Position numbers and translations under genes: made by a program. 47,941 nt of DNA from an uncultured Pedosphaera sp. (lineage in GTDB: Bacteria; Verrucomicrobiota; Verrucomicrobiia; Limisphaerales; Pedosphaeraceae): contig CAIYZC010000134.1 of NCBI GenBank assembly GCA_903930565.1, forward strand, positions 1 through 47,941, written 5' to 3'. Below are positions 1 to 47,941 of this stretch, one piece after another. The notes beneath the pieces were generated by a model. It saw only the letters and a program-made list of their open reading frames with translations. It was not told the DNA's origin and ran no database searches. Position 1 is the first letter of the stretch, and every line of letters starts with the position of its first letter.

Positions 1-1
1 C

Positions 2-613
2 GACAACGGGCCGTGGCTGCCCCAGGGCACCAACGGCGGGGTGGCCGGTCCTTTGCGCGGAGGGAAGGGCAGCACCTGGGAAGGCGGAGTCCGGGAGCCC
101 ACGATCGCTTGGTGGCCGGGCAAAGTCCCCGCCGGCGCCACGAGCGACGCGATCGCAGCCAATTTTGATTTTCTCCCCACCTTCGTGAAACTGGCCGGCG
201 GCTCGGTCCCGAAGGATCATCAACTCGATGGCCGGGATATCTCCGCCATCCTTCTGGGCCGCACCCAAAAGTCCCCGCACGAGGCTTTCTATTACTTCAA
301 CGGCGACCGGATGCAGGCGGTGCGTTCCGGCCCTTGGAAACTGTCCATCGTGCCCCGGGCCGGCGAGTTACCGGACCCCAAGCAACCCTTCACCCCGCAC
401 CTTTACAACTTGGACCAAGAAATCGGCGAACGCACCGATCTCGCCGCCCGGGAGCCCGCCGTGGTCCGTCGCCTCCAAGCCTTGGTGGCGCGCATGGAAG
501 CCGATCTCGGCACGGGCACCAACCACGGCCCCGGCGTCCGGCCTCCCGGGCGCATTGAACACCCCGTCGGAATGTGGTTGCCGGGGGAAGCACCGGTGGA
601 AACGGTGCAGTAG
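2..613 (+). CDS. Sulfatase, C-terminal part (5' end outside window)
   Basis: The frame is open from the first bases of the window, so this is the 3' end of a longer gene. It begins DNGPWLPQG and continues with GGKGSTWEGGVREP, the block that follows the metal-binding Asp-Asn in type I (formylglycine) arylsulfatases. The rest fits the family's C-terminal subdomain: FDFLPTFVKLAG, then LDGRDISAILLG, then the YNLDQEIGERTDLA segment where these enzymes end their alpha/beta core. The formylglycine CxPxR site lies upstream of the window. The enzyme would remove sulfate esters from a glycan, probably in the periplasm or outside the cell. It is followed after 93 bp by the Gfo/Idh gene on the same strand, the first of the glycan-degradation run. 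Which sulfated sugar it acts on cannot be told from this fragment. Confidence 0.93.
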   Translation, partial: DNGPWLPQGTNGGVAGPLRGGKGSTWEGGVREPTIAWWPGKVPAGATSDAIAANFDFLPTFVKLAGGSVPKDHQLDGRDISAILLGRTQKSPHEAFYYFNGDRMQAVRSGPWKLSIVPRAGELPDPKQPFTPHLYNLDQEIGERTDLAAREPAVVRRLQALVARMEADLGTGTNHGPGVRPPGRIEHPVGMWLPGEAPVETVQ

Positions 614-706
614 TCACTTGGGGGCTCAATCCCGCCCTCACGCGCACCGAAAATTAGTTCCCCTGAACCATTTCCCATTCGCCTAGCTTTTGGCTAAAGT
701 GTGGTC

Positions 707-2101
707 ATGAGCAACGCCAAAATCGTGCCCGCCGGGACCGCCGCCCGGGGGCTCAACCGCCGTCAGTTCATCCGGGGCGCCGGCGCCGGGGTCGCCCTCT
801 TCAATATTCTACCGGGCCGCCTGCTTGGAGCGGACGCCCTTTCCGCCAATGACAAGCTGAACGTAGCCGGCATTGGCATCGGCAGCCAGGGCGGCCGCGA
901 CGTCGATGAGGTCGCCGGGCTCGGCCACAATTTCGTCGCGCTGTGCGACGTGGACGACAAATACGCGGCGAAGGAATTCGCGAAGTACCCCAAGGCGAAG
1001 CAGTTCAAGGATTTCCGGGTGATGTTCGACAAGATGGGCAAGGAGATCGACGCCGTGGTCATCGGCACCCCCGACCATACCCATGCCGTGATTGCCATGG
1101 AAGCCATGCGGCGCGGCAAGCATGTGTATTGCGAAAAACCCCTGGCCCACACCATCCACGAAGTCCGCACGCTCATGGCCGCCGCCAACCAGCACAAGGT
1201 GGTCACCCAGTTGGGCAACCAAGGCCACTCCAGCGACACCATCCGTCGTGTCTGCGAATGGATTTGGGACGGGGTGCTGGGCCAAGTCCATACGGTGCAT
1301 GCCGGTTGCGGTGCCTTCCAAGACGTCTACTGCCAAATTCCCAAGCTCGACAAGCTGGCCGAGACCCACGCGGTGCCCGAGGGTTTGGATTACGATCTCT
1401 GGCTGGGGCCGCTTTCCTACCAAGCGTATTCCCCGCTCTGGGTGCCGTGGAACTGGCGCGGCTGGCTCCGCTACGGTGGCGGCGCCATCGGCGACTGGAT
1501 CTGCCATGTCGTGGATCCGGCTTACTGGGCATTGGATCTGGGGGCCCCCACGACCGTCCATGCCGAAGTCACGGATTACGATCCGGTCAAGCACGGCATG
1601 ACCTACCCGCCGGGCAGTCAGATCACCTATGAATTCCCCGCCAAGGGCACCCGCGGCCCGGTCAAGCTGGTGTGGCACGATGGCAAAACCACGATTCCCC
1701 GGCCGACCAGTTTCACCACGGACGAAAAGGTGCCGGGGATCGGCGCCATCCTGTTCGGCGAAAAAGGCATGATCGTACACGGTTCCCATGGCGGCGGCGG
1801 CTGCCACCTGCTGCCCGACGCCCTCATGGACGCTCATTCCGGCAAAAACGCCCCGGCGGAGAAAATCAAACGCGTCAAAGGCCATGCTTGGGATTGGGCC
1901 GACGCGATCCGCAACGGCCGCAAAGCGGGCTCGAATTTCGAATACGGTGGCGCGCTCACGCAAGTGGGCCTGCTCGGGCTCATCGCCCTGCGCTTCCCCG
2001 GCAAGACCTTGAATTGGGATGGCGCCGCCGGCCAATTCACCAATCACCCGGAAGCCAACGCCCTCATCCAGCTCCCGTACCGCTCCGGCTGGAAACTGTA
2101 A
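707..2101 (+). CDS. Tat-exported Gfo/Idh/MocA family oxidoreductase
   Basis: NAD(P)-dependent sugar oxidoreductase family, 464 residues. The N terminus carries a twin-arginine signal (NRRQFIRGAGAGVALF), so the folded, cofactor-loaded protein should be exported. A Rossmann nucleotide-binding stretch (VAGIGIGSQGGRDV) and the family's EKP motif (E143-K144-P145, in CEKPLAHT) follow, then the GGGAIGDWICHVVDPAYWAL block found in the exported, GH109-like branch. I chose ATG at 707; an in-frame GTG at 701 gives two extra residues. It shares one base with the following GH2 gene (TAATG), which suggests translational coupling. In this setting it may oxidise a sugar at C3 so that a DUF1080 protein, encoded further on at 11480, can cleave the 3-keto glycoside. 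That link is inference from family knowledge and neighbourhood. Confidence 0.93.
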   Translation: MSNAKIVPAGTAARGLNRRQFIRGAGAGVALFNILPGRLLGADALSANDKLNVAGIGIGSQGGRDVDEVAGLGHNFVALCDVDDKYAAKEFAKYPKAKQFKDFRVMFDKMGKEIDAVVIGTPDHTHAVIAMEAMRRGKHVYCEKPLAHTIHEVRTLMAAANQHKVVTQLGNQGHSSDTIRRVCEWIWDGVLGQVHTVHAGCGAFQDVYCQIPKLDKLAETHAVPEGLDYDLWLGPLSYQAYSPLWVPWNWRGWLRYGGGAIGDWICHVVDPAYWALDLGAPTTVHAEVTDYDPVKHGMTYPPGSQITYEFPAKGTRGPVKLVWHDGKTTIPRPTSFTTDEKVPGIGAILFGEKGMIVHGSHGGGGCHLLPDALMDAHSGKNAPAEKIKRVKGHAWDWADAIRNGRKAGSNFEYGGALTQVGLLGLIALRFPGKTLNWDGAAGQFTNHPEANALIQLPYRSGWKL

Positions 2102-4413
2102 TGCCCCCGCGGCCCAGGTTTTTCGCGCGCCCGCTGTTCCGGCGGGCGCGCGTTTTTTTGGCGCTTTTGGTGCTCGCCGCGACCCGACCGGCGGTGGCGG
2201 CGGTGCCGCGTCCGGAACACCCGCGGCCCGACGCTTACCGCACCAACTGGGTTTCCCTCAACGGCGAATGGCAATTCGAAATCGACCGGGCTGACAACGG
2301 ATTCGCCCGCGGATTGACCTCGGGAGTGGATTTGGCGGGCAAAATCCTCGTGCCGTTCGCCCCGGAGAGCCACCTCTCGGGTTGGGGCTTGGGCAACACG
2401 GATTATTTTGAGCACGTCTGGTACCGCCGGCATTTTGCCTTGCCCCCGGCAATGGCGGGCCGGCGGGTGCGACTCCATTTTGGCGCGGTGGATTACCAAG
2501 CCACGGTTTACGTCAACGGTCAAGCCGTGGGCACCCACACCGGTGGCAGCGCGGCCTTCCAATTCGAAATCACCCGGCAGTTGCAACCCGGCGCCAACGA
2601 GCTCGTCGTCCGCGTGGTGGACACCTTGCGCGGCGGCCTGCAGGCCGGCGGCAAACAGGCGCCGGTGAAGAGCGAGGGCGGCGACTACACGCGGACCACC
2701 GGCATTTGGCAACCCGTATGGCTGGAAGCGGTGGGCGATTCCTTTGTGGAATCCTTTTCGATCCTACCAGACCCCGACCATGCGCGCGTGCTCATCGAAG
2801 CCACGCTGGACGCGCCCGCCGCCGGCTTGGAATTGACCGCGGAGGCTTTCGCCGCCGGAGTTGCCGTGGGCGCGGACACCACCCCCGGAAACGCACGCGG
2901 TCTCCACCTCGTCCTGAACCTCGCGCAAAAGCGGCTCTGGAATCCCGGCGCGCCCTTTCTTTACGACCTGCGTTTCACCCTCCGCCAAGGCGGTCGCGTG
3001 GTGGACACAGTGGACAGCTATTTCGGCCTCCGCAAAGTGACCATCGCGGGCCGCCGCATCCTGATCAACGACCAACCCGTTTTTCAGCGCTTGGTGCTCG
3101 ACCAAGGATTTTATCCCGCAGGCAATTGGACCGCCCCTTCCGATGCGGCCCTGCGGCAGGACATCGAACTTTCCATGGCCGCGGGGTTCAACGGCGCGCG
3201 CCTGCATCAAAAGGTTTTCGAACCACGCTTCCTGTATTGGGCCGACCGGCTCGGTTATCTGGTCTGGGGCGAGTTCCCCAATTCCGGTTACCACTACGAT
3301 CCGGCGGGCTACGCCAATTACTTGAACGAATGGACCGAGGTGCTGCAGCGGGACCGCAACCACCCGGCGATCATCGGTTGGTGCCCCTTCAATGAAACCA
3401 GCGGCCGGGCCGCGGAAATCCAGCAACTGATCTGGCGCGCCACCAAAGCGATCGACACCACCCGCCCGGTGTTGGAGTGCAGTGGCTGGAGCCACTCCCT
3501 GCCGCTTCCCGAAGTGCGCGACGCGCATGATTACGAGAGCAACCCGTCCACGTTGCGGGCGCGTTGGCGGGATTATTTCGCGCCCCCCGCCACCAACCAT
3601 GACCTGCCCCGGCGCTATCGCAACGAAACCAGCCCGGCCGGAGATTGCGGCGTGCCGTTCATGATCAGCGAGACGGGCGGCATTGGTTGGGGCACCGAAG
3701 GCGGTTGGGGTTACGGCGAAACGCCCAAGTCGCCGGAGGAGTTTTACACCCGTTATCAAGGCGTCGTGGACGTCCTGCTCGACAACCCCAATTTGTTCGG
3801 TTTTTGCTACACCCAGCTCACCGACATCGAACAGGAGCGCAACGGCATTTATTACTACGACCGCCAGCCCAAGCTCAATCTGGCGCGCTTGCACCAAATC
3901 ACGGCCCGCGCCGCCGCGTACGAGCGCGGCGAAACCCAGGCGCCGCCGCCCGTTCCGCCTGTCTCGGGCTGGCGGGTCCTGACCGGTGCCGCGGCGGACG
4001 GGCGCCGGTGCACCCCCTGGCAGCTGAGCACCAACGCGCCGCCCGCCAACTGGACACACCCCGATTATGTCGCCGCCGATTGGGCCACGGGCATCGCCCC
4101 CTTCGGCCGCGAGGCCAAACGCGCGGTCCAAACCGCCTGGACCACCCCGGATTTGTATTTGCGCAAGACCTTCGAGTTCCCCGGCGGTCCGCTGGCCGCG
4201 GGCGCCCTGGTCATCTCCCACGGAGGACCGGTTGAGGTGTTCCTCAACGGCCAATTGATCTACACCGCCGACAACCGCGTGGGCCGCTATTTCCTGCACG
4301 ATCTCACCCCCGCCCTCCGCACCGCCCTGCACTCCGGCCCAAACATCCTGGCCGTCCACGCCCGCCAACATGCCGACGGTCAGTTCATCGACCTCGGACT
4401 CCTATATGAATAA
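2101..4413 (+). CDS. Glycoside hydrolase family 2 enzyme (beta-galactosidase/beta-glycosidase type)
   Basis: Exported GH2 enzyme of 770 residues. A basic N terminus and hydrophobic stretch (VFLALLVLAA) form a signal peptide. Then come the sugar-binding jelly roll (WVSLNGEWQFEID to GIWQPVWLEAV, about 45-230), the Ig-like domain, and the TIM barrel with acid/base E432 in PFNETSG and nucleophile E524 in MISETGG. A further C-terminal beta-sandwich (about 620-770, PVEVFLNGQLIY) is shared with the GH2 paralogue at 6655. The start is ATG at 2101, overlapping the previous stop as TAATG; the frame is open further upstream but that part is inside the Gfo/Idh gene. The signal-peptide codons contain a perfect terminator-like hairpin (see 2124-2159). 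The 3' end overlaps the GH27 gene by 8 bp. The exact substrate (beta-galactoside, glucuronide or mannoside) is not fixed by sequence alone. Confidence 0.93.
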   Translation: MPPRPRFFARPLFRRARVFLALLVLAATRPAVAAVPRPEHPRPDAYRTNWVSLNGEWQFEIDRADNGFARGLTSGVDLAGKILVPFAPESHLSGWGLGNTDYFEHVWYRRHFALPPAMAGRRVRLHFGAVDYQATVYVNGQAVGTHTGGSAAFQFEITRQLQPGANELVVRVVDTLRGGLQAGGKQAPVKSEGGDYTRTTGIWQPVWLEAVGDSFVESFSILPDPDHARVLIEATLDAPAAGLELTAEAFAAGVAVGADTTPGNARGLHLVLNLAQKRLWNPGAPFLYDLRFTLRQGGRVVDTVDSYFGLRKVTIAGRRILINDQPVFQRLVLDQGFYPAGNWTAPSDAALRQDIELSMAAGFNGARLHQKVFEPRFLYWADRLGYLVWGEFPNSGYHYDPAGYANYLNEWTEVLQRDRNHPAIIGWCPFNETSGRAAEIQQLIWRATKAIDTTRPVLECSGWSHSLPLPEVRDAHDYESNPSTLRARWRDYFAPPATNHDLPRRYRNETSPAGDCGVPFMISETGGIGWGTEGGWGYGETPKSPEEFYTRYQGVVDVLLDNPNLFGFCYTQLTDIEQERNGIYYYDRQPKLNLARLHQITARAAAYERGETQAPPPVPPVSGWRVLTGAAADGRRCTPWQLSTNAPPANWTHPDYVAADWATGIAPFGREAKRAVQTAWTTPDLYLRKTFEFPGGPLAAGALVISHGGPVEVFLNGQLIYTADNRVGRYFLHDLTPALRTALHSGPNILAVHARQHADGQFIDLGLLYE
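2124..2159 (+). terminator. Perfect intrinsic terminator-like hairpin inside the GH2 coding start
   Basis: An 11-bp perfect stem (CGCGCGCCCGC at 2124-2134 with GCGGGCGCGCG at 2142-2152) encloses a 7-nt loop and is followed directly by seven T (2153-2159). This is textbook Rho-independent geometry. It lies 23 nt past the stop of the Gfo/Idh gene but also within codons 8-20 of the GH2 gene. Either it ends the Gfo/Idh transcript or it acts as an attenuator melted by ribosomes that start at the coupled TAATG. Confidence 0.75.
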
Positions 4414-6484
4414 CCGCTTTGTTTCCTTTCCGTTCCGGGCCGCGGGCCTGATCTGCGGGCTGATTGGCTGGCTGTCCGGGGCCGCGCTGCCCGCGCAAAC
4501 CCCGGCGGGGACCGCCACGAACATCGATACGGTGATTCCGCTCAGCACGCTGGAACTCGGCCAAATGCTGCAGGAATTCGCCTCCCCGCAAGCGAACCGT
4601 TCCGTGCAAGGCCGGTTCATGCAAATCAGCGGCCAACGCTACACCAACGGCGTCGGCACCCATGCCCGCAGCGTTCTGTGGGTGGACTTGCACGGCACCG
4701 CCCGTCGGTTTAACGCCCTGGTGGGGATCGATGACGAAGTCGTGTCGCCGATCGTGCAACGCGAGTTGCGCCACGCCTATGACACCGGCTTGGACGAGTA
4801 CCGGCTGGTCAACGGCCGGGTCGTGTTCCAGATTTACGGCGACGGGCGGTTGTTGTGGAAGAGCCGCCAACTGCAAACCGCCATGCCCGCCGAGCCGGTG
4901 GATGTCGACCTCACGGGCGTGCAAACGATGGTTTTGGTGGTGAGCAGCATGGGGGATGCGGTGAACTATGACGACGCGGACTGGGCCGACGCCCGCTTCA
5001 CCGTTCGCGGCGCGGCGCCCAAAACCATCCCGCCGCCGCGCGAAGAGCCCTACCTACTGACTCCGAAACCGGCGGCCACGCCGCGCATCAACGGCGCCGC
5101 GGTGTTCGGCGTCCGCCCCGGGGCGCCCTTTCTCTTCACCATTGCGGCCACCGGCGAGGGACCATTGCGTTACTCCGCGCCGTCACTCCCGCGCGGGCTC
5201 CACCTCGACGCCGCCACCGGCCGAATCACCGGAAAACTCGACCGGCGCGGCGAATGGCGGGTTCCGGTCGAAGTTCGCAACGCCCGCGGGGTGGCCCGGC
5301 GCGACCTACGGATAGTTTGCGGGGACACTCTCGCCCTCACCCCGCCGATGGGCTGGAACACGTGGAATGTCTTCGGGCGGGAACCCACGGAGGCGCGGGT
5401 GCGCGCGGCCGCCGACGCAATGGTCGCCAGCGGTCTGATCGGACACGGCTGGACTTATGTGAACATCGACGATTGTTGGCAACACCAGCACAGCTCCAAG
5501 AATCCCCAAGTGCAAGGCCCCGGCCGCGATTCCGCCGGGCGGATCCTGCCCAACCAACGCTTCCCGGACATGAAGGCGATCTGCGATTACCTCCACGCCC
5601 GGGGACTCAAGGCTGGGATTTACTCCTCCCCGGGGATGTACACCTGCGCGGGGTACACGGGCAGTTTTCAGCACGAAGCCCTGGACGCCCGCCAATACGC
5701 GGATTGGGGGTTCGATTACCTGAAGTATGATTGGTGCTACAACACCCACACCGCGCCGGACGTCAGTCTCCAATCCCAACGTGCCGCCTGGCAAACCATG
5801 GCGCAGGCCCTGCTCGCCACGCACCGGGACATCGTGTTCAGCCTCAGTGAGACCCTGGATGTCTGGCCTTGGGCCCGGGACGCCGGCGCAAACTGCTGGC
5901 GCACCACCGGCGACATTACCGACACTTGGTCCAGTATGGACGACATCGGCTTCAGCCAGAACGGGCGCGAGATTGTCGCCGGTCCGGGGCATTGGAACGA
6001 TTGCGACATGTTTGTCGTCGGCAAATTGGGGGGCGGCCGCCTACATTCCACCCGCCTCAGTCCCGACGAACTGTACACCCACATCAGCCTCTGGTGCCTC
6101 CTGGCCTCCCCGCTGCTCATCGGCTGCGACATGACCCAGATGGACGATTTCACGCTCAATTTGCTCACGAACGACGAAGTGCTCGAAGTGAACCAGGATC
6201 CCCTGGGCCGGCAAGCCCACCGGGTCAGCAAGGATGAAAACGTCGAAGTCTGGGCCAAGACCATGGCCGACGGCAGCCAGGCGGTCGGCCTCTTCAACCG
6301 CGGCGAATTCGCCGCCCCCGTCACCGTGCGGTGGAAGGAGTTGGACCTTCCCGCCGATCAACCGGTCGTGGTCCGTGACCTTTGGCCGCAACGGGACCTC
6401 GGCGCCGTTGCCGAGGCCTTCACCGCCACCGTCCCCCGGCACGGCGTCCGCCTGATCCGGATCAAGCCCACCCGCCGGCCTTGA
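4406..6484 (+). CDS. NPCBM-domain glycoside hydrolase family 27 (alpha-galactosidase-like)
   Basis: Exported enzyme of 692 residues. After a signal peptide (LICGLIGWLSGAALPAQ) there is an NPCBM carbohydrate-binding domain (about 40-200; GQRYTNGVGTHARSVLWVDL is its typical block), a putative-Ig linker (GPLRYSAPSLPRGLHLDAAT, about 240-305), and a GH27 TIM barrel from LTPPMGWNTWN onward. The nucleophile is D442 in YLKYDWCYN; the WNDCD pair (D532/D534) covers the acid/base position; PLLIGCDM follows. A C-terminal beta domain ends the protein. ATG at 4406 overlaps the end of the GH2 gene by 8 bp, so the two are co-translated. It likely releases terminal alpha-galactose from the same glycan the flanking GH2 enzymes act on. 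GH27 also includes N-acetylgalactosaminidases and beta-L-arabinopyranosidases, so the exact specificity is open. Confidence 0.93.
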   Translation: MNNRFVSFPFRAAGLICGLIGWLSGAALPAQTPAGTATNIDTVIPLSTLELGQMLQEFASPQANRSVQGRFMQISGQRYTNGVGTHARSVLWVDLHGTARRFNALVGIDDEVVSPIVQRELRHAYDTGLDEYRLVNGRVVFQIYGDGRLLWKSRQLQTAMPAEPVDVDLTGVQTMVLVVSSMGDAVNYDDADWADARFTVRGAAPKTIPPPREEPYLLTPKPAATPRINGAAVFGVRPGAPFLFTIAATGEGPLRYSAPSLPRGLHLDAATGRITGKLDRRGEWRVPVEVRNARGVARRDLRIVCGDTLALTPPMGWNTWNVFGREPTEARVRAAADAMVASGLIGHGWTYVNIDDCWQHQHSSKNPQVQGPGRDSAGRILPNQRFPDMKAICDYLHARGLKAGIYSSPGMYTCAGYTGSFQHEALDARQYADWGFDYLKYDWCYNTHTAPDVSLQSQRAAWQTMAQALLATHRDIVFSLSETLDVWPWARDAGANCWRTTGDITDTWSSMDDIGFSQNGREIVAGPGHWNDCDMFVVGKLGGGRLHSTRLSPDELYTHISLWCLLASPLLIGCDMTQMDDFTLNLLTNDEVLEVNQDPLGRQAHRVSKDENVEVWAKTMADGSQAVGLFNRGEFAAPVTVRWKELDLPADQPVVVRDLWPQRDLGAVAEAFTATVPRHGVRLIRIKPTRRP

Positions 6485-6654
6485 AACGGCTTACATTGCA
6501 AGGCTCGCGGCCAAGTCAGCGCCGGCTCCGCCGCCCGCCCTCGTCATTTTTGGGGGCGCAAATTAGTTCACGCGTGCCATAGCGGAAAGGCGCTGGAGTT
6601 CCTAACCTTTTGACGCAGACTCCCCACCCGCTGGCTGGGCGTCTTCATTTGCTT

Positions 6655-8931
6655 ATGCGTCTTAAAATTTTGACCGGACTGCTACCGGTTCTGTGGTTTT
6701 GTTTGGCCCCGGTCACCGGCGCGAAGGCGCAGGATTGGCGGCCCGGCACAAACCGTATCTTCACCCCGTGGGCGGCGAAGGTGGATCCCCGGCACCCGCT
6801 GCCGGAATATCCCCGGCCCCAACTGGTCCGCCCGGACTGGGTGAACCTGAACGGCCTCTGGGACTACCGGGTGCTGCCGATGGCCGACCCGGCTCCGACC
6901 CAGTACGAGGGCAAAATTCTCGTCCCCTACCCCTTTGAATCGGCCCTCTCGGGCGTCACACGCTCGCTGACCAACAATGTCCGGCTTTGGTACCACCGTA
7001 CTTTTGCCGCGCCCCGCACCCGGGCCGGGGAGCGGGTGCTCCTGCACTTTGGGGCGGTGGACTGGGAAGCGAAGGCATTCGTGAACGGTCAGGCCGTGGG
7101 CGAGCACCGGGGCGGATACGATGGCTTCACTTTGGACATCACGGCCGCGCTGCATCCGGGCGGGGACAATGACCTCGTGGTGGCGGTGTTCGATCCCACG
7201 AACGGTTACCAGCCCAAGGGGAAGCAAAACATCAACAAATTCGGCAAGCCCGGCGGCATCGCCTACACGGCCACCTCCGGCATTTGGCAAACCGTCTGGC
7301 TGGAAACCGTTCCGGCCACGCATATTGTTTCCCTCCGCCTGACGCCTGATCTGGCGGCTGGCGGGCTGCGGGTGCAGGTGACGGCGGCGGGTGCGGACCC
7401 GGCCGAACTGGTTTCCGTCGAGGCCCGCGCAGGCCAGGAGCTCGCGGCGCGCACCAACGCCCCGGTCGGGCGGGAATTCCTGCTGCCGCTGCCCCACGCC
7501 CACTTGTGGAGTCCCGAGGATCCGTTCCTTTACACCCTCAAGGTTCGGCTGGGGAAGGACACCGTGACCAGCTACTTCGGCATGCGGGAAATCGCGTTGG
7601 GCAAGGATGACAAAGGGGTGACCCGCATCAAGCTCAACGGCCAAATCAGCTTTCAAGCCGGGCCGCTCGACCAAGGTTTTTGGCCGGACGGCATTTACAC
7701 CGCCCCCACCGACGAGGCGCTTCGTTTTGATATCGCGGAGATGAAGAAGCTCGGCTTCAACATGGTCCGCAAGCACCTCAAGGTGGAGCCCGAACGCTGG
7801 TTTTACTGGTGCGACAAGCTGGGCCTGCTCGTCTGGCAGGACATCCCGAACGGCGACGGTGGCAAGGCGGTGAGCAAGGACCACGATGGCGTCGTGAACA
7901 CGGAAATCGGTGCGGCCGAGTTTGAAGCGGAAATGCAGGCCCACCTGGTGGAGCGGCACAATCATCCCTGCATCGTGGTGTGGACCATCTTCAATGAGGG
8001 CTGGGGCCAGTATGACACGCCCCGGATCACCGCCAAGGTCATCGCCCTGGACCATTCCCGGCTCATCAACAGCACCAGCGGCTGGCACGACCAAAAAGTT
8101 GGCGACCTGGTGGACGCGCACAGCTATCCCGGTCCTGACGTGCCCAAAATGGAACCCGCCCGCGCCGCGGTGCTCGGCGAATTCGGGGGCTTGGGCCTGA
8201 AGGTGGACGGCCACGTGTGGGTGCCGACCAACGCCTGGGGTTACCGGGCCACCACCGGGAAGCGCGAATTGACCCGCAATTACTTGGCGCTCTGGCGCAA
8301 GGTTTGGCAATTGCAAGCCGAAGCCGGCCTCTGCGCCGCGGTTTACACCCAATTGACGGATGTGGAGACCGAGTGCAACGGCCTGCTCACCTATGACCGC
8401 CGGGTGGAAAAGGTGGATGTCGCCGCAGTTGCCGCGGCACACCACGGCAAGATTCCGCCGGTTCCCGAGTTTGTGATCGTAGCCCATCCCGGCGCGACCA
8501 ACGAACCGCTCGTCTGGCGCTACACCACGGCCGAACCGCCGGCCAACTGGCGGGAGACCGCCTTCGACGACCAACCTTGGCCGACGGCGCCCGCCGGCTT
8601 CGGGGCCGCGGCACCCACTGCCGCCGCCGCCGCGGTCCGCACCACTTGGGATACATCCGATGTCTGGCTCCGCCGCGAAGCCGTCCTGGGCAAACAAGAA
8701 TTGCGTCACCTCGCCTTGCGGGTTATGAATCTGGCCGACGTTGAAATTTATTTCAACGGTGTGCTCGCGGTGAAATCCGCGGCGCAAAATGCCAGCTATG
8801 AATCTTTGGACATCAGCCCGGCGGCGGAGCATGCGCTCCACGCCGGTCGCAACGTGGTGGCCGTGCACGCCCGGCAGGCGAAGCCCGCTCATTTCGTGGA
8901 CGTCGAATTGGTTCAAGAGCGGCAACGCTGA
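6655..8931 (+). CDS. Glycoside hydrolase family 2 enzyme, second paralogue
   Basis: Exported GH2 enzyme of 758 residues. The signal peptide is MRLKILTGLLPVLWFCLAPV. The jelly-roll domain (WVNLNGLWDYRVL to GIWQTVWLETV), Ig-like domain and TIM barrel follow, with acid/base E448 in IFNEGWG and nucleophile E509 in VLGEFGG. The C terminus (about 610-758) repeats the beta-sandwich of the GH2 at 2101 (WRETAFDDQPW, then VEIYFNGVLAV, then NVVAVHARQ). ATG at 6655 starts the signal peptide; the frame also has a TTG at 6610, which would add 15 residues without purpose. It is 170 bp after the GH27 gene and 29 bp before the next gene. The two GH2 genes flanking GH27 look like diverged copies, perhaps acting on different linkages of one substrate. 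Confidence 0.93.
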   Translation: MRLKILTGLLPVLWFCLAPVTGAKAQDWRPGTNRIFTPWAAKVDPRHPLPEYPRPQLVRPDWVNLNGLWDYRVLPMADPAPTQYEGKILVPYPFESALSGVTRSLTNNVRLWYHRTFAAPRTRAGERVLLHFGAVDWEAKAFVNGQAVGEHRGGYDGFTLDITAALHPGGDNDLVVAVFDPTNGYQPKGKQNINKFGKPGGIAYTATSGIWQTVWLETVPATHIVSLRLTPDLAAGGLRVQVTAAGADPAELVSVEARAGQELAARTNAPVGREFLLPLPHAHLWSPEDPFLYTLKVRLGKDTVTSYFGMREIALGKDDKGVTRIKLNGQISFQAGPLDQGFWPDGIYTAPTDEALRFDIAEMKKLGFNMVRKHLKVEPERWFYWCDKLGLLVWQDIPNGDGGKAVSKDHDGVVNTEIGAAEFEAEMQAHLVERHNHPCIVVWTIFNEGWGQYDTPRITAKVIALDHSRLINSTSGWHDQKVGDLVDAHSYPGPDVPKMEPARAAVLGEFGGLGLKVDGHVWVPTNAWGYRATTGKRELTRNYLALWRKVWQLQAEAGLCAAVYTQLTDVETECNGLLTYDRRVEKVDVAAVAAAHHGKIPPVPEFVIVAHPGATNEPLVWRYTTAEPPANWRETAFDDQPWPTAPAGFGAAAPTAAAAAVRTTWDTSDVWLRREAVLGKQELRHLALRVMNLADVEIYFNGVLAVKSAAQNASYESLDISPAAEHALHAGRNVVAVHARQAKPAHFVDVELVQERQR

Positions 8932-8960
8932 TCCCTGACGCCCTTCCCCCACGCCACCCC

Positions 8961-11429
8961 ATGAAACCAAACCGCCTCCGTGTCCCTGTCGGTATTCCGT
9001 CCTACCTTCGCCATCGCGGTCCGTCCCGGTGGCTGACCGGCTTGGGGCTCGCCCTGGGATTGTTAGCCCCCCACGCGGTGCGGTCCGCGGATTGGTCGCC
9101 GCTGGTCACCGCGGCCTTGGAGCGCGCCGGCACCAACCGTCAGGAACTCGTGTCCGCCTTGGAACACGTGCCGGCCGCCCAGGCCGTCGGGCTGGATTTC
9201 CTGATCACGAACATGCCGCCGGGGGATCTGCGCACGCTTTCTTCCAAGTTCCTCTTGGGTAATCTCGACCAAGCCTACCGCAGCTTCGCCGCCGCCCCCT
9301 GGGCCGCGCAGGTGCCGCCCGCCATCTTCCTCAACGACGTTCTGCCCTACGCCAGCTTGAGCGAGCAACGGGATGATTGGCGCCAAAAACTGCATGACCT
9401 GAGTCTGCCGCTCATGGCGGGAGCCAAGACCCCGGGGGAAGCAGGTTCGCAAATCAATGCCCAGCTCTTCAAACTCACCAAGGTCAAATACTCCACCAAA
9501 CGCCGCGCCCCGGACCAAGGCCCCTTTGAGACCATGGAGACCGGCGTGGCCACCTGCACCGGCCTGTCGATTCTGCTAGTGGACGCCTGCCGCTCCGTTG
9601 GGGTTCCCGCCCGCATCGCCGGCACGCCCCTGTGGGCCAACAATTCCGGCAACCATACCTGGGTGGAAATCTGGGATGGCGGCGCTTGGCATTTCACCGG
9701 CGCGGCCGAACAGAGCGCGGAGGGGTTGGACCGGGGTTGGTTCGTGGGCAATGCCTCGCAGGCGACCCTTGATGATCCCCGCCATGCCATTTACGCGACG
9801 AGTTTCCAACGCACGGGCATGGCATTTCCGATGACTTGGGCCCGCGACGAAGTTGATGACGCTCCGGCGGTGAATGTCACCGCCCGCTATGCGGCCAAGG
9901 CCAAAGCCCCCGCGCCGCCCGAGCAAACGGTGCTCAAGGTCCGCGTCTTCAACCGCCCCGTCGGCGAGCGGGTGGTGGCGAAGGTCACGGTCACGGATGC
10001 GGCCGATGCCAAAATCCGCTTTACCGGTGAGAGCAAGCCCGACACCGCGGACATGAACGACCACCTGGCCTTCCCCCTGCCCAAGCGCCATACGTTCCTG
10101 ATCGAGGCCGAGAAGGATGGGCACAGCGTGAAGTTGCACTACACCACCCTCACGAACGCCGAGGATGTGTTGAACCTGTTCCTGAGCGGCATCCCGCCCC
10201 TGCCGGAATTTCACCTCCCGGTTTACGTGCCTCCCGCGGTGACGCAAGCCTTGGCAACGGCGGACGATGTCCGGTTGCAAAAGGCGTTCACTGATTATTT
10301 CCTGGCCGCTCCCGAAGCACGTTCCAACTTTGTCTTCGCCGCGGATTTGGAAGCCCTCTTGGCCGGCAACGAACCGGCCGTGCGCCGCGCCGCTTGGACC
10401 GCCTACCGCGGGGCCGACCGCCTCCACACCGCCCAGCACGAGGATTTCGCGGCCCACCAAGTGCGCTTCGAGTCCCACGTCAGCCCCTACACCGTCAAGA
10501 CGGTTGGAACCCGCCCGGCGGCCGGTTGGCCCATCTTTATCGCCATGCACGGCGGTGGCGGCGCGCCCCAAGAATTGAACGACAGCCAGTGGCGCCACAT
10601 GCAAATTTATTACCGCGACCATCCCGAGCTCGGCGGTTACATCTATGTGGCCCTGCGCGCCCCGGACAACACTTGGAACGGCTTCTACACCGGTTATGCC
10701 TATCCCTTGATCGACAATCTGCTGCGCCAATTCCTGTTGTTTGGCGACACGGATCCGAACAAGCAGTTCATCATGGGTTACTCCCACGGCGGCTACGGGG
10801 CCTACGCCATCGGGCCGAAAATCCCGGATCATTTCGCGGCCATCCACGCCAGTGCGGCCGCCTTGGCGGACGGCGCGGTCGCACTCACCCTCCGGAACAC
10901 CTACTTCAGCACCATGGTGGGCGCCAAGGATACCGCCTATGGGCGTTCCGAACGCGTCAAGGACTTCCAACGCGACATTGACGCCCTGCGCGGCGGCCGC
11001 GACGACATTTACCCCGTGACCATTCAAGTCATCGCGGAGCATCCCCACTCGGGACTGCCGGACCGCGACAAAATTCCGGACATGTATTCAAAGATTCGCA
11101 ACCCCGTTCCCCGCGAACTCAATTGGCGCCTCACGGACAAGGTGAACCACGACTTTTTCTGGCTGCATGTGGACGAAGCCGTTTCCGGTGAACAGATCGA
11201 CGCCGCCTGCCGCGACAACCGCCTCACCGTCAAAACCACGGCGAACTTGGCCGGCGCGACGTTGCTCTTGGACCGCCGTTTGATCGACTTCGCGCAACCG
11301 GTGACCGTTGAGCACAATGGCCGGACCAGCACCCGGAAACTGCAACCCAGCCTCCGCACCCTCGCCGCCACGCTCCTGCGCCGCGGCGATCCCGAACTCG
11401 CCTTCACCGCCGAGCTGACGCTTCCTTGA
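8961..11429 (+). CDS. Transglutaminase-like domain plus alpha/beta-hydrolase two-domain secreted protein
   Basis: Exported protein of 822 residues; the hydrophobic stretch LTGLGLALGLLAPHAV forms the signal. The first half holds a transglutaminase/protease-like core: ETGVATCTGLS with C199 and NHTWVEIWDGGAWHFTGAAE with H232, the pattern seen in many Bacteroidota and PVC proteins. The last third is an alpha/beta-hydrolase: a IFIAMHGGGGAP oxyanion-type loop and the nucleophile elbow GYSHGGYG (S608), followed by HPHSG and NHDFFWLHVDE that could give the catalytic His. The fused proteins probably act on a peptide- or ester-bearing part of the glycan. ATG at 8961 has no Shine-Dalgarno sequence. It lies 29 bp after the second GH2 and 50 bp before the DUF1080 gene. 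Substrate unknown. Confidence 0.87.
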   Translation: MKPNRLRVPVGIPSYLRHRGPSRWLTGLGLALGLLAPHAVRSADWSPLVTAALERAGTNRQELVSALEHVPAAQAVGLDFLITNMPPGDLRTLSSKFLLGNLDQAYRSFAAAPWAAQVPPAIFLNDVLPYASLSEQRDDWRQKLHDLSLPLMAGAKTPGEAGSQINAQLFKLTKVKYSTKRRAPDQGPFETMETGVATCTGLSILLVDACRSVGVPARIAGTPLWANNSGNHTWVEIWDGGAWHFTGAAEQSAEGLDRGWFVGNASQATLDDPRHAIYATSFQRTGMAFPMTWARDEVDDAPAVNVTARYAAKAKAPAPPEQTVLKVRVFNRPVGERVVAKVTVTDAADAKIRFTGESKPDTADMNDHLAFPLPKRHTFLIEAEKDGHSVKLHYTTLTNAEDVLNLFLSGIPPLPEFHLPVYVPPAVTQALATADDVRLQKAFTDYFLAAPEARSNFVFAADLEALLAGNEPAVRRAAWTAYRGADRLHTAQHEDFAAHQVRFESHVSPYTVKTVGTRPAAGWPIFIAMHGGGGAPQELNDSQWRHMQIYYRDHPELGGYIYVALRAPDNTWNGFYTGYAYPLIDNLLRQFLLFGDTDPNKQFIMGYSHGGYGAYAIGPKIPDHFAAIHASAAALADGAVALTLRNTYFSTMVGAKDTAYGRSERVKDFQRDIDALRGGRDDIYPVTIQVIAEHPHSGLPDRDKIPDMYSKIRNPVPRELNWRLTDKVNHDFFWLHVDEAVSGEQIDAACRDNRLTVKTTANLAGATLLLDRRLIDFAQPVTVEHNGRTSTRKLQPSLRTLAATLLRRGDPELAFTAELTLP

Positions 11430-11479
11430 TGCCTCCTGCTTTGATCCGTCCATCATCCAACCATATTAAAACCAAAACC

Positions 11480-12199
11480 ATGTTTCCTGTTACCCGATCC
11501 TTCTTCGCCGCCGCTTGCTTCGGCAGCCTGCTCGCCTTCAACTTGGTCGCCGCCGACGCCAAAAAGGCCGCCCCGGAACCCCCGGTCATCACCCCGGGCA
11601 CGGCGGGCAGCCCGCCTTCGGACGCCATCGTCCTCTTTGACGGCAAGGACCTCTCCAAATGGCGCGCGGACAAGGGCGGCGACGCGCAATGGAAAGTGGA
11701 GAACGGCTACGCCGAAGTGAACAAAACCGGCAACATCTTCACCCGCGAAGAGTTTGGTGACATTCAACTGCATGTCGAATGGGCTTCGCCCGCCGAAGTG
11801 AAGGGCGACGGCCAAGGCCGTGGGAACAGTGGCGTCTATTTCATGGGTCGCTACGAAATCCAGGTCCTGGACTGCTACCAGAACAAAACCTACACCGACG
11901 GCCAAACCGCCGCCTTCTACCTCCACAACGCCCCCCTCGTGAACGCCTGCCGCAAGCCGGGTGAATGGCAGACCTACGACATCGTGTTCCATCCCCCGAC
12001 GAAATCCGCCGACGGTTCGGCACAGCCCGGTTCGTTCACCGTCTTCCACAACAACGTTTTGGTGCAGGATCACATTCCCGTGAAGGGCGACGCGACCACC
12101 GCCGCGCCGTTGAACGGCATTTCCCCCACGGGTCCGTTGGTCCTCCAAGACCACGGCAACCCGGTCCACTACCGCAACATCTGGTTGCGCAAACTGTAA
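11480..12199 (+). CDS. DUF1080 (3-keto-disaccharide hydrolase type) secreted protein
   Basis: Secreted protein of 239 residues. A signal peptide (FFAAACFGSLLAFNLVAADA) is followed by a concanavalin-like DUF1080 fold: IVLFDGKDLSKWR, then WKVENGYAEV, FGDIQLHVEWASP, GNSGVYFMGRYEIQVLD, and the C-terminal GPLVLQDHGNPVHYRNIWLR. All of the family's hallmark blocks are present and the length is normal. Characterised members cleave glycosides that have first been oxidised to the 3-keto form, which fits the Gfo/Idh oxidoreductase at 707. ATG at 11480 gives the signal peptide directly; upstream in-frame starts (11426 TTG, 11429 ATG) overlap the previous stop and add a non-signal leader. A terminator (12243-12270) closes this run of genes. 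Confidence 0.93.
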   Translation: MFPVTRSFFAAACFGSLLAFNLVAADAKKAAPEPPVITPGTAGSPPSDAIVLFDGKDLSKWRADKGGDAQWKVENGYAEVNKTGNIFTREEFGDIQLHVEWASPAEVKGDGQGRGNSGVYFMGRYEIQVLDCYQNKTYTDGQTAAFYLHNAPLVNACRKPGEWQTYDIVFHPPTKSADGSAQPGSFTVFHNNVLVQDHIPVKGDATTAAPLNGISPTGPLVLQDHGNPVHYRNIWLRKL

Positions 12200-12242
12200 C
12201 CGACCGGGCGCCCCAAGGGTCCCAACTTCAACCCGCATTCAA

Positions 12243-12270
12243 ACCCGCCCCTGCGGCGGGTCTTTTGTTT
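12243..12270 (+). terminator. Intrinsic terminator after the DUF1080 gene
   Basis: Stem ACCCGCC (12243-12249) with GGCGGGT (12255-12261), a 5-nt loop, and a T-rich tail CTTTTGTTTT. It is 43 bp after the DUF1080 stop and ends one base before the ATG of the next gene, leaving that gene no room for a leader of its own. Confidence 0.75.
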
Positions 12271-12271
12271 T

Positions 12272-12889
12272 ATGGGCTACGACGTTCACATCACGCGCAA
12301 AGCGGAATGGTCCGATGATTCCGGTCCGGCGATCCCGGCAGCCGAATGGCGGCAACTGGTCGCGGAAGATCCGGAACTGGTCCTGACGGGCTTCGCGGAA
12401 GTGGCCACCGCGGAGGGCGAAACCTTGCGGATGACCGACCCGTTGTTGGCGGAATGGCGCGGGCATTCCTTGGGGCAAGTGGTTTGGTTCACTTATTCAA
12501 ACGGTTGCGTCGAGGTCAAGAATCCGGATCCGGAAACCCTGGGCAAAATGAGCCGCCTCGCCGACCGACTGAAGGCCCGGGTGCAGGGTGACGAAGGCGA
12601 ATTTTACGATGCGGCGGGAAATGCCCACATGCCCACCCCCAGCCTGCGGGACCGCCTCGGGAATTGGTGGCGGAACCGGCGTTTTCGCCCGCCGCCCAAG
12701 CCGCCTTTGGCGTTGCCGTTCAAAGTCGGCGACCGGGTCAAGGATCCTTGGGGCGCCGTGCATGTCGTTGTGGCCATCGATCCGGCGGCCAATCATGGCG
12801 CCGGGGAAATTGTCATCCGCCGGGTTTCCGATGGCGCGGAATCAACCTTTTGGGGAATTGCCCACGGGTTAAGTCCCTTGGATCCTTGA
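12272..12889 (+). CDS. Conserved hypothetical cytoplasmic protein
   Basis: Protein of 205 residues with no signal peptide or membrane segment. The N terminus MGYDVHITRKAEW matches a start seen in small bacterial proteins of unknown function, which supports ATG at 12272. Residues 1-110 hold a compact acidic domain (LGQVVWFTYSNGCVEVKNPD). A basic, proline-rich linker (WWRNRRFRPPPKPP, about 130-145) follows, then a short SH3-like beta stretch (FKVGDRVKDPWGAVHVVV). No catalytic motif is visible. The start codon comes one base after the T-tract of a terminator, so it needs read-through or a leaderless transcript. It converges on the glycosyltransferase-PHP gene across a 41-bp gap. I do not assign a function. 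Confidence 0.82.
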   Translation: MGYDVHITRKAEWSDDSGPAIPAAEWRQLVAEDPELVLTGFAEVATAEGETLRMTDPLLAEWRGHSLGQVVWFTYSNGCVEVKNPDPETLGKMSRLADRLKARVQGDEGEFYDAAGNAHMPTPSLRDRLGNWWRNRRFRPPPKPPLALPFKVGDRVKDPWGAVHVVVAIDPAANHGAGEIVIRRVSDGAESTFWGIAHGLSPLDP

Positions 12890-12897
12890 TCGGCCAC

Positions 12898-12916
12898 CCA
12901 ACGCCGCGGGCGTTGG
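12898..12916. terminator. Hairpin between convergent genes
   Basis: A perfect 8-bp stem CCAACGCC / GGCGTTGG with a GCG loop lies in the 41-bp gap between convergent genes. It has no T-tract on either side, so it may only stabilise or pause both transcripts. Confidence 0.45.
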
Positions 12917-12930
12917 CCCCGTGCCGCCGC

Positions 12931-14943
12931 TCACCCGTGAACGACTTCGAGGGCGGGCTGCGGGGTGAATTCCGCGGCTTCGGCGGCGGTCAGGGCCGGC
13001 CGGCCGCGCGGTGCGATCACGGGGGCCTGATGGTGCTCGGGGCGGAACAACGTGATGGACACATGCTCATTGCGACGGATGCATTCCTTGATGCTTTCCG
13101 GGGTCTTTTCGCAGTAGAGCAGCGTTTTCCACGAGTAAATGTGCTTGGGCTTGTGGAAATCGCTGTTCGCGAGGAAGGGCAGCGCCTTCATGCCCACGCA
13201 ATCAAAGATATTGTTGCGATTGGCAATTTCCCACGCGTCGATCAACGGGGCGTAAGTGTCCTGGTTTTCCCACAGGTGCAGGGTGTTTTTGCCCCATTCG
13301 CTCTTCATGATGTGGGGATGCGAGGCGATGGCGAGGCCGCCCTGCGCGTGGATTTGGGCGATGGTTTCCGGCAGGTCGAGGGTGGAATCAATCGGCGCCT
13401 TCAGGTCGATGCCCAGCAGGTGCGCGGAGGTCTTTTGGGTGTAGCCGTCCTTGTTGAATTCGATGCCGGTCATGACCAGCATACCGTACTTCCGCCAAGC
13501 GCGGCGGCGTTCGCGCTCGATCACGGCGAAATACTCCGTCAACTGCGTTTCGCTCACGGTCATGTTCGAGAGCCGGGCGAGCTTGCCGATCAGGCGCCGG
13601 GGATCGGCCAGGTGGTCCGTGATGCAGATGCAGTCAAAGCCCAGGCGGCCGTAGAAATCCACCACTTCGGGGACGGTCAATTTGCCGTCCGAGTAATTGG
13701 TGTGGATATGGAAGTCGCAAAGGAGGCGGCGCGGTTCCGGATGGCCCGCGACCGCGGCGGCGGCCGGCACCGGCCTGGCCACGGGAGCTACGGGCGGAGT
13801 GCTGAAGAGCTGGATACTCTTGCGCGTGGGATCCGGCGCTTCCGCATGTTCGAGGACCAATTCCGCCAGGCGCAGGGCGGCGTCCGGACGGCTGATCCGG
13901 CCCAGGTTGCGGCGCCACTCCGTCCAAATCTTGGCCTTGTGTTCGAAGGCTTCGCGGACCAGGTCCGGCACTTCGCGGTTCCGCTCAGCGACCGCACCGA
14001 GCCCGAACTCAGTGAGCAACCGGGCGTTGCCCTCCTCGTGACCGGGAATGACCTGGTTCACGATCATCGGGCAGCGGGCGGCAATGGCCTCCTGCACGAT
14101 CGCGGCTCCGGCTTTGCCGATCACCAGATGATGGTTCATCAGGAGCTCGGGCATTTCGTTGGTCCATCCGAGCACCCGGACGCGATTCCCATACTCCCGG
14201 GTGCGGTCCAAAATCTTGGTCTTGAGCTCCGCATCCCGCCCCACCGTCACGGTGAGGTGAGTGTCCGGAATCTCCATGAGGTTTTCGATTACCTTGCCGG
14301 ACTTCTTTTTGCCGGTGTGGATGACGTAAAGCAACCGGCGCTCCCGGCCAAAGACGGGCGAATGGAGCGGCTCCGGGGATTCGCCGGCGAACCGATGGCT
14401 GACGGGAAAACCGAGCGGGCGGATTTGGTCGCCGGGGATGCCCGCGGCTTTGAGCACGTTGGCCGTCGCCTCATTGGCGACGCAATAGAGGTCGCTCGGG
14501 GCGCTGAACCAAGCGGAGTTCACCGTGATCGAATCCGTCACCACGGTCATGAAAAAGAACGGCCGCTCGGCATGATCGCGGTAAAGCTCTTGGATAATGT
14601 GGGCGTAAACCGGGTAAGTCGAAATGACGCAATCAGGTTGGGTGACCTGCAGGATGTCGCCCAACGCCTCCTTGAGCCGGCTGAACCCACCCAAGCGTTG
14701 CTCCACGAAGGTGGAGTTGTCGATGAGGGAATAAAGGCCGCCCCAGAGTTTTGGCACGTACTGGACCATCCCCTGATAGGCGGTGCGGGCCAGGTCGTTC
14801 AGCGAGCCGTAACTGCTCGCGAACAAATCCAGCACCTCCACTTGGACGTCCTCGGAGATGAGCTCCAAGGCCTCGCGCAGATTGCGCGCCGCGGCATTGT
14901 GCCCCTCGCCAAAGCCCGCCGTTAGGATCAGGATTTTTTTCAT
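12931..14943 (-). CDS. GT28-type glycosyltransferase fused to a PHP-domain phosphoesterase
   Basis: Cytoplasmic or membrane-associated protein of 670 residues made of two units. Residues 1-370 are a processive-diacylglycerol-glucosyltransferase/MGDG-synthase-like GT28 protein: KKILILTAGFGEGHNAAARN at the start, and the nucleotide-sugar-binding block KAGAAIVQEAIAARCPMI (about 277-294), with NQVIPGHEEGNA after it. A Pro/Ala-rich linker (about 382-405) leads to a PHP domain (about 408-640) with the metal motif DFHIHTNYSDG (H412, H414), CITDHLADP, MTGIEFN, ASHPHI and FLANSDFHKP. These are the metal-binding positions of the PHP fold, so it should be active. The family joins a lipid or surface glycan transferase to a phosphatase-like unit; the substrates are unknown. 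ATG at 14943 gives a proper start; TTG at 14949 is an alternative. The neighbour at 15151 makes UDP-sugars. Confidence 0.88.
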   Translation of the reverse strand: MKKILILTAGFGEGHNAAARNLREALELISEDVQVEVLDLFASSYGSLNDLARTAYQGMVQYVPKLWGGLYSLIDNSTFVEQRLGGFSRLKEALGDILQVTQPDCVISTYPVYAHIIQELYRDHAERPFFFMTVVTDSITVNSAWFSAPSDLYCVANEATANVLKAAGIPGDQIRPLGFPVSHRFAGESPEPLHSPVFGRERRLLYVIHTGKKKSGKVIENLMEIPDTHLTVTVGRDAELKTKILDRTREYGNRVRVLGWTNEMPELLMNHHLVIGKAGAAIVQEAIAARCPMIVNQVIPGHEEGNARLLTEFGLGAVAERNREVPDLVREAFEHKAKIWTEWRRNLGRISRPDAALRLAELVLEHAEAPDPTRKSIQLFSTPPVAPVARPVPAAAAVAGHPEPRRLLCDFHIHTNYSDGKLTVPEVVDFYGRLGFDCICITDHLADPRRLIGKLARLSNMTVSETQLTEYFAVIERERRRAWRKYGMLVMTGIEFNKDGYTQKTSAHLLGIDLKAPIDSTLDLPETIAQIHAQGGLAIASHPHIMKSEWGKNTLHLWENQDTYAPLIDAWEIANRNNIFDCVGMKALPFLANSDFHKPKHIYSWKTLLYCEKTPESIKECIRRNEHVSITLFRPEHHQAPVIAPRGRPALTAAEAAEFTPQPALEVVHG

Positions 14944-15010
14944 ATGCAATCTGATTGTTAAGGCAATCTGCCCCGGGCAAGTGACAAACAGGTGGCGGTT
15001 GGGTTAATAG

Positions 15011-15040
15011 TTGTTCACAACTTATTCACAGTTATTCACC
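15011..15040 (+). promoter_or_regulatory. Three phased DnaA-box-like 9-mers
   Basis: TTGTTCACA (15011), TTATTCACA (15022) and TTATTCACC (15032) follow one another at 11- and 10-bp steps on the same strand. The middle copy fits the relaxed DnaA-box TTATNCACA; the others differ by one base. They lie in the gap between the glycosyltransferase-PHP gene and the epimerase. No dnaA, dnaN or other origin gene is in the window, so this could be a DnaA-responsive regulatory site or an origin-like remnant. Confidence 0.4.
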
Positions 15041-15103
15041 GGTTTTACCCAAGCGACGGGGGAGCGGAAGACAGAGCGGACCCGCCGGGAACAGGGGGGA
15101 ATC

Positions 15104-15121
15104 CCCGGCCCGACGGCCGGG
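15104..15121 (-). terminator. GC hairpin downstream of the epimerase gene
   Basis: CCCGGCC (15104-15110), loop CGAC, GGCCGGG (15115-15121) form a perfect 7-bp stem about 30 bp past the stop of the minus-strand epimerase gene. There is no T-tract after it in that direction, so termination would be weak or Rho-dependent. Confidence 0.35.
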
Positions 15122-15150
15122 TGGCGCGGACGAAACCCCCGAACGGGAAA

Positions 15151-16110
15151 TCAGGGTTCCAACGGCTGTCGCCGGAACCATTCGACGAAGCGGCGCAGCC
15201 CTTCTTCAATGCCGACCTTGGGTTGGTAGCCGAGGCGGGCGTGGGATTTGGTCAGGTCGGCGGAGGTCAACGGCACGTCCCCGGGTTGCAAGGGCAGGCG
15301 GTCGATGATGGCTTTTTGCCCCAAAGCGCCTTCCAAGACGGAGATCAGCCGGGAGAGCGTGACGGTTTGGGAACCGCCCAAATTGAACACCTCAAACCCA
15401 AAGGTTTGACTGGTGCAGGCCATGATGCCGTCCACGATGTCTTGGATGAACGTGTAATCGCGGCCGGTGGAACCATCGCCAAAAACTTGGATCGGTTGGC
15501 CCCGCGTGATGAGTTTGGCGAATTTGTTGATCGCCAGGTCGGGGCGCTGGCGGGGGCCGTAGACCGTGAAGAAGCGGAGCATCGCGATGTCCAGGCCGTA
15601 AACGTGATGGTACACGTGCCCGAGGGATTCGCAGGCCAGTTTGCTGGCGGCGTACGGGGAAATGGGGGCGAAAACGGGATCGCTTTCGGCGAAAGGCACC
15701 TTGGTATTGATGCCGTAAACCGACGAGGAGGAAGCGATGATCAGCTTGCGGACGCCGTAGCGGCGCGCAGCTTCGAGGACGTTGACAGTGCCTTCGACAT
15801 TGACGCGCTGACAAACCTCCGGTTCCTCCAAGCTGGGGCGGACGCCGGCCCGGGCGGCCAGATGGATGACCTGATCGAAGGCCACCCGGGCAAAGAGCCC
15901 GCGCAGCACGGCCGAATCCTCCAAACCACCCCGCACAAACTCGAACGGCCGCTGGAGGGCGGCGATGGCGGCGAGGTTGCGGCGCTTGAGTTCGGGATGG
16001 TAAAACGGGTTCAAGTCGTCCAACACCCAAACTGCATGGCCCGCGAGCAACAGCCGTTCGGCCAAGTGCGAGCCAATGAAACCGGCGCCGCCGGTGACCA
16101 AAACATTCAT
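15151..16110 (-). CDS. NAD-dependent UDP-sugar epimerase (UDP-glucuronate 4-epimerase-like, SDR)
   Basis: Extended short-chain dehydrogenase of 319 residues. It has the NAD-binding GGAGFIGSHL motif (7-16), VDQVIHLAARAGV-type block (FDQVIHLAARAGVRPS), IIASSSSVYG, and the catalytic Tyr-Lys pair Y153xxxK157 in PYAASKLACE. FFTVYGPRQRPDLAINKF and VFGDGSTGRDYTFIQDIV match UDP-glucuronate 4-epimerase-like proteins (about 320 residues). The start is ATG at 16110; the open frame runs further upstream but only as GC-rich noise. It converts a nucleotide sugar for surface polysaccharide or capsule synthesis in the cytoplasm. It is on the same strand as the glycosyltransferase-PHP gene, 207 bp upstream of it. 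UDP-glucose 4-epimerase activity is an alternative. Confidence 0.93.
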   Translation of the reverse strand: MNVLVTGGAGFIGSHLAERLLLAGHAVWVLDDLNPFYHPELKRRNLAAIAALQRPFEFVRGGLEDSAVLRGLFARVAFDQVIHLAARAGVRPSLEEPEVCQRVNVEGTVNVLEAARRYGVRKLIIASSSSVYGINTKVPFAESDPVFAPISPYAASKLACESLGHVYHHVYGLDIAMLRFFTVYGPRQRPDLAINKFAKLITRGQPIQVFGDGSTGRDYTFIQDIVDGIMACTSQTFGFEVFNLGGSQTVTLSRLISVLEGALGQKAIIDRLPLQPGDVPLTSADLTKSHARLGYQPKVGIEEGLRRFVEWFRRQPLEP

Positions 16111-16230
16111 GGCGACATGATGAACACGAACGCCGGAACTGCAAGGCGCAAAAACCAGACCCCCACCCCGCCCACCGGAGGCGCGGGCCGGGTGCGAGGG
16201 GGACGGTTTGGGCAATGGTCGGTGAATTGG

Positions 16231-16515
16231 CCTTCCGTGAGTGCGTAAACCCGATGGTTTCACCCGCCACCTCCAGGGCGGTGGCGAAAAATGAACGCCA
16301 AACCCGGCGTGCTACGCCTCGCCAAGCTCAAACCAACCTCCGGGTTGCTGCCGGGATCGTCCGCGCACCGCTTTGGGGTCATCGGCATTTGACCTTCCAT
16401 CAGTGCGTAAAACCGCTTACAGGGCGATGAGGGTGGTCAAATTGCAACAGTTGAGGGAGCTTTATAACGTGACTTGCCGACCGTGGGGCAGGATTGACCT
16501 TCCGTGACTGCGTAA
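16231..16515 (+). repeat. Three dispersed copies of a CCTTCC...GTGCGTAA motif
   Basis: Copies are at 16231-16248 (CCTTCCGTGAGTGCGTAA), 16391-16410 (GACCTTCCATCAGTGCGTAA) and 16496-16515 (GACCTTCCGTGACTGCGTAA). Two of them follow TT to give TTGACC, a -35-like hexamer. A shorter match, GGTGCGTAAGCGGG, is at 25691-25704. The copies are in the same orientation and 105-160 bp apart. I know no named element that fits. Confidence 0.6.
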
Positions 16516-16536
16516 GCGGGCGCCAAAAGGGCGGGC

Positions 16537-16574
16537 GGCCCGCTCTCCCTCCCCAGCCAAAGGGGGAGCGGGCC
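16537..16574. repeat. GC-rich imperfect inverted repeat
   Basis: GGCCCGCTCTCCC and GGGGGAGCGGGCC face each other around a short loop, giving a stem of about 12 bp with one bulge. It is immediately after the third GTGCGTAA motif. No T-tract follows, so terminator function is doubtful. Confidence 0.45.
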
Positions 16575-16911
16575 GATGGGTTGGGTCCGCCAGTCGCCGG
16601 GGCGGGGCCTCGGCGACCGGGGGTTGTCAAAGAGCGGGGCCTCCGGGCGGGGCACCCGGCGAAGCCAGAATCCAATTTCACCGCCCGATTCGCGCCCGTT
16701 GAATTTCGCCATGCGCGCAGAGAGTGCGGGGGGCGTTGGATTTTAGGACATGCCGCCTGCCTGCCAAGTCCCGCCCCTTCGGCAAGGTAGCACCGGTTGG
16801 GGAAAAACGAATGGCTACGGTAGGTCTTGGCGGTCTTCGTCCACGCCGAGTCGGCGGGGTGCGGGACGATGATTTGAGCCGTCGACGCCCCGGTTTGCGG
16901 GGAATGGGGAA

Positions 16912-18015
16912 TTAACGGAAAAGCACGAACCGGCCATCCCGCAGGGTAACGCCGGCGGCGCCGCCGCCCAGGCTGTTGGTGGAACCGGGGCTGCCTATGG
17001 GTTGGTTCTGGGCGTCATAAAGTTGCCAGCCCAGGACATTGCCGTTTTTCCAGCTTACCAAGGTGCACCCGTCGGCGGCGGCCAGGGCCAACACCCCGGT
17101 GCGCATCCCGCTCGTCCCGGGGGTCCGAATTTCGCCCGGCGGCAGGACCCGGCCCTCGGGATCGAGCCGGGCGAAATAAACCTGCCCTTTGGTGGGCCAG
17201 GCGGCGACGTAGCCGCCGCCCGCGGGCTGGATGGAGAAATAGGTCATGGGACAGGCGTCCACTTTCCAATTCGTGGCGCTGACGCGGCGGCGGGCCAACC
17301 GGGGCGAGGCGCCTGCATCCGCGACGACGACAAAAATATTGCGCTCATTGTCCGTCCGTTCGCGGTACAGGACCGCCAAGCGGCCGTCCGCGCCATAGGC
17401 CGCGGCGGTGGTGCAGCACTCGCAGGGGCTCCAGGCAGGATTGGCTTCGGTGTAGGCGCTGAAGGATCCCCCATCATCGTGCGAATTCATCCGGTACAGC
17501 TTGCCCGAGAGAAACCAGGCACTGACGGAGCCCGCTTCGTTGGCCGCCAGGGAGAAGCCCTCACTGGGTTTTCGATTCAAATTGCGCACCGGCGAAAACG
17601 CTTTGGCCCCCGGTGCGAGGACGGCGTAATAAAAGCCCCACTCCTCCTGCGGCAGTTTCAATTTCCAAGCGTTGTTGGACATGGCCACATGCACGAGGCC
17701 ATTCCGGCCGACGGCGAGGTCGGAAATGGCGAAGATCAGACCGGGTTTCAGCGAGGCGGCATCCACCACCTCGATGGGGGAACTGAAAGTGCGGCCGGCG
17801 TCGGACGATTTCAGGTAACGCGGACCGCGGGCTGAATCCATCAGCAAATGAATGGATCCATCGGCACCGATCGCGGCTTTGGCGGCTTGGGCGTCACCAG
17901 CCACGCTCAAAACGCTGACGCGGTCCGGGTTCTCGTTGGCGCCACGAACCGCCGCCGCCCCCAGAAGGAGACTGAAGCAACCGACCCGCGCGGCCCGCCA
18001 AAAATGAAGGATCAT
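16912..18015 (-). CDS. Secreted BNR/sialidase-like beta-propeller protein
   Basis: Exported protein of 367 residues with a signal peptide (RAARVGCFSLLLGAAAVRGA). It carries Asp-box/BNR-type repeats: LKSSDAGRTFSS and NSHDDGGSFSAY are two S-x-D-x-G-x-T/S-F units, in a beta-propeller arrangement of the sialidase superfamily. A SPCECCTTAAA cluster of cysteines (mid-protein) is conserved in this type of PVC protein. The Arg triad of true sialidases was not identified, so catalytic activity is not supported. ATG at 18015 gives the signal peptide; an upstream in-frame start adds 12 residues. The gene stands alone between repeat-bearing gaps. Glycan binding or hydrolysis outside the cell is inference. 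Confidence 0.8.
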   Translation of the reverse strand: MILHFWRAARVGCFSLLLGAAAVRGANENPDRVSVLSVAGDAQAAKAAIGADGSIHLLMDSARGPRYLKSSDAGRTFSSPIEVVDAASLKPGLIFAISDLAVGRNGLVHVAMSNNAWKLKLPQEEWGFYYAVLAPGAKAFSPVRNLNRKPSEGFSLAANEAGSVSAWFLSGKLYRMNSHDDGGSFSAYTEANPAWSPCECCTTAAAYGADGRLAVLYRERTDNERNIFVVVADAGASPRLARRRVSATNWKVDACPMTYFSIQPAGGGYVAAWPTKGQVYFARLDPEGRVLPPGEIRTPGTSGMRTGVLALAAADGCTLVSWKNGNVLGWQLYDAQNQPIGSPGSTNSLGGGAAGVTLRDGRFVLFR

Positions 18016-18114
18016 GGCCGATAAGATACGCCCGGCGGCCGCCCCGATCAATCGCGGAGGGCAATCCCCGACCGCACCGGGAAAAGGCTGGCGCGCCCAG
18101 AAGCAGGAAGGAGT

Positions 18115-18493
18115 TCAACGTGCCGGAGCCGGGGAGAATTCAGCCACTTTCAAGAGACGGACCAGTTTGGTCGCGTCGATATTGTGGAAATCCGACCTGA
18201 TGCCGGTGGCCACCAGGACATAATCCACGCAGGGGATCAGTTGCGCGGCGTTTTCCGGGGTGATTCCCGAGGCAACCGCCAGCGCCGGCGAGCTCGCCAA
18301 CCGATTCACGCCAATCAGCCGATCGGGGTACTGTTGTTTAAGCTCCACCGCCGGCCCAGCCAATTCCTCATCAGCGCCGCCCCCTGTGGATCAAAAACAA
18401 TCCCGTGCAGCCGTTTTCAAATGCAATCCGCGCATTGCGCCGGGTCGGGTCCACGTCCCGCTGATGAATCACCGGCAAGATAATGGTCCGCAT
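18115..18493 (-). pseudogene. Decayed TIM-barrel protein, frameshifted and internally deleted
   Basis: Read on the minus strand from ATG 18493, the frame gives MRTIILPVIHQRDVDPTRRN and AFENGCTGLFLIHRG, then hits stops. A shift of one base at the C-run near 18379-18390 restores GADEELAGPAVELKQQYPD, GVNRLASSPALAV and finally SGITPENAAQLIPCVDYVLV and ATGIRSDFHNID. This order matches the N- and C-terminal parts of a phosphate-binding TIM-barrel family (BtpA/TrpF-like). The middle of the barrel, about 50-60 residues, seems to be missing between the ALAV and ASGIT segments. I therefore call it a pseudogene. The frameshift alone, in a short homopolymer, could be a sequencing error; the deletion could not. 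Confidence 0.65.
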
Positions 18494-18801
18494 GCCGTGG
18501 AGAATGGCCAAGGCGAAAGTGCCGATCGAGCGAAAAGGGCGGAGCGCCGGGCTTTGCGGTGGAACGAGCCGTCCCGTCTTTAACCTGCAGATTCCAAGAG
18601 AAGCTCCACTGGCCGTGAGTGTAGGCGCACGGCGGATGCCAGGGCGGAAAAAGACAATTCGCGAGCCTCCTCACGTCGTCTCCTACAATTCTTTGGGGTG
18701 TGGAAGACGAGCTGACGAGGCTCGGACTTTGCCGGGTTTCCGCTGCGTTAGCGGCAGAAAACACCGGTCAACGTAAAAAGTGAGAACCGACCCTTTGGGG
18801 C
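18494..18801. other. 308-bp spacer with one inverted copy of the hairpin repeat
   Basis: Apart from the 61-bp hairpin element at 18663-18723 (listed separately), nothing codes convincingly here. The segment joins the pseudogene's 5' side to the 3' end of the BON lipoprotein gene. Confidence 0.5.
18663..18723 (-). repeat. 61-bp hairpin repeat element, inverted copy
   Basis: The element opens GAGCCTCCTCACGTCGTCTC and closes GAAGACGAGCTGACGAGGCTC-like (GACGAGGCTC at its end), so its two ends are imperfect inverted repeats that fold into one long hairpin around an ATTCTTTGGGG loop. Its reverse complement matches the elements in the tandem array at 19486-19838 (TTGTAGGAGACGACGT core). Confidence 0.75.
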
Positions 18802-19191
18802 TCAGTTATCCATGGCTTTGACCGCGAGGTTGTTGAGCACGGCTTTTACGGCGGGGACGTTCTTGGCGATGTTTCCCGCGCGGGATCTTTGATCATCGGA
18901 GAGGACGAAGCCGCTCAATTGCACGGTGCCGGCGGAAGTTTCAACATTCACGGAACCGAATTTGTATTGGGGATCGGAGGCCAGGGCGTAGCCGACCGCG
19001 GAGGTGGTGTTGTGGTCGTCGATTTGGGCGCCGGCGGTTTGGGCGGGCCCGCCCGTCGAGTTGCTGGTGGTGGAGCAGCCGGTGAGGCCCAAGGCCAGGA
19101 CGGCCGCCGCGGCGACGCAGCAGCCGAGGGAGCGGGAGGCGGCCGCACGGAGTTGGGGGGTACGACCGGCGCTATTGGATAAGGTTTTCAT
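18802..19191 (-). CDS. BON-domain lipoprotein
   Basis: Small exported lipoprotein of 129 residues. The N terminus ends in a hydrophobic stretch and lipobox (AVLALGLTGC, lipidated C39). A low-complexity linker (STTSNSTGGPAQTAG) leads to one BON domain (about 63-126): FGSVNVETSAGTVQLSGFVL and the VPAVKAVLNNLAV ending are diagnostic. BON proteins of the OsmY type attach to phospholipid membranes and support envelope stability under stress. ATG at 19191 is the only sensible start. It has no close operon partner; downstream is the inverted hairpin repeat and upstream lies a repeat-filled 746-bp gap. Confidence 0.9.
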   Translation of the reverse strand: MKTLSNSAGRTPQLRAAASRSLGCCVAAAAVLALGLTGCSTTSNSTGGPAQTAGAQIDDHNTTSAVGYALASDPQYKFGSVNVETSAGTVQLSGFVLSDDQRSRAGNIAKNVPAVKAVLNNLAVKAMDN

Positions 19192-19485
19192 GTGGTTTGG
19201 TTCGTTCTTGTTTCCCGGGCGAAATCGGGTTTTGTCCCGTTTCGCGCCCGGAGTTTCAAGTTACCGGACGGACCGGGCCACCGCCACGGGGTGTTCACCC
19301 GGGGGGAGGGCAACAAACCAACGGGCGATGGAGAAAAGGGGCTGTTTTACCGCAGATGGGCGCAGAAGGGACCGGAAATGGGGCTATTTAACCGCAAAGA
19401 ACGCAAAGATCGCATAGAAAAGGGGTAATGGAAAGCGCGCGGGTGGGAGGATGCGACCGTCATGCTGGAGCTCATTCCCGATCCC
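19192..19485. other. Spacer with phased CGCAAAGA/CGCAGA words
   Basis: No gene. CGCAGATGGG and CGCAGAAGGG start at 19351 and 19361, and CGCAAAGA words start at 19393 and 19402 with CGCATAGA at 19411. Such words recur at 9-10-bp steps, a pattern seen between genes in many environmental bacteria. The rest is GC-rich sequence without a clear feature. Confidence 0.45.
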
Positions 19486-19838
19486 CAACTCCAAATTGTA
19501 GGAGACGACGTTGGCAGGCTCTCGAACTTCCCCTCCCCCACCGCGTCCGCAAGCCGACGGTACCGGGCCATGCCAGAGCCTCGTCACCTCGTCTTCCACA
19601 AAATTCCCAATTGTAGGAGACGACGTTAGGAGGCGCTCGAAATTCCCCTCCCCCGCCGCGTCCGCAAGCCAACGGTACCGGGCGATGCCAGAGCCTCGTC
19701 ACCTCGTCTTCCACAAAACTCCCAATTGTAGGAGACGACGTTAGGAGGCTCTCGAATTTCCCCTCCCCCCACGGCGTCCGCAAGCCGAAGGTACCGGGCC
19801 AGGCCAGAGTCTCGTCTCGTCTCCCACAAATCACGCAG
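19486..19838. repeat. 115-bp tandem repeat array (3 units) carrying the hairpin element
   Basis: The anchor AATTGTAGGAGACGACGTT occurs at 19494, 19609 and 19724, an exact 115-bp period. Each unit also has CCTCCCCC...GCGTCCGCAAGCC and GGTACCGGGC. The 61-bp hairpin element is complete at 19691-19751 and nearly so at 19576-19638; half elements start and end the array (the last one is truncated near 19826). The units differ by scattered substitutions, so the array is not very recent. Confidence 0.85.
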
Positions 19839-19937
19839 GGGGTCGAAGTTTTCGAGCGCCTGATTAAAGCGCGCCCTCCTTTTCATACACCGCTCTGGGA
19901 TTGACGGCCATCAGGACACCGGCGGAGAATTGACCGG

Positions 19938-21233
19938 ATGATTCGAGCCCTGCCGCCAATCCGTTGCTTCGCCGCACTCGTCCTGGGCGTTGCCGCCGCC
20001 TGGGCCACGTCGTGCCCCGCCGCCCCGGAATTCTCCGCCGCCGCCCGGCGGACGGATTTCACTTTTTTCATCGCCCAGTTCACCGAAAACTACGCTTACC
20101 TTGACCGCGCGGAAAAGCCTTGGGAATCCTGGAGCACCCGCTTCGCCGCCGCCGTGGAGCGCGCGGATTCACCCGAAGCTTTCGCCGCCGTCCTGGCCTC
20201 CGCCCTCGACGAACTCCACGATTTCCACGCTGAAGTCCGGTCGCGGAATCCGCATCGCTGGCTGCCGGTGCCCACCTTCGCGGATGTTTGGGCGGAATTT
20301 CGCGGCACCAACGCCATCCTCATCGCCGTCCGCCCGGGCAGCGACGCCGAGCGCGCCGCACTGACCCCGGGCGACCGCCTCCTCCGAATCGGAGCGCTGC
20401 CGCTGGAGCAGGCCATCGCCGAACGACTCACGACCGCCGTGGATCAGCGCGATTCCAAGTCCCGCGCCTGGGCATTGCTCTCCTTGGTCGCAGGCCGCGC
20501 CGACGAGGCCCGCCGCTTCACCGTCATGGACCCCGCGGACCATCGCCGCACAGTGACTTTGCCCGTGGAACGTCGGTTCGACCGCGAGCCGGGCGCGCTC
20601 TCGGTCCGGCTGGTGGGGACCAACTTTGGCCTGATCCGCTGCCACAACTCCCTCGGGCAACAAACCACCGTCGCGGCCTTTGACGCCGCCCTTGCCCAGC
20701 TCCGGGCCACGCGCGGCCTCATCTTGGATTTGCGCGACGTGCCCAGCGGGGGCGACAGCTCCGTGGCGCTGGGCATCATGGGCCGGCTGGTCACCACGAT
20801 GCTTCCCTACCAGCGCCATCGCATCCCCAACTACGGCCAGGCCGATGTGGAGCGGAATTGGATCGAACAGGTCGCCCCAAGGGGTCCATTCACCTATACC
20901 GCCCCTGTCGTGGTCCTGGTTAATCACTGGACCGGCAGCATGGGCGAAGGCATGGCCATCGGCCTCGACACCATGCACCGTGCGCGGGTCATCGGCACCC
21001 CCATGGCGCATCTCGCCGGCGCCGTCTCCGACTTTCAACTCCCTCAAACCGGCCTTCGAATCGCCTTCGCCACCGAACAGCTCTACCACGTCAACGGCAC
21101 CGCCCGGCAGGACTGGGTGCCGCCAGTCGTAATCACCGATCCAGCCACCCCGGATATGGACCCAATACTCACGCGTGGACTGGCGGAATTAAAGCGGATG
21201 GTGAAGGGCCTGCCGAACGCCGATGAAAAATAA
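19938..21233 (+). CDS. S41-family (C-terminal-processing/tricorn type) peptidase, secreted
   Basis: Exported serine peptidase of 431 residues. A signal peptide (CFAALVLGVAAAWATSC) comes first, then a helical N-terminal domain (FFIAQFTENYAYLD), a PDZ-like segment (about 110-170: VWAEFRGTNAILIAVRPGSD and LTPGDRLLRIG), and the S41 catalytic domain with FGLIRCHN, GLILDLRDVPSGGDS and the nucleophile S334 in NHWTGSMGEGMA. The Ser sits where S41 peptidases have it. ATG at 19938 is 93 nt past the tandem repeat. It ends 23 bp from the convergent SASA esterase gene. It should degrade or process extracytoplasmic proteins; no substrate is suggested by the neighbours. Confidence 0.9.
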   Translation: MIRALPPIRCFAALVLGVAAAWATSCPAAPEFSAAARRTDFTFFIAQFTENYAYLDRAEKPWESWSTRFAAAVERADSPEAFAAVLASALDELHDFHAEVRSRNPHRWLPVPTFADVWAEFRGTNAILIAVRPGSDAERAALTPGDRLLRIGALPLEQAIAERLTTAVDQRDSKSRAWALLSLVAGRADEARRFTVMDPADHRRTVTLPVERRFDREPGALSVRLVGTNFGLIRCHNSLGQQTTVAAFDAALAQLRATRGLILDLRDVPSGGDSSVALGIMGRLVTTMLPYQRHRIPNYGQADVERNWIEQVAPRGPFTYTAPVVVLVNHWTGSMGEGMAIGLDTMHRARVIGTPMAHLAGAVSDFQLPQTGLRIAFATEQLYHVNGTARQDWVPPVVITDPATPDMDPILTRGLAELKRMVKGLPNADEK

Positions 21234-21256
21234 GGCGACTGGCGGAATGGTTGGAC

Positions 21257-22477
21257 TTACTGATGTTCCAGGGGGTTCACGAAGCCGGCGGCGGCTTCGG
21301 CGAAGGCTTTGCCGATGGGGGCCATGATCTTGGCGGCACCGAGATAATGGTAGCCGCCGTTGGAGACGCTTTGGAGGCGTTTCAATTCGGCGGGGGTGAA
21401 ACTCTCCTTCAGGGCCTTTTCGCGAGCGGCTTCGGCGGCGGCCGGGGTCGGGGCGGGATTCTTTTTGGCCGCCTGGTCCATTCGGTCGTTGAATTGTTCC
21501 ATGCGCTGTTGCAGCGCGTCCAAGTCGTTGTCCCAGAAGGGGGCCGTGCGCACGGCCACCACGTTGCCTTGGAACTCCGGCAGGAGCGTGGGCGCGACTT
21601 GGGCTTGGCGGAAGTATTTTTGGCGGTCCGGCTTTTCGTCTTCCTTCACGCCACCAATGCCCATGACGCCGATGATGAAAGGCAGCTTCGGCGCGGACAA
21701 ATCATGGCGCACATCCCGGATGAACTGGGCCAGCAATTGGCTGTACATATCGTATCCGCCGGGCTGGTCGCCTTTTTCATAGGTCCAAGTGCTGACCAGG
21801 TCGTTGAAGCCCTGGAACCAGACGAAACCGGCCAATTCAAAGCCCTGGGCCGGATTGTAATCCGGCACGACCCGACGGATGTCCGCCAGCACTTTGCGCA
21901 CGTGCCCGATCATCAGGCGGTAGGCCACGCCGGTGGCTTTGATCTTTTCGGCCTGGTCTTTTTCCATGTTGTCGCCGGAGCGTTTGCGCCGGCCGTATTC
22001 GAACTCGCTCCAGACGAAGGCTCCGGCGCCAGGGGGACGGAAATCGGTGTGCAGATCCTTGCCGCCCCAGGCGGTCTTGATGATCAGAATGGGTTCCCCC
22101 AGCATTTGCTCCAAGTAGATGCCGAAGGTGAATTCCGGGCCGATCTCCTCGGGTGAGGCGCCGAAACCGGCGGTCAATTGTCCCTTCTGCTCTGCGGCCG
22201 GGTCGTCGCCCGCGGAGCCAATGGATGTAATCCAGACCTTCGGGCAACGGCGCGGGGTGCCGTCGGCCTGGCGCATCTCGCGAAGGAGGGGCGCGGTCCG
22301 GGGATCATCGGCCAGGGAATCGAAAGTGGACACGTTCACATGCCCCTGCATGTTGGATTGCCCGACGAGGATGAAGACCTTGAGCGGCTTGGCGTCCGCT
22401 TGGAGGGCGAGGCCCGCGGTCAGGCCGGCCAATCCGGCGATCAAAATGAACCGAAGCGATTTTCCGAAGGATTTCAT
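21257..22477 (-). CDS. SASA-domain carbohydrate acetylesterase (sialate O-acetylesterase type)
   Basis: Exported esterase of 406 residues, SGNH-like fold. The signal peptide is SLRFILIAGLAGLTAGLALQ. Block I is VFILVGQSNMQGHV with nucleophile S41; TAWGGKDLHTD follows, then FVWFQGFNDLV (the block with the oxyanion Asn), and the catalytic His sits in GGYHYLGAAKIM near the C terminus. All SASA motifs appear in order. The family removes O-acetyl groups from sialic acids, xylan or pectin, so the enzyme would unmask acetylated glycans for the other hydrolases. ATG at 22477 fits. It stands apart from the main hydrolase run and converges on the S41 peptidase gene. Confidence 0.9.
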   Translation of the reverse strand: MKSFGKSLRFILIAGLAGLTAGLALQADAKPLKVFILVGQSNMQGHVNVSTFDSLADDPRTAPLLREMRQADGTPRRCPKVWITSIGSAGDDPAAEQKGQLTAGFGASPEEIGPEFTFGIYLEQMLGEPILIIKTAWGGKDLHTDFRPPGAGAFVWSEFEYGRRKRSGDNMEKDQAEKIKATGVAYRLMIGHVRKVLADIRRVVPDYNPAQGFELAGFVWFQGFNDLVSTWTYEKGDQPGGYDMYSQLLAQFIRDVRHDLSAPKLPFIIGVMGIGGVKEDEKPDRQKYFRQAQVAPTLLPEFQGNVVAVRTAPFWDNDLDALQQRMEQFNDRMDQAAKKNPAPTPAAAEAAREKALKESFTPAELKRLQSVSNGGYHYLGAAKIMAPIGKAFAEAAAGFVNPLEHQ

Positions 22478-23077
22478 TTTATGGTGTTCGAGGAGTCAGG
22501 TGGTTCCACGCGGACCCATTCGGGGGTGTTGAAGGGAAAATGTCAATGGTGGTGGGGAGGGACGAACGGGCGGGAATGGCGCGGCGGGGGGGGCGTGGCT
22601 TTTTTTGGAGGGGGGGAAGGCGGGGGAGTGACTCGCGAGTGTGGGTTGTCCGCTCGGTGGGGGTTGGTTGGGGGAACCGTCCCGCCCGACCGAAAGCGGA
22701 ACTTCATTCCGCACTCCACAACGCTGGCGCGCGGTCAAGTGACCGGGGACCGTTGGGGGCGATCGGACGGCCGTGCGGGCGGCCGCGGTTTGGGAGGCGG
22801 AATAGGGGGGTGACGTCAGAGTATCGTTGAAAACTCGTATATTTTACTTATGTCGGTATACCATCAGCGGCAACGGGAGGCACCGGCCATTTTTTGCGTC
22901 GCGTAGAGAATAGGTGGCGAAGGAATTGGGTTTGCGGAAAGCGGGCGGTGGATTTAGCGTGGTTAGGCAGCGCGGAGACCAGTCCGCGCCGCCGCAAGCC
23001 GTGGACCGTGCTTGGTCCGACCGACAGAGTTGCCTCCCGGCGGCGTTGATCTGGCGCCAATCACAGAGGGAAAACTG
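22478..23077. other. 600-bp spacer: G-rich tract, repeat copy A, AT-rich leader
   Basis: No gene. From 22540 to 22640 the + strand is very G-rich with runs of five to eight G (22586-22593, 22610-22616, 22622-22626), a possible quadruplex. Repeat copy A follows (22644-22802). The last part contains the palindrome TGACGTCA (22811), an AT-rich stretch with TTGAAA (22827), and GAGGG (23066-23070) eight bases before the fibre start, a good ribosome-binding site. Confidence 0.5.
22644..22802 (+). repeat. 159-bp dispersed repeat, copy A
   Basis: This copy and 25741-25899 agree over about 159 bp with few differences, in the same orientation. The core reads CGAAAGCGGAACTTCATTCC and continues to ACAACGCTGGCGCGCGG. 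GCGGAA and TTCCGC around CTTCA form a small hairpin. The two copies flank the fibre gene. Confidence 0.85.
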
Positions 23078-25681
23078 ATGAAAATGATTCGTCCGGTGCG
23101 GGTTTGGCTCGCCTTGCTGCTACTCATCGACGGCTCCGTTCGGATCGCCGCGCAAACCACCGGGTTTACCTACCAAGGCCGCCTGAACACGGGCGCCAGT
23201 GCCGCGAACGGAATGTATGATCTCCGATTCAGCGTGTACGATGCCGGCACGGGCGGCACGGCGGTGGGCGGACCGCTCACCAACGCAAGCACCCCGGTGA
23301 ATGCGGGGGTGTTCCAGGTGAATCTTGATTTTGGCGCCGGCGCCTTCCCCGGGGCGGACCGCTGGTTGGAAGTGGCCGTGCGGACCAACAGTGCGGCCAT
23401 CGCCTTTGTGACCCTGGCCCCGCGCACCCACTTGGCGGCGGCGCCGTATGCCATTACGGCGGCCAACCTTGCGGGGGTTCCCGGCACCAACCTGGCGCAA
23501 CTCACGGTGCCCAACACCGCCCAGCAGGCCACCGGGGCACCGGTGATCACCAGCGGTTTTATCACTTCGGCCAACGTGACTTTCGGCGGTTCCGGGTATA
23601 CGACGGCACCGCAGGTGACCGTCGCGGACCTCACCGGCTCGGGCGCGATGGTGAATGCGACGGTGAACAACGGGATGGTGACGGCGTTGAACGTAGTCTT
23701 GGCCGGGGCGAATTATTCCGCCCAAGCGCGGTTGGTGATTGCGCCGCCGCCCAGCAACTCCCGGCAGGTCTTCGGCAGCAGCAATTACTTTGCGGGTCCG
23801 AGCTTTTTGACCAACGCCAACAACGTACTGGCGGGCGACGGGTCCGGTCTCCAAAACCTCAATGCCTGGCGGTTAACCGGCAATCCGGGCACGACGGCGG
23901 GCACAAGTTTTCTGGGCACGACGGACAACCAGCCGCTGGAGCTGAAAGCCAACGGCAACCGGGCCCTCCGCCTGGAGCCCAATGCGATCAGCCCCAACGT
24001 GCTGGGCGGACATGTCGGCAACCTCGCGAGCAACGCCGTGGTGGGGAGTGTGATCGGCGGGGGCGGAACCACCGGCTTCACCAATCGGGTGGGCGGAAAT
24101 TATAATGTTGTCGGCGGCGGTTACAACAACGTGACCTACGGGGGCAGCGCAACGATCGCCGGCGGGGACAACAACCTGGTCGCCAATGACCGCGCCACCG
24201 TGGGGGGCGGTTTCAACAACCGCGCGTACGGCCGGCTCAGCACAATCGTGGGCGGGGACAGCAACGTGGCGAGCAACACCTACGCCACCGCGGTGGGCGG
24301 TTCCCAAAACGTGGCCGGGGGGGCTTATTCACTGGCCGCCGGGCAACGGGCGAAAGCTTACCACCAAGGGTCGTTTGTCTGGGCCGATTCCCAAGCGGCC
24401 GACGTGACCTCCTCCGCCAACAATCAATTTCTAATCCGGGCCGGGGGCGGCGTGGGGCTGGGTACGACGAACCCGGCGGGCGCCCTCCACCTCACCGGCC
24501 CCACCAATGTGCCGCCCGCGCCGGCGAATGTGCTGCCACAGGATTACGGACTGGTCCTCGGTTCCGTGGGGGGCGTTGGCTACAGCTGGGCGCAAAGTTA
24601 TGGCGGCCCGCTGGCCTTGAATCCGGTCGCCGGGGGGGTCGCGATCGGGACGAATTCCGGGGGCGATGTCACGCTGAATCTGGGCGGCCCCACGCGCTTG
24701 AACCTGTATGACATTTATTTGCGCGAGGGAACCGTGCGCACCTCGGGCTTGGGTTGGCGCGCCAGCGAGGACGGACCCTTCATTTACGGGTGGCAAGGCG
24801 GCTCCCTGGGCACCTCCGGGCCCGAGACCAGTTCACTGACTTGGGACTACCAAGGGAATGTGCAAGTGGCCGCGGAATTGCAGGTGGATCAGAATAACGT
24901 CAATACCGGCACGGCCTCGCCCGGGGTCAACTTCGGAGGCGGGGGCGAGACGATTTCGTCCCAGCGCAAAGACGGGGGGAACAACAAATTGGGGCTGGAT
25001 TTTTACACCGCCTCCACGCCCCGGATGAGCATCGCCAACAACGGCTATGTTGGGATCGGAACCACGAGTCCGGGTAACCCGTTGGATGTCCAGGTCGCCG
25101 TCAACCAGATCATTCAATTCCGGTCGGACGGCGGCTCAGTCCCGGGAATCCGAATCCGATCCCTCGGTGCCAACGCGGGGATCTTGCGGCTCCGCAACGA
25201 ACTCCAAATCTGGCCGAGCGATGACAGCATCCGGGCCGGGCGACTGGATGTGCGCGGCACCAATGGCACGGCGGTCATCACGCTGAACGGCTTCAGCGGG
25301 CAGGTCGCGGCGACCAGTTTCTCGCCGAGCAGCGATCGCAATATGAAGGAGCACTTCGCGCCGGTGGATCCGCAGGCGGTGCTGGCCAAAGTGAGCTCCC
25401 TGGAGGTGCAGGAGTGGACTTTCAAGAACGAGGAGGGCGTCCGGCATGTCGGCCCCATGGCCCAGGATTTCCACGCCGCTTTCGGACTGGGGACGGACGA
25501 CCGGCACATCACCACGGTGGATGCCGACGGGATCGCCCTGGCCGCCATCCAAGGCCTGAACCAGAAGCTGGCCACCAAGGACGCCGAAATCGCCGCCCTG
25601 CAGGAGCGGCTGGCCGCCTTGGAAAAGTTGGTTCAAAAGGCACTGCCGGTGGCGCAAAAGGCGGGCGAGACCGGGCGGTGA
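23078..25681 (+). CDS. Secreted trimeric fibre-like protein with YadA-head repeats and S74 chaperone domain
   Basis: Large exported protein of 867 residues. The signal is VRVWLALLLLIDGSVRIAAQ. An N-terminal domain (about 25-130: FTYQGRLNTGASAANGMYDL and HLAAAPYAITAANL) is shared with the protein at 46530. A Gly/Thr/Asn-rich passenger follows, with YadA-head-type 14-residue units (about 338-440: VVGGGYNNV, TIAGGDNNLV, TVGGGFNNRA, TIVGGDSNVA, TAVGGSQNVA). The C terminus is a peptidase S74 (endosialidase) intramolecular chaperone: SSDRNMK with S752 and K757 at the spacing of the Ser-Lys cleavage dyad, VGPMAQDFHAAFGLG, then a coiled coil (KDAEIAALQERLAALEKLV). ATG at 23078 has GAGGG upstream; an earlier GTG (23012) is less likely. 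It probably forms a trimeric surface fibre that cleaves off its own chaperone. It is flanked by direct 159-bp repeats. Confidence 0.9.
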   Translation: MKMIRPVRVWLALLLLIDGSVRIAAQTTGFTYQGRLNTGASAANGMYDLRFSVYDAGTGGTAVGGPLTNASTPVNAGVFQVNLDFGAGAFPGADRWLEVAVRTNSAAIAFVTLAPRTHLAAAPYAITAANLAGVPGTNLAQLTVPNTAQQATGAPVITSGFITSANVTFGGSGYTTAPQVTVADLTGSGAMVNATVNNGMVTALNVVLAGANYSAQARLVIAPPPSNSRQVFGSSNYFAGPSFLTNANNVLAGDGSGLQNLNAWRLTGNPGTTAGTSFLGTTDNQPLELKANGNRALRLEPNAISPNVLGGHVGNLASNAVVGSVIGGGGTTGFTNRVGGNYNVVGGGYNNVTYGGSATIAGGDNNLVANDRATVGGGFNNRAYGRLSTIVGGDSNVASNTYATAVGGSQNVAGGAYSLAAGQRAKAYHQGSFVWADSQAADVTSSANNQFLIRAGGGVGLGTTNPAGALHLTGPTNVPPAPANVLPQDYGLVLGSVGGVGYSWAQSYGGPLALNPVAGGVAIGTNSGGDVTLNLGGPTRLNLYDIYLREGTVRTSGLGWRASEDGPFIYGWQGGSLGTSGPETSSLTWDYQGNVQVAAELQVDQNNVNTGTASPGVNFGGGGETISSQRKDGGNNKLGLDFYTASTPRMSIANNGYVGIGTTSPGNPLDVQVAVNQIIQFRSDGGSVPGIRIRSLGANAGILRLRNELQIWPSDDSIRAGRLDVRGTNGTAVITLNGFSGQVAATSFSPSSDRNMKEHFAPVDPQAVLAKVSSLEVQEWTFKNEEGVRHVGPMAQDFHAAFGLGTDDRHITTVDADGIALAAIQGLNQKLATKDAEIAALQERLAALEKLVQKALPVAQKAGETGR

Positions 25682-25740
25682 GGTGTTAACGGTGCGTAAG
25701 CGGGTGAACTTGAGGTGATTCGGGCGGTCACGCGGGTGCT

Positions 25741-25899
25741 GGTTGTCCGCTCGGCGGTGGGTGGTTGAGGGAGCCGTCCCGCCCGACCGAAAGCGGAACT
25801 TCATTCCGCACTCCACAACGCTGGCGCGCGGACGAGTGACCGGGAAACGTTGGGGGCGATTGGACGGCGGTGCGGGTGGCCGCTGTTTGGAAAGAGGAA
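25741..25899 (+). repeat. 159-bp dispersed repeat, copy B
   Basis: Same element as copy A at 22644-22802, same orientation, starting GGTTGTCCGCTCGG and ending near GAAAGAGGAA. It lies 59 bp after the fibre gene stop and 10 bp before the stop of the minus-strand sulfatase gene. Confidence 0.85.
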
Positions 25900-25909
25900 G
25901 CTGGAGACC

Positions 25910-27343
25910 TTATTTGGCGGGCTTGGCGGAAGGGGGATCGGGTTGGTCGGCGTGCGGGGGAACGGCATACCGCAAGGCTTTCAGCTGGTCGGCGAGCTCG
26001 GAGGTGAGTTTCCCCAGGGCGGCGGGTTGGGCGGCGAGGTTGTTCAACTCGTAGGGATCGACGGCAAGGTCGAAGATTTCCGTCCATTCCGGATGGCCGG
26101 CGTATTGCACGAGCTTGGCGTTGGCCGTCCGGACACCCACGAGCGTGGGGGTGTCCCCACCGCCATTTTCGTAGAAGTATTCGGCCAGGAAAGATTGGCG
26201 CCAATTCGCGGGCTTTTGGCCGGCGGCCAAGGCTTTCCAACTCCGGCCCTGCATCTCCGCCGGCACCGTCACGCCGGCGAGCTCGAGCCAAGTTGGGGCC
26301 AGGTCAACGTTGAGCACCAACTCGTTCAGGACTTGCCCCTTGGGGAAGAGGCGCGGGTAGCGGACGAGCATCGGGATGCGGAGCGACTCCTCGTAGATGG
26401 AGCGCTTGTCGCCCAGGCCATGTTCGCCGAGGTAGTACCCGTTGTCGCTGGAATAGACGACCACCGTGTCCTCAGCGAGACCGAGCGTGTCGAGGCTGTC
26501 CAGCAGCTTGCCGAGGTTCTCGTCGGCGCCGGCGATGTGGCGCAGGTAATCCAGATGCACGGGGTTGGTGGAGAGGGGGGCCGGCTTGCTTTCCCCGCCC
26601 GGAACGGGCGGGTGGAAGACGGCCCGGGCGGTGGAGTTCGGCACCGGGCGGCTGGTTTCGCCGGCGTAGAGGTTGCGGAGCCGCTCGGGAAGGTTCCGGC
26701 CACCCCGCGGCGAGTGCGGGCTCTTGAAACCGACCACCAGCGAGAACGGCTGGTCGTGATTTTTTTTCATCCAATCGACGGCCAAGCCGGTGGTGACGTC
26801 GTCAATCCAGCCCTGGGTGGGGGTGGCCACGCCGTTGATCTCGACCGGGCAATCGTTGTAGCGGCCCTGGCCGACGAAACTGGCGGAGTAATCGAAGCCG
26901 GGGCGTTGGCCGTGTTGGTTGCCCATGTGCCACTTGCCAATGTAGGCGGTGCGGTAGCCGGCGGCGCGCAGCAACGTGGCGTGGGTGACGGAATTCGTGG
27001 GGAACGGCGTATGGTTGTCGATGACGCCGTTGAGGTGGTTGTAGCAACCGGTGAGGAAGGCGGCACGGCTCGGGGAACAGAGCGAGAGGGTGGCGAAGGC
27101 GTTGCGGAAACGGACGCCACCGGCGGCGAGGCGGTCCATGTTGGGCGACTTGAACCAGGGAAAACGGGCGCGCTCACCCTGCTCACGCTGGACGGCGCCC
27201 ATGGCGTCCCAGCGCTGGTCGTCGGTGTAGATGAAGAGAAAATTTGGCTTGCGGTCGGCGGCGCGCAGCGGGGCGGCGGCAGCCAGCAAGGCGAGGAGCC
27301 CGGCGGCAACCAGGCGACCGAGGGTCGGAGGGGAGGTTTTCAT
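25910..27343 (-). CDS. Sulfatase (iduronate-2-sulfatase/choline-sulfatase-like), secreted
   Basis: Exported type I sulfatase of 477 residues, full length. The signal peptide is LVAAGLLALLAAAAPLRA. The metal site NFLFIYTDDQRWD (D41, D42) and the formylglycine motif CSPSRAAFLTG (C89-x-P-x-R93) are intact, so a maturase is needed. GKWHMG, VGFKSPHSP and YSSDNGYYLGEHG complete the active site. The C terminus has the usual YELNNLA segment. The enzyme hydrolyses sulfate esters on glycans outside the cytoplasm. It follows the M60 peptidase gene by 36 bp on the same strand, suggesting an operon aimed at sulfated glycoprotein. ATG at 27343 is well placed. Confidence 0.94.
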   Translation of the reverse strand: MKTSPPTLGRLVAAGLLALLAAAAPLRAADRKPNFLFIYTDDQRWDAMGAVQREQGERARFPWFKSPNMDRLAAGGVRFRNAFATLSLCSPSRAAFLTGCYNHLNGVIDNHTPFPTNSVTHATLLRAAGYRTAYIGKWHMGNQHGQRPGFDYSASFVGQGRYNDCPVEINGVATPTQGWIDDVTTGLAVDWMKKNHDQPFSLVVGFKSPHSPRGGRNLPERLRNLYAGETSRPVPNSTARAVFHPPVPGGESKPAPLSTNPVHLDYLRHIAGADENLGKLLDSLDTLGLAEDTVVVYSSDNGYYLGEHGLGDKRSIYEESLRIPMLVRYPRLFPKGQVLNELVLNVDLAPTWLELAGVTVPAEMQGRSWKALAAGQKPANWRQSFLAEYFYENGGGDTPTLVGVRTANAKLVQYAGHPEWTEIFDLAVDPYELNNLAAQPAALGKLTSELADQLKALRYAVPPHADQPDPPSAKPAK

Positions 27344-27379
27344 GTTGGGGGGCGCAGCGGACAGGTGCGGATTCGGGGT

Positions 27380-29338
27380 TCAGGGGCGGCCGGTCGGGAA
27401 ATAACGGTCAAGGAGGGTCTGCAGGGCCTGGCGCGCCTGGCGGCCTTCGCGCTCCCCGTAGTCGGCGAGCGGTTGGTCATTGGTTTTGGCGCCGCGCGGG
27501 TGGAGGGCGTTGAAGTGCGCCAGATAAGCCTCCCGGTTCAAGGGAACAAGGTCCTGGTAATGCCGCAGACGGTCGTAAATGGCGGGGGATGCGGCGAGCC
27601 CGGCTTGGGTGAGCTGCGATTTCAACCGGTCCGGCGCCTCGGGCGGCACGCCCCAGAAGTGGATCAAGGGGGTGAGGTCGGCGTGGGCGGCTTGGGACAT
27701 CCGCAAAATCCGACTGTCGGCCGGGTCGGCGTTCTTGGGATAGGTGATGCCCTGGGAAGCATCGACCTGCACGGAATGCCAGAACCGGCTGAGCGCGTCC
27801 CAGCCGTAGAGTTTGGCGATATCCACGTATTTGCCGTGCCCCCGGTGTTGATAAGCCATCTCCGCGGCGGCCATGGGTTGGCTTTGGCGAAAGTGGTCGG
27901 TGACCATCCAGGTGATCGCGGCCTGGTCGAGGGTCATTTCCCCGCGGTTGCCGAGGGACCGCGCAAAGGCCGTGTCCAGATCCACGCCGAACTTTCGGTT
28001 CAAGACCGCGACGTGGAGCAGGTTGACGGCGGACTCCGTTTCGCCGCTGAACTTGGTGATCGAGCTGGCGTGGCCCAATTCATGAAAGGTCGTATGCGGG
28101 GAATACTGCGGCCCGCGAAGCAGGTAATGGAGCGGGGTTGCCCCCGACGCCGAAGCGGCCAATTTATCCGGATCGTAGGGATCATTGGACATGGGATAGC
28201 CGGGGAAATTGGCGGTCCCGCGGTAGAGGACATCGTTCTGCATGTACAAGACGGTCTTGGATCGGACCAAGGGCAACCCGAGCAATTCGGAAACCGCGTC
28301 CATGGAAAGATCCCAGTCGCGCATGACCGAAACGGGATCCTCCAACTGACGCACCCAGGCGGCCGGCACTTGCATCATGAACTTGTCGGACTCGAAATCG
28401 GCCCACGGCCCGGGTTGCAACCGCTCGGCGTTTCGCCATTCGGCGAGGGAGGTCGGGGCGAAACTGCGGGCCGAGAAGAACGGGGAGCGAACCGCGTTGG
28501 CGATCCGCACGGTGACCTGGCCGGCGTCCGCCCGGTAGGGCACTTCCACGTAGATACCGCCACCCAACGGGTTGGCGATGCGGGTCACGGGGCCGGTGAT
28601 GGGGAAGACCAAGGACACGCGGTCCAGCCGTTTGATCCGGGGTTTCTTCGCCAAGTCCCACGAATGCGCGCCGACCCGGAGGTTGAAACCCTTGCCCACC
28701 AGTGCCGCGGGCACGGTCACGGTGGCGATGCTGCCGGGCGCCAGGTAGCACCCGGTCGGGCGGCGGGCCGGTTCCTCGGTATAGAGCACGGGGAACCCCC
28801 AGCTCTCCGGCTGGGAGGCATTAATCCGGACCTCGTGAGCCGCCTCCGGATTGGCCGGGGGCGTGGCCCGGCCGGGAAAGTAATCGGCGGTCTGGAACCG
28901 TTTGCCGGCGAGCAAAGCCGCATTGCGTTCGAAATTCGCCGGAGTATAGGCGTGATCCAGCAGCGCCTGTTGCACCGCGAACAGGGCGCGGTGGATTTCC
29001 AGCCCGGCCTGCGGGGCGCGCGGAAAACCGCCCTTCGTGGCGGCGTTGATGAAGAGGGGTCCCAGGCGGGTTTCATAGAGTTCCGCCAATTGAAAAGCCT
29101 GGGCGGCGAGGGTCGGATCGCCCCCGATGGCCGCGGCATTTGCCACAACCACGGTGGTCGCGTTGGAAACCTCGCCGGCCGACAAGGGGGCGTCGCCGCT
29201 GATCGATTGCGCCAGGGATTTGAGGGCGGCGGCCGGCTCGGGGGCCGCCGCAGTGGCCGCCCAGCCCGGAGCCAGCCAGAGCACGGTTACCAAGGCGAAG
29301 GGAAGCCAGGACGGGAGGCGAAAGTTGAACATAATCAT
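27380..29338 (-). CDS. M60-family (enhancin/mucin-type) metallopeptidase, secreted
   Basis: Exported zinc peptidase of 652 residues. The signal peptide is LPFALVTVLWLAPGWAATAA. A helical N-terminal region (about 35-160) precedes the M60 domain: GCYLAPGSIATVTVP, GGGIYVEVPYRADAG, and the gluzincin site FHELGHASSITKFSGETE with H419, E420, H423 and the downstream Glu (E433 or E435) of the HExxHx(8,28)E pattern. M60 enzymes cut O-glycosylated mucin-like proteins. ATG at 29338 is one of two close starts (the other 29332). The sulfatase gene follows after 36 bp. Together they fit attack on sulfated, O-glycosylated protein. Confidence 0.9.
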   Translation of the reverse strand: MIMFNFRLPSWLPFALVTVLWLAPGWAATAAAPEPAAALKSLAQSISGDAPLSAGEVSNATTVVVANAAAIGGDPTLAAQAFQLAELYETRLGPLFINAATKGGFPRAPQAGLEIHRALFAVQQALLDHAYTPANFERNAALLAGKRFQTADYFPGRATPPANPEAAHEVRINASQPESWGFPVLYTEEPARRPTGCYLAPGSIATVTVPAALVGKGFNLRVGAHSWDLAKKPRIKRLDRVSLVFPITGPVTRIANPLGGGIYVEVPYRADAGQVTVRIANAVRSPFFSARSFAPTSLAEWRNAERLQPGPWADFESDKFMMQVPAAWVRQLEDPVSVMRDWDLSMDAVSELLGLPLVRSKTVLYMQNDVLYRGTANFPGYPMSNDPYDPDKLAASASGATPLHYLLRGPQYSPHTTFHELGHASSITKFSGETESAVNLLHVAVLNRKFGVDLDTAFARSLGNRGEMTLDQAAITWMVTDHFRQSQPMAAAEMAYQHRGHGKYVDIAKLYGWDALSRFWHSVQVDASQGITYPKNADPADSRILRMSQAAHADLTPLIHFWGVPPEAPDRLKSQLTQAGLAASPAIYDRLRHYQDLVPLNREAYLAHFNALHPRGAKTNDQPLADYGEREGRQARQALQTLLDRYFPTGRP

Positions 29339-29403
29339 AAGCGGGTTGCGAGGGCGGGTGGGGACGGGCAGACGGATGGGGGGCGGCGCCAAGGTGGCGG
29401 CAT

Positions 29404-29811
29404 TTACAAGGGATTGGTTACCAAATCGAGGGTTGCATTAACGAGCCGAAAGCGGGGAAAGCCGCTCACCGTGTGGGTCAGATTGTAATTCTTCAGGGGG
29501 TTCAACGCGACGGTCAAATCGGTCAAGTTCGCGGGGTCCGTGAACACGATCTTGCCGATCATCCGGGCTGAATTATTGAAAACGTTGTGGCCGTTGATGA
29601 AGGTGTTGGTGAAGTAGGCGCCGGCGCCGGAGCCGTCGGCGACCACGCCGCCGGTCCGATTGTTGACGCCGCCCCAGTTAGCATTGCCGTAGGTTTGGGC
29701 CCTCGTGCCGACCCAAATGCCGTCGGTGGCGAGGGCGGAGCCGGCCGCCGAGAAGTAGAGGGTGAGCAGACCAGGCAGGGATGCGTCACCGGGCGAGCAG
29801 GGCGGGTTCAT
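29404..29811 (-). pseudogene. Truncated autotransporter-type beta-strand-repeat protein
   Basis: A frame of about 135 residues looks like only the first part of a PVC autotransporter-associated beta-strand protein: a broken signal-peptide-like run (LLTLYFSAAGSALATDG), then GIWVGTRAQTYGNANWGG, ADGSGAGAYFTNTF, ARMIGKIVFTDPANLTD and LVNATLDLVTNPL followed by a stop. In intact relatives this block opens a passenger of many hundred residues and ends in a barrel. None of that remains here. The start (ATG 29811) and signal are poor. I read it as a remnant; a short secreted protein is possible. Confidence 0.5.
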
Positions 29812-29823
29812 GCATTGTCTCAC

Positions 29824-30073
29824 GCGACTTGATATACACCAGCCGCAGCGGGCGGCATACTACCATTTTGCGCCAAGGCGGGGAAGCCGCCGGAAGGGTG
29901 GGCGGCGAGTCGAGCGGAACCCATGATCCGTCGCGACGCTCCCGCTGCCCACACCATCCCCCGTCCCGCGAGACAGCGGAAATGTGTTTCGGCCCCAGGA
30001 GCTTCCCGCCGCCGCCGACTTTCGGCTGGATCCGTGGTTTGGCCCCAGCCCGGGATCGGTCTCGGGCACCGGC
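29824..30073. other. 250-bp spacer, no feature seen
   Basis: The gap between the beta-strand remnant and the PD40-protein gene has only GC-rich sequence; open frames crossing it do not look coding. I see no terminator with a T-tract. Confidence 0.4.
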
Positions 30074-32980
30074 TCAGGGGCCGGTGTAGCGCAGACGGAA
30101 AAACTTGGCGTTCGCCAGGCTGCTCAAAGGCTCCGGATACTCGAAGTAGAATCCGGAGACCGAGACCCCATAGGGACCGGGGAGGGGAGTCCAAACCGCC
30201 GGCGAATTCAGATCCAGCGTGGATTCCAGGGTATAGTTGGCAAAGTTCGCGCCCCAATAAACCACCAACGCGTCCGGATCCAGGCGGATGGCCAGGGGCG
30301 CCTGGCGGATCGATTGCGGCAGCGGCGGGGCCACCACGACCGTGCCGGCGAAGTCGATGGGATCGCCGACCGTGGTCGGAAGGCGGGTCGGGAACTCCAA
30401 ACAATCGCAAGCAGTGAGGTCGGCGGTGAGCGGGATCACCCACAAACCATTCGTACCCAAGATGGTGCCCGCCCCCACCAAGGCGTTGCCGCCGGGCGAC
30501 CAAAGGGTGCCGTGCGGGAAGCCATCGCCACTCTGAAGGAAGGCGGTGATCTGGCTCAGGGGCGTGCCATTGGTGCCCGCGACATAAATGTCGTGGCCGA
30601 TGTCCAACGACGAATAGGTGTTGGGGTCCACCAAACTGAAATGCGCACCATCCGGCGACCAGGCCGGCCAGCGGGCGCGCGGGATGCCGAGGGGCAAAAT
30701 TTGCACCGACACCAGATCCGGGGTGGTCACCAGCACTCCGCCCGAACTATGATCAAAAAAGGCCACCCGCCCATCGACCGGGCTGACGGCGGGCGCGTAT
30801 TGGTTGCACTGCGTGGGGAAGCCCACCGGCGTCACCGCGCCGGTCAGATCAATTTGTTGCAAACCACACCCATTGTCGAAAAAAAGGCGGGTTCCCGCCC
30901 GGTCCCAATCCATGCCCACCAGCGTGGTGGCATTCGAGTAGAGCAGCATTTCATCACCGGTGCCGAGATCACGCACCCATAAATCGCCATAGATGCCATA
31001 GCTGTCGGGCGGCGGCGTGGTCCGACGCAGGAAAGCCAGCCACTTGCCGTCGCGGGACGCGCGGGGCCGGGAGCCGGTGGTGATGAACCGGTCGCCCGTG
31101 CCATCCAGATTGATCGCCCAGATGGAAAAATTCGTGCTGGATTTCCGGCCGTAGAAAACGGTGCCTTCGCTGGAATATTGAACCAGCGCGGGATTGGACG
31201 GTGAGACGGCGTTCGTGTCGGGCGGATTCAAGGTAAAAGCCGGTTGCGGCGTGGCGGTGCCACCCGCGGCAAAAGCGTAGCGGGCGGATTCCAGCCGCGA
31301 GCGCCCCACCAGGCTGTTCGGAATGGCGTAGTATTCCACGGTGGTGTCCCGGCCAATCGTGAAAGGAAGGGTGTAATTCCGCCACCCTCCCCCACCGCCG
31401 GTCGGCCGGTAAAAGATGTGGTCGCTGGGGGGCTCAGCCACGAGGGAGACGGAAACCGGACCGGCATAGTTCCCGGGTGGCGGAGCGATGGTGACCTGCA
31501 GGGGATCCGCGGCTTGCGGAGCGGAATAGGTGAAGATGGAGATATCCTCACGATATTGTTCCGCCAAGGCAAACACCGTTCCGGTGGGAGGGGCGCCGAG
31601 GTCCGTCGAGACATCATTCCCCAGCCCGATCCCCGGACCACCGTCAGTTTCGGACAACACCGAAAGCCCGGCGGGCAGGCCGCTGATCTGCACACTCCAA
31701 TCCGCCGCGTTCAGGGAAGCGACGAGGCCCGGCGTGCGGCTGACAAAGGGTTCCCCGCGAAACACCCAAACGTTGGCGCGGGTGGCATTCCGCGTCACCG
31801 GAGTCAGGTCGCCGGAACTAAGTTGAGTGTAGTTCACCCCATCGAATTGGACCACTTGTCCATGACTGGAAACACCCCCGCCCGCCGGGGCATCGAGCAA
31901 GGCAAACTTGCCGTCCGCCAACGGCACGACGCCGCTGAAGCGTGCTCCCTGGCCGGCCGCGCCACTGCGATAGGCCGGGGCCAAAGTCGGCACCCCGCCG
32001 GAAACGGTGAGCCCCCGCACGCCATCACCGAATTGAATCAGGGCGGTGCCATCCGCTCCCAAGGGCACATAATAAACCCGTTCCACGGCGTCATCCAAAG
32101 TCACCGGCACCTCCAGTCCGAGGTCGTAACCCGTCGCGGTGTTCACCAAGGCCTGCATCACCAGATTGGACTGGCCCGGAACATAAAAGAAGAAGCGGGG
32201 CATCGTTTCCCCATCGAAAAGGCCGAAGACATATTCGGTGCCGGAGGCCAGGTTGGTTTTGGTCAACACTTGGGCAAAGGCCGCATTGGGGGCGAAGACT
32301 TGGAATTGGTCGTTCGTGCCCCGTTGCAGCATCGCCGCCAGGGTCGCGGGATCATCGCCGGGATTCAGGGCGTTCCCCCGGGCCACCGGCCCGGGCGCCG
32401 ACTGACTGCCTTGCTGCGTGGGGGGAGCTCCGGCGGCCAAACCAAACAGTTCCAGCAACGCGGCCCCATCCGGCAGGTCGTTGTCATTGGAACCGGTCAG
32501 GAGGAAATCAAAAGCCCCCGCCGCGCCGAACGGCGCCGGCATCCCAATCAGCAACGCCAACCCGACACCGGACGGGGTGATCGTCACCGGCGCCAAGACG
32601 TTGTTGGCATCCGCCAGTCCCACCAGATTCACATTGTTCAGCTCGGGCGAAGTCAGGGCCACGGCATCCAAGGTCGAATCCAAGAATCGCCCTACGGCGA
32701 TCGCACCCGGCCGAGACACTCCGGTCGTCGCCGGGCCCGCCCAGGTCAGTTGGCCGACGGCATCCTGATAGCCCACCCGCGCATTGCCCGTGAGTTTGTC
32801 CACCACCAGCACATCGGGAATACCGTCGCCGTTGAAATCCCCGGAGGCGAGGAATTCGGTGGCGGTTTCATAGACAAAGCCGCCCGCCCGCGCCGAACCG
32901 GTCAGCGCCAGACCCGCGCAGGCCAACCCGGCCAGGCACCCCGGCCAGACCCGCAAGAAAGAGGTAAATAATGCCTTCAT
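30074..32980 (-). CDS. Large secreted PD40/TolB-like propeller protein
   Basis: Exported protein of 968 residues, last of a three-gene operon. After a signal peptide (GLACAGLALTGSARAGG) comes an FG-GAP/VCBS-like unit (LASGDFNGDGIPDVLVVD, about 45-62). About residues 490-565 match a chitobiase/hexosaminidase C-terminal type domain (PPPGNYAGPVSVSLVAEPPS, then TTVEYYAI). Residues about 600-830 are TolB/PD40 propeller repeats: FYGRKSSTNFSIWAINLDGT, PRASRDGKWLAFLRR, YAPAVSPVDGRVAFFD, ARWPAWSPDGAHFSLVD. The C terminus is a beta domain ending KFFRLRYTGP, the same type of ending as in the protein at 43804. It starts 12 bp after the stop of the FN3 protein gene. Function unknown; a role in an extracellular assembly or scaffold is inference. 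Confidence 0.88.
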   Translation of the reverse strand: MKALFTSFLRVWPGCLAGLACAGLALTGSARAGGFVYETATEFLASGDFNGDGIPDVLVVDKLTGNARVGYQDAVGQLTWAGPATTGVSRPGAIAVGRFLDSTLDAVALTSPELNNVNLVGLADANNVLAPVTITPSGVGLALLIGMPAPFGAAGAFDFLLTGSNDNDLPDGAALLELFGLAAGAPPTQQGSQSAPGPVARGNALNPGDDPATLAAMLQRGTNDQFQVFAPNAAFAQVLTKTNLASGTEYVFGLFDGETMPRFFFYVPGQSNLVMQALVNTATGYDLGLEVPVTLDDAVERVYYVPLGADGTALIQFGDGVRGLTVSGGVPTLAPAYRSGAAGQGARFSGVVPLADGKFALLDAPAGGGVSSHGQVVQFDGVNYTQLSSGDLTPVTRNATRANVWVFRGEPFVSRTPGLVASLNAADWSVQISGLPAGLSVLSETDGGPGIGLGNDVSTDLGAPPTGTVFALAEQYREDISIFTYSAPQAADPLQVTIAPPPGNYAGPVSVSLVAEPPSDHIFYRPTGGGGGWRNYTLPFTIGRDTTVEYYAIPNSLVGRSRLESARYAFAAGGTATPQPAFTLNPPDTNAVSPSNPALVQYSSEGTVFYGRKSSTNFSIWAINLDGTGDRFITTGSRPRASRDGKWLAFLRRTTPPPDSYGIYGDLWVRDLGTGDEMLLYSNATTLVGMDWDRAGTRLFFDNGCGLQQIDLTGAVTPVGFPTQCNQYAPAVSPVDGRVAFFDHSSGGVLVTTPDLVSVQILPLGIPRARWPAWSPDGAHFSLVDPNTYSSLDIGHDIYVAGTNGTPLSQITAFLQSGDGFPHGTLWSPGGNALVGAGTILGTNGLWVIPLTADLTACDCLEFPTRLPTTVGDPIDFAGTVVVAPPLPQSIRQAPLAIRLDPDALVVYWGANFANYTLESTLDLNSPAVWTPLPGPYGVSVSGFYFEYPEPLSSLANAKFFRLRYTGP

Positions 32981-32992
32981 AAGCCGGCGCGG

Positions 32993-35900
32993 TTATTGGA
33001 CGGGAATCTCCACTTCGCCCGCGTTGATCGTTTCCACAATTTCCCGGTGGTCATCCATCCGCAGGACGAAATAGCGGTACCGCGCGCCGGCCACGACCGG
33101 TTGCTGATCGCGCAAGTAGAAGAAGGTCCGCGTCTGATCGTTGGCCGTCTCATAATTCACCGTGATCAGTTTGTCGGGGATGGTGATGAAAACGGCATTG
33201 GGGAGGGTCCCCTGCTGGTGCCACGGGATGCTTTCCAGCAAGGGACTCACCTGGACCACATTTCCGGAAACCCGCGGGAAGGCGGCGTTGGCGACCTGTT
33301 GGCGATACAAAACAATCGGCAACAAGGGTTGATTCTGCCGCGCCGGATCCGTGGAAAGCCGTTTGAAAACAAATCCATTGGGATCAATCAACGGGGCGTC
33401 GGAGGGTTGCGGGCCGAGCGTGTATTGAATCTGATTGGTCGTGCCCACGGTGGTCGTGGGCCCCAGCGAACGAGCCAACTCGGCGAAGCGCACCCCCACA
33501 GGATAGTGGCGATCCAAGCGCTGAAAACTCTGGGCGTCATAATAGTACATCAGAACCGCGGCCACCCGGGGGTAGATGGGGGGAAGGCTATCCGGGGCCG
33601 GATTGTCAAACGCGGTGATATCGGGCAGGGGTCGCGCCGGCCAAGGAACCGTCGGCAATTGGACCGGCGGCTTCCAAGTGAACTGCCATTCCGGGGAGGG
33701 ATCCCAGGGCTTTCCCTGAGCGTCCACGGACGCCACCGTGATGCGATAGGCCACGTTGGGTTCCACCCCCACCGTCAGGGAGAATTGGGGGCCCGGGCCG
33801 AACCCGGGTCCAATCGGCGGCGTCAATTGCGCCGCGTCATAGCTGCTGGATTTCCCCGAACCCAGCCCCGGTACGAGCCCAAGGAAGCTGGCATGGGAGT
33901 TCCAGGTCACCACGTCGCTCAGCAACTTGTCCGCCACGAAGACATTCTTCTTGCCATCATTGCGGGCGACCATGACTTGAAACCGGGCCACGCCACTGGT
34001 CGGGCAGAACCAATTCAGGCGGACTTGGGGATGGCTGAGATCGCCGGCCTCCGTGGGCTGGGCCAGCACCGGACGGGGCGGGGGCGACGGGGCCAACGGT
34101 TTGCAGCCGAGAAAGCTCATGGGGCTCCCATTACCGTGTTCATCCAGCAACTGCACAAAATAGCACAACTGGGCGGCCGCCGAAGGCATGGCATCATCCT
34201 TGCACACGATTTGCTTGGTGGGATTCGCCGGATCGAACGGTGCGGCCGACTGCGCCATGAGCAACAGCGGCCCGCCATTCACGCTGCGATAAAGCCGGTA
34301 CTCGCGGGTGCGGAGGGTCAGCCCAAACTGGACATTGATCGGCGCGACGGGCCCGTTATCCGCCGCCCGGGCCACGTGCTGCTCACAATCCGGCAAATGC
34401 GGCAATTTCATCACGCAACCGCGGATGGGAGGCAAGGGGCCCAAAATACACGCGGGATAGGAAACCCAATACATTTGGTTGGGGTCGGGCCAAACCACGC
34501 CATAGGAAGTCCAGACCGTGTTGCTCGTCATGATTTCCACCAACATCGGCGTGCCCGTGGGCACGGGAAATTTCATGCCCACCGTTCCGCTGGGATCCGG
34601 CGTGGGATTGATGGCGTAGTAACAAGAGATGCCCCCGTTCAAAGTCGTCAGCAATGGATCGTTGGCGCTGAGCGCCGTCTCCAGGATTTGCCCGCAGTAA
34701 AAAACGTACTCCCGCCGCTGGCCGGAGGGAACGGCGGTGGTGATGCCGGCCGTCACCGGCGCGGAGGTCAGGCCGGTGAAAGTGCCTACAACACAGCCAA
34801 GGTCATAGCTGGGCGCCGCGCCCTCGACCCGCACGCTAAAATCCATCTGGGCCGAGGTGGCTCCTGGAGCAAAATAAAAAGGTCCATAAGTGCCCACGTA
34901 CAGCCCGGAATTGGTCACGGAGAACTGGACCCAAGCGACGCCCAAATCCCGCCGCTGGCAGGTGAAGCGAAAGTTCCAGTTGTTCGGATCCGGAGGATTG
35001 GTGAGGTTATTGACCGCCTGAAACTGAACCACCGGGGTGCCGCAACTTCCGAAAATCGCGCCGGTGGCGGCCGCGGGCGCCGCGCGCTCCCGCAACACAC
35101 CCCACGCGGGAGCGCTGTGCGGGGACAGCAAAGGATCGCAAGCGCCCACGCTGACCGCCCGTACGGTGTACCAGTAATTGCTCACGCCGGCGGTCGCCGG
35201 GGAATCGGGCCCGTTGTCGAGAAACACCCCGGTGTTCGTCCCGGCCATGTCCGGCACGATGCCCACGCGGTTGGCCGTGGGATCGACAACATTCCGCAAC
35301 GCCCCCGCGGGATTTTGCCAACGGTAGATCCAATAGTGGGTGATCAGATTGGTGCGATCCACGTTTTGTTGCCAGGTGATTTGAAAGCGCTGTTGATTCG
35401 TGACCCCGCCGGCGGCCAGCGGCAGCACCTGCACGTTGTTCAGCACTTTGGCGCCGGTGGGCGCGAGCGGCGGCCGACGTCGGCAGGCTTGGGCCAACCC
35501 GCCGGCGGAAACGAAGCCATCCCGGCCCAAGACATCCCGGGCCGTGACAAAATAATAAAACTGCGCGCCATCGGCAAAGGCCGCGCCGCCGTGGGAAAAC
35601 CCGTTGTCATCCGAAAAGAAATAGGTGGTCGCATCGGCCGGATCATCGGCGGCCCCCGGGCCCGCACCCGCGGAGAAATCCTTTCCCGCCGTGACCGGGG
35701 CGGGATTGACCTGGGTAAATTTGCCACTGTTTTGCAGCGCGGACAGTCCGGGCGGATTGATGTCATAGCCCGCGGCCACCGCGTCCGCCAGCGGGATGCG
35801 CCAAAGATTGTAGCCGAAACTCAAGAGGGAGAGCCGGCGCAATTCATCCGGCGACCCCCAACGCAGGCGGATCTTCAGATGGTCGGACGGAGCGTTCGTC

Positions 35901-36589
35901 ACCACTTGGAACGGTTTGCCGGGAGCCGGCAGGGTGACGGGAAAACCGGGATTGATCGTGACCCGTCCCGCCACATCACCCGCGGCGCCGGTCGTCGGGT
36001 TTACCTCGCGAATTTCGTAGGTCGTCACCCCGGCAATCGGTTCGGCGAATCCCTGCCCGAGACACAAGGTCAGACCGGGATTGACCCGGGACAGCAACGC
36101 CACCACCTGGGCCACCGAGGGATCCACGCGGCTGCGCTCCAGGGCCGTCACCACCTTTTGCGCCAGAGTTTGGTTGGTGATGCCGGCGATCGAGTGCAAA
36201 AGCACCTCGAGGGAATGGTTCAAGCCGGATAAATCCTGCCCCAGGAAAACTGATTTATTCAGCAACCCATCCACCGTGGCCGCATCACCCGCGGCAGAAA
36301 TCTGACCGCGTTGGGTAAACGCCCCGGCATCGGGCGGGCGCCCCGCCTTGGCATAAACGGCGAAGCGGCGGCCCGCCAACAGGCCGGGTTGAGGGGAGCC
36401 CACCAGCACGTAAGACCAATCCCGCCCGGTGTTGTCGTGGACGGTGGTGCCCACGGAGAACACCAGGTTGCTGAACAGATTCTGGGCCGTTCCGGTGGCC
36501 GGCAGCAGGAGCGTGATCGCGAAGAATAATCCGCTCCACCAACCCGCCCCCAAGCCGGCGTTTCCTTGCCTAAAGCGCAGCGTGTTCAT
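32993..36589 (-). CDS. Giant secreted fibronectin-III-type protein
   Basis: Exported protein of 1198 residues, middle gene of the operon. The signal is WWSGLFFAITLLLPATGTAQ. Residues about 40-110 hold a beta-rich opening (FSNLVFSVGTTVHDNTGRDW); then several FN3-like beta-sandwich units can be followed by their strands: QRFQITWQQNVDRTNLITHY (about 390), EYRLYRSVNGGPLLL (about 750), QVRLNWFCPTSGVARFQVMV (about 850). Cysteines occur in pairs (SVGACDPLLS, IFGSCGTPV, CYYAINPTP). No enzymatic motif was found. The start codon shares one base with the stop of the 2093-residue gene (TGATG), so translation is coupled. It probably contacts its operon partners outside the cell. Confidence 0.88.
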   Translation of the reverse strand: MNTLRFRQGNAGLGAGWWSGLFFAITLLLPATGTAQNLFSNLVFSVGTTVHDNTGRDWSYVLVGSPQPGLLAGRRFAVYAKAGRPPDAGAFTQRGQISAAGDAATVDGLLNKSVFLGQDLSGLNHSLEVLLHSIAGITNQTLAQKVVTALERSRVDPSVAQVVALLSRVNPGLTLCLGQGFAEPIAGVTTYEIREVNPTTGAAGDVAGRVTINPGFPVTLPAPGKPFQVVTNAPSDHLKIRLRWGSPDELRRLSLLSFGYNLWRIPLADAVAAGYDINPPGLSALQNSGKFTQVNPAPVTAGKDFSAGAGPGAADDPADATTYFFSDDNGFSHGGAAFADGAQFYYFVTARDVLGRDGFVSAGGLAQACRRRPPLAPTGAKVLNNVQVLPLAAGGVTNQQRFQITWQQNVDRTNLITHYWIYRWQNPAGALRNVVDPTANRVGIVPDMAGTNTGVFLDNGPDSPATAGVSNYWYTVRAVSVGACDPLLSPHSAPAWGVLRERAAPAAATGAIFGSCGTPVVQFQAVNNLTNPPDPNNWNFRFTCQRRDLGVAWVQFSVTNSGLYVGTYGPFYFAPGATSAQMDFSVRVEGAAPSYDLGCVVGTFTGLTSAPVTAGITTAVPSGQRREYVFYCGQILETALSANDPLLTTLNGGISCYYAINPTPDPSGTVGMKFPVPTGTPMLVEIMTSNTVWTSYGVVWPDPNQMYWVSYPACILGPLPPIRGCVMKLPHLPDCEQHVARAADNGPVAPINVQFGLTLRTREYRLYRSVNGGPLLLMAQSAAPFDPANPTKQIVCKDDAMPSAAAQLCYFVQLLDEHGNGSPMSFLGCKPLAPSPPPRPVLAQPTEAGDLSHPQVRLNWFCPTSGVARFQVMVARNDGKKNVFVADKLLSDVVTWNSHASFLGLVPGLGSGKSSSYDAAQLTPPIGPGFGPGPQFSLTVGVEPNVAYRITVASVDAQGKPWDPSPEWQFTWKPPVQLPTVPWPARPLPDITAFDNPAPDSLPPIYPRVAAVLMYYYDAQSFQRLDRHYPVGVRFAELARSLGPTTTVGTTNQIQYTLGPQPSDAPLIDPNGFVFKRLSTDPARQNQPLLPIVLYRQQVANAAFPRVSGNVVQVSPLLESIPWHQQGTLPNAVFITIPDKLITVNYETANDQTRTFFYLRDQQPVVAGARYRYFVLRMDDHREIVETINAGEVEIPVQ

Positions 36590-39500
36590 CAGTAATCAAT
36601 GGAAAAGTTCAACCCACCATCCGTCACCACGCCCCGGATCGAGATCCCCTTGCAAGCGGAGACGCAGAACGGGCAATAGCCGATGGAACCGCAAATCTCC
36701 GCGGAACCGCTGAAGTCCAATTCCGGCCCGCCGGGACCGACCCCGGCGGCCACGCCCATGGTGGTTTCCACATGACCACTCAACAGGCAAAGCAGGGAAA
36801 GATCGATCGAATCCTTCTGGCGGAAACCAATTTTTCCGGAGCGCGGGCCGCCTTCGTAATAGGTGGCGCAAGTCACCTCGGCTTCGATATCCAACAAGCA
36901 GCTCGAAATGCCAAAGAGAATTTCCGAGAGCGACAAACCGCCGCCGTATTCAATGTAAATACCAGTGAAACTCACGGGATTGCCCAGCACGGCGGCCACG
37001 TCCGGATCCACAAATTTCAAGGTGTTCAGGTCGCAGGCGTGGCCCGCAAAAAATCCCGCATGCACATCCACCGGCACGCCAAAGACCACCACACTGCCGG
37101 CCACTTTGGCGGCCAGATAGTTTTCGATCTCCCCGATCGCAAAAGTCGCCCCCACCTCCTTGATGCTGCAGCCCTTGAAGTCGGCTTTGCCTTTGATATC
37201 GATCAATCCGCCGACGCCCAACACGGCGCCGCTTTGCAGGGTCCAGCGCGCTTCGATAGTCAGGGTGAGGGGCGGTCCGCCGCCGCTGACGCCGGCCCAA
37301 TTCAAGGGAATATTCTTGGCGCCCAGCGTGACTTCCGCCGAAGGCGCCCCCGGCGGAATGCAGTCCAACGGGGTGGAGGACGAATCCAGTTCCTTGATGT
37401 CCAGGTAGGCTTGGAAGGTCATGGCGTCCGGCAAATTCATCTGGATGTTTCCGTCGAGATGGATGCGCCGCAGGGAATCCCCCTCAAAGGTCGGGGCGCC
37501 ACGGATCTTGGCCGAAGCCAGGGATTGCGTCATCTGACCAATGCCCTTCAGCGCCTGGAATACCCCGTCATTGCCCTGTCCCACCTGTTTCTCAATGCCG
37601 TCGCGGATGGCGCGGTTGATTTGGTCAAAGAGCACATCCAACAATTGATCCAAAAGGGAACTGCCCTCGCCAAAGAACTGCCGGAAATCTTTCTGATAGC
37701 CGCCCACGATGGGCGACCCCAGGAAAGCCAGGGTAAGGCGTTCGCGGATGGCATCCTTCACGGCGTTGGGATTGGCCGTGAAGTAATCCCCTGACGGGGT
37801 CACCGAAGTGGCGCAGAGATCGGCCACCGCCGTCCCCGCCGCCTGGAGGAAGGGCTGCACATTGACGGTGTCGTGCACGATATCATCCAACGCCCGCGGC
37901 AGATCGCCCGTGGCGGAATTCAGCGTGTCCTTGACCCCGGCAAACTGGGAACGGAGATCCCTGAGTTCCAGTTCAATTTGGGAGAGCGTGGGTTCCAACT
38001 CGGCGGTCAGGTCCGCCGCCGCTTGATCGGCGATATCCCCCACCAACCCCAATTCCGGCAATTGATCCTCCACCAGCTTTTTCACCAAGGTGCTGATCAC
38101 ATGGCGTTGCCCCTGCCCGTCCTTTTCCACCACGCGCAAGAACAGGCCGATGGTGTCATCCACATCGGAATAGGTATGCTGCATTTTCCCCAGCACCCCG
38201 TTGGCCTGGCCGACGGCGCCGTTCAGGGTGCTGATGGCGCCGCCCAGGCCGTTGGCCGGATCAGTGACAATGCCACTGACCTTGGCCGGAAAACCGGCCG
38301 GATCGTTTTGGTAGGCCAGCGCCAATTGGTTGTAGATTTGGTCAACCACCGATCCCCCAGGGCCGGCAGCCGCCAACAACGGGCCGGCGGGATCCGCCAG
38401 CAGCGGGCGGAAGAAAGGCCCGGCATCCTCCCGCAATACCGCTTGCAAACTCTGGAAACCGCTGGTGGCGCCGGAAGTATCCAGATCCTTCGCAATCGCC
38501 TGGTGCAGGGCGTCGGTCAACGAATTGAGCGGCGAAAATGCCTCATCAATTGCGTCATTCACAAAATCCAGCACTTTGATCCGCGGCAGGGCCAGGGTTA
38601 GATCCTGGGCAAAATCAAAATCCACTTTTCCGGGGGTCAACTCCTTCAAATTGCTGTCCACGTCGATCACCGGGAGATAGGCCTTGTCCTTCTGAAATCC
38701 GGTGAATTTGTGCAAGAGCGGACTCCACGAAAGGGCGTAATCGAATTTCGCCACTTCGATCCAATCGCGCTGGGCGCGCGGGTGGTAATCCTCCGTCTTG
38801 GAATTCCGGTAGGCGTCCACGGTCGCCAAGCTTTGCGGAAAACCATCATGGTTCAGATCAAACTTGGCACCGGTGAAAAAGTCGTAATTGTTGCTGTCGC
38901 GCCACCCCAGATTGAGCCCGGTCCCCTCCGCTTTCGGCCAGCCACCCATGACATAAACATTCGCCGAATTGGTCCCGGTCGGCCGCACATGCAGATGCAC
39001 TTTCACCTCCCCAAAAAAGGGCGTTTTGATTTTGCCGGCGATGTTGTAGAAGCCTTCATCCGGCCGGTGGGGGCTCCCATAGTTGTTGAAATAGGAATCA
39101 CCCACCGTGGCCAATGTGAAGGTGCTGTTGCCCGGCCCTTGGAGATTCAGGCCGGGCGGCGGGGCAAACCGTGAATTGCACCCTTGCAGCGGCATTGCGG
39201 CCGTCGTCAGGTTGCCATCCGCCTGGAAACCCAGGGTGGCATGGAAGGCCTGCGGGATGAAGGGCAGTTTGGTTTCCACTCCCAGCACCAAAAAGCGGGT
39301 CGCGGTGTCGCAGACCTCGGTGGCCAGCGGACGAAAATCAATGGTCTGCGGCAGGAGGTCCGTGTTCCAATATACCAGATGGTCCGCGGGGCTGTTGGCG
39401 GGCACCCGGGCGGAATCCAGTCCCCCGCGGCAGAAGAACTGCATGCGCTCGAAATTCTGGGTGAAGCCCGCCGGGTAAGGCAGAACCACCTGGCCATCGG

Positions 39501-42500
39501 TGCGCGATTCGCGGGTCTGACTGTCGAGAAAGGAAAGCCGGTAGCTCGAAAAGTTGAAGTGGTAACCGTACAGCGTGAGGTTCGGTGGAAAGGAGGCCGC
39601 TTCATGAATGCCGCTCACCCCGCCATACCGCACATAATACTTGGCCCGGTCCGTCAGCGGATACGAATCGATCTGCAGATTGGCCAGATAACTCCGACCG
39701 GTGGCCGGACGCCGAAAGTTCAAGCCCGCGTAATTCGCCTGGCCGCCGGCGTAATCCGCCGGATGATCGGGGCTTTCCCGTAAATCTGACGTGGTCGCAT
39801 CCCCCACCCCGGTGAACAGCATCGCCGGCGCCTGTTGCTCGGGCGGCAAAGCGAATTGCCCCCCGAGGACGAAGGTTCCGGGCATCCGGTACACCCCGGC
39901 ACTCACCGGACTGGTCTCCTGGGCGTAACTGGTCCCGCCGGCGTAGCCCCACTTCAAGCCCACGGGCGGGATCGCCCCGAAGCCCAACAACCCGCCATCG
40001 GGCGTGAATTGCAGTGCTCCGCCATCCGGGCTGAAGGCCAGGGAGGTTTTTCCAATGGTCGCCCCGCTGCAATTGGTGTCGCCACAGTCCTGCGAATAAA
40101 TCACCGGCACGGCTCCCATCACCGGCAAGCTGCTGGAACCGGGGTCAACCTGGTCATTGAGGATGCTCAAAGTGGCCCCCGCCCCCACGCTGATCTGATT
40201 CCCGGCCGCCCGGCCGGCATAGGGAAAATGGGGGCGCAGTTCCGGCGGATTCAGCGCGAGTTGGGTGGTCAACCGCGCCACGTTGTTCGTGTCCGCCGTC
40301 ACCACCACGGAGGCGCCGGCCGCCAGCGTGAGGTTGCGGTAGTAACCGTCGTTGGAAACCCGGGTGGCCGCCGTGGAATCCGTGAGCGTGGCCCGCGCCC
40401 CATCCAGAAAATCGTCCTCGCTTTGGCGGGTGAAATAAAGCGGATTCGGACCCGGCAGGAGAATCTGACCGCCATTGACCACCCAATGCAGCGAGGAGGC
40501 GCCCACCCAAAAGGGCTTGGTTTCCTCGATGGCCCAGAGCGGTCCGGGCAGGACCAATTCGGCCGACTGCGGATGCAACGTGGCATCCAATGCCTGGTTG
40601 AAAAAGGTGATTTGATTGGTGGCCACATGATTGGTCACGCCACCGGCCACCGCCAACCCCAAGGGCAATTGCAGTTGCACCGTCCCATGGATTCCGGCCC
40701 CGTGCGCCATGACCACATTCGTGCGGATATAGCAGATGTTTTGGCTGCAATCCACATCCGGAACCGGTCCGAACAGACTGACGCCCGGCAGCAGCTCGGT
40801 GGCATTCCCGTCGTCACCCAACACGGCCACCAGCGTCGTGCCATTGCCGTAATGATAGGCGGGATTGGCCAGCAGGGTGCCGGAATTCGCATTGACGGCA
40901 AGTTGGGTGTCAAAACCCCCGAGGTCGTTGCCCCCCCGTGCCGGGTTGTTGGCCACGGAAGTGAACGTGGTGTCGTTGCCGTCGAAGAACAGATGACCGT
41001 TGAAATGCAACCAGGTGGCCAAGGGCAGATCATTTTCCTCGTCGGTCACCAGGGTGCCACCGTCCGGCAGGTGCGCAAAGACCACGCCGGCGGAATACCG
41101 ATCGCTCACGGATTGCAACTGGTTCGCCGGCGTCACATTCAGAATGGTCGAGAAGGTCACCACCGCCCCCGGAGGCGGTGGCGCGGAGGCGTTGTACGCG
41201 CCCAGCGTCAGGGTGTTCACCAGGGTCGCGGGGGTTTGCAGGGGCACCGCGGCACCGCCGGCATCCTGCACGGTGGCGGACAGCGTGGCGCTGACCCCCA
41301 AAGGCGCGGGGGCGTCGCCATAATCGTAAAAACGCCGGACGGTCGCCTGCGCGGGCAACGGAAAGGAACTGTAGGCGGGACTGTTCTGGATCGACCAGAG
41401 GCGCCCATAGGCCGCATAGTCGAGGGATCCCAGCAAATACTGGCTGCCATCCCCGATGCGGGCCAGCGAGCCCGTCCGGGTCAACACGCCACTGGCGGTG
41501 CCATCCGACAATCCAGCCAGATCCGTGGCGACGTTTCCGCCGGCTTCATCAAATTCATAGGCGGAGACCAATCCCGGCTCCGCCCCGGTCAGGGGCAAAT
41601 GGGCGTATTGATTGATCTGGGCCGGCGTCAGCGCGGCATTCCAAATGGAGGCGTGGTCCAGTTGTCCGTTGAAAAACTGCCCGCTGCCGCCCACGTAGGT
41701 GCCCAAGCGCACATCGGTCAGGCTGGTGGTTGGGCCGGGATTATTGTTCCACGGTTGGGTGTTCACCAACTGCCCATCAATGAAGGTGCGGCCCGAGGTG
41801 GCGTCCACGACGAAGGCCACGTGATGCCACTGCCCATCCGCGACGAACCGGTCGCCGGCGCTGGAAAAGCCGGGCTCCACATAATCCGTCAGATCCGCGT
41901 AATACCAAGGCGCCAGTCGCCCCGCGTTCAAAGCCAGGGCCCAACCCGCTCCGGCCCCGCCTTGGTACTTGGTCATAATGCCGGGATAGGCGCCCACGCT
42001 TTGGCTCGTCTTGATCCACGTCATCAGGGTGATCGGCAACGCATTCTGGGCATCCTGGTGCGGAATATCAATTTGATCGGAAACTCCATTGAGCTTGAGG
42101 GCCGTGCCCGCCACCGGGGCCAGCACCACCGGCGCGGTGGAGGGGATCCAGGGCGGTGCCCCCACCAAGTTGAGGGGATGGTGGTTGCCCACCGCATCCA
42201 GCGCCGCGTTGCCCCCGGCATCGTCCAGATGCCACAACGCCAGCAAACCGGCTTCTTGGCCGGAGAGCACCCGGTGCTTCATGTAATTCAGCGCGTCCAG
42301 ACTCAGCGCTTCGCTCCAAATGGATACCTCATCGATTTCCCCCCGGAAGGACGGGACGAAATTATCCAAGCGACCGATCAGGAGCGGCTCGGTCGAAGTG
42401 GGCGCTCCCGGTGACCGGGTCCACCCGCGCGAATCCCGCTGCCCGCCGTCCACCACCAAGCGCGCCCCGCCACCGTCCACCACGAACGCCACTTGATGCC

Positions 42501-42870
42501 AAGCGCCATCGGCGATCAGGCCGCCATCCAATCCCAGGCTCCCATCCCAAACATAATCCGAGGCGTCGCGAAAATACCACGCGCGCACATGTCCGCCGTA
42601 AAGGTAAACCGACCAACCGTTGAGCGAAGACGATTTGTAATGACTGGCGATGCCGCGGATGAGTAAGTCCTGATTGGTGGTCCGCACCCAGGCGGTGACG
42701 GTAAGCGGAAAGGCATTGAAGGCGGCCCCAGCGGTAATTTGCGCGAACGCGTTGGTGCCATCGAGCCGCAGCGCGGTGCCGGCGTCCGCCGCCGCCCCCC
42801 ACAGCCAGCAAATTCCGCAGATCAGTGCCCGGACTGCGAGCCTTCGTAACCACGTTATTCTCGATTTCAT
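36589..42870 (-). CDS. Giant secreted LamG-domain protein (2093 residues)
   Basis: First and longest gene of the operon. The signal is RLAVRALICGICWLWGAAADA. Two LamG/concanavalin-like domains follow (about 32-200: LRLDGTNAFAQIT, WHQVAFVVDG, DEVSIWSEALS; about 253-440: LKLNGVSDQIDIPH, WHHVAFVVDATS). The middle (about 460-1240) is beta-rich with ordered Gly/Asn segments and Cys pairs (DCSQNICYI, CGDTNCSG). Around 1428-1790 it becomes helical and amphipathic (VLDFVNDAIDEAF, LSQIELELRDLRSQF). The C terminus (about 1800-2093) is beta-rich with a Cys cluster (CGSIGYCPFCVSACKG). No enzyme motif is seen. LamG suggests carbohydrate binding. ATG at 42870 is preceded by a 16-codon frame at 42910-42960. 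Confidence 0.9.
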   Translation of the reverse strand: MKSRITWLRRLAVRALICGICWLWGAAADAGTALRLDGTNAFAQITAGAAFNAFPLTVTAWVRTTNQDLLIRGIASHYKSSSLNGWSVYLYGGHVRAWYFRDASDYVWDGSLGLDGGLIADGAWHQVAFVVDGGGARLVVDGGQRDSRGWTRSPGAPTSTEPLLIGRLDNFVPSFRGEIDEVSIWSEALSLDALNYMKHRVLSGQEAGLLALWHLDDAGGNAALDAVGNHHPLNLVGAPPWIPSTAPVVLAPVAGTALKLNGVSDQIDIPHQDAQNALPITLMTWIKTSQSVGAYPGIMTKYQGGAGAGWALALNAGRLAPWYYADLTDYVEPGFSSAGDRFVADGQWHHVAFVVDATSGRTFIDGQLVNTQPWNNNPGPTTSLTDVRLGTYVGGSGQFFNGQLDHASIWNAALTPAQINQYAHLPLTGAEPGLVSAYEFDEAGGNVATDLAGLSDGTASGVLTRTGSLARIGDGSQYLLGSLDYAAYGRLWSIQNSPAYSSFPLPAQATVRRFYDYGDAPAPLGVSATLSATVQDAGGAAVPLQTPATLVNTLTLGAYNASAPPPPGAVVTFSTILNVTPANQLQSVSDRYSAGVVFAHLPDGGTLVTDEENDLPLATWLHFNGHLFFDGNDTTFTSVANNPARGGNDLGGFDTQLAVNANSGTLLANPAYHYGNGTTLVAVLGDDGNATELLPGVSLFGPVPDVDCSQNICYIRTNVVMAHGAGIHGTVQLQLPLGLAVAGGVTNHVATNQITFFNQALDATLHPQSAELVLPGPLWAIEETKPFWVGASSLHWVVNGGQILLPGPNPLYFTRQSEDDFLDGARATLTDSTAATRVSNDGYYRNLTLAAGASVVVTADTNNVARLTTQLALNPPELRPHFPYAGRAAGNQISVGAGATLSILNDQVDPGSSSLPVMGAVPVIYSQDCGDTNCSGATIGKTSLAFSPDGGALQFTPDGGLLGFGAIPPVGLKWGYAGGTSYAQETSPVSAGVYRMPGTFVLGGQFALPPEQQAPAMLFTGVGDATTSDLRESPDHPADYAGGQANYAGLNFRRPATGRSYLANLQIDSYPLTDRAKYYVRYGGVSGIHEAASFPPNLTLYGYHFNFSSYRLSFLDSQTRESRTDGQVVLPYPAGFTQNFERMQFFCRGGLDSARVPANSPADHLVYWNTDLLPQTIDFRPLATEVCDTATRFLVLGVETKLPFIPQAFHATLGFQADGNLTTAAMPLQGCNSRFAPPPGLNLQGPGNSTFTLATVGDSYFNNYGSPHRPDEGFYNIAGKIKTPFFGEVKVHLHVRPTGTNSANVYVMGGWPKAEGTGLNLGWRDSNNYDFFTGAKFDLNHDGFPQSLATVDAYRNSKTEDYHPRAQRDWIEVAKFDYALSWSPLLHKFTGFQKDKAYLPVIDVDSNLKELTPGKVDFDFAQDLTLALPRIKVLDFVNDAIDEAFSPLNSLTDALHQAIAKDLDTSGATSGFQSLQAVLREDAGPFFRPLLADPAGPLLAAAGPGGSVVDQIYNQLALAYQNDPAGFPAKVSGIVTDPANGLGGAISTLNGAVGQANGVLGKMQHTYSDVDDTIGLFLRVVEKDGQGQRHVISTLVKKLVEDQLPELGLVGDIADQAAADLTAELEPTLSQIELELRDLRSQFAGVKDTLNSATGDLPRALDDIVHDTVNVQPFLQAAGTAVADLCATSVTPSGDYFTANPNAVKDAIRERLTLAFLGSPIVGGYQKDFRQFFGEGSSLLDQLLDVLFDQINRAIRDGIEKQVGQGNDGVFQALKGIGQMTQSLASAKIRGAPTFEGDSLRRIHLDGNIQMNLPDAMTFQAYLDIKELDSSSTPLDCIPPGAPSAEVTLGAKNIPLNWAGVSGGGPPLTLTIEARWTLQSGAVLGVGGLIDIKGKADFKGCSIKEVGATFAIGEIENYLAAKVAGSVVVFGVPVDVHAGFFAGHACDLNTLKFVDPDVAAVLGNPVSFTGIYIEYGGGLSLSEILFGISSCLLDIEAEVTCATYYEGGPRSGKIGFRQKDSIDLSLLCLLSGHVETTMGVAAGVGPGGPELDFSGSAEICGSIGYCPFCVSACKGISIRGVVTDGGLNFSIDY

Positions 42871-42909
42871 AGGACACTGAATTCAGAACCGCCCGGTACG
42901 GACCTGCGC

Positions 42910-42960
42910 TTAGCTATAAAGCAGGAAAAGCCCGGGGGCGGAGAATGTCAAGGTTTTCAT
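42910..42960 (-). CDS. Possible 16-residue leader peptide
   Basis: ATG 42960 opens MKTLTFSAPGLFLLYS followed by TAA, ending 39 bp before the start of the 2093-residue gene. A run of A (AAATCAAAAAAC) lies upstream. The frame is hydrophobic and could be a translated leader or a remnant; there is no firm evidence it is made. Confidence 0.25.
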   Translation of the reverse strand: MKTLTFSAPGLFLLYS

Positions 42961-43220
42961 TGGTGTTTTTTGATTTGATTCCGATGCTTGGCAAGTTCGG
43001 TTCCCAGTCCGGCTAATTATCGACAATCGCAGCGCAAAATCAGGCTGCACCGGCAATAAGTGGCAACAAAAACCACCAACAACGCCAGAATCCAACGCCG
43101 CATCTCCGACCGGGAACCAGAGGGTCCTATTCCAGCAGCGCCAACCCGCGGATCCACGATCATTTCGTAAACTTTCGGCTCCCTTTCGGCGGGACGTTTA
43201 GAGACGGCCGCCGGCCCGGC

Positions 43221-43730
43221 CCGATAGGATTCCGGGCTGAGTCCCACCGCCTTGCGGAAGGTGCGAAAGAAGTGGTTGGCGCGCGAAAATCCAGCCGCGG
43301 CCGAAATCCCGGCCGCCTTCAAGTTCTCAGCACCGGGTTGGCGGTGCCGCCGAGGATGCCTTGCAAGGCGCGGGCTACCGGCGCATGGTCCAGGGCCACG
43401 CCATTGGCGCTGCGCCGCGTGACGACTCTTTGGTTGGGACCCGGAACACGGCGGCGGGCACCGGCAAGGCGCGTCGCCGCAGGCTTCCAAAATGTCCGCA
43501 GCCACGCAGTCGTTGCAAGCAAAGACCGTCAGCGGTTTGGGCAGGCGTTTGGGTTCCCGCATCCGCCGCCGGCGCCGGGTCGGCCAATCCGGCACCACGG
43601 CCGGACCGGCGCGGCCACGGACCGGCGGGAACGAGTGGCCGGCGACCTGATCACGGGCCAATCGGTCGAGAAATCCGACCAAGCGTGCGGCGTTGCGGCA
43701 GTCGTCCAAGAGCGGCGCGTGGAAAATCGG
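43221..43730 (-). pseudogene. Decayed AraC/XylR-type transcriptional regulator
   Basis: Several parts of an XylR-like regulator (periplasmic-binding-protein-like sensor plus AraC helix-turn-helix) can be read in changing frames: RLPKPLTVFACNDCVAADIL and EACGDA from the sensor domain, QRVVTRRSANGVALDHAPVA from the linker leading to the HTH, and FSRANHFFRTFRKAVGLSPE (then SYR) from the last HTH helix. Parts in between are missing and frames shift, so no active product is possible. AraC/XylR proteins control carbohydrate genes, and this one sits in the space between two divergent operons of exported proteins. Its death may leave them constitutive or under another control. Confidence 0.7.
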
Positions 43731-43803
43731 CCGGGACGACCCCGGCGAAAAATTAATTAAAATAAGCTGAAAGCTTTTGGCGCGGGGCGCGAATTCTCCC
43801 GCG

Positions 43804-44658
43804 ATGAACACTCAATGCAAGGGATGGCGGTGGGGGCGGGGCTGCGCCCAGTTGGCGGCCGCGCTGCTCGCGGTTGGGAGCTTGGCAATGGGACAAGGGC
43901 TCCCCGAGCCGGATTTGATCCTCTACGGCAAGGTGATCGACACCGGCGGCCCGGTGCCGCTGCGGTTGGGTTACGGAACGCTGAGTTGGACCTTCCAGCC
44001 GGGCAACGGCGGCCCGGCCGTCAGCTATGCCACCACCTTGACAAATATCAACAACGAGCTTTCGTATGTGTTGCATATTCCCTGTGAAACGCCGGTGTTT
44101 GGCCAGGCGGCGACGCCCAAAACCGTGCAATTGACCGGCGCCGGACTGGCCTTCAACCTCGCCACAGTCCTGTGGAACGGGACCAACCTGCTGTCCTTCG
44201 CCCAGCCGGCGCAATCGAACACGGTGTTCTTCGCGACGGACCGCGGCCGGGTGGAGCAGGTGGATTTGCAATTGTCGGCCCCCGAGGTGATCGATCCCTT
44301 CAACGGGCTGCCGGTGGTTTGGGAATTGACATATTTCGGCCGGACGGGCGTGGATCCCAACGCGGATCCGGACGGCGACGGCATGACGAACTTCCAGGAA
44401 TACCTGGCGGGCACCAATCCGAACGACGCCACCTCCACCCTGCTCATCACGGGGCTCACCGTGGTGGACGGGGGGCTGCAAATCAGCTGGCTCAGCGCCG
44501 TAAACCGGCAATACACCGTGCAACGCGCCGACGCCCTCGGCCACGCGTTCACGGACCTGCAAAGCGGTCTGGCGGCCACGCCCCCGACGAATTCCTGGGT
44601 GATTCCCACCCCGGCCGGCACGGGGCCGCAGTTCTACCGTTTGCGTCTCAATCCCTGA
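43804..44658 (+). CDS. Secreted protein with TSP3-type calcium repeat and C-terminal aromatic-RLR module
   Basis: Exported protein of 284 residues, first of a plus-strand operon. The signal peptide is LAAALLAVGSLAMGQG. A beta-rich N-terminal region (about 30-175: LILYGKVIDTGGPVPLRLG and ATVLWNGTNLLSFAQ) is followed by a calcium-binding TSP3-like unit (DPNADPDGDGMTNFQEYLAG, about 188-207), then a C-terminal beta domain (QYTVQRADALGHAF) ending FYRLRLNP. The TSP3 unit and this ending are common in exported PVC proteins. ATG at 43804 gives the signal; there is no Shine-Dalgarno sequence. It lies 22 bp before the next gene. Function unknown. Confidence 0.85.
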   Translation: MNTQCKGWRWGRGCAQLAAALLAVGSLAMGQGLPEPDLILYGKVIDTGGPVPLRLGYGTLSWTFQPGNGGPAVSYATTLTNINNELSYVLHIPCETPVFGQAATPKTVQLTGAGLAFNLATVLWNGTNLLSFAQPAQSNTVFFATDRGRVEQVDLQLSAPEVIDPFNGLPVVWELTYFGRTGVDPNADPDGDGMTNFQEYLAGTNPNDATSTLLITGLTVVDGGLQISWLSAVNRQYTVQRADALGHAFTDLQSGLAATPPTNSWVIPTPAGTGPQFYRLRLNP

Positions 44659-44680
44659 ACCCTCCGCGTCCCCAAGGCCT

Positions 44681-46477
44681 ATGTACAAAGCCCGTAAACT
44701 CGCTTGGATCCTCTGCGCCTGGATGGTCGGGCTCGCCGCCCCGGCCCGCGCGCAATGGATGTCGCAAACCGTGGTGATCCAACCCGGCTGGAACGCCGTT
44801 TACCTCCAGGTGCAACCGCAGCCGGACGATTGCGCGACGCTGTTCGCCGGCACCCCGGTGGAGAGCGTGTGGGGCTGGAGCCGACGCTTTTCCACGGTGC
44901 AATACCTCCAAAACCCCGGTGATTTGGTGGCGGGGCAGCCGGACTGGCTGGTGTGGGGCGCGGGGACCAATTACCGCGCGGCGGCGAATTTGTTCCATGT
45001 CCAGGCCGAGCGCGCGTACCTGATCAAGGTGGCCACGAACGCCGCCCCCTTCAGCCTCCAAATCTACGGCCGCCCGGTGGTGCGCACGGCGAGTTGGGTG
45101 GCCGACTCGTTCAATCTCACGGGGTTGCACGTCGATCCCACGGCGCCGCCAACATTTGCGACCTACTTCGCGCCGTCCGCCGCGCACGCCGGCCAACCCA
45201 TCTTCCGCCTGACCGCGGCGGGCACCTGGACGCAGGTGAATCCCGCCACGGAAAAGCCTTTGCCGGGGCAGGCTTACTGGGTGCGCTGCCGTGGCGCCTC
45301 GACCTATGGCGGACCGCTGACGGTGGCGGTGGCGCAGGGCCGGAGCCTGGATTACGGACGCAGCTCGGTCGAACAGACGCTGACCATCCAAAACAACGGC
45401 ACCAAAGATCAGGTCGTGACGGTGACGCAATTGGATTCCGGCCCCGCGCCCGCCGGTGCGGCACCCGCGGTGGCGGGCGGCGTGCCGCTCTCCTCGTTCA
45501 CCATGAATTATCCGACGCAAGTTGGTTTTCAACCCCTCAACCAGACGCTCAGCCAAAAGGTGCCGGCGGGCACGACTTGGTCGCTGCGCCTGGCGGTGCG
45601 CCGCCCGGACATGGCCCGGCCGCCGGCGATCAGCACGAGCACCTCGTACCAGAGTCTCCTGCGGATCACGGACGGGGCGGGAACGGTCGTAACCACCCCG
45701 GTGACCGCCCTCGGGGGCAATCCCTTGGACGTCAGTCAACCCGTCCATACCGGCCTCTGGGTTGGGACGGCGACCATCGGTCTGGTCAGCCAGGGCGCGG
45801 ATCCCACGAACTGTCCCACCTGCCCCATCCCGACCAACACCGCGGCGCCCTTCCAATTCCGGCTGCTGGTGCACCAAGGGACCAACGGCCAGGCCAACCT
45901 GCTGCAACAGGTCAGCGTGGGATACAAAAACGGGCCGGGGAGCAACCATTGGGCCGGCGCACAGAGCGGGAGCTACGTGCTGCTCACCGGCAACCCCACG
46001 CTGCAAACCAATCTCTATGATTCGCTGGTGCGCCGGTTCGCCTCGCCCGCGTTCGGCTTCACCAACCCGGTGCCCTTCAGTCCCGCAAATGCCGCCTTCG
46101 GCGTCGCCGGCACGGTCCTGACAAGCACCGTGATCCTGCCCTACAATGATCCGCTCAACCCCTTCGTCCACCCCTACCATCCCGATCACGACAACTTGGA
46201 CGACGCTTACAATCCGCTGCCGGTGAGCACGAACGCCAACTGGCCCGCCGACCATACGGTTCCCGGTCCGGCCACCAGCGAGTCCTACACCGTCACCCGG
46301 TATCTGACGCTCCAATTCACCGCGAACGACCCCGACAACCTCAGCCTGCCGGGCTGGGGCGACACGATGATCGGGGGCAACTACCAGGAAACCATCACCG
46401 GTCTGCATAAAAACCCGCTCTACATCCAAGGCACCTTCCGGCTACACCTGGCGGTGAGCTCCGGCAACCTCAACTAA
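44681..46477 (+). CDS. Secreted protein of unknown function (598 residues)
   Basis: Exported protein, second gene of the operon. The signal peptide is LAWILCAWMVGLAAPARAQ. It opens TVVIQPGWNAVYLQVQPQPD, a stretch I have seen in other large PVC proteins but cannot name. It has many beta strands and two close cysteines (NCPTCPIP), plus acidic spots (HPDHDNLDDAY) that could bind calcium. No enzyme motif is visible. ATG at 44681 fits; the next gene begins 52 bp after the stop. Its role probably goes with the neighbours at 43804 and 46530. Confidence 0.82.
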   Translation: MYKARKLAWILCAWMVGLAAPARAQWMSQTVVIQPGWNAVYLQVQPQPDDCATLFAGTPVESVWGWSRRFSTVQYLQNPGDLVAGQPDWLVWGAGTNYRAAANLFHVQAERAYLIKVATNAAPFSLQIYGRPVVRTASWVADSFNLTGLHVDPTAPPTFATYFAPSAAHAGQPIFRLTAAGTWTQVNPATEKPLPGQAYWVRCRGASTYGGPLTVAVAQGRSLDYGRSSVEQTLTIQNNGTKDQVVTVTQLDSGPAPAGAAPAVAGGVPLSSFTMNYPTQVGFQPLNQTLSQKVPAGTTWSLRLAVRRPDMARPPAISTSTSYQSLLRITDGAGTVVTTPVTALGGNPLDVSQPVHTGLWVGTATIGLVSQGADPTNCPTCPIPTNTAAPFQFRLLVHQGTNGQANLLQQVSVGYKNGPGSNHWAGAQSGSYVLLTGNPTLQTNLYDSLVRRFASPAFGFTNPVPFSPANAAFGVAGTVLTSTVILPYNDPLNPFVHPYHPDHDNLDDAYNPLPVSTNANWPADHTVPGPATSESYTVTRYLTLQFTANDPDNLSLPGWGDTMIGGNYQETITGLHKNPLYIQGTFRLHLAVSSGNLN

Positions 46478-46529
46478 TCACCCTTCTCCGAAAAGTACCC
46501 CGCTCCCAATCCTCCACCTCCTGAATTTT

Positions 46530-47941
46530 ATGAAGCTCAATCCCCTCGTTTCGTTCCGCTTCCGGTGGTTTCATGCCGCCGTGGCCGCCGTTCTCGCAAC
46601 CTTGGCGCTGCCCGGTGGCCGCCTGGCGGCGCAGTCCAACGCCGCCCCCACGGTGCCGCACCTGTTGAATTACCAGGGCATGTTGGTCGGAGCCAACGGC
46701 GCGAATTTGCCGGATGGCACCTACGTGCTCACCTTCAATGTCTACTCCAACGCCACGGCGGGCACGGCGCCGCTCTGGGGGCCGCAAATCTTTGACGGCC
46801 AGAACATCGCGGGCCACGGGGCGCCGGTCGCACTGGTGGGCGGCCGCTTCAACGTGATTCTGGGCCCCGCGGACACCCAGGGCAACGACCTGGTGGGCGC
46901 GCTGGTGGGCACGAACCGCTATCTGGGCATCACGGTGGGCGGCACGACGAACATCGTGCCGTTGCAGCAAATCCTGAGCGCGCCCTTCGCCCTGCGCGCG
47001 GCGAACGCGGACACGCTCGGCGGGATCGGCGGCTGGGAGGTCATTTTTGGCCAGGCCATTACGAGCGCCACCAACGCGTTCATTAATGGCACCAAGATCC
47101 AGACCGGTTCCATCACCGCCTCCCAACTCGCGCCGGGCACGGTGGGCAGCGCGCAGATCGCGCCCCATTCCGTCACGGGCACCAATCTCGCCATGCCGTT
47201 GCTCGTCAGCGCCGCCAGCCCGTACTGGCTCATTCAGGTGACGAACACCGCCGGGCCGGCCATCGGGGGCTTCAGCACGAGCAGCCATGGCGTGGTGGGC
47301 CAGGGGGTCTACAACGGAATTTACGGCATTTCGACCACGCCGGGGGGCGTCGGAGTCCGGGGCGAAGGTCAGGGCGTGGGCATGGGGGTTTACGCGGAGG
47401 GGAATCCGGGACTCACGGCGTATGGTCCGCCGGCGGGTTACGCCGCGGTGTTCAACGGCAACATTCAAGTGAACGGCACGGTCTTCAAAGCCGCCAGCAC
47501 CTTCCGCATCGATCATCCGCTGGATCCGGCCAACAAATACCTGTCGCACTCCATCGTGGAATCACCGGACATGAAGAACATTTATGACGGGATGGCGGCG
47601 TTGGACCGCACGGGCAAAGCGGTGGTGTCGCTGCCGGATTATTTCGAGGCCGTGAACCAGGATTTCCGGTACCAACTGACCGCCGTGGGCGCCCCCGCTC
47701 CAGGGCTGTATGTGGCGCGGGAACTGGCGCACAACCAGTTTCAAATCGCCGGGGGGACGCCGGGGGGCAAGGTGTCCTGGCAGATCACCGGCATCCGCCG
47801 CGACGCGTGGGCCCAGGCCCATCGCATTGTGGTCGAGCAGGAGAAGCCCGCCGGGGAGAAGGGGTTGTATCTGGCCCCCGAGGAACTGGGCCAGCCCAGG
47901 GAAAAAGGCGTCTTTTTCAAGACCCTCCCCACGTCCGCCGC
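46530..47941 (+). CDS. Secreted fibre-like protein sharing its N-terminal domain with the S74 fibre; 3' end outside window
   Basis: The frame starts at ATG 46530 and is open to the end of the window, so the gene is partial (470 codons visible). The signal is AAVAAVLATLALPGGRLAAQ. The N-terminal domain (LLNYQGMLVGANG, then LPDGTYVLTFNVYSN, then LQQILSAPFALRAANADTLG) is the counterpart of the domain at the start of the fibre protein at 23078. Gly-rich units follow (STSSHGVVGQGVYNGIYGIS, GVRGEGQGVGMGVYAEG). The C-terminal part visible (FRIDHPLDPANKYLSHSIVE, SPDMKNIYDG, FRYQLTAVGAPAPGLYVARE) is a C-terminal domain I recognise from other exported proteins but cannot name. It is the third gene of the operon starting at 43804. 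Confidence 0.85.
   Translation, partial: MKLNPLVSFRFRWFHAAVAAVLATLALPGGRLAAQSNAAPTVPHLLNYQGMLVGANGANLPDGTYVLTFNVYSNATAGTAPLWGPQIFDGQNIAGHGAPVALVGGRFNVILGPADTQGNDLVGALVGTNRYLGITVGGTTNIVPLQQILSAPFALRAANADTLGGIGGWEVIFGQAITSATNAFINGTKIQTGSITASQLAPGTVGSAQIAPHSVTGTNLAMPLLVSAASPYWLIQVTNTAGPAIGGFSTSSHGVVGQGVYNGIYGISTTPGGVGVRGEGQGVGMGVYAEGNPGLTAYGPPAGYAAVFNGNIQVNGTVFKAASTFRIDHPLDPANKYLSHSIVESPDMKNIYDGMAALDRTGKAVVSLPDYFEAVNQDFRYQLTAVGAPAPGLYVARELAHNQFQIAGGTPGGKVSWQITGIRRDAWAQAHRIVVEQEKPAGEKGLYLAPEELGQPREKGVFFKTLPTSA

Follow-up and report, generated by a model that had tools for sequence, protein, structure and literature searches.

The window, i.e. the whole stretch of 47,941 nucleotides that was analysed, is a complete contig of a genome assembly of 6.6 Mb in 870 contigs, and the named genomes most closely related to it are MAGs with the labels Pedosphaera and Limisphaerales. 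Three open reading frames on its minus strand, designated P1, P2 and P3 and together encoding about 4,260 residues, are considered here as a cassette. The genes, their junctions and the features assigned to them are as follows.

36589..42870, minus strand: P1 (2093 aa), predicted exported protein with a LamG pair, a beta-rich core, long helices and a C-terminal amphipathic beta domain
42319..42615, minus strand: first LamG region of P1, best Laminin_G_2 stretch (aa 86-184; Pfam search)
41611..42087, minus strand: second LamG domain of P1, PF13385 (aa 262-420; Pfam, E = 1.3e-41)
38596..41412, minus strand: conserved beta-rich core of P1 (about aa 487-1425; conservation, and a model from aa 894 onward)
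37522..38574, minus strand: helical section of P1 (about aa 1433-1783; AlphaFold secondary structure)
36592..37521, minus strand: C-terminal domain of P1 (aa 1784-2093), predicted to form 16 long antiparallel amphipathic strands, barrel-like, with the end GLNFSIDY (AlphaFold, fold comparison and C-terminus)
36589..36589, minus strand: overlap of 1 bp between the P1 stop and the P2 start (ORF coordinates)
32993..36589, minus strand: P2 (1198 aa), predicted exported protein with FN3-like domains
35072..35476, minus strand: FN3-like domain of P2 (aa 372-506; PDB profile matches led by FN3 domains)
34055..34378, minus strand: second conserved FN3-like segment of P2 (aa 738-845; conservation, motif only)
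32981..32992, minus strand: spacer of 12 bp between P2 and P3 (ORF coordinates)
30074..32980, minus strand: P3 (968 aa), predicted exported protein with an FG-GAP-like N-terminal half, a CHB_HEX_C-like segment (motif) and PD40-like repeats
32696..32851, minus strand: FG-GAP-like segment of P3 with a Ca-site-like DFNGDG (aa 44-95; below the Pfam cut-off, conserved in relatives)

An earlier note on this DNA had given the three frames with their lengths and positions, the 1-bp overlap and the 12-bp gap; the frames were re-derived (minus strand, ATG starts) and the junctions re-measured with the same result. The note had also reported the trio to be free of enzyme motifs, and our family searches likewise gave no enzyme family. 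In relatives, too, cassette genes overlap by, or are separated by, a few bases, and the P2/P3 overlap is 4 bp in about 20 related loci. Export of all three proteins is strongly indicated: a Sec-type N-terminus is clear by eye in P1, P2 and P3 of the window, and a signal sequence was scored in relatives, with a crude heuristic, for P1 (50/56), P2 (64/69) and P3 (52/59).

The distribution of the cassette was examined in a sample of 293 genomes of the order with independently built P1 and P2 profiles (for P1, the C-terminal 1,200 residues). Each profile matched 56 genomes and the matches coincided in 55, with one extra genome each, although these counts are not independent because the sequences come from related MAGs. 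The two singleton matches are fragments: one is a frame of 334 aa from a genome that is 66% complete, the other comprises 93 aa and lies at the end of a contig, immediately ahead of a P3. The P3 profile matched 55 of the 56 genomes with P2, and in a wider sample of the phylum P2 was found in 16 of 241 genomes. Within the family, G001 and G003 carry the trio in the order P1-P2-P3, and G006 and G007 carry pieces of it that are interrupted by contig ends; a search of G002 and G004 found it absent. The same order was observed in nearly all retrieved loci of sufficient length, and both the order and the tight junctions are still kept in several Verrucomicrobiota lineages at 25-35% identity. The order P2-P3-P1 was observed in two loci that are close relatives of each other (L157 and L181). 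A search for plasmid carriage gave no match to P2.

Pairwise protein distances were then compared over 52 loci. The correlations were 0.91 (P1/P2), 0.87 (P1/P3) and 0.84 (P2/P3), values reached in 0 of 500 permutations. The three parallel cassettes that one genome carries (L112, L156 and L169) fall in different clades in all three trees, and, because these paralogous cassettes separate alike in each tree, shared species history alone is an insufficient explanation. The trio is probably one inherited operon; its order, junctions and co-inheritance are conserved. The proposal of the earlier note that the three are made and act together is strongly supported at the genomic level by order, junctions, co-occurrence and matched divergence across the phylum. 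As to whether the genes occur separately elsewhere, which the note had raised against its own proposal, P1 and P2 do not; the propeller half of P3 does, standing alone in 33 genomes. Two unusual loci deserve mention. In L111 (6485-13432, minus strand; one genome), a P1 without most of its C-terminal domain is joined in frame to an N-terminally truncated P2 by a single in-frame deletion, which is either a natural fusion or possibly an assembly fault. L100 was rejected as a gene fusion and appears to be an extended open frame.

The cassette is conserved and its neighbourhood is not: when eight flanking proteins of the window were sought next to the cassettes of the closest relatives, 0 of 8 were found. 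In other genomes the genes that recur at its flanks encode kinases, sigma factors and pseudopilins. Upstream of P1, about seven independent loci carry a WD40 Ser/Thr kinase, an ECF-type sigma factor or both, the sigma factors being identified from one near-cut-off Pfam match and the similarity among the proteins. The kinase lies 3 to 1,400 bp from P1 and is divergent in L179; one further locus type has a WD40 histidine kinase upstream. Examples of the upstream Ser/Thr kinases are L109:716-3796, L127:483-3590, L134:952-4035, L113:419-3532 and L150:33-3086, several of them preceded by an ECF-type sigma factor; in L115 such a kinase is directly downstream of the cassette. No WD40 kinase or sigma genes were found in the window itself. 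This association, seen in a minority of loci, may be regarded as a lead and not as a rule. In the window, a degenerate XylR/AraC-type regulator (43017-43811, minus strand; Peripla_BP_3 and HTH_18 fragments below cut-off) sits between P1 and a divergent TSP3-repeat gene at 43777-44658. An 889-aa open reading frame (23012-25681, plus strand) has a C-terminal Peptidase_S74 (endosialidase intramolecular chaperone) domain, which is usually found on self-processing trimeric tail-spike-like proteins.

Other parts of the window are rich in genes for glycan degradation (1672-8931, plus strand; 15151-16263, 21257-22477 and 25910-29392, minus strand). The enzymes there are two GH2, a GH27-type alpha-galactosidase with NPCBM, a sugar epimerase, a SASA-type esterase, a sulfatase (SGSH_C) and an M60 peptidase. 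The GH2, alpha-galactosidase, SASA, sulfatase and M60 genes, together with the LamG domains and barrel-like end of P1, would suit a complex for glycan capture and import, a Verrucomicrobiota counterpart of SusC/SusD in which P1 would be a lectin-capped barrel with P2 and P3 as accessories at the surface, and oligosaccharide would pass through the P1 barrel to feed the nearby hydrolases. However, SASA, sulfatase and M60 were looked for next to the nearest relatives' cassettes and not found there, the recurrent flanks elsewhere are of the other kinds named above, and Pfam searches of P1, P2, P3 and their relatives gave no match to TonB-dependent receptor or SusD families. We consider such an import complex rather unlikely. 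A polysaccharide-utilisation locus as the natural context of the cassette is unsupported, as the tested window neighbours are absent beside it in relatives.

The N-terminal module of P1 is exchangeable, and the core and the C-terminal domain are universal. P1 of the window exceeds the gathering cut-off of PF13385 by far (142.7 versus 27.6 bits, two stretches); among 21 diverse P1s, LamG was present in 3, an InhA-like MAM module in 3 and a propeller in 1. LamG was rejected as the defining part of P1, since most relatives are without it. The C-terminal domain was found in 69 of 70 P1s, and the exception is half of a split open reading frame. The universal part of P1 is a core of about 1,600 residues that ends in about 16 long amphipathic strands, and searches of the core against Pfam and NCBIfam gave no match. 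An AlphaFold model of P1 from aa 894 (58 aligned sequences, pLDDT 82) comprises a beta-rich part, helices at about 1433-1783 and 16 long strands. The long helical section described in the earlier note is therefore present in the model, and the C-terminal beta domain, for which that anatomy had no place, must be added to it. Matches of the P1 profile in the PDB to spike proteins, keratins and apolipoproteins were taken as coiled-coil or composition noise.

When the C-terminal 324 residues were modelled alone, the same 16 strands were obtained (pLDDT 84, pTM 0.78), nearly every one with one hydrophobic and one polar face. In a VIA-align comparison of the longer model, in which the barrel rows were the ones looked at in detail, outer-membrane barrels came out on top (MOMP, Z 14.5; OpdK family, Z 14; MtrB, Z 13.9 with 255 residues at 5.0 Å). 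Foldseek gave porins a probability of up to 0.98, with E-values of 0.016 or worse and target TM-scores of 0.3-0.43. The best Foldseek E-values belonged to ApoB100, lipovitellin and MTP (E = 4e-5), and ApoB reached Z 13.6 in VIA-align. Together with weak Apolipoprotein Pfam matches in 3 of 21 P1s, they are what a lipid-binding groove or lipoprotein-like particle, formed by the amphipathic strands of the C-terminal domain and amphipathic helices as in ApoB/MTP, would lead one to expect, and the cassette would then carry lipids outside the cell. Yet the TM-scores of these matches were 0.06-0.09 with an rmsd above 30 Å (12.4 Å in VIA-align), no Vitellogenin_N match was obtained with Pfam in P1 or its relatives, the matches of the P1 helices are generic coiled-coil signals, and the C-terminal aromatic signature described below speaks against it. 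Lipid carriage is, in our estimate, quite unlikely.

A BAM beta-signal-like end (an aromatic last residue, hydrophobic residues at -3 and -5) was found in 53% of 74 P1s, against 1% for P2, 0% for P3 and 3.5% for background open reading frames. P1 of the window, which ends in ..LNFSIDY, has this signature; in some relatives the terminal aromatic residue is missing. Two further properties point the other way. Long extracellular loops that alternate with short periplasmic turns are typical of porins, though not of every barrel. The loop lengths between the 16 strands in the isolated model (2, 1, 15, 13, 2, 2, 3, 2, 22, 12, 6, 3, 2, 6 and 2) do not clearly alternate, and this speaks against a porin-like barrel. 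Conservation is slightly higher on the hydrophobic faces than on the polar ones (entropy 1.92 versus 2.12 bits, p = 0.004), which leans slightly against a barrel because lipid-facing residues are expected to be less conserved, not more. For Verrucomicrobia genomes, an outer membrane with BamA has been established, and BamA was present in all those examined in PMC3422733. We hold the chances that the C-terminal domain of P1 is an outer-membrane barrel to be evenly balanced.

A barrel of this kind might instead serve secretion, exporting its own N-terminal passenger or P2 and P3 in an autotransporter or two-partner manner. A large N-terminal passenger followed by a barrel-like domain with a beta-signal-like tail would fit such a device, as would the obligate partners P2 and P3; however, P1 has no Autotransporter, POTRA or ShlB family match in Pfam, has about 16 strands rather than 12, and carries a helical section of 350 residues before the barrel. 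We regard it as very improbable, more so than lipid carriage.

The Pfam search of P2 from the window gave no match, fn3 included, and 2 of 20 P2 relatives matched fn3 (best E = 0.0093). A profile of aa 372-506 matched mostly fibronectin-III chains in the PDB, the first being neogenin (E = 1.5e-4). In P3 of the window, both FG-GAP (PF01839; 18.9 bits, cut-off 22.1) and PD40 (PF07676; 14.2 bits, cut-off 20.9) were below the cut-off; among P3 relatives, FG-GAP was detected in 9 of 20 at E <= 0.01 (best 1.4e-4) and PD40 with a best E of 1.9e-8. Downstream of the FG-GAP-like half, relatives differ: some have PD40, others TSP3 or RCC1 modules. The first 395 or so positions of the P3 profile also match proteins of about 735 aa, most of them standing alone, in the 33 genomes mentioned above (G015, G018, G022, G073 and 29 others of the order), which are without P1 or P2. 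Matches of the P3 profile in the PDB to TAL effectors were taken as coiled-coil or composition noise.

Our preferred reading, with a probability of about 0.5, is that the cassette encodes, as an operon, an outer-membrane-anchored surface complex for the capture of ligands or surfaces; we infer the formation of the complex, its topology and its ligand. The C-terminal 310 or so residues of P1 are predicted to fold into an amphipathic beta structure of about 16 strands, most like an outer-membrane barrel, which BAM would insert so that P1 is anchored in the outer membrane. The core and the helices may then form a stalk that holds the tip outside the cell, the tip being the LamG pair here and a MAM-like or propeller module in relatives. 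P2, as a string of FN3-like domains, and P3, as an FG-GAP/PD40 propeller, would be obligate surface partners of P1, and the assembly would capture ligands such as glycans, particles or neighbouring cells. Since the tips differ between the parallel cassettes found in several genomes, the cassettes probably differ in the targets they recognise; a link of their expression to a WD40 kinase and an ECF sigma factor is probable in some lineages. The extracellular scaffold or adhesive apparatus suggested previously is plausible but incomplete in this respect, as the P1 core probably ends in a barrel and LamG is an exchangeable tip. More tentatively, and with chances well below even, the cassette may be a phylum-specific outer-membrane-anchored capture machine with exchangeable tips, parallel copies per genome and kinase/sigma wiring in some lineages; if so, it could be a missing class of outer-membrane receptor for seizing polymers or surfaces.

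A literature search, with subscription journals largely outside its coverage, found no description of the trio, and neither a paper nor a family that names these proteins came to light. The module types are already known; their combination and conservation appear undescribed within the libraries searched. The trio is present in about one fifth of the sampled genomes of the order and in scattered members of the phylum, with its genes nearly always kept together, and it would represent a major and so far unstudied investment in the cell surface by Verrucomicrobiota of soil, freshwater and sediment. Should P1 prove to be an outer-membrane anchor whose tips can be swapped, the cassette would open a direct way to study how these bacteria, most of them uncultured, recognise polymers, particles or partners.

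Several known systems resemble parts of the cassette. Large lipid transfer proteins (ApoB, MTP and lipovitellin) share amphipathic strands and long helices with P1, but no sequence homology to P1 was found and the TM-score is <0.1. SusC/SusD likewise combines a barrel with surface partners encoded together, as proposed here, and glycan enzymes are nearby in the window; unlike SusC/SusD, the cassette is without TonB-dependent receptor or SusD homology, and the enzymes are not conserved with it. Autotransporter adhesins (type V secretion) are similar to P1 in the signal peptide, the long passenger, the C-terminal barrel-like domain and the terminal aromatic residue, whereas PF03797 was not found by Pfam search in P1 and 21 relatives, and P1 differs further in its approximately 16 strands, the long helices before the barrel and the tri-gene operon. 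In bacterial integrin-type FG-GAP beta-propeller proteins (PMC3192720), FG-GAP-like repeats with a DxNGDG motif correspond to the N-terminal half of P3, but P3 of the window is below the Pfam cut-off, and PD40, TSP3 or RCC1 modules are added depending on the relative. Finally, LamG (PF13385) surface proteins and LamG/FN3 bacterial adhesins are, like the cassette proteins, exported, large and modular, with lectin-like LamG and FN3-like modules; in contrast to these adhesins, LamG is optional in the cassette, being present in some P1s only, and the 1,600-aa core of P1, which matches no Pfam or NCBIfam family, is accompanied by two obligate partner genes.
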